From contig JABUST010000050.1 of the NCBI GenBank assembly GCA_021442595.1, positions 1 to 42,266 on the forward strand: a stretch of DNA of 42,266 nucleotides. The letters run 5' to 3'. The DNA comes from Lachnospiraceae bacterium. GTDB taxonomy: Bacteria > Bacillota > Clostridia > Lachnospirales > Bianqueaceae. Below are positions 1 to 42,266 of this stretch, piece by piece; position 1 is the stretch's first letter; each line of letters starts with the position of its first letter. The position numbers and the translations under genes are program-made. Under the pieces are notes generated by a model. It worked only from the letters and a program-made list of their open reading frames with translations, made no database searches and was not told the DNA's origin.

Positions 1-5
1 CTAAA

Positions 6-1115
6 ATGGAAAAAGTAAGAATTGCCATCGTAGGCTGCGGCGGTATTGCCAATCAGAAGCATATGCCCTCTCTGGCTAAGTTCCCCGAGCGCGCAGAAAT
101 GGTTGCTTTCTGCGACATCTTTCCCGAGCGCGCTGAAAAGGCCGCTAAGGAGTATGGTACTCCCGATGCCAAGGTCTACACCGACTACAATGAGATGCTT
201 GCTGACACTTCCGTAAGCTTCGATGTAGTTCATGTGTGCACTCCCAATGTGGCTCATTGCCCCATTACCGTTGCTGCTTTTGAGGCCGGCAAGCATGTTA
301 TGTGCGAGAAGCCCATGGCTCACAACACCGAGGATGCTCAGAAAATGATCGATGCCTGGAAGAAGTCCGGCAAGAAGTTCACCATCGGCTATCAGAACCG
401 TTTCCGTGATGACACCCAGACTCTGCATGCTTCCTGTGAAGATGGTGAGCTTGGTGAGATCTACATGGCTAAGGCTCATGCTCTTCGTCGCCGCGCCGTT
501 CCCACCTGGGGCGTATTCCCCAACAAGGCCCTTCAGGGCGGCGGTCCTCTGATCGACATCGGAACCCATGCTCTGGACATCACCCTGTGGATGATGAACA
601 ACTATGAGCCCGCTTCTGTTTCCGGACAGGTCTTCTATAAGCTGGGCCGCGACCCCAAGGGTCCCGAAGGAAACGTATTCGGACCCTGGGATCCCGAGAC
701 CTTCGAGGTTGAGGATTCCGCTTTCGGTCTGGTCAAGATGAAGAATGGCGCTACCATTTTCCTTGAGGCATCCTGGGCGCTGAACGTTCTGAAGTCCATG
801 GAAGCTTCCACCACTCTGATGGGAACCAAGGCCGGTGCTGAGATCCATCACGGCGGTTCCTATGCTAACGACGAACTGATCTACAATACCGTAGAGCACA
901 ATCAGCTCATGGAGAAGGTCATCTCTCCTGCAGGCAAGGTCGACTTCTTCGAGGGCGGCGCTGCAGCTGAAGCAGTTCGCGAGCAGGATCAGTGGCTGAA
1001 TGCCATCCTTACCGATGGCGAGCCTCTGGTTAAGCCCGAGCAGGCATTCTGCGTAACCCAGATCCTGGAAGCTATCTACCAGTCCGCTGAGACCGGCAAG
1101 GAGATCTACTTCTGA
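6..1115 (+). CDS. Gfo/Idh/MocA family NAD(P)-dependent sugar oxidoreductase
   Basis: Predicted cytoplasmic dehydrogenase of 369 residues that would oxidise or reduce a sugar hydroxyl or keto group. The N-terminal Rossmann fold shows IAIVGCGGIA (residues 7-16). The family motif EKP lies at 101-103 with the likely catalytic Lys102, and the active-site segment DIGTHALD gives Asp184 and His188. Length is normal for the family. It opens the operon-like run to 13165 and is one of two such enzymes there. Family members oxidise C3 of glycosides before C-glycoside cleavage, so a 3-dehydrogenase or a 3-oxo-sugar reductase is inferred from the deglycosidase genes downstream; the exact substrate cannot be read. 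The upstream ribosome site and promoter lie outside the window. Codons are strongly biased (GCT, TCC, ATC), suggesting high expression. Confidence 0.9.
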   Translation: MEKVRIAIVGCGGIANQKHMPSLAKFPERAEMVAFCDIFPERAEKAAKEYGTPDAKVYTDYNEMLADTSVSFDVVHVCTPNVAHCPITVAAFEAGKHVMCEKPMAHNTEDAQKMIDAWKKSGKKFTIGYQNRFRDDTQTLHASCEDGELGEIYMAKAHALRRRAVPTWGVFPNKALQGGGPLIDIGTHALDITLWMMNNYEPASVSGQVFYKLGRDPKGPEGNVFGPWDPETFEVEDSAFGLVKMKNGATIFLEASWALNVLKSMEASTTLMGTKAGAEIHHGGSYANDELIYNTVEHNQLMEKVISPAGKVDFFEGGAAAEAVREQDQWLNAILTDGEPLVKPEQAFCVTQILEAIYQSAETGKEIYF

Positions 1116-1128
1116 TTTTGTTCCCAAA

Positions 1129-1154
1129 ATGGGGGGGAGAGAATTCCCCCCCAT
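1129..1154 (+). other. Intercistronic G/C hairpin without U-tract
   Basis: A perfect 9-bp stem (ATGGGGGGG at 1129-1137 with CCCCCCCAT at 1146-1154) closes an 8-nt loop between the oxidoreductase and the ABC ATPase gene. No T-run follows, so it is unlikely to be a full intrinsic terminator. An mRNA-stabilising, processing or partial-termination role is inferred. Confidence 0.6.
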
Positions 1155-1189
1155 GCAAGAAATCTTAACTTTGCTTAGGAGGTATTGTT

Positions 1190-2665
1190 ACGGAACTTCT
1201 ATCCTTAAATAATATTACCAAAGAGTACCCCGGTGTTACTGCTTTGGATAATGTTTCCATCTCATTCGAGAAAGGTGAGGTTCACGCTCTGATCGGCGAG
1301 AACGGAGCCGGAAAATCCACATTCATTAAAACCTTGTCCGGTGCTATCACACCCACATCCGGGACCATCGTTTTCGAGGGCAAGGAATACTCCCATCTTG
1401 AACCCAGACAGGCAATCGATCTCGGTATCGCAGTTGTCTATCAGGAGCTTATCCAGTTTGAAGCCATGAGCGTAGCGGACAATATCTTCATGGGTGTGAA
1501 GGATGAGGAGGGCTTTATTCTGGATGATAAGACCAGAGTAGAAAAATCCCGTGAGCTGCTGAAGATCTTCGATTGCCATGTGGATCCTGCCACTTTGATT
1601 CGTGACCTTTCCATTGCCAACCGCCAGATTGTAGAACTTGCCAAGGCAATTGTTAAAAAGGCAAAGGTTGTTGTCATGGATGAGCCTACCGCAGCCATTA
1701 CCATGGCTGAGCAGGAAAAACTCTATAAAGTGGTCAAGCAGCTGAAGGAGAGTGGTGTAACTGTTATCTACATCTCTCATCGTCTGGAAGAGCTGTTTAT
1801 CATCTGCGATCGTGTTTCCGTCCTTCGAGACGGTCAGTATGTTACCACCTGTGACATCAAGGACCTTACCAAGCAGGACATGATCAAATACATGGTAGGC
1901 CGTGAGCTTACCAATGCTTATCCTCCCAAGGCTCCTCATTCCGATGAGGTCATCATGGAGGTTGATAATGTATCCGGAAACGGTGTGCATGACATCAGCT
2001 TCAAGCTTCATAAGGGAGAGATCCTTGGATTTGCAGGTCTAGTAGGTGCCGGCAGAACAGAACTGATGCATGTTCTTTACGGTGCTGCAAAGAAAGAAGC
2101 CGGTACCATCAAAATTAATGGTAAAGAGGTGAATTTCAGATCTACCGCAGACGGCATGAAGGCCGGAATCGGGCTGATCCCCGAGGATCGAAAGTTCCAG
2201 GGCTGCTTCATCGACAAACCTATTTTCTGGAACAACTCTATTTCCTGTATTGATACCCTGACCAAGGCCGGAGTGGTAGATACCAAGGCAGAAATGAAGC
2301 TGGCTCAGGAGTACAAGGAACGTCTGAAGACCAAGACCCCCACTTTGACACAGTTGACCAGCGGTCTTTCCGGTGGTAATCAGCAAAAGGTGGTCATCGC
2401 CAAGGCACTGGCTGCACTCCCCGAGATCCTCATCTTTGATGAGCCCACCCGCGGAATCGACATCGGTGCCCGTTACGAGATATACCTGCTGATGAATGAA
2501 CTGGCAGAGCAGGGTAAAGCCATTCTTATGGTGTCTTCCGATATGGAAGAGCTGCTGGGCATGTCTGAGCGTATCATTGTTCTTCATGAAGGCCATCAAT
2601 CCGCCGAGCTGCAGAAACAGGAGTTCTCTCAGGAGAAGGTTCTGGCCTGCGCATCCGGTGTATAA
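1190..2665 (+). CDS. Sugar ABC transporter ATP-binding protein (RbsA/MglA type), probable ACG start
   Basis: Tandem-domain ATPase that powers sugar import with the permease and binding protein that follow. Domain 1 has Walker A GENGAGKS (residues 36-43 from the proposed start) and a degenerate signature LSIANRQ. Domain 2 has the degenerate P-loop GLVGAGRTEL and signature LSGGNQQKV, the usual asymmetry of ribose/galactose-type importers. The first standard start codon is a TTG at 1244, but that would delete the conserved first strand and the aromatic A-loop region (KEYPGVTALD). The reading frame is open upstream, and AGGAGG at 1177-1182 sits 7 nt before an in-frame ACG at 1190. ATT at 1184 is only 1 nt from it, and no ATG, GTG or TTG occurs in frame. 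ACG at 1190 gives 491 aa, the family's usual length. Either ACG is a real rare start or an ATG was mutated or misread. Confidence 0.85.
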   Translation, partial: TELLSLNNITKEYPGVTALDNVSISFEKGEVHALIGENGAGKSTFIKTLSGAITPTSGTIVFEGKEYSHLEPRQAIDLGIAVVYQELIQFEAMSVADNIFMGVKDEEGFILDDKTRVEKSRELLKIFDCHVDPATLIRDLSIANRQIVELAKAIVKKAKVVVMDEPTAAITMAEQEKLYKVVKQLKESGVTVIYISHRLEELFIICDRVSVLRDGQYVTTCDIKDLTKQDMIKYMVGRELTNAYPPKAPHSDEVIMEVDNVSGNGVHDISFKLHKGEILGFAGLVGAGRTELMHVLYGAAKKEAGTIKINGKEVNFRSTADGMKAGIGLIPEDRKFQGCFIDKPIFWNNSISCIDTLTKAGVVDTKAEMKLAQEYKERLKTKTPTLTQLTSGLSGGNQQKVVIAKALAALPEILIFDEPTRGIDIGARYEIYLLMNELAEQGKAILMVSSDMEELLGMSERIIVLHEGHQSAELQKQEFSQEKVLACASGV

Positions 2666-2682
2666 GGAGGATATTCAAGTCT

Positions 2683-3624
2683 ATGAACACGAAAAAAATA
2701 GGGAAGATCATCGGAGACTTTGCTCTCCCCATCATGCTTGTAGCACTCATTGTGTTCTTCTCACTGATGAGTCCTGCATTCCTGACTCCCCTGAATCTTA
2801 AAAACATTCTTGTACAGAATGTACATGTAGCTGTCTGCGCATGCGCAGTTATGATCATCATGATATCCGGTGGATGTGACCTATCCATCGGATATCAGAT
2901 GTCCGTAGCTGCCGTTCTGGTTACCAAGCTCATTTCCGTTAATGGATGGCCTCCTTATCTTGCCATCATTCTGGGTATCGCACTTTGTTCCCTTCTGGGT
3001 ACCTTTAACGGGTACATGGGTATCAAGCTAAAGAGCTCCACCATGATCATCACACTTGGTACCATGGCTATCTTCCAGGGCATCTCCTACCTGATCTCCG
3101 GATCCAAAACCTTCCACAACCTGCCGGACAGCTTCATGTTCCTGGGTCAGGGAACTGTCTTCGGATTCATTCCCGTCAGTGTGCTTATCATGATCGTAAT
3201 CGTGGTACTGGTAGGCTTCGTCATGGGAAAGACCGCTATCGGACGTAAGGTTTATGCCGCCGGTGACAATCCGGAAGCTGCCCGTCTGGCAGGTCTGAAT
3301 GTTTCCCGAATTAAAATCCTTTCCTTCACTGTGGCCGGTGTTCTGGTGGGCATTTCCGCCATTCTGCTGGCAGCTCGAAGCGGCTCTGCCGATTCCGGTA
3401 CCGGTGTCGGTATCGAGTTCACCGGCATTACTGCCTGTGTTCTCTCAGGTGTTGCCCTTAAGGGTGGCGAAGGTACTCTCTGGAAGGTTATCGTGGCAGT
3501 CTTCGTGCTTGGCGTTCTGGCCAACGGTATGCAGCTGATCAACCTCGGAACCTATCCTCAGTTCATCGCAAAAGGCGTGATCATGCTGGGATCCCTGTAT
3601 CTTACCAGCAGAAATGCTCAGTGA
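2683..3624 (+). CDS. Sugar ABC transporter permease (RbsC/BPD_transp_2 type)
   Basis: Integral membrane permease of 313 residues with about eight to ten hydrophobic segments, matching ribose/xylose/galactose-type permeases of the BPD_transp_2 family. A conserved cytoplasmic loop, seen here as GDNPEAARLAGLNVSRIK, contacts the ATPase. It starts 17 nt after the ATPase stop with AAGGAGG at 2664-2670. Together with the ATPase and the binding protein it forms a complete three-gene importer. The substrate is probably a monosaccharide or small glycoside; the operon context suggests a glycoside or its sugar product, but this is inference. Confidence 0.92.
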   Translation: MNTKKIGKIIGDFALPIMLVALIVFFSLMSPAFLTPLNLKNILVQNVHVAVCACAVMIIMISGGCDLSIGYQMSVAAVLVTKLISVNGWPPYLAIILGIALCSLLGTFNGYMGIKLKSSTMIITLGTMAIFQGISYLISGSKTFHNLPDSFMFLGQGTVFGFIPVSVLIMIVIVVLVGFVMGKTAIGRKVYAAGDNPEAARLAGLNVSRIKILSFTVAGVLVGISAILLAARSGSADSGTGVGIEFTGITACVLSGVALKGGEGTLWKVIVAVFVLGVLANGMQLINLGTYPQFIAKGVIMLGSLYLTSRNAQ

Positions 3625-3654
3625 TGACATCTCATTTTCAGGCATTAATATAAT
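3624..3654 (+). promoter_or_regulatory. Possible internal promoter before the binding-protein gene
   Basis: TATAAT at 3649-3654 is preceded by ATGACA at 3624-3629 with a long 19-nt spacer. The -10 is perfect but the spacing is poor, so this is only a weak candidate for boosting binding-protein expression. A strong AGGAGGAG ribosome site follows before the ATG at 3691. Confidence 0.3.
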
Positions 3655-3690
3655 GCAAATACATTTCTCATTTTCCTAGGAGGAGAAAAA

Positions 3691-4707
3691 ATGAAAAAGT
3701 TTGTAGCTGTGCTCCTGACTGTAGTCATGGCACTTAGCATTGTTGCTTGCGGCAGCAATGGCAGCAACGAGAAAAAGTCTGCTGCGTTCGTTACTTTCGG
3801 TCTGGGAGGAGATTTCTTCCAGATGCTGGCTGATCAGTTCAAGGCTGAGTATGAAGCTATTGGCTGGGAAGCTTCCTATGCTGATGGTGAGTTTAACCCC
3901 ACCAAGCAGATCGAAGCTGCTGAGAACTACATCGCCATGGGCGTTGATGTTCTTTACATCTGGGCTGTTGCTCCCGAAGCAATGACCGAGGTTGTTAAGG
4001 CTGCTCAGGAGAAGGGCATCCTTGTGGTTGCTTTCGTTGCTCCTATTGAGGGCGCTGACGCTACCATGGTTTCCGATGAGGCTGCTTTGGCCGCTGATTT
4101 GAACAAGCTGGCTGCAGCCTGGATCGATGAAGCCTTTGCTGATGCTCCCGATCATTCTGTTCCCGTGGCCGTTTTCACCTGCAGAACCGCTGAGACCGGT
4201 GTTGTTCAGGGTGATGTGATCCTGAAGATCGAAGAATATTCTCAGAAGGCAAAGTTCGTTATGGAAGTTGAGTGTGCTGATGAGACTCAGCAGACCGGTC
4301 TTTCCAAGATGGAAAACCTGTACACCACCAACCCTGAGATCAAGGTGTTCCTGAGTGCTCACAATGATCTGGGTATGGGCATCAATGCTTACTTCACCTC
4401 TATGAACTCTCCTGTAACCGATTATTCTGACATGGGTATCTTCGTTATTAACGGTTCCGATGCTACTGCAGAAGCTATCAAGGCTTCTACCGAGGGCAAG
4501 GCTCCTCTGCGCGGCACTGTTATGACCGGCTCTGTCACTGACACCGCTCAGGAGATGGTATTCGTAGGCACCGGCCTTGTAGACGGTTCTCTTTCCAAGG
4601 GACATGTTCAGCAGGCAGGTACTGTGTTCGTACTGGATCAGACCATCGATGAGTACATTGCCAACGGTACCGTTAAGGGCTTCACCGCTGACGACCTGAC
4701 TAAGTAA
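3691..4707 (+). CDS. Sugar-binding lipoprotein of ABC importer (Peripla_BP_4 type)
   Basis: Extracytoplasmic solute-binding protein of 338 residues, tethered to the membrane as a lipoprotein. The signal peptide has a KK start, a hydrophobic core and the lipobox IVAC with Cys20 as lipidated residue. The mature part has the ribose-binding-protein pattern (GDFFQMLADQFKAE, then IAMGVDVLYI, then VFLSAHNDLGMG). It completes the importer encoded just upstream, in the order ATPase, permease, binding protein. Strong codon bias, a very good ribosome site, and two large hairpins after the stop codon all fit high expression of this component. The ligand is unknown; a glycoside, sugar or aglycone-bearing sugar is inferred from the neighbours. 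Confidence 0.92.
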   Translation: MKKFVAVLLTVVMALSIVACGSNGSNEKKSAAFVTFGLGGDFFQMLADQFKAEYEAIGWEASYADGEFNPTKQIEAAENYIAMGVDVLYIWAVAPEAMTEVVKAAQEKGILVVAFVAPIEGADATMVSDEAALAADLNKLAAAWIDEAFADAPDHSVPVAVFTCRTAETGVVQGDVILKIEEYSQKAKFVMEVECADETQQTGLSKMENLYTTNPEIKVFLSAHNDLGMGINAYFTSMNSPVTDYSDMGIFVINGSDATAEAIKASTEGKAPLRGTVMTGSVTDTAQEMVFVGTGLVDGSLSKGHVQQAGTVFVLDQTIDEYIANGTVKGFTADDLTK

Positions 4708-4717
4708 TTTCTTTTCT

Positions 4718-4758
4718 GATTCCGGCTGCGGAGGCTGTAAAGCTTCCGCAGCCGATCA
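4718..4758 (+). other. Large hairpin after binding-protein gene
   Basis: A 13-bp stem (CGGCTGCGGAGGC at 4723-4735 with GCTTCCGCAGCCG at 4742-4754, one G-U pair) is extended at its base by TGAT/ATCA. No T-run follows. Such hairpins downstream of binding-protein genes commonly protect the 5' mRNA segment or cause partial termination; that role is inferred here. Confidence 0.6.
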
Positions 4759-4796
4759 GGTAATAGGATCCCTTCTTCCCCTGTTTAGGAAGGATG

Positions 4797-4847
4797 GACC
4801 ATGGACAGCATTTCTTGGCCCGCTGTCCATGGTCGATCTTTCAGATC
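4797..4847 (+). other. Second large intercistronic hairpin plus small stem
   Basis: A perfect 13-bp stem (GACCATGGACAGC at 4797-4809 with GCTGTCCATGGTC at 4822-4834) is followed at once by GATCTttcAGATC at 4835-4847. With the hairpin at 4718-4758 it makes a three-stem spacer between the transporter genes and the catabolic genes. No U-tract is seen. Confidence 0.6.
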
Positions 4848-4872
4848 AGATTTCATAAGGAGAACATGAATT

Positions 4873-5883
4873 ATGGCAAAAAAAGTTCTTGGCATTTCAT
4901 TTGGACGCAAAATGAGCAATTGTGATGTTATGGTCAAACACATTCTGATGGAATGTGAAAAGGCCGGCTGCGAAGTTGCATTTCTTCGTGCTGACGATAT
5001 GAATATCACCAATTGCAATGGATGTATTGCCTGCACCATCGGCACCATGACCGGAAGAGGACGGGGCTACTGTGTACGTCATGATGATTTCGATATTATG
5101 GATGAATGTCTGATGCAGTCTGATGCTGTGATTCTGGCATGTCCTACCTATGAAACTTCCGTGACCGGACGCTTTAAGACCATCTGCGACAGGATCGGAC
5201 CCAGCCATGATATTACCTTCCGCCAGGCAGCCTATGATGAAGGAAAAGCAGCAGGAAAGCCTGAGAGCGCTCTTCCCGATGTTCGGACCTTCAAGAAGAG
5301 AACCGCTGCTCTGATTTCCGTAGGCGGAGCTATGACAGAAAACTGGATCGCTCTGACCCTGCCTATGATGTACGAATTTACTTTCCCTCTTGGCATCGAT
5401 GTTGTAGATACTGTTGAGTACTACGGCGCAATGGCCTGTGAGAATGTTGCCGCTAATTTTCCCATGATGGATCGTATGACCCGTATGGCTCAGAACGTGC
5501 TGGATTCCATGAATGCAGAGACAGAAGAGGAGCGCATTAAGTATCGCGGAGACGAGGAGGGTATTTGCCCTCTCTGCCACGGACGCCTTCTGCAGGTGTC
5601 CCATGACCTGAAGACAGTAGACTGTGTAGTCTGCGGAAGCCATGGCAATATCCGTATTGATGAAGAGGGAAAGATCCGTGTCTCCTATACTCCCGAAGAG
5701 TTGGATCGTTCCAGACTTCGCTGGGGCGGAAAGCTGGAGCATTCCACCGAGATCAAGACCAAGGCTCAGCCCTCCGGTACCATTAAGAATCTGAAGGAGC
5801 TGAAACAGCCTTACGCTGATTTCAATCGTCCTGCTTTCCCTGTGGATGAAACAGCATATCATAACGTTAAGCTCAATAAATAA
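4873..5883 (+). CDS. Iron-sulfur flavoprotein-like NADPH-dependent FMN reductase with C-terminal zinc ribbon
   Basis: Cytoplasmic redox protein of 336 residues. Residues 1 to about 200 look like the flavodoxin-fold FMN reductase / iron-sulfur flavoprotein family: VLGISFGR near the FMN phosphate site, a cysteine motif Cys48-x2-Cys51-x2-Cys54 with a further Cys67 that could hold a 4Fe-4S cluster, and ACPTYETSVTGRFKTICDR at 88-106 near the flavin ring. Residues 232-254 add CPLC...CVVC (Cys232, 235, 251, 254), a rubredoxin or zinc-ribbon knuckle that typical members lack. The start ATG at 4873 follows AAGGAGA by 9 nt. Placed between the transporter and the deglycosidase genes, it probably transfers electrons to or from a substrate or partner flavoenzyme; no specific reaction can be claimed. 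Confidence 0.75.
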   Translation: MAKKVLGISFGRKMSNCDVMVKHILMECEKAGCEVAFLRADDMNITNCNGCIACTIGTMTGRGRGYCVRHDDFDIMDECLMQSDAVILACPTYETSVTGRFKTICDRIGPSHDITFRQAAYDEGKAAGKPESALPDVRTFKKRTAALISVGGAMTENWIALTLPMMYEFTFPLGIDVVDTVEYYGAMACENVAANFPMMDRMTRMAQNVLDSMNAETEEERIKYRGDEEGICPLCHGRLLQVSHDLKTVDCVVCGSHGNIRIDEEGKIRVSYTPEELDRSRLRWGGKLEHSTEIKTKAQPSGTIKNLKELKQPYADFNRPAFPVDETAYHNVKLNK

Positions 5884-5903
5884 AGATCAACAGGAGGTTC
5901 AAC

Positions 5904-6296
5904 ATGGCTGGCAGACAGTATTACAATCCGGAAGCTTTCCGCAATGTAACCGAGGATGGAAAGGTCATCGGTTACTCCTTTGAGATCAAGGCCCAGTATT
6001 ATCGGGGCATCACGCTCTCCATCATTCGTGACCTGAAGGTCACTGTGGATGGTGAGACTGCAGACAGAGAGAATGTACGTCTGACAATCAACGGCGTCAT
6101 GTTCACTCTGGAAGAGTGCAGAACCGTCATCGATTCCGACTACCGTTGGGAATTTGGTGATTATGCCACAGTGACTGTCCTGAAAGAGGGCGGTCTGACC
6201 GATGGTCCCCATCATATCCTGTGTCACCAGTCTATCGCTCCTTCCTATATGCCCTTTACTGTGGAAGCTGATTGCGAAGCCGATTTCACTATCTAA
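5904..6296 (+). CDS. C-glycoside deglycosidase beta subunit (DUF6379 family)
   Basis: Small protein of 130 residues that I recognise as the DUF6379 / C-glycoside deglycosidase beta-subunit family, the partner of a TIM-barrel alpha subunit. Features seen are an all-beta character, the segment EIKAQYYRGITLSIIRDLKV with INGVMFTLEECR, and the ending PFTVEADCEADF. In characterised gut enzymes (the Dfg and Dgp systems) the alpha/beta complex cleaves the C-C bond of 3-oxo-C-glucosides such as oxidised puerarin or homoorientin. The alpha subunit gene starts 9 nt downstream, with the stop of this gene merging into its ribosome site, as expected for a stoichiometric complex. Ribosome site AGGAGG at 5892-5897. 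Related complexes might also act on O-glycosides, so the bond type is an inference. Confidence 0.8.
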   Translation: MAGRQYYNPEAFRNVTEDGKVIGYSFEIKAQYYRGITLSIIRDLKVTVDGETADRENVRLTINGVMFTLEECRTVIDSDYRWEFGDYATVTVLKEGGLTDGPHHILCHQSIAPSYMPFTVEADCEADFTI

Positions 6297-6305
6297 GGAG
6301 GTAAC

Positions 6306-7367
6306 ATGATGAGCGCAGATATCAAGAGAAGTGTTTCCCTGTACAGCTATCAGGACGAATACTATAACAAACAGCTGGACCTGGAAGGCTGTCTTCGTGA
6401 AACTGCCAAGACCGGAGCTACCGGCGTGGAGCTTCTGGCTGAGCAGATGATCCGCCGTTTTCCTCTTCCCATTGAAACTGAGGAGTTTCGTGAGCAGTGG
6501 TTTGGCTGGCTGCAGAAATACGGCCTGACTCCATCCTGCTACGACGCTTTCCTGGAGTTCAAACTCTATGACAACCGCACCCTGACTCTCTCCGAGCAGG
6601 TCAACATGATGAAGCGGGACATCCGTCTGGCTTCTCTTCTTGGTTTCACCAATCTTCGTACGCTGGTTTCCACTCCGATGAATGTCATTGAGGGAAGCCT
6701 TGAGTATGCTGAGAAGATGGGGGTCCGCATCGGCCTTGAAGTCCATGCTCCCTTCTCTCTGAATTCTTCCTGGGCAGACGGCTACATGGAAATGATCCAG
6801 CGTACCGGCACCAAGTATTTCGGATTCATTCCGGATATGGGTATCTTCTGCAAGAACCTTCCGGATGTTGTCCGTGAGAAATGGCTCCGCCGCGGCGCAA
6901 AGCCCGAGTGTGTCAAGATCGTGGATGAGTGCTATCTGGAGCGTGTTGCTAAAGGCTTCACCAAGATCAAGTATGACCTGAATCTTGGCAAGGCTAACAT
7001 GGAGTACCGCATGGCTAACGGCATGGGCGAGATGATGGCTGCTGTAGAGAAGGCCGGCGGCAAGGAAGCGGATATGGGCTATGCCTTTGAGTCCTTCGTT
7101 TTCTCCTGGTCCGATCCTCAGGATCTCATCGACAACATCGATTACATCTATCACACCCATGCTAAGTGCTATAACACTCATGAGGATTATGTAGAGACCG
7201 CAACGGCAATTCCCGAGGTAGTAGCTGCCTTTAAGAAAGCCGGTTATCAGGGATTCCTTTCTACCGAGTATGAAGGCGGAGAGCATCTGCGTGCAGATTC
7301 TCCTGTGGATTCCATCGAACAGGTCCGCCGTCATCAGGAGGCTCTGAGAAGAGCCATCGAGGGTTAA
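6306..7367 (+). CDS. C-glycoside deglycosidase alpha subunit (sugar isomerase/AP-endonuclease-like TIM barrel)
   Basis: Predicted catalytic subunit of 353 residues with the xylose-isomerase-like TIM-barrel fold. The likely divalent-metal ligands follow the family order: Glu145 in GLEVHAP, Asp177 in IPDMG, His283/His285 in YHTHAK, and Glu321 or Glu323 in STEYEGG. In the known C-glycoside deglycosidases this metal site (typically Mn2+) promotes beta-elimination of the aglycone from a 3-oxo-C-glycoside. The beta-subunit gene is directly upstream and a Gfo/Idh/MocA oxidoreductase starts 4 nt downstream, the same partners used by the puerarin-degrading system. Without the beta-subunit neighbour this could be called a generic sugar epimerase/isomerase; the pairing makes deglycosidase the better call. 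Confidence 0.8.
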   Translation: MMSADIKRSVSLYSYQDEYYNKQLDLEGCLRETAKTGATGVELLAEQMIRRFPLPIETEEFREQWFGWLQKYGLTPSCYDAFLEFKLYDNRTLTLSEQVNMMKRDIRLASLLGFTNLRTLVSTPMNVIEGSLEYAEKMGVRIGLEVHAPFSLNSSWADGYMEMIQRTGTKYFGFIPDMGIFCKNLPDVVREKWLRRGAKPECVKIVDECYLERVAKGFTKIKYDLNLGKANMEYRMANGMGEMMAAVEKAGGKEADMGYAFESFVFSWSDPQDLIDNIDYIYHTHAKCYNTHEDYVETATAIPEVVAAFKKAGYQGFLSTEYEGGEHLRADSPVDSIEQVRRHQEALRRAIEG

Positions 7368-7371
7368 GACT

Positions 7372-8424
7372 ATGCAGATTCGTTTGGGTATTGTTGGCTT
7401 TGGCTTTATGGGCCATTGCGATGCAGATATGATAGCCACTTTTCCGGACGAGGAGATCAAGCTGGCAGCTGTGGCTGACATTGTTCCTTCTCAGATGGAG
7501 GATGCACCGGAGGGTGTGGAGACCTATAACAGTATTGAAGAGATGCTGGAAAAGGCCGACATCAACACAGTGATGATCTCCACCCCCAACCCCAGTCATC
7601 TGGAGATGGTGGAGAAGGCTGCCGCCGCAGGAAAGCATATCATCTGCGAGAAGCCTGCAGCCATGTCCGTTTCTCAATTTGACAGAATGGTGGAAGTGAC
7701 CAAGAAAGCCGGTGTTCTTTTCACCATCCATCAGCAGAGACGGTTCGATCCCGATTACAATGTAATGAAGTCCGTTTATGATCAGGGACTGGTAGGAAAG
7801 CCTTACGTCATCAAGTCTCAGCTCTACGGATTTAATGGCAACATGCATGACTGGCATGTATTCCCCGAAATGGGCGGCGGTATGCTCTATGACTGGGGCG
7901 TGCATCTCATTGATCAGATCCTGAACATGGTGGATGCGCCTTTGGTGAGCCTGTATGCCGATCTGAGAAATATCATCAACCGCGATGTTGACGATTATTT
8001 CAACATCCTGATGAAGTTCGGCAATGACATCACAGCTGAGATTGAGCTGGGTACTTATTACCTGACTCCCAAGAGAGGCTGGTTCCTGGGCGGTGACAAG
8101 GGTTCGGCTTATATCGACGGCTGGGATTGCGAAGGAAAGATCGTTCGTACCACTCGCCTTTTGACCAATGTCCCCGGAAAGATCACCATGACAGCCGCAG
8201 GTCCTACCAGATCCTTTGGTCCTGCAGCACCGGGACTGCTGACAGAAGAGGAGCTTCCCTCCGTTAATGTCAGTCACCGCAATTACTTTGAACACTTCAT
8301 CAAAGCCTTTAACGGAGAGGAAGAGCTCTTCGTTAAGCCTCATCAGGTGCGCCGCGTCCTCTGTGTTATGGATGCGGTTCGTGAATCTGCCCGCACCGGA
8401 GAAGCTATCAAGCTTGAAGTCTAA
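7372..8424 (+). CDS. Gfo/Idh/MocA family oxidoreductase (probable glycoside 3-dehydrogenase)
   Basis: NAD(P)-dependent oxidoreductase of 350 residues. The Rossmann motif is IVGFGFMG (residues 7-14). EKP at 93-95 provides the family Lys94, and the second-domain segment YDWGVHLID gives Asp174 and His178. It starts 4 nt after the deglycosidase alpha subunit. In the analogous gut systems a protein of this family oxidises the sugar C3 hydroxyl, allowing C-C bond elimination, and can use 3-oxo-glucose as hydride acceptor with a bound cofactor. Its position makes it the better candidate for that step than the first gene of the window, which is clearly divergent from it; a split of labour (oxidation versus re-reduction of the 3-oxo sugar) is inferred, not shown. 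Confidence 0.88.
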   Translation: MQIRLGIVGFGFMGHCDADMIATFPDEEIKLAAVADIVPSQMEDAPEGVETYNSIEEMLEKADINTVMISTPNPSHLEMVEKAAAAGKHIICEKPAAMSVSQFDRMVEVTKKAGVLFTIHQQRRFDPDYNVMKSVYDQGLVGKPYVIKSQLYGFNGNMHDWHVFPEMGGGMLYDWGVHLIDQILNMVDAPLVSLYADLRNIINRDVDDYFNILMKFGNDITAEIELGTYYLTPKRGWFLGGDKGSAYIDGWDCEGKIVRTTRLLTNVPGKITMTAAGPTRSFGPAAPGLLTEEELPSVNVSHRNYFEHFIKAFNGEEELFVKPHQVRRVLCVMDAVRESARTGEAIKLEV

Positions 8425-8444
8425 CCTCACAAGGAGCATGTCAG

Positions 8445-9893
8445 ATGAAGAATTTTGAAGCACAGGTCTGTGTGGTTGCAGGTGGTCCCTCCGGACTTTC
8501 TGCAGCCGTTCAGGCAGCTGAAAGCGGCGCTTCCGTCATTGTATGCGAGAAGCAGGCTGCAGTAGGCGGCGCTGCCAACATGGGTATGGGACCTCTGGGA
8601 ATCGGTACCCGCTATCAGCGCCAGCTCATGAGTGATATCACTGTTGAAAAAGCTTTCAACATGTTTATGGAGTACACCCACTACAATGTAGACGCCCGCC
8701 TGGTGAAAAAGTATTTCTCCATGTCTGCCGAGACCATCGAATGGCTGGAGGAGAAGGGCGTTGAATTCGAAGGTGCATTCCGCTATTTCCCCAAAGCCGA
8801 GCCTACCTGGCACATCGTAAAGTGTGACTCCGGTATTGGCCCCCGCGCTGCTTCTTTCATGAACAAAGCTCTCTATGCAAGGGCTCTTGAGCTGGGTGTT
8901 CGCTTTCTCCTGGAAACTCCCGGCAAAAAGATCATGAAGGATGAAGAGGGCAAGATCTGCGGCGTCCTCTGTTCCGATAAGGATGGCGAGGACGTCCTGA
9001 TCTCCTGTAAGGCAGTCATTCTGGCCACCGGCGGCGCCGGTTCCAACAAGAAGCTGATCAAGGAAGAGACCGGATTCGATCACGGTGTGGATCTGTTCAG
9101 CTTTGCGATCCCCGGACTGCTGGGAGACGGTCTGCGCATGGCCTGGGAAGCAGGTGCAGATAAGCTTCCTGTACGGATAGAAGGAACCGCAGAGGTTCTG
9201 AATGGCGGTGCCGTTACCGGTTCCGTTCCCAATGTGTTCACCCAGCCCAACCTGCTGGTAGGACTGCACGGAAAGCGTGTCATGAACGAAGAGCAGATGC
9301 AGAACACAACTTATCTTGGCAATGTGGTAACCCATTCCAAGAAGAAGGTCTGCTTCTCCATCGTGGATTCCACCATTGTACACGGCTATATCACCAACGG
9401 AGTGGATGTAACCTCTCTGGTACGTCCCAATCCTGACGTATCCGATTTCTATGACGGATTGAAGCAGGCGGCCGACCAGAACCTGGAAGGTTTCTACGTG
9501 GCTGACACCATCGAAGAACTGGCAGAGAAGGCAGGAATCAACGCCGATAATCTGAAAGAAACGGTGAATGCATATAATGAGTACTGCGAGATCGGTGATG
9601 AGGAATTCTTCAAAGACAAGAAATTCCTGCGTCCCCTCATCAAGGCTCCCTTCTATGCCTGTGAGATTCGTCCCTCCGGTTACGGCACCGTGGGCGGCAT
9701 CCGCATTAATGAAAACTGCGAAGCCTGCGATAAAGAATATGATCCTGTCCCCGGCCTCTATGCCGTTGGCGCCGATGCCTGCAATATTTACGATGACAGT
9801 TATATGTTCCTGCTTCCCGGCAACTCCATGGGCTTTGCTGTGAATACAGGACGTATCGCCGGCATGAATGCGGCAGCTTTTGTAAATTCATAA
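8445..9893 (+). CDS. FAD-dependent fumarate reductase/flavocytochrome c-like flavoprotein
   Basis: Soluble flavoprotein of 482 residues related to the fumarate-reductase / succinate-dehydrogenase / 3-ketosteroid dehydrogenase FAD superfamily. The dinucleotide site reads VVAGGPSGLSAA (residues 10-21, an A-G-G-P-S-G variant of GxGxxG). EKQAAVGGAANMG follows, VILATGGAG lies near the middle, and a C-terminal YAVGADACNIY with LPGNSMGFAVNTGRIAG closes the FAD fold. There is no signal peptide and no haem motif, so it is cytoplasmic and must receive electrons from another protein, plausibly the iron-sulfur pair encoded next. Members of this superfamily reduce activated C=C bonds or oxidise CH-CH bonds. 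In this locus, reduction of an enone or acrylate in a released aglycone is an attractive but unproven role. Ribosome site AAGGAG at 8431-8436. Confidence 0.8.
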   Translation: MKNFEAQVCVVAGGPSGLSAAVQAAESGASVIVCEKQAAVGGAANMGMGPLGIGTRYQRQLMSDITVEKAFNMFMEYTHYNVDARLVKKYFSMSAETIEWLEEKGVEFEGAFRYFPKAEPTWHIVKCDSGIGPRAASFMNKALYARALELGVRFLLETPGKKIMKDEEGKICGVLCSDKDGEDVLISCKAVILATGGAGSNKKLIKEETGFDHGVDLFSFAIPGLLGDGLRMAWEAGADKLPVRIEGTAEVLNGGAVTGSVPNVFTQPNLLVGLHGKRVMNEEQMQNTTYLGNVVTHSKKKVCFSIVDSTIVHGYITNGVDVTSLVRPNPDVSDFYDGLKQAADQNLEGFYVADTIEELAEKAGINADNLKETVNAYNEYCEIGDEEFFKDKKFLRPLIKAPFYACEIRPSGYGTVGGIRINENCEACDKEYDPVPGLYAVGADACNIYDDSYMFLLPGNSMGFAVNTGRIAGMNAAAFVNS

Positions 9894-9911
9894 GTGAGGA
9901 GGATTTGAAGA

Positions 9912-12035
9912 TTGGTACACATTTCCATTAACGGTACCGTCCTTGAAGTAAAGGAAGGCTCCAATGTACTGGATGCTGCCCTGGAAAACGGTATCTATAT
10001 TCCTCATCTTTGTCATCATAAGGATCTGAATCCTTTAGGTTCCTGCCGCATGTGCATTGTGGAAGCAGAAGGAAAGGGCATCACCACCTCTTGTACCCTA
10101 AAGGCAGAGGAGGGACTTTCTGTAAAGACTGACAGCCCCGAGATCCAAAGACTTCGTATGCTGGCTCTGGAGCTGCTGCTGACCGGACATCCCGAGGATT
10201 GTTCCACCTGTCCCAAGTACGGTAACTGTGAGCTGCAGACTCTCATTCAGTATATCGGTCCCAAGACCGGACGCATGAAAATGCGGAACAAGGGCTTCAA
10301 GCCTGTAGAGAACCCGCTGCTCATCCACGATATGAGCCGCTGCGTGCTTTGCGGTCGCTGCGTTCGTGCCTGTTCCGAACTCCGAGGAGTTAACGTTCTT
10401 TCCTATCAGAAGAAAGAACTGGAGACCTATGTGGGGACTCTTCAGGGTAAGCTGCTGAAGGATGCAGGCTGCCGTTTCTGTACCGCCTGCGCCGAAGTGT
10501 GTCCCACCGGCACCATTCGTGACCTGTGGCAGAAGAGTCAGGAGAACTGGAAGAAGGAAGACAAGGTCGTCCCCTGCAAGACCACCTGTCCTGCCCACAC
10601 CGATGTTCCCCGCTATGTACGCTTCGTTAAGCAGGGCAATTATGACGCCGCTGCCGCTGTTATCCGTGAGAAGGCTCCCTTTCCCACGGTGCTGGGTATG
10701 ATCTGTAACCATGCCTGCGAAGCTGCCTGCAAGAGAAATTGTCTCTCCGATCCTATTTCTATCCGTAATATCAAGCGCTATGCAGCCGAGCATGACACCG
10801 GTTCCTTCTGGATGGGAAAGGGAAAACAGCTTCCCGATACCGGCAAGAAGGTATGTGTGGTTGGCGCAGGTCCCGCAGGACTTACCGCAGCTTTCTATCT
10901 GCGCAAGCAGGGTCATGATGTAACGCTTCTGGAAGCACTTCCCACTGTGGGCGGTATGATGTCCTACGGCATTCCTGCTTACAGACTGCCACGCGAAGTG
11001 GTACAGAAGGAAGCTCAGGTCATTGCAGACCAGGGCGTAAAGATCCGCTGCGGTGTAAAGGTTGAAAAGCCTCTGGAGCTGCTGAATGAGTATGATGCAG
11101 TTCTGATGACCATCGGCGGTCATAACGGCGTGATCCTTCCCATGGACGGAAGCAAACTTCTCGGCGTTCTTGCCAACATTCAGTTCCTCCGTAATGCAGC
11201 CATGGGCCTTCCCACCGGAATGGGCAAGAAGGTCATCGTGCTGGGCGGCGGAAATGTTGCCTTTGACTGTGCCCGCACCGCTAAGAGACTGGGGGCTGAA
11301 GAGATACATCTGGCGTGTCTGGAAGCCCGTGAAGTCATGACGGCAGATGATGAGGAGATCAAAGAGGCTCAGGAAGAGGGCATCTTCGTCCATCCCGCTC
11401 AGACCTTTGAGCGTATTACCGGTGAAGATCATGTTACCGGTGTGGACTTCATGAATGTAGAGAGCTTCACCTTTGATGAGAATCGCAGAGCCATCATCAA
11501 GAAGGAAGCAGGATCCGAGCATCATATCGATGCAGATACGGTTATCTTTGCAACAGGACAGCGTCCTGACATCACTCCCGATGCAGGTCTCACTCTGGGC
11601 CGCGGAAACTCCATCACCGTTAAGGACATGGAGAAGGATAAGACCACTTCTGTGGAAGGTATCTTCGCAGCCGGCGACTGCATCTACGGAACCAAGTCCG
11701 TCATCCAGGCCATTCAGTCCGGCCGTGAAGCTGCATCTCAGATCGACAAGTATCTGGGAGGCGACGGGGACATTACCGAAACTCTTGCTCCTGATATTCC
11801 TGCAGATCCCTGCATCGGACAGATTCCTGACTTCGGGTATCTCACCCGTAAGGGTCCTGTTATGGTTCCTGCGGAAGATCGCCAGAATAACTTCGAGATC
11901 TTCAACCTTGGTATTTCTGATGAGGATATTACCTGTGAAGCAGGACGCTGCCTGCAGTGTGATCTGAGACTGCAGATATCCAAGCCTCATCTCTGGGGTG
12001 ATTATGTGGATACCACAGAAGGGAGCGCAAAGTGA
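9912..12035 (+). CDS. NuoG-like ferredoxin domain fused to GltD-like NAD(P)H:FAD oxidoreductase
   Basis: Electron-transfer flavoprotein of 707 residues. Residues 1-80 are a plant-type 2Fe-2S ferredoxin (Cys34, 45, 48, 61). Next comes a NuoG-style His93/Cys97/Cys100/Cys106 site, then two 4Fe-4S sites (Cys144-147-150-154 and Cys187-190-193-197). From about 220 it is the glutamate-synthase small-subunit type: Cys222/226, the Cys265-269-273-277 group, FAD motif VVGAGPAGLTAA (316-327), NAD(P) motif VLGGGNVAFDCA (443-454) and GIFAAGDC (583-590). It carries the only visible pyridine-nucleotide site of the downstream redox pair, so it probably takes electrons from NAD(P)H. Start is TTG at 9912, 9 nt after a GAGGAGGA ribosome site. 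It overlaps the next gene. Confidence 0.85.
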   Translation: MVHISINGTVLEVKEGSNVLDAALENGIYIPHLCHHKDLNPLGSCRMCIVEAEGKGITTSCTLKAEEGLSVKTDSPEIQRLRMLALELLLTGHPEDCSTCPKYGNCELQTLIQYIGPKTGRMKMRNKGFKPVENPLLIHDMSRCVLCGRCVRACSELRGVNVLSYQKKELETYVGTLQGKLLKDAGCRFCTACAEVCPTGTIRDLWQKSQENWKKEDKVVPCKTTCPAHTDVPRYVRFVKQGNYDAAAAVIREKAPFPTVLGMICNHACEAACKRNCLSDPISIRNIKRYAAEHDTGSFWMGKGKQLPDTGKKVCVVGAGPAGLTAAFYLRKQGHDVTLLEALPTVGGMMSYGIPAYRLPREVVQKEAQVIADQGVKIRCGVKVEKPLELLNEYDAVLMTIGGHNGVILPMDGSKLLGVLANIQFLRNAAMGLPTGMGKKVIVLGGGNVAFDCARTAKRLGAEEIHLACLEAREVMTADDEEIKEAQEEGIFVHPAQTFERITGEDHVTGVDFMNVESFTFDENRRAIIKKEAGSEHHIDADTVIFATGQRPDITPDAGLTLGRGNSITVKDMEKDKTTSVEGIFAAGDCIYGTKSVIQAIQSGREAASQIDKYLGGDGDITETLAPDIPADPCIGQIPDFGYLTRKGPVMVPAEDRQNNFEIFNLGISDEDITCEAGRCLQCDLRLQISKPHLWGDYVDTTEGSAK

Positions 12036-13165
12036 TGGCAAACAGAGAAATCATTGAAAAAATCCGTTCTGCCCATGTGATGGAGCAAGGCGTATATGCG
12101 ATCCCGCTGGCAGATAAGCTGGAAGAGAACATCGGCGCACCTGTCATTGTGGCTGCGCTGAACAATGCCGATGTAGACGGAGTCTTTCTTCAGCTTCTGA
12201 AGAAGGATCCTGCAAAGATTCTCGAAGGTCTGAACATCTGTAAGGATGCCATCGGCGCAGAGAATGCGGTGATCCAGCTTCCCGAGTATGCAGCCTCCAT
12301 GGCCGAGCAGCTTCAGGCAAAGGGCGCTGCGGTTCAGGTAGGTCTCATCAATGTCCGGGCCAATGCCGGCAATATGCTGACTCATCTGGCTTCCATGGCA
12401 GATGTGGCTGATGCCTTCAGAGGAACTTACACAGAAGGCGTATACGTTTCCGTAAATGGAGGAGCCATCTGCAAGGTTTCTGCAGATACCAAGCTTAAAG
12501 ATCTGGTTTCCGGAGACATCAAGGGTTTTCAGACCGGTTATGTATTCAGAGGTTCCGAAGCTTTGGACATGACCGTAGCAGAGGCACAGATCGAAAACGG
12601 CGTGCTGAATGCTCTGACCTCTCAAAACTGTGTGGTAGATCTGACGGAAAAGCAGTTGACTGCTTCCAGGAAACAGAGCTGCGGCAAGTGTGTCTTCTGC
12701 CGTGAAGGTCTGATCCAGCTGCAGGGAATGCAGAAGGATATCACTGTAGGCAAGGGCAGATTGGATGAGCTTGATCTCACTAAGGAGATAGGAGAGGCTA
12801 TGACCTATTCCACTCCCTGTTCTATGGGACAGAATTGCTCTCGCCTGGCTCTCTCTGCTGTAGAAGTCTTCCGCTCCGAATATGAGGAACATATCAAGAA
12901 GCATAAGTGCTCTGCGGATGTATGTCTGGCTTTCCGCAAGGTCTACATCGATCCTATGGCCTGCACCGGCTGTGCTTCCTGTATTCCTTCCTGTCCTGTG
13001 GATGCCATTGACGGCGCCGAGGGTTATATCCATGTGGTATTTGATCATGGCTGTACCCGCTGCGGAAAGTGCGTTGATGCCTGCCCGGAGAAGGCGATTC
13101 ATGTGACCACAGGAACCGTTCCCAAGCTTCCCAAACGCATGATGAAGGTAGGACGTTTCAAGTAA
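12035..13165 (+). CDS. NuoF-like iron-sulfur protein (SLBB plus N3-type cluster) with 2[4Fe-4S] ferredoxin, lacking NADH/FMN site
   Basis: Electron-transfer protein of about 376 residues. The C-terminal half is like the NuoF/HndC 51-kDa subunit: an SLBB-like segment around 135-185 (GVYVSVNGGAICKVSADTKL), then SCGKCVFCREG with Cys217, 220 and 223 plus distal Cys263 for a 4Fe-4S cluster, then a two-cluster ferredoxin (Cys311-314-317-321 and Cys341-344-347-351). The N-terminal half lacks the glycine-rich FMN/NADH motif of true NuoF, so it cannot by itself oxidise NADH. It overlaps the NuoG-GltD gene (stop TGA and start ATG share an A at 12035; a GTG at 12032 is an alternative start), implying coupled synthesis of a complex. 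Residue numbers count from the GTG. Likely route: NAD(P)H to the GltD domain to clusters to ferredoxin or flavoprotein. Confidence 0.8.
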   Translation: MANREIIEKIRSAHVMEQGVYAIPLADKLEENIGAPVIVAALNNADVDGVFLQLLKKDPAKILEGLNICKDAIGAENAVIQLPEYAASMAEQLQAKGAAVQVGLINVRANAGNMLTHLASMADVADAFRGTYTEGVYVSVNGGAICKVSADTKLKDLVSGDIKGFQTGYVFRGSEALDMTVAEAQIENGVLNALTSQNCVVDLTEKQLTASRKQSCGKCVFCREGLIQLQGMQKDITVGKGRLDELDLTKEIGEAMTYSTPCSMGQNCSRLALSAVEVFRSEYEEHIKKHKCSADVCLAFRKVYIDPMACTGCASCIPSCPVDAIDGAEGYIHVVFDHGCTRCGKCVDACPEKAIHVTTGTVPKLPKRMMKVGRFK

Positions 13166-13175
13166 TATTGCAAAA

Positions 13176-13226
13176 GCACCTCCGTACTTCAGAGAAAGAA
13201 CTTTTCGAAGCACGGAGGTGTTTTTA
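13176..13226 (+). terminator. Intrinsic terminator of the glycoside operon
   Basis: CACCTCCGT at 13177-13185 pairs perfectly with ACGGAGGTG at 13212-13220; CTTC/GAAG extends the stem inward, and TTTTT follows at 13221-13225. It ends the run of genes starting at or before position 6. Confidence 0.9.
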
Positions 13227-13378
13227 TTTGTTTTTCAAAGAATCAGGCAGATCCAAAGCCTAATTGTGTGTTTATTTTCCGGATGAAATGTGTTAATTTT
13301 GCTCATCTTTGAATATTTCTTTTTGTCTTGTATCCAAAAAGAACAATTCTGATACCTGTTTATTTACTCTCGCTTCTG

Positions 13379-13387
13379 TGGTATGAT
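13379..13387 (+). promoter_or_regulatory. Extended -10 promoter for the AraC-GH39 regulator
   Basis: TGG-TATGAT forms an extended -10 element (TG at 13379-13380, -10 at 13382-13387), 35 nt before the start codon. No strong -35 is seen; TTTATT at 13359-13364 has a 17-nt spacer. Confidence 0.5.
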
Positions 13388-13421
13388 AGCTGCATGACTA
13401 ATAACTGTTCAGGAGGCTGCC

Positions 13422-15824
13422 ATGTTCGACTTTGAATTTCTGGTAAAAGACATGCCCCGGAAAGAAATCTCAAAAAAGATCATGCTCTTTTATATCATGG
13501 AGGGAAGGATCGACTTTACTTTAGTGGATAAGACCTATTCCATGCATCAGAACGATTTTATTATTCTGAATGTAGACAGAGAGTATTCTTTCCGTGCTGA
13601 AGGAGAATTCCTCGCAGCCTGTTTTCAGATTTCCTATACGGAATTGTGTGAGCTTACGAAGGTCCGCCCCATTTTTCTCTGGGGAAACACTGTGGTGGAT
13701 AATAATGAAGGCTGTATGGAGCTGAAGAGGCTCATCCGAAAGCTGCTGGCAGAGTATTACAGTGCAAGGGATAAGAGTTCACTTCATCTGATGAGCTTGT
13801 ATTATGAGGTATTGAATGTCCTGATGACGGAGTTCCTCCTCAACAAAGAGAGCGCTCAATACAAAGAGGAGAGCAGCCGATTTGATTCCAGAAAGCAGGA
13901 GATTATTGAATATATCCGTATGAACTACAATAAACAGATCAGCCTGGAGGATCTGGCCGGATATCTGTTTCTTTCTTATGCCTATCTTTCCAAATATATC
14001 AAAAAGACTTTTGGCATGGGATTTTCGGATTATCTGAATCAGGTTCGGTTGGAATATGCCGTCTCTTCTTTGCTGAATACGGATATGCCGGTAGTCAGGA
14101 TTGCCATGGAATCCGGGTTTGCCTCCTCGGCTGCCCTGAATAAGGCTTTCAAGGAAAAGTATGACCTGACCCCAACAGAATATCGCAGGAAGTTTTTCGG
14201 TCGGAAAATCGAGAAGGATGAGTCTGAGGAGGATGAAGAGCATATCCGGACACAGCTGGCAAGATATTTCAGTACCAATATGGGAAATGACGCCTCCTCC
14301 AGAAAAAACCTGACGGAGAATGTCACCCTGACTAACCTGTCCAAGAGAGTACTGGTAAAGAACTGGTCAAAGCTGCTGAATATCGGTACTGTTACTGATC
14401 TGCTTCAGTCTGATTTTCAGAGCCACGTATTAATGCTGAAAGAGGACCTTCATTTTGAATATATACGCATCTGGGATCTGTACAATGAGGAGCTTTTCGT
14501 GGATCCCAATGGTAATGACTATATTTTTGATAAGCTGGACCGAGTGCTGGATTTCCTTCTAAATCACGGTCTGAAGCCCTATATTGAGCTGCAGCCGAAG
14601 CCGAAGATCATTATGGCTAACCAGTATTCCATTCTTCAGTACAGGAAAAACCCGCTTCTTTCTGTTCAAAGAGAGCCGATTCTCCGGTTCATGAAGAACC
14701 TTATGGTGCATTTGCTGAACCGGTATAATTCCGAGGATGTGGAAACCTGGTTCTTTGAACTCTGGTTTTCCGAGCCGGAAGAGGTGCTGCTGCAGCCCAA
14801 TATGTCTCACAAGGTCATGTCCAATGACAGATATCTGGAACAGTACAAGCAGATCTATCACATCATCAAGGACTATCTCCCCGGAGCGAAACTGGGGGGC
14901 GGCGGCTTTTCTCTCCGATACGGAGAACCTCTCCTGAAGGATATGCTGGAAAAATGGAGCAAGATCGAGGAGAAGCCTGATTTTATCAGTCTGTACTGTT
15001 ATCCCTACACACCGGATACCATTGAGCGTTCCAGAAACCAGAGCCGGGAGTTTTCCGTAATCCAGAACTCCATTACTGTACTGAAAAAGCTTATGGAGGA
15101 AGTTTCTTTCCCTCAGGTAGATATCCACGTCACGGAATGGAATTTCTCCGTATCCAGCCGAAACAGCCTGAATGATCATTGTATGAAAGGGGCCTACCTC
15201 ATGAAAACCATGATCGACTGTGTGGATATGGTGGACATAATGGGATACTGGACAGGCTCCGATCTGTTTGCATCTTATCACGACTTTAAAGCCATACTTC
15301 ACGGTGGAGGAGGTCTGATCTCCAAGGACGGTATCCGCAAGCCTGCCTATTATGCCTTCGACTTTATGAACCGGCTGGGGAAGTATATGCGCATGAAGGG
15401 GGATAATTACATTATCACAGATAATGGCGCAGGAAACTGGAGGATCGTCTGTCATAACCTGAAAACTCTGGACTACAAATATTCTCTCATGCTGGAGGAT
15501 GAGGTAAGAACCTCTGAGATCAATACTCTGTTCACTGACCTGAAAAAGAAACGCTTCCATTTCGATCTTCCCGGAAAGAAAGGAGGAAAATATCAGCTTC
15601 GAATCCAATCCGTTAATCAGAAGCACGGAAGCCTTCAGGATGAATGGATCGCCATGTCCGCACCGGAGGAAGTCAGACTGGAGGACATTAAGCATCTGAA
15701 AAGGATCACCACCCCTCGTCTGGTGCTGAAATCTGTCACAGCAGAGGAGGGCCGCATTCTATTCGATGTGAACATGGAACCCAATGAGATCATGTTCATT
15801 CATGTGACCTATCAATATTCCTGA
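13422..15824 (+). CDS. AraC-family regulator with C-terminal GH39-like (beta-xylosidase-type) domain
   Basis: Three-part transcription factor of 800 residues. Residues 1 to about 130 form an AraC cupin-like ligand or dimerisation domain. Residues 155-260 are the double helix-turn-helix (ISLEDLAGYLFLSYAYLSKY, then FASSAALNKAFKEKYDLTP). Residues from about 310 to 700 resemble glycoside hydrolase family 39: FELWFSEPEEV with Glu451 at the acid/base position (the usual Asn before Glu is Ser) and HVTEWNFS with Glu572 at the nucleophile position. There is no signal peptide, so the enzyme-like domain is intracellular and probably senses a sugar or glycoside. It lies just after the glycoside operon terminator, on the same strand, and is the obvious candidate regulator for it. 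Ribosome site CAGGAGG precedes the ATG. Confidence 0.88.
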   Translation: MFDFEFLVKDMPRKEISKKIMLFYIMEGRIDFTLVDKTYSMHQNDFIILNVDREYSFRAEGEFLAACFQISYTELCELTKVRPIFLWGNTVVDNNEGCMELKRLIRKLLAEYYSARDKSSLHLMSLYYEVLNVLMTEFLLNKESAQYKEESSRFDSRKQEIIEYIRMNYNKQISLEDLAGYLFLSYAYLSKYIKKTFGMGFSDYLNQVRLEYAVSSLLNTDMPVVRIAMESGFASSAALNKAFKEKYDLTPTEYRRKFFGRKIEKDESEEDEEHIRTQLARYFSTNMGNDASSRKNLTENVTLTNLSKRVLVKNWSKLLNIGTVTDLLQSDFQSHVLMLKEDLHFEYIRIWDLYNEELFVDPNGNDYIFDKLDRVLDFLLNHGLKPYIELQPKPKIIMANQYSILQYRKNPLLSVQREPILRFMKNLMVHLLNRYNSEDVETWFFELWFSEPEEVLLQPNMSHKVMSNDRYLEQYKQIYHIIKDYLPGAKLGGGGFSLRYGEPLLKDMLEKWSKIEEKPDFISLYCYPYTPDTIERSRNQSREFSVIQNSITVLKKLMEEVSFPQVDIHVTEWNFSVSSRNSLNDHCMKGAYLMKTMIDCVDMVDIMGYWTGSDLFASYHDFKAILHGGGGLISKDGIRKPAYYAFDFMNRLGKYMRMKGDNYIITDNGAGNWRIVCHNLKTLDYKYSLMLEDEVRTSEINTLFTDLKKKRFHFDLPGKKGGKYQLRIQSVNQKHGSLQDEWIAMSAPEEVRLEDIKHLKRITTPRLVLKSVTAEEGRILFDVNMEPNEIMFIHVTYQYS

Positions 15825-15864
15825 TCAGATTCAAAGATGAATCAACCGTTTCCTTTATAACAGA

Positions 15865-15895
15865 AAAAGGACGACCGCAGGGGTCGCCCTTTTGT
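15865..15895. terminator. Bidirectional intrinsic terminator
   Basis: GGACGACC (15869-15876) pairs with GGTCGCCC (15882-15889) apart from one A-C mismatch. A-run 15864-15868 lies on one side and TTTTGTTTT on the other. It lies between convergent genes (AraC-GH39 on + and MFS on -) and can serve both. Confidence 0.8.
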
Positions 15896-15926
15896 TTTAT
15901 AACGATTTTTATGAATGTTCCGGTCA

Positions 15927-17153
15927 TTATGCATCAGCAGAGGTTCTGTTCGCATCCTTCAACTGCCCGGAGGTCTTAATGGTAGCTGCATAGGCACTGT
16001 TGCAAAGACCTAAAACCGCAGATAGAATGAAGAGGGTCTCCATGCCAAGAGCCTGCCAGATCCAGCCTCCGAAGAGGGCGATGAGAATGGTGATCATGTG
16101 GTTGACGGAAATGCCGGTAGAGATGGTGGCACGGGTCTCCTCGGGACTGTCGGAGATATCCTGCACATACACATTGGAGGCCATAGAAGCCAGAGAGATG
16201 ATGGAATCCAGAATATAGTTGACACAGCAAACCACGAAGGCAACCGGCATGGGGAAGATCCGATGGGCAAAGCCGTAGAAGAAGCATACGATCACCAATA
16301 TCAGGGTGTCACTGATCATGACGATCTTATAGCCCAGCTTGTCAATGATCTTTCCTACCACAGGGGCAAGGAAGAAACAGCATATTGCGGAGACGGCAAA
16401 GAGCAGACTGATAACCAGAGCATTGGCGCCGTAGAAAAGTATGAGCACATAGGGACCGAAGGTAAAGAATACCTGCTTTCTGGCTCCGTAAAACACCTCC
16501 AGCATATAATACTTGGTGTATTTCTTTCGAAAATAGAACCGGCGTTTGCTGCTGTCGGTGGTACTGTTTCCCTTGATCCTGAAACAGAAGATGACACCTG
16601 CGGCAATGAGGCAGGTGGAAGCAATGAAGAATGCACGGTAGGGTTTCTGGACTGAAGACATAAGCATAAAGGCCACAATGACCACTCCGTAGCCGCCCAA
16701 TGTTCCTATCTGGGTGATGGCATTCTGATATCCCAGGGCCTGTCCGCCTTTTCCTTCTTTAGAGTATTCCAGAGAAAGGGTGTTTTTCATGCCAAGCTGG
16801 ATATGTTCACCAAGGGAGTAAGTACAGATGGCAATGGTCACCAGAGCTTTTCCTGGGGGAACCACGGAGATCATGACCATGCCCAGCAGCATGATGATGG
16901 AACCAATTTTATACAGGGCCTGCGCTGAAAATCGATAAAAAAGCGCCAGAATGAAGACCAGCAACAAGCCGGGGAGCTCACGGAAAAACTCTGTGACACC
17001 ACGGTCCAGCTCTCCCATTCCTACGATCTCTGCCAGATAGTTATCCAGAACTCCCTTATAGATGCCATAGCCCAGACCGCAGACGATGAGAGTCAGAAGG
17101 AAGGACATATAGGGGGACTCGGATTTGTAGATTTCTCTTAATTTCTTGAGCAT
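15927..17153 (-). CDS. MFS transporter
   Basis: Major facilitator superfamily membrane protein of 408 residues with about 12 hydrophobic segments and a central hydrophilic loop (FRIKGNSTTDSSKRRFYFRK) between two six-helix halves. Substrate is unknown. It is convergent with the AraC-GH39 regulator and divergent from the NCS2 permease, so it might belong to the glycoside locus (for example export of an aglycone) or be independent. The start at 17153 is supported by GGAGGT 6 nt upstream and by an extended -10 promoter. I see no antibiotic-family signature strong enough for a drug-resistance call. Confidence 0.8.
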   Translation of the reverse strand: MLKKLREIYKSESPYMSFLLTLIVCGLGYGIYKGVLDNYLAEIVGMGELDRGVTEFFRELPGLLLVFILALFYRFSAQALYKIGSIIMLLGMVMISVVPPGKALVTIAICTYSLGEHIQLGMKNTLSLEYSKEGKGGQALGYQNAITQIGTLGGYGVVIVAFMLMSSVQKPYRAFFIASTCLIAAGVIFCFRIKGNSTTDSSKRRFYFRKKYTKYYMLEVFYGARKQVFFTFGPYVLILFYGANALVISLLFAVSAICCFFLAPVVGKIIDKLGYKIVMISDTLILVIVCFFYGFAHRIFPMPVAFVVCCVNYILDSIISLASMASNVYVQDISDSPEETRATISTGISVNHMITILIALFGGWIWQALGMETLFILSAVLGLCNSAYAATIKTSGQLKDANRTSADA

Positions 17154-17177
17154 GATGGTACCTCCGAAAACGGTAGA

Positions 17178-17186
17178 ATTATACCA
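17178..17186 (-). promoter_or_regulatory. Extended -10 promoter for MFS gene
   Basis: On the minus strand the sequence reads TGG-TATAAT (TATAAT at 17178-17183, TG two bases upstream), about 25 nt before the MFS start. No clear -35 is seen, as is common with extended -10 sites. Confidence 0.55.
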
Positions 17187-17277
17187 TATCTTGTGTTTTT
17201 TAGAAACAGAAACTACATTTTGTTGCTATTGTATAGGGATAAGAGCTTTTCATGACAATGCTTCATTATTCCTTGCA

Positions 17278-17306
17278 TTGACCATTCCGGTGGGAGCGGG
17301 TATGAT
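17278..17306 (+). promoter_or_regulatory. Sigma-70-type promoter for NCS2 permease
   Basis: TTGACC at 17278-17283, exactly 17 nt, then TATGAT at 17301-17306. The start codon is 42 nt further on. No purine riboswitch or terminator is visible in the short leader. Confidence 0.75.
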
Positions 17307-17348
17307 ATTTTCTATCAAAAATTCCAATAATGAAAGAGTGGTATTCTT

Positions 17349-18788
17349 ATGAACAAGAACGCTAACACGCTGGCTCCGGAAGCCTTCACCTTTGATGGTA
17401 AAATGCCTCTGAAACAGGCTATTCCCCTTGGCCTTCAGCACGTCCTTGCCATGTTCGTCGGCAATCTGACACCTCTGATCATCATCACCGGTGCCTGCGG
17501 TATGGCTACGGAGGAATTCGCTTCTCTCCAGATCAGCCTTCTGCAAAATGCAATGCTGGTGGCAGGTCTCGTGACCCTGCTGCAGCTCTTCGCCATCGGT
17601 CCCATCGGCGGCAATGTTCCCATCATCATGGGTACTTCCTCCGGATTCATCGGTGTATTCAAGTCTGTTGCTGCTACTATGGGCGGCGGTGTTCTTGCCT
17701 ACGGCGCCATCATGGGAGCTTCCATTATCGGCGGTCTCTTTGAGACAGTTCTGGGCTTCTTCCTGAAACCCCTCAGAAAGTTCTTCCCACCTGTTGTCAC
17801 CGGTACCGTAGTTCTTTCCATCGGTCTGAGCCTGATCTCTGTTGGAGTTAACTCCTTCGGCGGCGGAAATACGGCTGTGGACTTCGGTTCCCTGGAGAAC
17901 CTGCTTCTTGCTATCTTTGTCCTGGTGGTCATCCTGGTCGTGAAGCATGTAGGCAAAGGTTTCCTGAGCTCTTCTGCAATTCTGATCGGCATCGTTGTGG
18001 GATACATTGCTGCAGGCGTTATGGGTCTTGTTCTCCCCACCACCGGTGTTACCGCCGAGGGTGTTGAATATACTAAGGCCTGGGTGCTGAACTGGAACAA
18101 GGTGGCTGAGGCCAGCTGGTTCGCTCTGCCCAAGCTGATGCCTGTTAAGCCAGTATTTGATATGCGAGCCATCATTCCTGTTCTTGTAATGTTTGTGGTG
18201 ACTGCCGTTGAGACTGTCGGAGACATTTCCGGTGTTATCGTAGGCGGTATGGACCGCGAAGCTACCGATAAGGAGCTTTCCGGCGGTGTCGCCTGTGACG
18301 GTTTCGGTTCTTCTTTCGCAGCACTGTTCGGTGTCCTTCCCAACACCTCTTTCAGCCAGAATGTAGGCCTGGTCTCCCTGACCAAGGTGGTTAACCGTTA
18401 CGCTCTTGCTACCGGCGCCATTTTCCTTGTTCTGTGCGGTCTGATCCCCAAGCTGGCAGCTCTCGTTTCCATGATGCCTCAGGCTGTTCTGGGCGGCGCT
18501 GCTGTTATGATGTTCTCCAGCATCGTTGTATCCGGTATTCAGCTGATCACCCGTGATCCTCTGACAGCCAGAAATCTTTCCATCGTTTCTGTGGCTCTGG
18601 GTCTTGGCTATGGTATCGGTGCGAACCCCGCTGTGCTCAGCGGCGCCCCTCAGGTCATTCAGCTGATCTTCGGAGGCAGCGGAATCGTTCCTGCAGCTAT
18701 CGTGGCTATTCTGCTGAATGTTCTCCTTCCTCAGGAAAAGGAAGAGGTCAAGGCAGCAGCTGAAGAAGCAGTTGAGGAAAAAGCTTAA
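17349..18788 (+). CDS. NCS2-family nucleobase permease (xanthine/uracil/urate type)
   Basis: Nucleobase:cation symporter of 479 residues with about 14 hydrophobic segments. Signatures seen are GGNVPIIMGTSSGFIG (residues 87-102), AVETVGD with Glu288 in the TM8 substrate site, and the NAT/NCS2 motif NTSFSQNVGLVSLTKV (332-347), including Gln337 and Asn338. The wording of these motifs fits purine transporters (xanthine or urate) better than uracil, and the xanthine-dehydrogenase-type genes 1 kb downstream support a purine. The gene is monocistronic, with its own promoter and terminator. The ribosome site is weak (GAAAGAG). Exact specificity is inferred. Confidence 0.88.
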   Translation: MNKNANTLAPEAFTFDGKMPLKQAIPLGLQHVLAMFVGNLTPLIIITGACGMATEEFASLQISLLQNAMLVAGLVTLLQLFAIGPIGGNVPIIMGTSSGFIGVFKSVAATMGGGVLAYGAIMGASIIGGLFETVLGFFLKPLRKFFPPVVTGTVVLSIGLSLISVGVNSFGGGNTAVDFGSLENLLLAIFVLVVILVVKHVGKGFLSSSAILIGIVVGYIAAGVMGLVLPTTGVTAEGVEYTKAWVLNWNKVAEASWFALPKLMPVKPVFDMRAIIPVLVMFVVTAVETVGDISGVIVGGMDREATDKELSGGVACDGFGSSFAALFGVLPNTSFSQNVGLVSLTKVVNRYALATGAIFLVLCGLIPKLAALVSMMPQAVLGGAAVMMFSSIVVSGIQLITRDPLTARNLSIVSVALGLGYGIGANPAVLSGAPQVIQLIFGGSGIVPAAIVAILLNVLLPQEKEEVKAAAEEAVEEKA

Positions 18789-18811
18789 TTCTTTTCCGAC
18801 AAGTAAAAAAT

Positions 18812-18887
18812 AAAACAGCCCCGGGCTTTCAGACGTCATCGGACTCATTTCCGAGTTCAGCCTGATAAGCTTAAGGGCTGTTTTTTT
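18812..18887. terminator. Branched bidirectional terminator
   Basis: AAAACAGCCC (18812-18821) pairs with GGGCTGTTTT (18875-18884) and runs into a T-tract. The 53-nt loop contains a further small stem (GGACTC/GAGTTC). On the minus strand the stem is followed by TTTTATTTTTT, so it can also end the mocA-like transcript. The stretch 18888-19010 holds nothing else I can support. Confidence 0.8.
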
Positions 18888-19010
18888 CATCATAAGAATC
18901 TGTTTAGGCTTTATTTCTTTATCGGCTGAAGGAATTCTGCAGAGTTTCCGCGAGAGAAAAGCTGAACTTCAGCTAATAGTGGAAGTTAGAGCAGATGAGA
19001 TCAACACGAA

Positions 19011-19613
19011 TTACTTAAGGCAGAGCAGCCTTTCAAGATCTTCCTGTGTATCCACATCCATCAATTCCCGGGCATCCGAGATCTCCAGATACCTTTCCAG
19101 CTCCGGATGGGCTTTGATTACGTAACTTCCACCTTTTCCTTCCGGAAGAGAAAGAAGTTCCGGATACAGAGAAGCAGGGAAGAGTACCGGTGAACCGGGT
19201 TCCCCATGGGTCCGGGGGCGCCAGATGCCCACAGGATCATTCTCTGCGCTTTCCAGAAGGCTCAGGATCGTCTCTCTGCTCAGCAAAGGCTGGTCACTCT
19301 GGCAGAACATGCATCTGTCGGATTCAAGAACCCGGGTTAGACCCAGCCGCACCGTGTCACTGCGATAGGGCAGATCATGGAGTATGCAATCAACATTTCT
19401 TCCGGCGCAATACGCCCTGACTTCCTCATGTCTGGTGACCACCACCCGGCGTGTAAAGCAGCCCTCCGTGATATCCAGGATCCGTTTGATGAGCGGCATG
19501 CCATCAAAGTCTGCCATCAGCTTATTGCTGCCGAAGCGCTTTGAAGCTCCGCTGGCCATGATGACGCAGGCTGCGTTTTTTCCGGATAAAGAAGAGACTA
19601 ACAGTATACTCAT
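19011..19613 (-). CDS. mocA: MocA-like molybdenum cofactor cytidylyltransferase (NTP transferase)
   Basis: Nucleotidyltransferase of 200 residues, MobA/MocA superfamily. The nucleotide-binding loop is IMASGASKRFGSNKL (18-32). QSDQPL (105-110) supplies the acidic metal site, and DVDTQEDL (186-193) closes the fold. GEPGSP at 137-142 matches the G-x-P-x-x-P pattern that marks CTP-using MocA enzymes rather than GTP-using MobA. It would make molybdopterin cytosine dinucleotide, the cofactor of bacterial xanthine-dehydrogenase-type enzymes. The gene sits directly opposite the xdh genes, an expected neighbour. The ribosome site (AAGGAAA) is about 16 nt from the ATG, so a slightly internal start is possible. 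A role in a selenium-dependent version of the enzyme is also possible. Confidence 0.8.
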   Translation of the reverse strand: MSILLVSSLSGKNAACVIMASGASKRFGSNKLMADFDGMPLIKRILDITEGCFTRRVVVTRHEEVRAYCAGRNVDCILHDLPYRSDTVRLGLTRVLESDRCMFCQSDQPLLSRETILSLLESAENDPVGIWRPRTHGEPGSPVLFPASLYPELLSLPEGKGGSYVIKAHPELERYLEISDARELMDVDTQEDLERLLCLK

Positions 19614-19647
19614 AAATGCTTGTTCACTTTCCTTATGTAGATTTTCA

Positions 19648-19665
19648 GCTCATAGAGATGAGCTT
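19648..19665. other. Small perfect stem in mocA leader
   Basis: AGCTCAT and ATGAGCT form a 7-bp perfect inverted repeat around a 4-nt loop (19648-19665), inside the short 5' leader of the minus-strand mocA-like gene. It could be an RNA hairpin or a DNA operator. No function is assigned. Confidence 0.4.
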
Positions 19666-19680
19666 CCTGTGACACTAACG

Positions 19681-19710
19681 ATTATACTCTGAATAACAGG
19701 ATAGATACAA
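19681..19710 (-). promoter_or_regulatory. Candidate promoter for mocA-like gene
   Basis: On the minus strand TTGTAT (19705-19710), an 18-nt spacer, then a perfect TATAAT (19681-19686), about 65 nt before the start codon. Confidence 0.5.
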
Positions 19711-19760
19711 ATCAAATAAACGTATCGATATAAAGGAAGGATGTATTAGTCTCAGGATTA

Positions 19761-19769
19761 TGGTACAAT
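19761..19769 (+). promoter_or_regulatory. Extended -10 promoter for xdh genes
   Basis: TGG-TACAAT (TG at 19761-19762, -10 at 19764-19769) lies 42 nt before the xdhB start. No convincing -35 is seen. Confidence 0.45.
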
Positions 19770-19811
19770 GAGGAGCAGGCATGTATCTATCAAAAACTAC
19801 AGGAGAAGTTT

Positions 19812-20603
19812 ATGCTGACCATACAGAACTATGTCAGACCGCAGTCTCTCCAGGAAGCCTGGGAGCTGAACCAGAAGCGTTCTTCCCGCATTGCCGGCGG
19901 AATGCTCTGGATGAAAATGAGCAAAGGAAACTGCGGGACACTCATCGATCTTTCCGATCTTGGTCTGAATACCATCGTTGAAACAGAGAAGGAGATCTCC
20001 ATCGGAGCCATGGTGACCCTGCGGGAGATAGAGCTCCATCCCTCCCTTCAGTCCTATTCATGGGGAGCTGTCCAAAGAGCTCTCAAAAACATTGTCGGTG
20101 TCCAGTTCAGAAACCTTGCTACACTGGGAGGAAGCCTCTGGGGACGGTTCGGTTTTTCCGATGTTCTCACGGTCTTTCTGGCCATGGATGCCTATGTGGA
20201 GCTATATAAGGGCGGCATTATTCCCCTGTCTGAGTTTGCAAAAATGAACTATGACAGGGATATTCTGGTAAGGCTGATCATAAAAAAGCAACCCTGCCTT
20301 ATGGCTTATGAAGATATGCGCATTGCCAGCACCGATATTCCCGTTCTTACCTGCGCCATCTCCTATATTGATGGAATCTTCAGAGCAACTGTAGGTGCCA
20401 GACCGGGCAGAGCGATGCTATTTTATGACGAAAAGGGAATTCTCTCTGAATGGATCACGGAGGAAAGCGCAGAGGCCTTTTCCCGGTATCTGATGGAACA
20501 GGTTCCCACCTCCGGAAATATTCGGGGAAGCAGTGCTTATCGAAGTCAGCTGGTCAAGGTACTGTCCCGCAGAGCGCTGCTGCAGATAAAAGGAGGGAAT
20601 TAA
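19812..20603 (+). CDS. xdhB: Xanthine-dehydrogenase-type FAD-binding subunit
   Basis: Medium (FAD) subunit of a three-subunit molybdenum hydroxylase, 263 residues. FAD-contact motifs of the family are seen: RIAGGML (26-32) and RNLATLGGSL (100-109), followed by FSDVLTVFLAMDA. It is somewhat shorter than the E. coli XdhB-type protein (about 290). It passes electrons from the 2Fe-2S subunit to NAD+ or another acceptor. The ribosome site AGGAGA precedes the ATG by about 5 nt, and the stop overlaps the next start (TAATG). Gene order FAD, FeS, Mo matches this enzyme class; purine hydroxylation is inferred from the permease and the large subunit. Confidence 0.85.
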   Translation: MLTIQNYVRPQSLQEAWELNQKRSSRIAGGMLWMKMSKGNCGTLIDLSDLGLNTIVETEKEISIGAMVTLREIELHPSLQSYSWGAVQRALKNIVGVQFRNLATLGGSLWGRFGFSDVLTVFLAMDAYVELYKGGIIPLSEFAKMNYDRDILVRLIIKKQPCLMAYEDMRIASTDIPVLTCAISYIDGIFRATVGARPGRAMLFYDEKGILSEWITEESAEAFSRYLMEQVPTSGNIRGSSAYRSQLVKVLSRRALLQIKGGN

Positions 20604-21058
20604 TGGAAGTCCGCATGAAGCTTAATGGAAAGAATATAACAGGTGATGTGCGGCCTGATTCTCTGCTCATCGACTTTCTGAGAGAGAAGGGCTGTGTCAG
20701 TGTGAAGCGTGGCTGCGAGACCTCCAACTGCGGTCTCTGTACTGTATTGATGGACGGAAAGCCGGTGCTCTCCTGTTCGCTTCTGACCCTGCGTGCCGCC
20801 GGTCACGATATTTTTACTTTGGAAGGTCTTCAGGAAGAGGCTTCTGAATTTGTGGGATTTATCGCCGATCAGGGAGCAGATCAGTGCGGCTTCTGCAACC
20901 CCGGGTTTGTCATGAACACCATAGCTCTTCTGCGGGAAAATCCGGACCCCACCGATGATGAGATCCGGGCTTTTCTATCCGGAAATCTGTGCAGGTGCAG
21001 CGGATATGAAGGTCAGCTCCGGGGCATCCGCAATTATCTGAGCAGTCGTCACGGGTAA
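20603..21058 (+). CDS. xdhC: Xanthine-dehydrogenase-type [2Fe-2S] subunit
   Basis: Small subunit of 151 residues with two 2Fe-2S clusters. The plant-type site is Cys38, 43, 46 and 58. The second helical-domain site is Cys95-x2-Cys98 with Cys130-x-Cys132 (QCGFCNPGF and LCRCSGY), Gln94 being the usual contact to the molybdopterin. The start ATG at 20603 is chosen because AAAGGAGGG lies 6-8 nt upstream, it overlaps the preceding stop by one base, and the family start (MEVRMKLNGK) fits; an upstream in-frame ATG at 20450 would run inside xdhB. It relays electrons between the molybdenum and FAD subunits. Confidence 0.92.
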   Translation: MEVRMKLNGKNITGDVRPDSLLIDFLREKGCVSVKRGCETSNCGLCTVLMDGKPVLSCSLLTLRAAGHDIFTLEGLQEEASEFVGFIADQGADQCGFCNPGFVMNTIALLRENPDPTDDEIRAFLSGNLCRCSGYEGQLRGIRNYLSSRHG

Positions 21059-21068
21059 GGAGGAAGCC

Positions 21069-23366
21069 ATGGATAACAGAACCTATAAGACGGTAGGACG
21101 GACTGTCCGAAAGAAGGATGCCATGCAGCTCCTTCTGGGAAAGCCCGTTTACACCCATGATATCATCCCTAAGGGCGCTTTGGTGGTCAAGCTTCTGCGC
21201 TCCCCCCATGCTCACGCCATGGTGGCTTCAGTAAACAAGAAAGCAGCCTCCGCCGTTCCCGGTGTGGCAGGTATTTATACCTGGGAGGATGCGCCCGGAA
21301 ACCGTTTCGCCATTGCGGGACAGACATACCCGGAGGCATCTCCCTACGACCGTCTGATCATTGACAGGCACATCCGGTTTGTGGGTGACGTGGTGGCCAT
21401 CGTGGCCGCAGAAACAGAAGCCGCCGCCGATAAAGCCATTAGGCTGATTAAGGTCAACTATGAGCTTCTGGACCCTGTTCTGGATATTCACACTGCCAAA
21501 GACAATCCCATTCTGGTACACCCGGAGGAGGATTGGTTTCCTCCCTGCCAGGTGGGAGGTGATCCCAAACGCAATCTGGTGGCCTGTGAGACAGACAGCC
21601 ACGGCGATGTAGACCGCATCATGGAAGAATGCGACATTGTCCTGGAGCACACATACCATACCAGAGCTTTCAATCAGGCCATGATGGAGACCTTCCGCAC
21701 CTACAGTGAGCTGGATCGCTACGGAAGACTGCACCTGATCTCATCTACGCAGATCGTATTTCATACCCGTCGGATCCTCTCCAGGGCCCTGGGTATACCC
21801 AAGTCCATGATCCGGGTGGAGAAGCCCCGGATCGGAGGAGGCTTCGGCGCCAAGCAGACGGCTGTCTGTGATGTTTATCCTGCCTTTGTCACCATGAAGA
21901 CCGGTCGTCCCGCGGAGATCATCTATTCAAGAAAGGAGAGCTTTGACGCAGGATCTCCCCGGCATGAAATGGAAATCAAAGTCAAACTGGGAGCAGACAA
22001 GGACGGTCGGATCCGGGCGCTGGATCTGTACACGCTTTCCAATACCGGCGCCTATGGGGAACATGGTCCTACCACCGTAGGCCTCAGCGGACATAAGTCC
22101 ATTCCCATGTACACCGGTTCTCTTGAAGCCTACCGCTTTGCCTATGATGTAGTTTATACCAACACCGTTCCGGCAGGCGCTTACCGAGGGTACGGTGCCA
22201 CCCAGGGTATCTTTGCACTGGAATCTGCCGTCAACGAGCTGGCTGAGAAGCTTCATATGGATCCCACGGTAATGAGAGAGCAGAACATGGTTCGAGAAGG
22301 CATGGTCATGCCCGCCTACTACGGGGAGACCGCCAATGCCTGTGCTCTGGACAGATGCCTGGCCCACTGTAAGGAAATGTTTCACTGGGATGAGAAGTAT
22401 CCTGTCCGGGATATGGGTAACGGAAAGGTCCGCACTGCCGGTGTGGCCATGGCCATGCAGGGTTCCTGCATTTCCGGTATTGATGTTGGATCTGCCACCA
22501 TCAAGCTCAATGAGGACGGAGGCTACAATCTGCTCATCGGTGCTGCAGACATGGGCACCGGGTGCGATACCATTCTGGCCCAGATGCTGGCAGAAAATAT
22601 GGACTGCAGCGTGGATGATGTGGCCGTTTTCGGAGCGGACACGGATGCTTCTCCCTATGACTCCGGATCCTATGCATCTTCCACCACCTATATCACCGGA
22701 AAAGCTGTGGAAAAAGCCTGCGATGATCTGAAGAAGAAGCTTTGCCGCATTGCTGCGGACATGCTGCAGGTGGATCCTGCCGATGTGCAGTTTGAAGGGA
22801 AATATGTCCGATGTCTGGCAGATGACAGAAAGATACCCCTGGGAGACATTGCATATAAGACCCAGGTCTTTTCCAACGAGCATGCGGAAGCCACAGCTTC
22901 CCATTCTTCTCCTGTTTCACCTCCTCCCTATATGGTAGGCATGGTGGAGATCGAACTGGATAAGGAGACCGGTCATGTAGAGGTACTGAATGTCTGTGCC
23001 GTGGTGGACTGCGGTATTCCCATCAATCCGGCCCTGGCCACCATTCAGACGGAAGGAGGCCTGGTACAGGGCATCGGTCATACCCTGATGGAAAATGTGA
23101 CTATCAATAAGAAAGGTAAGATCATTGAGGATAACTTCCTTCAGTATAAGCTTCCCACAAGGCTGGATATGGGTCATCTGAAGGTGGAATTTGAGCAGAG
23201 CTATGAGCCCACCGGTCCCTTCGGCGCCAAGTCCATTGGGGAGATCGTCATCAACACACCGGCTCCTGCCCTTGCTCACGCCATTTACCGGGCCACCGGA
23301 GTCTGGCACAGAGAGCTTCCCATTACACCTGAAAAGATTCTGATGGAGCTCCTTCAAAAGAACTAA
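21069..23366 (+). CDS. xdhA: Xanthine-dehydrogenase-type molybdopterin-binding subunit
   Basis: Catalytic large subunit of 765 residues, near the E. coli XdhA length. Molybdenum-site motifs are IGGGFGAKQ (255-263), AYRGYGATQG (371-380) and GPFGAKSIGE ending in the catalytic base Glu725. Arg373 corresponds to the substrate-binding Arg of xanthine dehydrogenases. Gln263 stands where animal enzymes have a purine-binding Glu, which I believe is also seen in E. coli XdhA-type proteins. The reaction is most likely hydroxylation of hypoxanthine or xanthine, but another N-heterocycle or aromatic substrate is possible. It begins 10 nt after xdhC, with AAGGAGG upstream. No XdhC-type sulfurtransferase maturation gene is in the window. 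Confidence 0.87.
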   Translation: MDNRTYKTVGRTVRKKDAMQLLLGKPVYTHDIIPKGALVVKLLRSPHAHAMVASVNKKAASAVPGVAGIYTWEDAPGNRFAIAGQTYPEASPYDRLIIDRHIRFVGDVVAIVAAETEAAADKAIRLIKVNYELLDPVLDIHTAKDNPILVHPEEDWFPPCQVGGDPKRNLVACETDSHGDVDRIMEECDIVLEHTYHTRAFNQAMMETFRTYSELDRYGRLHLISSTQIVFHTRRILSRALGIPKSMIRVEKPRIGGGFGAKQTAVCDVYPAFVTMKTGRPAEIIYSRKESFDAGSPRHEMEIKVKLGADKDGRIRALDLYTLSNTGAYGEHGPTTVGLSGHKSIPMYTGSLEAYRFAYDVVYTNTVPAGAYRGYGATQGIFALESAVNELAEKLHMDPTVMREQNMVREGMVMPAYYGETANACALDRCLAHCKEMFHWDEKYPVRDMGNGKVRTAGVAMAMQGSCISGIDVGSATIKLNEDGGYNLLIGAADMGTGCDTILAQMLAENMDCSVDDVAVFGADTDASPYDSGSYASSTTYITGKAVEKACDDLKKKLCRIAADMLQVDPADVQFEGKYVRCLADDRKIPLGDIAYKTQVFSNEHAEATASHSSPVSPPPYMVGMVEIELDKETGHVEVLNVCAVVDCGIPINPALATIQTEGGLVQGIGHTLMENVTINKKGKIIEDNFLQYKLPTRLDMGHLKVEFEQSYEPTGPFGAKSIGEIVINTPAPALAHAIYRATGVWHRELPITPEKILMELLQKN

Positions 23367-23371
23367 CCAAT

Positions 23372-23417
23372 AAAAAACCTCCTTCGAAGGAACATGATCC
23401 TTCAAAGGAGGTTTTTT
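23372..23417. terminator. Bidirectional intrinsic terminator between xdhA and DUF815 gene
   Basis: AAAAAACCTCCTT (23372-23384) pairs perfectly with the mirrored AAGGAGGTTTTTT ending at 23417, with A- and T-runs on the two sides. It serves both the + strand xdh genes and the - strand ilv operon. Confidence 0.92.
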
Positions 23418-23436
23418 GCCCTTTAAGACAATTAAT

Positions 23437-24654
23437 TTACTGTTTGCTCAGAAGGATATCGATAAACTGTCTGGCAGCCCGGGCAGAGCGGTTTCCTCTT
23501 CCCAACACATAGCGTTCGGCCTCCAGATCCAGCTCCTCACCCTTCATCTCAATACCCATCTCTTCGGCCAGATAATGAACGATCTCCAGATAGGTCTTTT
23601 TGTCAGGGCGTCGGAAGGTCACCTGCAGACCGAAGCGATCCGACAGGGAAACCAGCTCCTGCATGGTGTCATTGCGATGTACATCGTCTCCATCTCTGTC
23701 GGTGAAGCTTTCCTTCACCAGATGGCGGCGATTGCTGGTGGCATAAATGACCACATTAGAGCTTCTGGCAGATACAGAGCCCTCCAGAATAGCCTTTAGA
23801 GTACTGAAGTTGTCGTCATCCTTGGTGAAGGACAGATCGTCGATGAAGAGAATGAACTTCAGAGGATTTTCACTGAGCTCATCTAAAATACCGGGAATCT
23901 GGTGAAGCTGTTCCTTACGGACCTCAAGAATTCGGAGTCCCCGTTCATGAAGCTCATTTACCATGGCTTTGATGGTGGAGGATTTTCCGGTGCCTGCATC
24001 TCCGGTCAGGAGCATGTTGGCGGCGGGTTTTCCTTTCAGAAGAGCCAGCGTGTTATCCCGAATGATCTGCTTTTCCCGCTCATATCCCAGGAGCTGATCC
24101 ATGGTGATGGGGTCAGGATTGCGCACGGGAATGATCTGACCTGCCTCGCTGAGATAGAACATAAAGTACCGGGAATACATGCCGTATCCGTACTGGCCGA
24201 TGTTCTCACAGCGGTGGTGGTAGGTTTCCTTCAGCCGGACCGGTTTGACATCGAAGTCCGGCAGCGGGGAAGCGGAGGGAAGCAGGGCCTTCAGCTCATC
24301 CGGTGTCAGATTCGCGATCTGCTGAAGAATATCCAGTTCCCTGTCCACAGAGGCTTTCATGCTGTCGGATACCGGCTTACCGGCGCCGATGGAGCGGATA
24401 TAGATGTTTTCGTCGTCGTTTACGATACTGCTCAAATATCCGCCCAGAGTTCTGCGGTGGGAGTTGTAGAGAGCGGAAGTAAAGCTGCAGTAGGCATCTA
24501 CCGCATCCATGACAGCTTCCGGATCGTTATCCAGCTGATTGCTGTAATACACGCAGTCCAGAAAATCCGAAAAGCCAAAGAGGACCGGGTCGGCCAGTAA
24601 GGCGCGAAATACTGTCAGAGAGCGGAGGGCGCTGCGAAGTGTGAGTATGTTCAT
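23437..24654 (-). CDS. DUF815-family AAA+ ATPase
   Basis: Predicted P-loop ATPase of 405 residues, DUF815 type. Walker A is GDAGTGKS (218-225), Walker B is ILFIDD (268-273), and YATSNRR (304-310) is a sensor-1-like segment. The first 190 residues are helical and show no enzyme motif. Its start overlaps the ilvD stop by 4 nt (ATGA), so it is translationally coupled to ilvD and is the last gene before the shared terminator. Biological role is unknown; a chaperone-like or remodelling task is only a guess based on the AAA+ fold. Ribosome sites are weak, as expected for a coupled start. Confidence 0.85.
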
Positions 24655-26312
24655 TTGTTTACAATGGCACCGGTGGCACCGCTGGAGACCATGGCAGCGT
24701 AGCGCTTCAGATAACCGGACAGTTCCTTGGTTTTAGGAACAAAGGCAGTCAGACGGCGATCAATCTCTTCCTGAGGCACCTTAAGCTCCAGCTTGTTGGC
24801 AGGGATATCAATGGAAATAATGTCTCCCTCCTGCACCACACCGATGACGCCGCCGCTGGCAGCTTCGGGAGATACATGACCGATGCAGGCACCTCGGGTA
24901 GCACCGGAGAAACGTCCGTCGGTAATGAGCGCTACACTGGATCCAAGCCCCATACCCATAATGGAGGATGTGGGATTCAGCATTTCTCTCATACCGGGAC
25001 CTCCCTTGGGACCTTCATAGCGAATGACCACCACGTCTCCGGGGCAGATCTTTCCGGCATTGATGGCTGTCTGTGCTTCCTCTTCAGAATCAAAGACACG
25101 GGCAGGACCTTCATGGACCAGCATCTCGGGAGCCACGGCGCTGCGCTTGACCACACCGCCATCCGGAGCCAGATTTCCCTTCAGAACGGCAATGCCGCCG
25201 GTATGAGAGTAGGGCTCCTCAACTGTACGGATGACGGAGGTATCTCTGTTCACCACATGCTCCAGATTCTCGCCTACGGTCTTTCCGGTAACGGTCATAC
25301 AGTCTGTGTGAATAAGATCCAGCTTAGTAAGTTCCTTCATAACAGCCCAGACACCGCCTGCTTCTTCCAGATCCTCCATGTAGGTGCGTCCTGCAGGAGC
25401 CAGATGGCAGAGGTTCGGGGTCTTCTCACTCATGGCATTGGCGATATCCAGATTCAGCTCTACACCTGCTTCATGGGCAATGGCAGGGAGATGCAGCATG
25501 GAATTGGTGGAGCAGCCCAGAGCCATGTCCACCGTAAGGGCATTTTTAAAGGCCTTTTCGGTCATAATGTCACGGGGTTTGATGTCCCGTCTCAGCATTT
25601 CCATTACGGCCATGCCTGCATGCTTCGCCAGCTCAATGCGGGCAGAGTAAACAGCAGGAACGGTTCCGTTTCCTCTCAGACCCATGCCGAGGGCTTCTGT
25701 TAAGCAGTTCATGGAATTGGCAGTATACATACCGGAGCAGGATCCGCAGGTGGGGCAGACCCGTCGTGCATAGTCCTCCAGCTCCTCCTCATTGATCTTT
25801 CCTGCATTGAACTTTCCAACAGCCTCAAACATGGAGGAGAGGGATGTCTTTCCATCTCCCACATGACCTGCCAGCATAGGACCGCCGCTGACAAATACGG
25901 TGGGAATGTTCAGGCGTGCAGCCGCCATCAATAGGCCGGGCACGTTTTTATCACAGTTGGGCACCATGACCAGAGCGTCAAAGCCGTGGGCCAGCACCAT
26001 GGCTTCCGTGGAGTCGGCAATCAGATCCCGGGTAACAAGGGAATATTTCATACCCTGATGTCCCATGGCGATACCGTCACAGACGGCAATGGCGGGAAAC
26101 ACGATGGGGGTTCCGCCTGCCATGGCTACACCCAGCTTGACGGCGTCCACGATCTTATCCAGATTCATGTGGCCGGGTACGATTTCATTGTAGGAACTGA
26201 CAACACCTACCAGAGGACGGCTGACTTCTTCAGTGGTCAGACCAAGTGCATGATACAAAGAGCGATGAGTCGCATTCTGGGGACCCTGGGTAATGGCTGC
26301 GGAATTCAGCAT
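24651..26312 (-). CDS. ilvD: Dihydroxy-acid dehydratase
   Basis: Dehydrates 2,3-dihydroxy-isovalerate and 2,3-dihydroxy-3-methylvalerate to the 2-oxo acids of valine and isoleucine synthesis. The 553-residue protein shows the IlvD signatures: PNCDKNVPG with Cys120, the cluster motif [17 protein letters not shown] (186-202) with Cys192, and GRFSGATRG near the C-terminus. An iron-sulfur cluster dehydratase is therefore expected, oxygen-sensitive in an anaerobe. It lies downstream of ilvC after a 74-nt gap with a stable hairpin, and overlaps the DUF815 gene by 4 nt. Confidence 0.96.
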
Positions 26313-26343
26313 AAAGTGTTCTCCTTATCTTTTACATAATAAG

Positions 26344-26369
26344 GTGACCCGGCTGCAAAGCCGGGTCAC
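26344..26369. other. Perfect hairpin between ilvC and ilvD
   Basis: GTGACCCGGC (26344-26353) and GCCGGGTCAC (26360-26369) make a 10-bp stem with a 6-nt loop in the ilvC-ilvD gap. No U-tract follows in the ilv direction, so partial termination or mRNA stabilisation is inferred rather than a full stop. Confidence 0.6.
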
Positions 26370-26386
26370 ATGGATCATGAAACAGA

Positions 26387-27457
<1,071 letters not shown>

Positions 27458-27496
27458 TCATCCGGTAGGGTGGGGCTGAAAAATATACACCCGAAT

Positions 27497-27525
27497 ATTA
27501 TATGCATTCTTGAACAGAATTACAA
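27497..27525 (-). promoter_or_regulatory. Internal promoter before ilvC
   Basis: On the minus strand TTGTAA (27520-27525), exactly 17 nt, TATAAT (27497-27502). It overlaps the ilvN stop codon and lies about 95 nt upstream of ilvC, leaving an 85-nt leader that could carry regulation independent of ilvA. Confidence 0.6.
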
Positions 27526-28023
27526 ATACGAATTCACACGAAGCACAGATTCTCCCCGCTCCAGAGAGACCACGCCGGAACGGCAGATCTCCATGATATT
27601 GTAGGCCTGCAGGAAGGAGATGAAGTCGTCGATCTTTCGGCTGGTCTCCGTGAGCTGCAGAACGATGGCGTCATGATTGTAGTCCACAGGTTTGGCGCCG
27701 AAGGCGGAGGCTGCATCCAGAACTTCACCTCTGTAGGCAGGATCATTCTGAATTTTGATGAGCAGCACTTCGGAAAGGATGGCATCCTCTGCCAGCTCCT
27801 TAATGGATTTCACATCCGGAAGCTTGTAGAGTTGATTGATGAGCTGCTGCTTTTCGCTGACATCGCCTTCAGCCTTAACTGTGATGCGGGAGAACTCGGG
27901 CGTTTCCGTCTCACTGACGTTCAGGCTGACGATGTTGAACTGTCTGCGTCTGAACATGGAAGTGACCCGGTTCAGCACGCCATACTTGTTCTTTACCAGA
28001 ACTGCCACATTAAAGAATTCCAT
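27520..28023 (-). CDS. ilvN: Acetolactate synthase small (regulatory) subunit
   Basis: Regulatory subunit of 167 residues that confers valine feedback control on IlvB. The N-terminal ACT domain is clear: VAVLVKNKYGVLNRVTSMF then FNIVSLNVSETE (about residues 6-43). The start is ATG at 28023, one base after the ilvB stop; an open frame continues upstream to 28308 but that part lies inside ilvB and has no family similarity. Spacing implies translational coupling and equal expression with ilvB. Confidence 0.94.
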   Translation of the reverse strand: MEFFNVAVLVKNKYGVLNRVTSMFRRRQFNIVSLNVSETETPEFSRITVKAEGDVSEKQQLINQLYKLPDVKSIKELAEDAILSEVLLIKIQNDPAYRGEVLDAASAFGAKPVDYNHDAIVLQLTETSRKIDDFISFLQAYNIMEICRSGVVSLERGESVLRVNSYL

Positions 28024-28024
28024 A

Positions 28025-29692
28025 TCAGTCACCGATCCTTGTGATAATGTCGTCCATGGAGCCTCCGGGAGGCAGCATGGGAAGAACGAATTCATCTTTA
28101 TCGATGGCACAGTCGATGAGGAAGGGACCATCGGTGGAGAAGGCCTGCTGCAGTGCATCTTCCAGCTCCTCCAGGGTGGATGCCTTGGCGCCGTCAGCGC
28201 CGAAAGCCCTGGCCAGCTGAACAAAATCCGTCTTTCTGTCCAGAATGGTGTTGGAATAATGCTGGTCATAGAACAGAGTCTGCCATTGGCGGACCATGCC
28301 CAGAACACCGTTATTCATCAGGAAGATAACCAGAGGAACCTTATAGGAAACAGCGGTGGCCATTTCCTGAAGGGTCATGCCGAAGCTTCCGTCACCAGTT
28401 ACAAGAACGGAACGCTCCCGGGTTCCGAAGGCAGCTCCGATAGAGGCGCCCATACCAAAGCCCATGGTTCCCAGTCCGCCGCTGGATATAAAGCGGCGCT
28501 TGGTCTTCAGCTCCGTATACTGTCCGGCCCACATCTGATGCTGACCAACATCTGTGCTGACAGGGGTATTGGGACCAAGAAAACGGTTCAGAGCCAGGAT
28601 GGCACGGCGGGGAGTCAGTCCCTGCCGCTGATCCAAAGCTTCAATCTCTTCTTTCTTAAATCCGGCCAGCTCACTCTGCCAGTCGGGATTTGTCTTCTCC
28701 TCAATGAGGGGAAGCAGAGCTTCCAATGTTTTCTTAAGATCGCCGCGAAGACCTACAGCCACCGGAATATTCTTTCCCAGTTCAGCTCCGTCTACATCGA
28801 TCTGGACGATCTGAGCGCCTTTGGCAAACTTGGCTTTGTTGCCGGTGACACGGTCGTTAAAACGGTTGCCAAGAGCAATGATACAGTCGGAACGGTGCAT
28901 TCCCATGGAGGAAGCGTAGTGGCCGTGCATTCCCTGCATGCCAAGAAAACGGGGATGAGCAGTGGGAATGGCGGAGAGGCCCATGAAGGAGCAGCCCATG
29001 GGGGCATCCAGCTTATCAGCCAGAGCAATGATCTCGTCTGCAGCATCGGAGGTGATGGCGCCGCCGCCGAAGTAGATGAAGGGGCGCTGTGCCTTGTTGA
29101 TGATCTCAGCTGCCTGACGGATCCTGATCTCCTTGGCTGCTTTTCTTTCTTCCGTCACTACGGGAGCCTTGGGCTCATATTCACATTTGGCAATCTGAAT
29201 GTCCTTGGGCACGTCGATGAGGACCGGACCGGGACGTCCGGACATAGCCAGTTCGAAGGCTTCCCGGATGGTATCCTGGAGCTCCCGGACATCGGAAACA
29301 AAGTAGTTATGCTTGGTGATGGGAAGGGTCACACCGGTAATGTCGATCTCCTGGAAGGAGTCGGTACCTACCTGTGTGGAAGGAACGTTGCCGGTGATGG
29401 CCACCATGGGAACAGAGTCCATGAAAGCGGTGGCAATGCCGGTTACCAGGTTCGTGGCGCCGGGGCCGGAGGTGGCAATGACCACACCGGGACGGCCGGT
29501 GACACGGGCATAGCCGTCGGCTGCATGGGCTGCGCCTTGTTCGTGGGCTGCCAAAACATGAGTCAGTTCATTCTGATATTTGTAAAGAGAGTCGTATACG
29601 TTCAGGATCTGACCGCCGGGGTAGCCGAAGACTACATCACATCCCTGGTCAATAAGGGTCCTGACAACGATATCAGCGCCGGATAAAAGCAT
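28025..29692 (-). CDS. ilvB: Acetolactate synthase large (catalytic) subunit
   Basis: Thiamine-diphosphate and FAD enzyme of 555 residues that condenses pyruvate with pyruvate or 2-oxobutyrate. Glu51 in AAHEQGAAHAADGYAR is the conserved ThDP-activating residue; the ThDP-Mg motif runs from GDGSF (433-437) to NN (460-461). GYPGGQILNVYDSL is the biosynthetic-type N-terminus, and FAD-region motifs such as GNRFNDRVTG are present. The biosynthetic rather than catabolic form is indicated by the adjacent ilvN and ilvC. Confidence 0.96.
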   Translation of the reverse strand: MLLSGADIVVRTLIDQGCDVVFGYPGGQILNVYDSLYKYQNELTHVLAAHEQGAAHAADGYARVTGRPGVVIATSGPGATNLVTGIATAFMDSVPMVAITGNVPSTQVGTDSFQEIDITGVTLPITKHNYFVSDVRELQDTIREAFELAMSGRPGPVLIDVPKDIQIAKCEYEPKAPVVTEERKAAKEIRIRQAAEIINKAQRPFIYFGGGAITSDAADEIIALADKLDAPMGCSFMGLSAIPTAHPRFLGMQGMHGHYASSMGMHRSDCIIALGNRFNDRVTGNKAKFAKGAQIVQIDVDGAELGKNIPVAVGLRGDLKKTLEALLPLIEEKTNPDWQSELAGFKKEEIEALDQRQGLTPRRAILALNRFLGPNTPVSTDVGQHQMWAGQYTELKTKRRFISSGGLGTMGFGMGASIGAAFGTRERSVLVTGDGSFGMTLQEMATAVSYKVPLVIFLMNNGVLGMVRQWQTLFYDQHYSNTILDRKTDFVQLARAFGADGAKASTLEELEDALQQAFSTDGPFLIDCAIDKDEFVLPMLPPGGSMDDIITRIGD

Positions 29693-29713
29693 TTGTGCCT
29701 CCTGTACAGTATT

Positions 29714-30913
29714 TTATCCCTGGATGATCTTGAAGCCTTCCTTCTGCAGGGCCTCGTTGATCTCCAGAATATGTTCAAAGTTTCTGGTCTCCATGCCGAT
29801 GCGCAGGAAACAGCCGTTTATGCTGGCCGTCTCACCGTTTCGCTCATGATGGACACTGATGACATTTCCGCCTTTTTCGGCAATAATACGGGATACAGCC
29901 TGGAGCTGACCGGGCTTGTCCACCAGCTCAATGAGGAGGGTGGTGTTGCGGCCGGATTTGATCAGACCCCGTTCGATGATGCGGTTCAGGCTGGTGACAT
30001 CCACATTTCCTCCGGATACCACGCTGACCACCTTCTTCCCTTCCATGGGGAATTTTTCAAACATGGCAGCGGCGACGGATACTGCGCCTGCACCCTCGGC
30101 GATCATTTTTTCCTTCTCGATCAGTGCCAGAATGGCGCTGGAGATCTCATCCTCCGTCACCAGAGCAATATCATCCACATATTTGCTGACGATGTCAAAG
30201 GTGTTTTCTCCGGGCTGTTTAACGGCGATGCCGTCGGCGATGGTGGAAACGCTGTCCAGACAGGTGATCTTCCCGGAATTCACAGAATTAAACATACTGG
30301 GAGCGCCGGCTGCCTGTACGCCGTAGACCTTGGTCCTGGGACTCAGGGTCTTTACAGCAAGAGCGATTCCGGAGATCAGTCCGCCGCCTCCGATAGGAAC
30401 CAGAATGGCGTCGATATCGTCCAGATCGTGCATGATCTCCAGACCGATGGTGCCCTGACCGGCGATGACGTCTTCATCGTCAAAGGGATGGACAAAGGTA
30501 TAGCCGAACTCATCTCTCAGCTCCAGGGCTTTGCGGTAGGCATCGTCATAGACCCCGTCCACCAGACACACATTAGCGCCGTAGCCCTTAGTGGCTTCCA
30601 CCTTGGAGATGGGGGCGGAGTCGGGAAGGCAGATCAGAGAGGAAATGCCGTATTTGGATGCGGCCAGCGCCACACCCTGGGCATGATTTCCCGCAGAACA
30701 GGCAATGACGCCTCTGGCTCTTTCTTCGGGGGAGAGGTTGGCAATCTTGTATCCCGAACCTCTCAATTTAAAGGATCCTGTATTCTGCAGGTTTTCCGGT
30801 TTCAGATACAACCGGCAGCCGGGTGCCAGAGAAGGGGCGTTAACAAGGGCAGTCTCATGGATAATACCCTTCAGTGCCACGCCGGCATTGAAAATTTTGT
30901 CTACGGATAGCAT
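29714..30913 (-). CDS. ilvA: Threonine dehydratase (threonine ammonia-lyase) with C-terminal ACT domain
   Basis: PLP enzyme of 399 residues that makes 2-oxobutyrate from threonine for isoleucine. GSFKLRG carries the PLP lysine Lys49, SAGNHAQG binds the substrate or phosphate, and GGGGLISG is the glycine-rich phosphate loop. A single ACT-like domain (LLIELVDKPGQLQAVSRII) lies in the last 75 residues, shorter than the two-ACT E. coli IlvA and like many Firmicute enzymes. First gene of the ilv operon, so a biosynthetic role is the natural reading although the length also fits catabolic TdcB-like forms. Confidence 0.93.
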   Translation of the reverse strand: MLSVDKIFNAGVALKGIIHETALVNAPSLAPGCRLYLKPENLQNTGSFKLRGSGYKIANLSPEERARGVIACSAGNHAQGVALAASKYGISSLICLPDSAPISKVEATKGYGANVCLVDGVYDDAYRKALELRDEFGYTFVHPFDDEDVIAGQGTIGLEIMHDLDDIDAILVPIGGGGLISGIALAVKTLSPRTKVYGVQAAGAPSMFNSVNSGKITCLDSVSTIADGIAVKQPGENTFDIVSKYVDDIALVTEDEISSAILALIEKEKMIAEGAGAVSVAAAMFEKFPMEGKKVVSVVSGGNVDVTSLNRIIERGLIKSGRNTTLLIELVDKPGQLQAVSRIIAEKGGNVISVHHERNGETASINGCFLRIGMETRNFEHILEINEALQKEGFKIIQG

Positions 30914-31066
30914 GAGCTTCCTTCTTTCGTGATTCTTAGGTACCCCCGGAAAAACGGAAGGTTCCGGAGAACTCCATTGGAACTTATCAAATGTAATGGA
31001 ACCTATCGTATCCGATAGCTCCTATCGGCTCCAATGACAAATGTACCCTGATTTTAAAAGGTAGTT
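30914..31066 (-). promoter_or_regulatory. Structured leader of the ilv operon, no T-box seen
   Basis: The transcript predicted from 31073-31101 has about 150 nt before ilvA. It folds locally: CCGATAG/CTATCGG forms a short hairpin, CATTGGA pairs with TCCAATG around it, and CCGGAA with TTCCGG forms another near the gene. TACATTTG occurs twice. No T-box sequence (AGGGTGGNACCGCG) is present. A TTG-started 17-codon frame after CAGGG contains three Ile codons and one further Leu; it is a weak leader-peptide candidate. A regulatory role is likely but the mechanism cannot be named. Confidence 0.45.
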
Positions 31067-31072
31067 CTTGTT

Positions 31073-31101
31073 ACTGTACCACTGTAAAGCGTGTTTGTCA
31101 A
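31073..31101 (-). promoter_or_regulatory. Main promoter of the ilv operon
   Basis: On the minus strand a perfect TTGACA (31096-31101), a 17-nt spacer and TACAGT (31073-31078). It predicts transcription starting near 31066. Confidence 0.8.
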
Positions 31102-31147
31102 CGAAGCACCCTGGCCAACTTTTTCCCCCGGTTTCAGAAAAAATCAG

Positions 31148-31153
31148 TATAAT
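31148..31153 (+). promoter_or_regulatory. Possible -10 element for D-aminoacylase gene
   Basis: TATAAT at 31148-31153 on the plus strand, 112 nt before the start codon, without a good -35. The rest of the 351-nt gap from 30914 to 31264 holds the ilv promoter and leader on the other strand and nothing else I can support. Confidence 0.35.
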
Positions 31154-31264
31154 GAATACAGAACTCCCGCAAGGACATGCACTGCGGAATCAACACAGGA
31201 AGCATTAGGAGAAGCATGCGCTCATGGCCCGGGAATTCTATTCGAAACACACAGGAGATAACCC

Positions 31265-32626
31265 ATGCAAACTCTGATTTTGAACGGACATCTTATCGAC
31301 CCCTCTTCCTGTCGGGACGGAGCCTATGACCTTCTGATTACAGACGGGAGGGTGAGCAGCGTGGAGCAGGATCTGTCTTTTCTGAAAGCATCCGCAGACC
31401 TGGTCATCGATGCCTCCGGCAAAGTGGTGGCCCCCGGCTTTGTGGATATTCATATGCATGAGGACCCGGTGGGGGAAGACGGAAGGATAAAGTACTGCAT
31501 ATTCGACAACATGCTGCGCATGGGAGTCACCACCGCAGTGGGAGGAAACTGCGGTTCCACCTGTATGGATCCCGGAGCTTACCTGGATCTGGTAGACGCT
31601 CAGGGGGCTCCCTGCAACGTGGCTATGTTCGTAGGCGAGATCAGCTGCCGGGAGAAGGCCGGGGCAGTGAACAAATACGAGAAAGCCACTCCCTCTCAGC
31701 GCAGGCAGATCCGGGATAAGATCCGAAATGCTCTGGACCGAGGCTGTGTGGGGCTCTCCTACGGCGTGCGCTATGCTCCGGGAGCTGATGAGGAAGAACT
31801 GATGGAAGCCGGCAGTGCCTGCCTGGAAAAGCACCGGATCCTATCCGCCCATGTACGGGATGATGCGGACCGGATCCTTCCCTCTATCGAAGAGATTGCA
31901 GCCATCGGCAGAAAATTTGATCTTCCGGTGCAGATTTCCCACATCGGCAGCATGGGTGGCTTTGGACAGATGAAGGAGGTCCTTGAGCAGATCCGGACAT
32001 ACAGAGCCGAAGGTCTGGACATTGCCCTGGACTGCTATCCCTACGAAGCCTTCTCCACGGAGATCGGCGCCACCACCTATGACGATGGCTGGATGGACCG
32101 CTATCACTGCGGATATGAGGTACTGGAATTCTGTGAAGGAAAATATAAAGGACAGCGGGCTACACCTGAGTCCTTTGCGGACATGCGAAAGACGGATCCG
32201 GATGCCCTGACGGTATGTTATGTCATGAAGGAGGAGGATGTGCGTCTGGCTCTTTCATTTGAACATACCTGCCTTGGCAGTGACGGGATCCTGGATGAAG
32301 GGCAGGGTCATCCCAGAAGCGCCGGTGCCTTTCCCCGCTTTTTCAGCTGCTATGTGAAGGAGGGCAGCATCTCCCTTTATGATGCTGTATATAAGACATC
32401 CACCATGGCAGCCAAACGGCTGGGCCTGAAAGGAAAAGGCTCTCTTACCCCGGGAGCCGATGGTGACGTAGTCATCTTCGATCCCGGAAAAATCAGAGAC
32501 AGAGCCACCTTTATCAACCCTCTGCTGCCTCCGGAGGGCATTGACCTGGTCCTCATTAACGGAAGGATCGCTGCCCGTGATTGTCAAATTGTACAAAAAG
32601 ATCTGGGCAGAAGTGTGAGAGTTTGA
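31265..32626 (+). CDS. D-aminoacylase / N-acyl-D-amino-acid deacylase family amidohydrolase
   Basis: Metal-dependent amidohydrolase of 453 residues. The ligand set matches D-aminoacylases: His63 and His65 in DIHMHED, Cys96 in GGNCGST (the unusual zinc cysteine of this family), His196 in SAHVRDD, His226 in ISHIGS, and Asp340 in GSDG. GLSYGVRYAPG (163-173) is also family-like. It would hydrolyse N-acyl or N-carbamoyl D-amino acids or a related amide, perhaps from peptidoglycan or diet. ACAGGAGA precedes the ATG. It stands alone between two divergent or independent units, so context does not name the substrate. Confidence 0.85.
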   Translation: MQTLILNGHLIDPSSCRDGAYDLLITDGRVSSVEQDLSFLKASADLVIDASGKVVAPGFVDIHMHEDPVGEDGRIKYCIFDNMLRMGVTTAVGGNCGSTCMDPGAYLDLVDAQGAPCNVAMFVGEISCREKAGAVNKYEKATPSQRRQIRDKIRNALDRGCVGLSYGVRYAPGADEEELMEAGSACLEKHRILSAHVRDDADRILPSIEEIAAIGRKFDLPVQISHIGSMGGFGQMKEVLEQIRTYRAEGLDIALDCYPYEAFSTEIGATTYDDGWMDRYHCGYEVLEFCEGKYKGQRATPESFADMRKTDPDALTVCYVMKEEDVRLALSFEHTCLGSDGILDEGQGHPRSAGAFPRFFSCYVKEGSISLYDAVYKTSTMAAKRLGLKGKGSLTPGADGDVVIFDPGKIRDRATFINPLLPPEGIDLVLINGRIAARDCQIVQKDLGRSVRV

Positions 32627-32646
32627 TGACATTCTGCGGGTGCCTG

Positions 32647-32655
32647 TGATATAAT
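32647..32655 (+). promoter_or_regulatory. Extended -10 promoter of carB leader
   Basis: TGA-TATAAT (TG at 32647-32648, perfect -10 at 32650-32655). The -35 is weak (TGACAT at 32627-32632, 17-nt spacer). It predicts transcription from about 32662, some 285 nt before carB. Confidence 0.6.
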
Positions 32656-32667
32656 CGTAAAAATTTA

Positions 32668-32761
32668 TGTGCCGGAGCGAAGAGCAGGCAGTAAATCAAC
32701 GGTAAGTGGTTCCTATGGAACCCGGGTTGACAGCTTTACTGCCGGCAGAGGTCCGGGCATA
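32668..32761 (+). promoter_or_regulatory. Folded 5' RNA element in carB leader
   Basis: A long irregular hairpin with four stacked helices. Outer: TGTGCCGGA at 32668-32676 with TCCGG-(G)-CATA at 32752-32761. Then GGCAGTAAA (32687-32695) with TTTACTGCC (32735-32743), a perfect 9 bp. Then TCAAC (32696-32700) with GTTGA (32726-32730). Apex: GGTTCC (32708-32713) with GGAACC (32717-32722). Internal loops separate them. It matches no riboswitch class that I can recognise from sequence (not T-box, PyrR-site, ZTP, SAM, TPP or purine). Confidence 0.55.
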
Positions 32762-32776
32762 GAAAAGAGGTGCAGG

Positions 32777-32902
32777 ATGAAGGTCTATCAGATGAACGAT
32801 TTCCATGGCTCAGACATGTTGGCTAATGGACAGTTGTCTCTTCTGTCCTCTCCTGTTTATTCTCTTTTTTCAAATATCAGCCAAGCTAAGAGATACCTGT
32901 AA
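32777..32902 (+). CDS. Putative 41-residue leader peptide of carB attenuator
   Basis: Short frame beginning MKVYQMNDFH and ending QAKRYL, with a good AGAGG ribosome site (32766-32770) 6 nt before the ATG. The sequence after codon 20 is rich in U and C codons (Ser, Leu, Pro, Val, Phe). Its TAA stop (32900-32902) falls in the 4-nt loop of the terminator at 32887-32920, so a ribosome translating the last codons would cover the 5' arm and prevent the terminator forming. E. coli pyrBI has a comparable 44-residue leader peptide. The peptide has no recognisable domain and probably acts only through its translation. The same frame could start at GTG 32669, but that would have no ribosome site. Confidence 0.6.
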   Translation: MKVYQMNDFHGSDMLANGQLSLLSSPVYSLFSNISQAKRYL

Positions 32903-32920
32903 AGGTGTCTCTTAATTTTT
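32887..32920 (+). terminator. Attenuator terminator upstream of carB
   Basis: TAAGAGATACCT (32887-32898) pairs with AGGTGTCTCTTA (32903-32914), 12 bp with one G-U pair and loop GTAA, followed by TTTTT at 32916-32920. It lies 28 nt before the carB start, so transcription must read through it to express carB. Confidence 0.85.
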
Positions 32921-32947
32921 GTATTGGGAGAAAGAAAGGAATTAGCT

Positions 32948-35900
32948 ATGCCTAAGAGAACAGACATCAACAAGGTTCTGATCATCGGCTCCGGCCCCAT
33001 CATCATCGGCCAGGCCTGTGAATTCGACTATTCCGGCACCCAGGCCTGTAAGGCTCTGAAGAAACTGGGATACGAGATCGTTCTGGTGAACTCCAATCCT
33101 GCCACCATCATGACTGACCCCGAGACAGCAGATGTGACCTACATCGAGCCTCTGAACGTGGATCGTCTGGAGCAGATCATTGCCAAGGAGAGACCTGACG
33201 CCCTGCTTCCCAACCTGGGAGGACAGTCCGGACTGAACCTTTGTTCCGAGCTGAACAAGGCAGGCATTCTGGATAAATATAAGGTGAAGGTCATCGGCGT
33301 GCAGGTGGATGCCATCGAGCGCGGCGAGGACCGCATCGAATTCAAGAAGACCATGGATGAGATCGGCATCGAAATGGCCCGCAGTGAGGTATCCTATTCC
33401 GTGGAAGAGGCATTGGCCATAGCTGACAGACTGGGCTATCCTGTGGTACTGCGTCCCGCTTATACCATGGGCGGCGCCGGTGGCGGTCTTGTGTATAACA
33501 AGGAAGAGCTTAAGACGGTGTGTGCCCGCGGTCTGCAGGCATCTCTGGTAGGACAGGTTCTGGTGGAGGAATCCATTCTTGGATGGGAAGAGCTGGAGCT
33601 GGAAGTGGTCCGTGACTCTGAAGGCAACATGATCACTGTCTGCTTCATCGAAAATATTGACCCCATGGGTGTGCACACGGGAGATTCCTTCTGCGCCGCT
33701 CCCATGCTGACCATCTCCGAAGAGCTGCAGGCAAGACTGCAGGAGCAGGCTTACCGCATCGTAGACAAGGTGCAGGTCATCGGCGGAACCAATGTGCAGT
33801 TCGCCCATGATCCTAAGTCCGACAGGATCATCGTCATTGAGATCAATCCCCGTACCTCCCGTTCCTCCGCACTGGCTTCCAAGGCCACCGGTTTCCCCAT
33901 CGCTCTGGTTTCTGCCATGCTGGCTACCGGCATGACTCTGAAGGATATCGAATGCGGCAAGTACGGTACTCTGGACAAATATGTTCCCGACGGAGATTAT
34001 GTTGTCATCAAGTTTGCCCGCTGGGCCTTTGAGAAATTCAAGGGTGTAGAGGATAAGCTGGGTACCCAGATGAGAGCCGTGGGCGAGGTCATGAGCATCG
34101 GTAAGAACTTTAAGGAAGCCTTCCAGAAGGCCATCCGTTCTCTGGAGACCGGACGCTACGGTCTGGGCCATGCTAAGAACTTCGATACTCTCAGCAAAGA
34201 GGAACTTCTCAGAAAACTGGCTGCTCCCAATTCCGAGCGTTATTTCCTTATCTATGAAGCACTCCGCAAGGGCGCAACCGTAGAAGAGATCCATGAGCTT
34301 ACCAAGGTGAAGGATTACTTCATCAGCCAGATGCAGGAGCTTGTCATAGAGGAAGAGGAGCTCATGAAGAAGAAGGGCATGAATCCTTCCGATGAGGCTC
34401 TGATCCGTGCCAAGAAGGACGGCTTCTCCGATAAGTATCTGAGCCAGATTCTGAAGATCTCCGAGGATTCCATCCGCCAGCAGCGCCTGGGTCTTGGACT
34501 CAAGGAGGCCTGGGAGGGCGTTCACGTGTCCGGCACCAAGGACAGCGCTTACTACTTCTCCACCTACAATGCTGAAGATAAGAGCGTGGCATCCGACAAC
34601 AGAAAGATCATGATCCTGGGCGGCGGCCCCAACCGTATCGGTCAGGGCATCGAGTTTGACTATTGCTGCGTCCATGCTTCCATGGCTCTGAAGAAGCTGG
34701 GTTTTGAGACCATCATCGTCAACTGCAACCCCGAGACCGTTTCCACGGACTACGATACTTCCGACAAGCTGTATTTCGAGCCTCTGACCCTGGAGGATGT
34801 ACTCAGCATCTACGAAAAAGAAAAGCCCCTGGGCGTCATTGCTCAGTTCGGAGGACAGACACCTCTGAATCTGGCAGCCGATCTGAAGAGAAACGGCGTC
34901 CGCATCCTGGGCACTTCTCCCGAAGTCATCGACCTTGCAGAAGATAGAGACCTGTTCCGCGCCATGATGGACAAGCTTGAGATCCCCATGCCTGAATCCG
35001 GCATGGCTACCACCGTCCATGAGGCCATCGCCATTGCCAATAAGATCGGATATCCCGTCATGGTGCGTCCTTCCTATGTGCTTGGCGGCCGCGGCATGGA
35101 AGTGGTATATGATGATGAGAGCATGACCGGATATATGCAGGCTGCCGTAGGTGTAACTCCCGACAGACCCATTCTGATCGACCGATTCCTGAACCATGCC
35201 CTGGAGTGTGAGTCCGATGCCATCTGCGACGGAACCCACGCCTTCGTTCCTGCTGTCATGGAGCATATTGAGCTGGCCGGTGTTCACTCCGGTGACTCTG
35301 CCTGCATCCTTCCCTCCGTCCATATCTCTCCCGAAAATGTGGCAACCATTAAGGAATACACCCGCAAGATCGCTGAAGAGATGCATGTACAGGGTCTGAT
35401 GAACATGCAGTATGCCATCGAGAACGGAAAGGTGTTCGTGCTGGAAGCCAATCCCAGAGCCTCCCGTACGGTTCCGCTGGTCTCCAAGGTATGCAATATC
35501 CGCATGGTGCCTTTGGCAACAGAGATCATTACCGGAGACCTTACCGGAAAATCCTCTCCCGTACCCGCACTGAAAGAGCAGGATATTCCTTACTACGGTG
35601 TGAAGGAAGCTGCCTTCCCCTTCAATATGTTCCCTGAGGTTGACCCTCTGCTTGGTCCTGAAATGCGTTCCACCGGTGAGGTTCTGGGTCTGGCAGAAAC
35701 CTATGCAGAAGCTTTTGTAAAGTCTCAGGAGGGTATTCAGTCCCCGCTGCCTCTGAAGGGCTCTGTGCTGATCTCTGTCAATAATAAGGACAAGAGCGAA
35801 GTGGTGGAACTGGCAAAGGGCTTTGTGAAGGCCGGATTCAGCATCATTTCCTGCGGTCATACCAATGAGCTGCTGAACGAGGCAGGCATCGAGACCACGA

Positions 35901-36175
35901 AGATCTACAAGGTCTCCAGTGACCGTCGTCCCAATATCCTGGATGTCATTACCAACGGACAGGTACAGCTGATCATCAACTCTCCTCACGGAAAAGACAG
36001 CGCCCATGATGACTCTTACATCCGTAAGGCCGCCATCCGGGAGAAGATTCCTTATATCACCACTATGGCTGCCGGATTCGCCGCTGCCGAAGGCATCTAC
36101 CAGATGAACAACTTCAAGGCATCGGACATCCGTTCTCTGCAGTCTCTCCACGCATCCATTAAAGACAAGCAGTAA
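32948..36175 (+). CDS. carB: Carbamoyl-phosphate synthase large subunit
   Basis: Makes carbamoyl phosphate from glutamine-derived ammonia, bicarbonate and two ATP, for pyrimidines and arginine. 1075 residues, the usual length. Two homologous ATP-grasp halves are visible: VLIIGSGPIIIGQACEFDYS at the start, and MILGGGPNRIGQGIEFDYCC in the middle. NPRTSRSSALASKATGFP and NPRASRTVPLVSKVCN are the paired C-loops. The C-terminal MGS-like domain begins near KGSVLISVNNKDK. The start ATG at 32948 has AAAGGA 7 nt upstream; a TTG at 32924 in frame lies between the terminator and this site and is rejected. carA is not next to it in this window. Expression is probably controlled by the attenuator upstream. 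Confidence 0.96.
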   Translation: MPKRTDINKVLIIGSGPIIIGQACEFDYSGTQACKALKKLGYEIVLVNSNPATIMTDPETADVTYIEPLNVDRLEQIIAKERPDALLPNLGGQSGLNLCSELNKAGILDKYKVKVIGVQVDAIERGEDRIEFKKTMDEIGIEMARSEVSYSVEEALAIADRLGYPVVLRPAYTMGGAGGGLVYNKEELKTVCARGLQASLVGQVLVEESILGWEELELEVVRDSEGNMITVCFIENIDPMGVHTGDSFCAAPMLTISEELQARLQEQAYRIVDKVQVIGGTNVQFAHDPKSDRIIVIEINPRTSRSSALASKATGFPIALVSAMLATGMTLKDIECGKYGTLDKYVPDGDYVVIKFARWAFEKFKGVEDKLGTQMRAVGEVMSIGKNFKEAFQKAIRSLETGRYGLGHAKNFDTLSKEELLRKLAAPNSERYFLIYEALRKGATVEEIHELTKVKDYFISQMQELVIEEEELMKKKGMNPSDEALIRAKKDGFSDKYLSQILKISEDSIRQQRLGLGLKEAWEGVHVSGTKDSAYYFSTYNAEDKSVASDNRKIMILGGGPNRIGQGIEFDYCCVHASMALKKLGFETIIVNCNPETVSTDYDTSDKLYFEPLTLEDVLSIYEKEKPLGVIAQFGGQTPLNLAADLKRNGVRILGTSPEVIDLAEDRDLFRAMMDKLEIPMPESGMATTVHEAIAIANKIGYPVMVRPSYVLGGRGMEVVYDDESMTGYMQAAVGVTPDRPILIDRFLNHALECESDAICDGTHAFVPAVMEHIELAGVHSGDSACILPSVHISPENVATIKEYTRKIAEEMHVQGLMNMQYAIENGKVFVLEANPRASRTVPLVSKVCNIRMVPLATEIITGDLTGKSSPVPALKEQDIPYYGVKEAAFPFNMFPEVDPLLGPEMRSTGEVLGLAETYAEAFVKSQEGIQSPLPLKGSVLISVNNKDKSEVVELAKGFVKAGFSIISCGHTNELLNEAGIETTKIYKVSSDRRPNILDVITNGQVQLIINSPHGKDSAHDDSYIRKAAIREKIPYITTMAAGFAAAEGIYQMNNFKASDIRSLQSLHASIKDKQ

Positions 36176-36245
36176 GAATGGATCTGCAGCATTCGTGAAT
36201 CCCCCCGGATCCCTTATGGAGTAACAGATCCTCCAAAACCAATGA

Positions 36246-36305
36246 AGACCTGTGTATGTTCTTTCCCGGAAGCTACCGGGAGAGATTTACACAGGTCTTT
36301 CTGTT
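36246..36305 (+). terminator. Terminator after carB
   Basis: AGACCTGTGTA (36246-36256) pairs with TACACAGGTCT (36288-36298), with an inner CCCGG/CCGGG stem, then TTTCTGTTT. It lies 70 nt after carB and also borders the 3' end of the minus-strand MocR gene. Confidence 0.8.
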
Positions 36306-36332
36306 TACTGTTTGAGATGGGGAATGCTTCAG

Positions 36333-37484
36333 TTAGCTTTCCCAACGTCTTCTGGCTCTTCGGACGCGGTTAATGTGCCGCTCGAATTCTCCCGATTGAA
36401 TGAAATATGCCATGACGTACTGATCCAGAGTAGGAACGGTACAGGCATAAAAGCCAAGCTTTTCACTGAAGGGAAGGATCATATGCTTAGGAAGGATCAG
36501 ATAACTGATTCTGGTGGAGGGAGCCACAGTCTTGGAAAAGGAGTTTAGATACAATACATTATGCTGATCTGCCAGAGAGAAAATGGTCTCCTCCGGTTTG
36601 GAAGAGGGAGAGAATTCCGATTCGAAATCATCTTCCACAATATACCTGTCTTCCGTTGAGGCCCATCGGAGATATTCTCTTCTTTTGGCGGCGGTAGTAC
36701 TGATGCCGCTGGGATAGCTGCGGTAAGGGGTGATATGAAGCACCTTTGCTTTACAGCTTCTAAGAGCATTGCTCCGGATGCCATCCGGTCCCAGAGGAAG
36801 AAGCTGAGGATCGGCGCCATTGGACCGATATACCATTTCAATCTTCATATATGAAGGTTTTTCTATGGCGATCTTTGTGTCAGACCCGAAAAACTGGAGG
36901 ATTAGGCTGTACAGATATTCCGAACCTGCGCCGATGATCAGCTGATCGGGATCGATCCTGATACCACGGCTTCTGGACAGGTATTCGGTGATGGCTTTTT
37001 TCAGAAGAGGCAAACCGGTCCCAGGGGACCGTTCAAGAATTCTTTCTCCCTGTTCTGACAGTACTTTTCGAATGAGCCTGGTGTAAACGGAAAAGGGAAA
37101 AGCGGTTTCCCCGGCAGATGAGGATAAAGGAACAGGAGAATATCCCCCGGAGTGAGAGGAAGAAAATAGGAAAGGGGCGCCGGAAGGATCAAGGGAAGCT
37201 TCTTCATGCATATCATCATGAATTTCCGAACCGAAGAAATCCGTTTCCCGATAGGCTACATAAAATCCGCTTCGCTCTCTGGAGATGAGATATCCTTCCT
37301 CCAGCAGAAGTTCCAAAGCGTGCTCCACGGTAATCAGACTCAGTCCGTACCTGTCAGCCAGAACACGTTTGGAAGGAAAGCGTTCACCAAAGGGATAGAC
37401 AGCTTCTGCGATTTCTTTTCTGAGACGCTCGTACAATTGGATATACAGGGGAGAGGATCCCGAAAAAATAGTGGATTCTTTCAT
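36333..37484 (-). CDS. MocR-type GntR regulator with aminotransferase-like domain, C-terminally shortened
   Basis: Transcription factor of 383 residues. Residues 10-78 are a GntR winged helix (PLYIQLYERLRKEIAEAVYP, PSKRVLADRYGLS). From about 125 on it is a fold-type I aminotransferase domain; SFSKTVAPSTRISYL (315-329) carries the PLP lysine Lys318, and YIVEDDFESEF (281-291) the PLP-contact Asp. MocR proteins are usually about 450-490 residues and continue after HINRVRRARRRW into a small domain; here TAA follows three codons later and no other frame continues the domain. It is thus truncated or a short variant, ending against the carB terminator. It is divergent from an ECF S component, a common PdxR-type arrangement with vitamin B6 genes. 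Confidence 0.85.
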   Translation of the reverse strand: MKESTIFSGSSPLYIQLYERLRKEIAEAVYPFGERFPSKRVLADRYGLSLITVEHALELLLEEGYLISRERSGFYVAYRETDFFGSEIHDDMHEEASLDPSGAPFLFSSSHSGGYSPVPLSSSAGETAFPFSVYTRLIRKVLSEQGERILERSPGTGLPLLKKAITEYLSRSRGIRIDPDQLIIGAGSEYLYSLILQFFGSDTKIAIEKPSYMKIEMVYRSNGADPQLLPLGPDGIRSNALRSCKAKVLHITPYRSYPSGISTTAAKRREYLRWASTEDRYIVEDDFESEFSPSSKPEETIFSLADQHNVLYLNSFSKTVAPSTRISYLILPKHMILPFSEKLGFYACTVPTLDQYVMAYFIQSGEFERHINRVRRARRRWES

Positions 37485-37515
37485 CTGGTCTTATAAATTT
37501 CTCCTATTCTGATAC

Positions 37516-37544
37516 TTTCTGCAATATCAATCCCATTGTATAAT
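37516..37544 (+). promoter_or_regulatory. Candidate promoter for ECF S component
   Basis: Perfect TATAAT at 37539-37544 with a weak TTTCTG 17 nt upstream (37516-37521). A weak -35 suits activator dependence, as for PdxR-type MocR proteins, but that is inference. Confidence 0.45.
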
Positions 37545-37563
37545 CCCAGGTAAAAAAAGACAA

Positions 37564-37620
37564 GTCCGACTTATGGATACGCTAAAACAAGCATCCATTC
37601 AATTTCGCTGCAAGCCGGAC
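37564..37620 (+). promoter_or_regulatory. Stem-loop in ECF S component leader
   Basis: GTCCGACTT (37564-37572) pairs with AAGCCGGAC (37612-37620) with one A-C mismatch, and ATGGAT (37573-37578) pairs with ATCCAT (37593-37598) inside it. TAAGT repeats follow. It may be a regulatory leader; no known riboswitch class is recognised. Confidence 0.4.
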
Positions 37621-37650
37621 ATCTAAGTTAAGTTAAGCAGGAGAATGAAA

Positions 37651-38415
37651 GTGGAAAGCAAAACAAATAGGATTAATGTACTTACAGGCGCCATCCTGAC
37701 AGTTCTTGGTGTGTTTGCCGTTATCTTCACCAGAACTAATGCCATCGCCGAGGAAGCCTCCGACGGAGCCAAGTGGTTGTATGCTCTGGCCCTGATTTTG
37801 GTGCTGGTGGGGATCCTTGTGCTGATCACAGGGTTTGGAAAAGAGCCAAAAAAGACAGATGTGCGCACCCTTACCACAGCCGCCCTGATGGCTGCTCTTT
37901 GCTACATCGGCTTTGCCTTCTTTAAGATTGATATTGCCGTGGGTACGGAGAGAACTTCCTTCCATTTCGGCAATGTGTTCTGTGTTCTGGCAGCGCTGCT
38001 CCTGGGAGGACTCTGGGGAGGCCTTTCCGGCGCTGTTGGAATGACCATCGGAGACCTTCTCACCGGTTACATAACCTCTGCACCCAAGACCTTCCTGTTG
38101 AAGCTGTGCATCGGACTGATCACCGGTCTGTTTGCCCACCGGGTCTTTAAGCTGAAAGAAGAGACCGACAAAAAGAATATCACCTGGAAAACAGCTGTGT
38201 CAGCAGTGTGCGGTATGGCCTTTAATGTGGTGGCTGATCCCGTTGTAGGATATTTCTATAAGACTTATCTCTTTGGAATCCCCCAGGATATGGCTAAAAC
38301 ACTGGCAAAGATCAGCGCAGGTACCACTCTGGTGAATGCAGTGGTGGCCGTGATGGCAGCTACCTTTTTCTATCTGGCCCTTCGACCTGCTCTGAAGCGC
38401 TCCGGATTGATGTAA
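37651..38415 (+). CDS. ECF transporter S component (vitamin-type substrate-binding membrane protein)
   Basis: Membrane protein of about 254 residues. Two N-terminal helices are followed by the S-component fold, with LTTAALMAALCYIGFAFFKI as the helix that binds the shared T component and GGLWGGLSGAVGMTIGDLL around the substrate pocket. No ATPase or T gene is adjacent, so it would use a shared ECF module encoded elsewhere. The first ATG (37645) is only 1 nt from the AGGAG at 37639-37643; GTG at 37651 has 7-nt spacing and is the better start. The divergent MocR gene suggests a pyridoxine-type or related vitamin, but specificity cannot be read. A terminator region follows at 38456-38540. Confidence 0.8.
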   Translation: MESKTNRINVLTGAILTVLGVFAVIFTRTNAIAEEASDGAKWLYALALILVLVGILVLITGFGKEPKKTDVRTLTTAALMAALCYIGFAFFKIDIAVGTERTSFHFGNVFCVLAALLLGGLWGGLSGAVGMTIGDLLTGYITSAPKTFLLKLCIGLITGLFAHRVFKLKEETDKKNITWKTAVSAVCGMAFNVVADPVVGYFYKTYLFGIPQDMAKTLAKISAGTTLVNAVVAVMAATFFYLALRPALKRSGLM

Positions 38416-38455
38416 TAAATATAATCGGATTCTTCTATTCACATATATACGGGTT

Positions 38456-38540
38456 GGACCGTTTTTGCATCTTATTACCGGATATCTCCTGATCCTTAAG
38501 ATGCAGAGCGGTCCTGTTATATTTAACAGGATTTTTGTTT
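38456..38540 (+). terminator. Terminator with competing upstream stem (after ECF gene)
   Basis: CCTGTT (38513-38518) and AACAGG (38525-38530) form a terminator stem followed by ATTTTTGTTT. Just upstream GGACCG (38456-38461) pairs with CGGTCC (38509-38514) and GCATCTT (38467-38473) with AAGATGC (38498-38504). The two elements share bases 38513-38514, so full pairing of both is mutually exclusive. TATAAT at 38420-38425 lies upstream but has no -35. No known riboswitch class is seen. Confidence 0.6.
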
Positions 38541-38634
38541 GATTGCGCCTTGACGAAGAGACATGATTCAGAGATACTTTACAGTATATGTCTTCATGGA
38601 CATTTCGTGACTTAAACGAAAGGAGGGGCTCCGG

Positions 38635-40947
38635 ATGCTTGGATTAAGGCAAATGAAAAAGATGTCACACCGCATTCTCATCATATTTTCCGTACTTGTG
38701 ACTCTGTGTATTTCATTGTCAATCATTCGCTCCGTCATTATTGTCCCCCATACGAATAATTCTAACCTGTTTGCAGAAACGAAGGCTGATCAGTTAAACG
38801 AAAACTGGGTTCTGATCGATGGATGCTCTTCTGAACAGGTTTCTTTGCCCATTTCCATCAAGTCCCAGGAGGAGACCGTTCTTCTGCACCGGATCATTCA
38901 GGGAAATGAGCACGACCGGGTGCTTCTTCTTATGTACAGCAGGCTTTCCTATGAAATATTTATAAATAATGAATGCTGTTATGCCCAAAATCATACTCTT
39001 ATCAGCAAAGCTCTGATGATAAAGGAACTGGGACTTGTGGAACTTCCGGAGGATCCCCTTCTGGATATCACCATCAGAATCCAAGTGCCTGAAGACGGAA
39101 CCGTATCCTTGGCACAGATTATGACAGGTTCCCGCATGGAGATCGCTACATATCTGCTGAATTATGATATCGGTACCTTGTTCATGCTGACCATTTTGAC
39201 CATCTTGGGCTTGATGCTGCTCATTGTTATCGTGGTCTTTAAGTGTTATCGTATGGAAGAATCCCGCTGGGTTATTCTGATGTATCTGCATCAGCTTGTC
39301 ATTTGCTGGGCATTTTTTGATTCTTCCTTACACGTGTTTTTACCTCTGAGTTCCGAGCTTTGCGCCTATCTTTCCTACTATGCCTTGATGCTCATGCCCA
39401 TCCCTCTTCTTGTGTTTACCGAAAAGAGCCTGAAACTAAAGAATCATTTCTTCGGGCTGATGATTGCCCTGATATTGATAAACATTACCATTCAGACGAT
39501 CCTCAGCATATTGGGTATAGTTTCCCTGGACAAAATGCTGCTGCTGACCCATGCATCAGTGTTTGCCTCAATTATCGGGGGGCTGCTCTCTGCTCTGAAT
39601 TACTCCAGAAGGGTCAGATTTATCGGTATCGAAAGAATGAAGGAGAGCCGGCTGTTTTTATTTGCTTATCTGGACATGCTTGTTTTTGCTATCATAGACC
39701 TGCTGATCTTCCTGCAGGGAAAGAGCAATGTTTACCGAACGGTTCTGCTGGTGGGCATCTGCAGTTTCTTCCTGATCCTGTTGATCTATACCATGACAAC
39801 TTTTCTCGAGCAAAATAAGAAAGCTGAAAAAGAGGCTGCGGAGGGCAGGGCTTATCTTCAGCTGGCTATGACTGATTCTCTAACCGGGCTTGGAAACCGC
39901 AGAGCCTGTGAAAAGAAGATGCGGACAATATCGGAAACTCTGGGACCGAATGAGAATGCGGTTCTGTTTATGATCGATATTGACGGATTGAAAAATACAA
40001 ATGATAAGTTCGGTCATGCCACCGGTGATGATCTGATTCTGTCTGCCGGAAAAGCCATTAGACTGGCTACCCGAGCTCTGAAAGGCTCCTGTTTCAGAAT
40101 AGGCGGAGATGAATTTACCGTAGTGGTCTCCGGAAATGATATTTCTCTGGATGAATTTCATCGAGTACTGATAGAGGAGACGGAACGCCATAACAGTCTC
40201 TCTCTTATCCCTCTGTCCTTCTCCCTGGGATACGCGTATCTGATAGATCCTTTCGGCAAACGCCTTTCTCTGGATGAATGGAAACAGGAAGCCGATATTC
40301 AGATGTACATTGACAAAAATAAACACAGCGGCGGCCGAAGGAAAGAGATGGAACTGGATCTTCAGGAGATCCTGAACAGTGTGGCTGTGACGGAAGATGC
40401 CCGGGACAAATATACGGCGGATCATTCCGCAAGAGTGAGAGCTATATCCGGAATGATCGGAAGATTTTTGGGGCTATCAGCCAACACACTGGAGGAGCTG
40501 GATCTGGCGGCCCATCTCCATGATATCGGAAAGATAGCTGTTCCTGATAATGTCCTGCTGAAACCGGGGAAACTTACAGAGGAAGAACTTTCCATCGTAC
40601 GGAGTCATCCCTGTATCGGTTATGATATTCTTTCCAGAAGCAATAGTATGTCGGAGGTGGCTGTCATCGTGCGTCACCACCATGAAAGATTTGACGGGAA
40701 AGGTTATCCTGATGGTCTTTCAAAAGAAGAAATACCTTTCTCCGCAAGGATCATAGCCATTGCGGATTCCATTGATGCTATGACATCCAAACGTGTATAC
40801 AGGGATGCCATGTCCTTTGAACAGTGCAGGATAGAAATAGAGAACAACCTGGGCACCATGTATGACCCCACAATCGGCAAAATAACACTGGACCATTGGG
40901 ACGAAATGGTGGATAATCTGAACCATATTCAGAAAACAGGTCAATGA
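38635..40947 (+). CDS. 7TM membrane GGDEF-HD-GYP cyclic-di-GMP protein
   Basis: Predicted bifunctional cyclic-di-GMP signalling protein of 770 residues. One N-terminal helix (about 13-37), an extracytoplasmic sensor region (about 40-175), then about seven helices to 390, similar to 7TM-DISM receptors. The cytoplasmic part has a GGDEF domain with intact RIGGDEF (488-494); the RxxD inhibitory site is absent (LKGS at its place). An HD-GYP domain follows, with AHLHDIGK (626-633), HHHERFDGKGYPDG (681-694) and the later ADSIDAMTSKRVYR. Both synthesis and hydrolysis motifs look complete. Ribosome site AGGAGG lies 8 nt before the ATG. The next gene starts 4 nt later. The ligand sensed is unknown. Confidence 0.9.
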   Translation: MLGLRQMKKMSHRILIIFSVLVTLCISLSIIRSVIIVPHTNNSNLFAETKADQLNENWVLIDGCSSEQVSLPISIKSQEETVLLHRIIQGNEHDRVLLLMYSRLSYEIFINNECCYAQNHTLISKALMIKELGLVELPEDPLLDITIRIQVPEDGTVSLAQIMTGSRMEIATYLLNYDIGTLFMLTILTILGLMLLIVIVVFKCYRMEESRWVILMYLHQLVICWAFFDSSLHVFLPLSSELCAYLSYYALMLMPIPLLVFTEKSLKLKNHFFGLMIALILINITIQTILSILGIVSLDKMLLLTHASVFASIIGGLLSALNYSRRVRFIGIERMKESRLFLFAYLDMLVFAIIDLLIFLQGKSNVYRTVLLVGICSFFLILLIYTMTTFLEQNKKAEKEAAEGRAYLQLAMTDSLTGLGNRRACEKKMRTISETLGPNENAVLFMIDIDGLKNTNDKFGHATGDDLILSAGKAIRLATRALKGSCFRIGGDEFTVVVSGNDISLDEFHRVLIEETERHNSLSLIPLSFSLGYAYLIDPFGKRLSLDEWKQEADIQMYIDKNKHSGGRRKEMELDLQEILNSVAVTEDARDKYTADHSARVRAISGMIGRFLGLSANTLEELDLAAHLHDIGKIAVPDNVLLKPGKLTEEELSIVRSHPCIGYDILSRSNSMSEVAVIVRHHHERFDGKGYPDGLSKEEIPFSARIIAIADSIDAMTSKRVYRDAMSFEQCRIEIENNLGTMYDPTIGKITLDHWDEMVDNLNHIQKTGQ

Positions 40948-40951
40948 CACC

Positions 40952-42266
40952 ATGAAACAATCAGACAGACTCTCTTATCGGGTCTTACTTCCTGCCATCT
41001 TTTCTCTGGCCTGGCCCACCATGCTGGAGAATGCCCTGGGTACGGCTGTTCAATATGTTGACACAGCCATGGTGGGATCCCTTGGCACCGAAGCCACAGC
41101 CGCTGTGGGAGCCACCGCAACCGTCAGCTGGCTCATCGGAAGCTCTGTGTCCGCTCTGGGCATCGGGTTTCTTGCCTTCATATCCCAGGCACTGGGAGCA
41201 GGGGAGAAGGAGAAGGCTGCCGGAGCAGCCGGACAGGCGGCCCTTGTGGTACTGCTGCTGGGATCTTTTTTTACTCTGCTTTGTCTGGTCCTGAGCCCCT
41301 TTGTACCCATCTGGATGCAGGTGGATACCTCCATCCGGGATCTGACGGCAGTGTACTTTGGCATTCTATATGCACCTATGCTGTTCAGGTGCAGTATGAT
41401 CATCTTCGGAACGGTGCTTCGCTCTGCAGGAGACACCAGAACCCCTATGAAAACAGGAATTCTGGTAAACCTGATCAATGTAGTGCTGAATTTCCTTCTA
41501 ATTTATCCTACAAGAACCCTATCTCTGGGAGGAATTACCGTTCCTGTTCCCGGAGCCGGACTGGAGGTAGTGGGAGCGGCCCTGGCCAGCGCGGTTTCCT
41601 TTGTTGCCGGAGGCATCCTGATGTTCCGGGCAGTATGGAGACACCCGGTCATTTCTCCCCGGGGATATTCTCTTAAACCGGATAAAGCCATTATGCTCCC
41701 TGCCCTGAAGGTGGCCGTTCCCAATATGCTCCAGAGAATGTGCACATCCTTCGGTTATGTGGTCTTCGCTTCCATGATCAACTCCCTGGGAGATACTGCC
41801 ACTGCGGCCCATACGGTGGCCAATACGGTAGAATCCGCTTTTTATGTGCCGGGATACGGCATGCAGGCGGCCGCTGCCACATTAACGGGCAACTGTATCG
41901 GTGCCCGTGACAAGGAGAAACTTCAAAAGCTATCCCGTTTGCTCCTTTGGATCGAGGTATTTCTGATGATCCTCTCCGGCGGGATCCTCTTTATCTTTGC
42001 CCCGGGACTTGCAGGCATCTTTTCCTCGGATCCGGAAGTACTTCTGCTTGGTACCACGGTCCTTCGGATGGTAGCGCTGTCGGAGCCCTTCTACGGAGCT
42101 TCCATCATCACGGAAGGTATGCTTCAGGGAGCGGGAAAGGTTACCGTTCCATTCATCATAAATGTCATCAGCATGTGGGGCGTGCGCATTCTGGGAACCT
42201 TCCTGTGCATTCGCTTCTTCAATGGCACTCTGGTATCTGCCTGGGCCTGCATGATCGGCAATAACA
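40952..42266 (+). CDS. MATE family efflux transporter (partial, cut by window end)
   Basis: Multidrug and toxic compound extrusion (MATE) family protein; 438 codons are seen and the frame is still open at the window edge, so only the C-terminus is missing. Family features include LAWPTMLENALGTAVQYVDT and VGSLGTEATAAVGAT in the first helices, and at the matching position of the second half KVAVPNMLQRMCTSFGYVVF and LGDTATAAHTVANTVESAFY. About 11 hydrophobic segments are visible. It starts 4 nt after the GGDEF-HD-GYP stop, which suggests cotranscription; the ribosome site is weak. It probably exports a cationic compound in exchange for H+ or Na+; the substrate is unknown. Confidence 0.88.
   Translation, partial: MKQSDRLSYRVLLPAIFSLAWPTMLENALGTAVQYVDTAMVGSLGTEATAAVGATATVSWLIGSSVSALGIGFLAFISQALGAGEKEKAAGAAGQAALVVLLLGSFFTLLCLVLSPFVPIWMQVDTSIRDLTAVYFGILYAPMLFRCSMIIFGTVLRSAGDTRTPMKTGILVNLINVVLNFLLIYPTRTLSLGGITVPVPGAGLEVVGAALASAVSFVAGGILMFRAVWRHPVISPRGYSLKPDKAIMLPALKVAVPNMLQRMCTSFGYVVFASMINSLGDTATAAHTVANTVESAFYVPGYGMQAAAATLTGNCIGARDKEKLQKLSRLLLWIEVFLMILSGGILFIFAPGLAGIFSSDPEVLLLGTTVLRMVALSEPFYGASIITEGMLQGAGKVTVPFIINVISMWGVRILGTFLCIRFFNGTLVSAWACMIGNN

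Follow-up and report, generated by a model that had tools for sequence, protein, structure and literature searches.

What does a C-glycoside deglycosidase (CGD) locus act on when it lies between a sugar importer and a set of redox genes, and what would the redox genes contribute? The question is raised by positions 5904-8424 of the window, by which we mean the full 42,266-nt stretch of contig JABUST010000050.1. A sequence-only reading had described there a DUF6379 beta subunit, a TIM-barrel alpha subunit with a metal site and a Gfo/Idh/MocA oxidoreductase in succession, preceded by an importer and followed by a redox module not known from the described loci, and had suggested that the substrate may be new. 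Forage and diet commonly contain C-glycosyl flavones, which resist ordinary glycosidases. The described gut loci for C-deglycosylation end at the aglycone or pass it to separately encoded enzymes; in the window, C-C bond cleavage and aglycone reduction would be tied together in one gene run. Judging from the genes present, we regard it as fairly probable that the start of the window is one operon for the anaerobic use of flavone-type C-glycosides, with NADH-powered reduction of the aglycone. The CGD machinery is of a known kind; what is new is a CGD operon carrying an undescribed, widely recurring reductase module.

Gene content of the operon

The three ORFs of the CGD trio lie head to tail on the plus strand, with intergenic distances of 9 and 4 bp, and belong to the families that had been named. 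The importer is present at 1244-4707, and the redox module at 8445-13165 is real and recurrent. Two genes had been overlooked: a DgpA homologue (6-1115) and a homologue of flavone reductase (FLR; 4873-5883). The genes are as follows.

6-1115, plus strand: Gfo1, DgpA homologue; best PDB match 7xr9 (DgpA), 548 bits, 241/364 residues identical
1244-2665, plus strand: ABC ATPase of the CUT2/AraG-XylG sugar importer type; PF00005 twice, best NCBIfam matches AraG/XylG/RbsA, under their cut-offs
2683-3624, plus strand: ABC permease, BPD_transp_2; PF02653, 126 bits
3691-4707, plus strand: substrate-binding protein, Peripla_BP_4; PF13407, 83 bits
4873-5883, plus strand: FLR-like FMN ene-reductase; PDB 7d38, E 3.5e-34
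5904-6296, plus strand: CGD beta subunit, 130 aa; PF19906 (CGDB), 125 bits, cut-off 27.6
6306-7367, plus strand: CGD alpha subunit, 353 aa, Mn-type TIM barrel; PDB 8qvc_A, 4e-72
7372-8424, plus strand: Gfo2, DgpA2-like Gfo/Idh/MocA oxidoreductase, 350 aa; PDB 9m37, 427 bits, 196/345 residues identical
8445-9893, plus strand: FAD2, soluble FAD_binding_2 reductase; PF00890, 142 bits, also NCBIfam VprA and Foldseek matches
9912-12035, plus strand: fusion of NuoG-type Fe-S domains with a GltD-type FAD/NAD(P)H domain; PF13510, PF10588, PF14691, PF07992
12032-13165, plus strand: NuoF-like Fe-S protein; PF10589, PF13237, Complex1_51K at just E 5.5e-4
13422-15824, plus strand: AraC protein with a GH39-like domain, likely a regulator; PF12833, PF01229

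Family scores far over the cut-offs rule out chance ORFs. From 4873 to 13165 the intergenic distances range from -4 to about 20 bp. The first base of the window is the start of the contig and Gfo1 begins 5 bases further in, so that the operon may be seen only in part. A consensus promoter scan found sites no more frequent than in shuffled sequences, and no operon promoter is claimed. The frame of the ABC ATPase extends upstream of the TTG at 1244, and its real start probably lies there. In the interval 1178-1244 the ribosome site is good and the in-frame codon at the expected start is ACG; either this is a rare start, or translation starts at the TTG downstream, or the assembly contains an error. 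Beyond the operon, a 547-aa ORF on the minus strand (17250-18893), next to an MFS gene, gave no match in a Pfam search, and 19011-23366 encodes MobA-like proteins and molybdenum hydroxylases of the xanthine dehydrogenase type.

The alpha/beta pair

Homology makes it nearly certain that the pair within 5904-8424 is a C-glycoside deglycosidase. Neither subunit fell outside the CGD families: in the family HMM search the beta subunit matched PF19906, the former DUF6379, since renamed 'C-glycoside deglycosidase beta subunit', and its solved relatives are 9m3a_B, DfgB and DgpB. All significant PDB matches of the alpha subunit were CGD alphas (8qvc, 9m3b, 7bvs, 8qrz, 7bvr, 9m3a and 7dnm). The closest is the CGD of Deinococcus aerius TR0125 (PDB 8qvc/8umc), an organism of a different bacterial group, with 38% identity. 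When the predicted single-chain alpha model (pLDDT 88.4) was compared with solved structures by Foldseek, ranks 1-16 were all CGDs (E<=1.1e-19; TM 0.88/0.95 for the best), and the next match was at 1.2e-10.

The active site of AgCGD2 consists of E147, H149, D179, H269, K271, E305 and E307 (PMC8563793). In register with these, the alpha subunit has the metal ligands Glu145, Asp177, His285, Lys287 and Glu321 and the catalytic residues His147 and Glu323, at the same spacing save for an Asp-to-His stretch that is 18 residues longer. Thus the earlier assignment of Glu145, Asp177, Glu321 and Glu323 stands, and the pair given as His283/285 has to be corrected to His285/Lys287, His283 being no ligand. 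The active-site residues were invariant in a 29-member alignment, and the metal ligands and the catalytic His were retained in 78/78 alphas compared; the only departure among the 78 was a Lys in place of the second Glu (Glu323) at one locus (L007). HMM search, solved homologues, active-site register, predicted alpha fold and gene order all agree on a CGD locus.

In several respects the locus resembles DgpABC of Dorea sp. PUE, which acts on puerarin, and DfgABE of Eubacterium cellulosolvens, which acts on homoorientin: it has a DgpA-type oxidase, a TIM-barrel alpha subunit with the same metal and catalytic residues, and a CGDB-family beta subunit adjoining it. It differs from them in that its alpha subunit is only about 26% identical to DgpC/DfgA, that it has two different Gfo oxidases, and that the operon adds the CUT2 ABC importer, the FLR homologue and an NADH-Fe-S-FAD2 module.

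The Gfo oxidoreductases, the FLR homologue and the substrate class

Gfo1, which resembles DgpA more than Gfo2 does, is 66% identical to the puerarin C3-oxidase DgpA of strain PUE and is predicted to be a glycoside C3 dehydrogenase. The best solved relative of Gfo2 (57% identity) is entry 9m37, 'P581a DgpA2 and isoorientin complex', a protein crystallised with a flavone 6-C-glucoside; a literature search on P581a/W974-1 or DgpA2 did not find the describing paper.

The FLR-like gene lies directly upstream of the beta gene. Its product had a single significant PDB match, 7d38, the FLR of Flavonifractor plautii, to which residues 4-298 of 336 aligned with 30% identity, the C-terminal Cys-pair tail included. 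It shares with that enzyme (PDB 7d38-7d3b) the FMN ene-reductase family and, in the alignment, Asp103, Gly106, Trp149, His271 and Ile275, whereas the Ser147-Trp149 loop is longer (the Trp149 equivalent follows a 3-residue insertion) and Lys92 is replaced by Thr. In the FLR study, mutation of Gly106, Trp149, His271 and Ile275 lowered activity most, and apigenin was reduced by 11/11 FLR-like proteins assayed; a second F. plautii homologue, a distant paralogue, did not reduce it (PMC8398226). The FLR-like protein is predicted to reduce the C2=C3 bond of flavones.

Because the operon contains an FLR homologue and the nearest solved relative of Gfo2 binds isoorientin, the substrate is probably a flavone-type C-glycoside. 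These two genes thus point to a known class rather than to the new kind of substrate proposed before. That the locus serves another class (isoflavones, xanthones, anthrones or 3-oxo O-glycosides), whose aglycones the FLR-like protein and FAD2 would reduce, appears unlikely to us, although it has some support: Gfo1 is nearest to the puerarin enzyme, DgpA enzymes accept a variety of C- and O-glycosides for oxidation (PMC11239390), and at 25-38% identity to the characterised CGDs the specificity of the alpha subunit is not readable from its sequence. Flavones are nevertheless favoured by the family of the FLR-like gene and by the DgpA2 relative that binds isoorientin.

The redox module and the proposed pathway

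FAD2 resembles VprA, urocanate reductase and ketosteroid dehydrogenase. It shares the FAD_binding_2 reductase fold with VprA, urocanate reductase and flavocytochrome c3 but, unlike them, has no FMN-binding or cytochrome domain; presumably, NuoF/NuoG-like proteins, whether encoded apart or fused to it, supply it with electrons. It was not assigned as the vinyl phenol reductase VprA, the NCBIfam equivalog score being 292 bits against a cut-off of 600, nor as a flavocytochrome c3 fumarate reductase, the carboxylate-binding His pair of HHTMGG being replaced in YGTVGG (Tyr413). In the predicted model of FAD2, confidence is low where the active site is presumed to lie (pLDDT <50 for 43-50 and 444-459).

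The GltD-like domain of the fused NuoG/GltD protein has, by inspection, a second dinucleotide motif ending in Leu-Glu. NADPH enzymes usually have Arg-Arg at this place, and the Leu-Glu end suggests that the protein uses NADH. In the NuoF-like protein the FMN/NADH domain is degenerate and lacks the glycine-rich motif, and a two-cluster ferredoxin forms the C-terminus. Natural fusions of NuoF and FAD2 occur in three loci, at L051 (978 aa, 5841-8777), at L076 (835 aa) and as a 978-aa open frame in G203:C16. We take them as strong evidence that the two function as one enzyme. Positions 7844-10717 of L153 hold such a fusion.

In the pathway that we propose, the glycoside would be imported by the ABC importer, in relatives perhaps by another transporter. 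By homology, Gfo1 (DgpA) and Gfo2 would oxidise the C3-OH of the sugar and later return the hydride to the released 3-oxo-sugar, and the alpha/beta Mn enzyme, the active site of which is complete, would break the carbon-carbon bond in a beta-elimination with acid/base catalysis assisted by the metal. The FLR homologue would then hydrogenate C2=C3 of the freed flavone. Electrons would pass from NADH through the NuoG/GltD protein to the Fe-S clusters and the NuoF-like protein and on to FAD2, which would reduce a C=C bond or open the C-ring of the aglycone; the module may also feed electrons to FLR. The cell would then draw carbon and electrons from the sugar and discharge electrons onto the aglycone.

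That FAD2, NuoG and NuoF form an NADH-driven aglycone reductase we hold with a little more confidence than doubt. The step proposed for FAD2 is the one catalysed by the flavanone-cleaving (enoate) reductase Fcr/EnoR. Fcr is an alpha/beta-barrel FAD oxidoreductase (PMC11868195) and FAD2 is a FAD_binding_2 protein without the barrel domain, which excludes identity of the two; FAD2 would therefore be a non-homologous substitute. This, the low confidence of the FAD2 model at the active site and the variation among FLR-like proteins speak against the proposed pathway. The fuller proposal is tentative, and we give it somewhat less than an even chance: an Fe-S-relayed flavonoid reductase, driven by NADH, that replaces Fcr/EnoR, possibly serves as the electron chain of FLR, and makes the aglycone the sink for its own sugar. 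NAD(P)H does not serve FLR as reductant, and which donor does was left open (PMC7862272). The operon offers candidates for two gaps, this donor and an alternative way of attacking the C-ring of flavonoids. As far as we have found, the module is undescribed in the context of a CGD locus.

Distribution among relatives

A scan of named genomes yielded 78 alpha loci, mostly from Lachnospiraceae, with alpha subunits 61-87% identical; some or all of the operon is found again in dozens of members of the Lachnospiraceae and other Clostridia. Neighbours were counted in 76 relatives, or in the 43 of them flanked by at least 5 kb on each side. Among the 76, the beta gene was close to alpha in 71 (four of the five exceptions were truncated by a contig end), a Gfo1 homologue at least 70% identical in 42, an AraC-GH39 homologue in 41 and c4, a TIM-barrel protein of the AP_endonuc_2 family, in 30. 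In the 43 well-flanked loci the numbers were 42 for beta, 34 for Gfo2, 27 for Gfo1, 23 for FAD2, 21 for the FLR-like gene, 20 for c4 and 18 each for NuoG and NuoF. Among all relatives, FAD2 was present in 19/19 loci with NuoG close to alpha. The gene of the substrate-binding protein is retained next to CGD genes at three loci (L032, L035 and L048).

Genome-wide, FAD2 was found in 26 of 27 alpha carriers, also where it was unlinked to alpha, the sole exception being a 1.5 Mb assembly. Of 196 genomes of the same order, two had alpha, and FAD2 occurred in the same two and in one more, i.e. in 1/194 without alpha (exact p 1.6e-4, a guide only, as the sample contains relatives).

FAD2 also occurs apart from CGDs. 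Paralogous cassettes of FLR, FAD2, NuoG and NuoF lie within about 9 kb of phloretin hydrolase (PF18089) genes in four loci, the first three without CGD genes and the last with CGD beta, c4 and Gfo2:

L135, 6820-14981
L136, 6175-14317
L137, 5778-14656
L140, 443-13229

One 37 kb contig of Clostridium puniceum (L138/L139) carries two CGD pairs, Gfo1, Gfo2, c4, an FLR-like gene, FAD2, NuoG, NuoF, transporters and two phloretin hydrolases, and is a candidate for a complete pathway from C-glycoside uptake to phloretin hydrolase.

The host genome

The alpha gene was absent from all sampled family relatives of the host. A contaminating contig is unlikely, the IlvC gene that flanks the operon being native to the host's family (86-91% identical to same-family genomes). 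Because IlvC is native while the family relatives lack alpha, a lateral gain of the operon, or else its loss in the kin, is probable.

Two related loci were found on other contigs:

G000:C14 (L087, 7102-12359): second FAD2, FLR-like gene and AraC-GH39 regulator; no NuoG or NuoF nearby
G000:C7 (L084, 9465-10781): second CGD alpha/beta pair, DfgA/DfgB type

The second FAD2 (73% identical) lies beside the FLR-like gene, which matches the FLR6 cluster at 67%; no CGD accompanies them. The second CGD pair adjoins an IlvD/EDD-like gene and has no oxidoreductase beside it. A search for phloretin hydrolase, positive in 8/27 alpha carriers, detected none in the host genome, so breakdown of the aglycone would end early here. 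Likewise, c4 was not found in the host assembly (best match 32%); relatives often have it at the place where the window is cut by the contig start, before Gfo1.

Aglycone or sugar as the acceptor

The tight tie between FAD2 and alpha would also fit an action on the released sugar. FAD2-NuoG/NuoF would then reduce the enone of 1,5-anhydro-D-erythro-hex-1-en-3-ulose and a Gfo enzyme would reduce the 3-keto group, making an anhydro-sugar the electron sink. FAD2 does accompany alpha in genomes with or without FLR nearby, its family acts on C=C bonds conjugated to a ketone or carboxylate, c4, a candidate sugar hydratase, is missing from the host assembly, and 19/27 carriers as well as the host have no detectable phloretin hydrolase. 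On the other hand, c4, close to alpha in so many relatives, would account for the sugar branch, and its usual place is where the window meets the contig edge. An action on the sugar seems unlikely to us. Reduction of the aglycone is favoured by the FLR/phloretin hydrolase cassettes without CGD, the second FAD2 of the host and the full set in C. puniceum. The module might, lastly, be a general respiratory-type reductase that merely shares the neighbourhood, as FAD_binding_2 reductases of anaerobes use many acceptors and FAD2 homologues at 47-55% identity occur in varied contexts, but the near-confinement of FAD2 to alpha genomes and its linkage in about half of the well-flanked loci make this improbable.

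As to the later fate of the aglycone, six loci (L003, L016, L020, L031, L058 and L063) encode thiolase-like proteins close to the CGD genes, and some of them also a small companion protein that is DUF35-like by eye, a butyrate-kinase-type protein (Acetate_kinase family) and a phosphate-acyltransferase-like protein; these perhaps serve ring-derived acyl-CoA.
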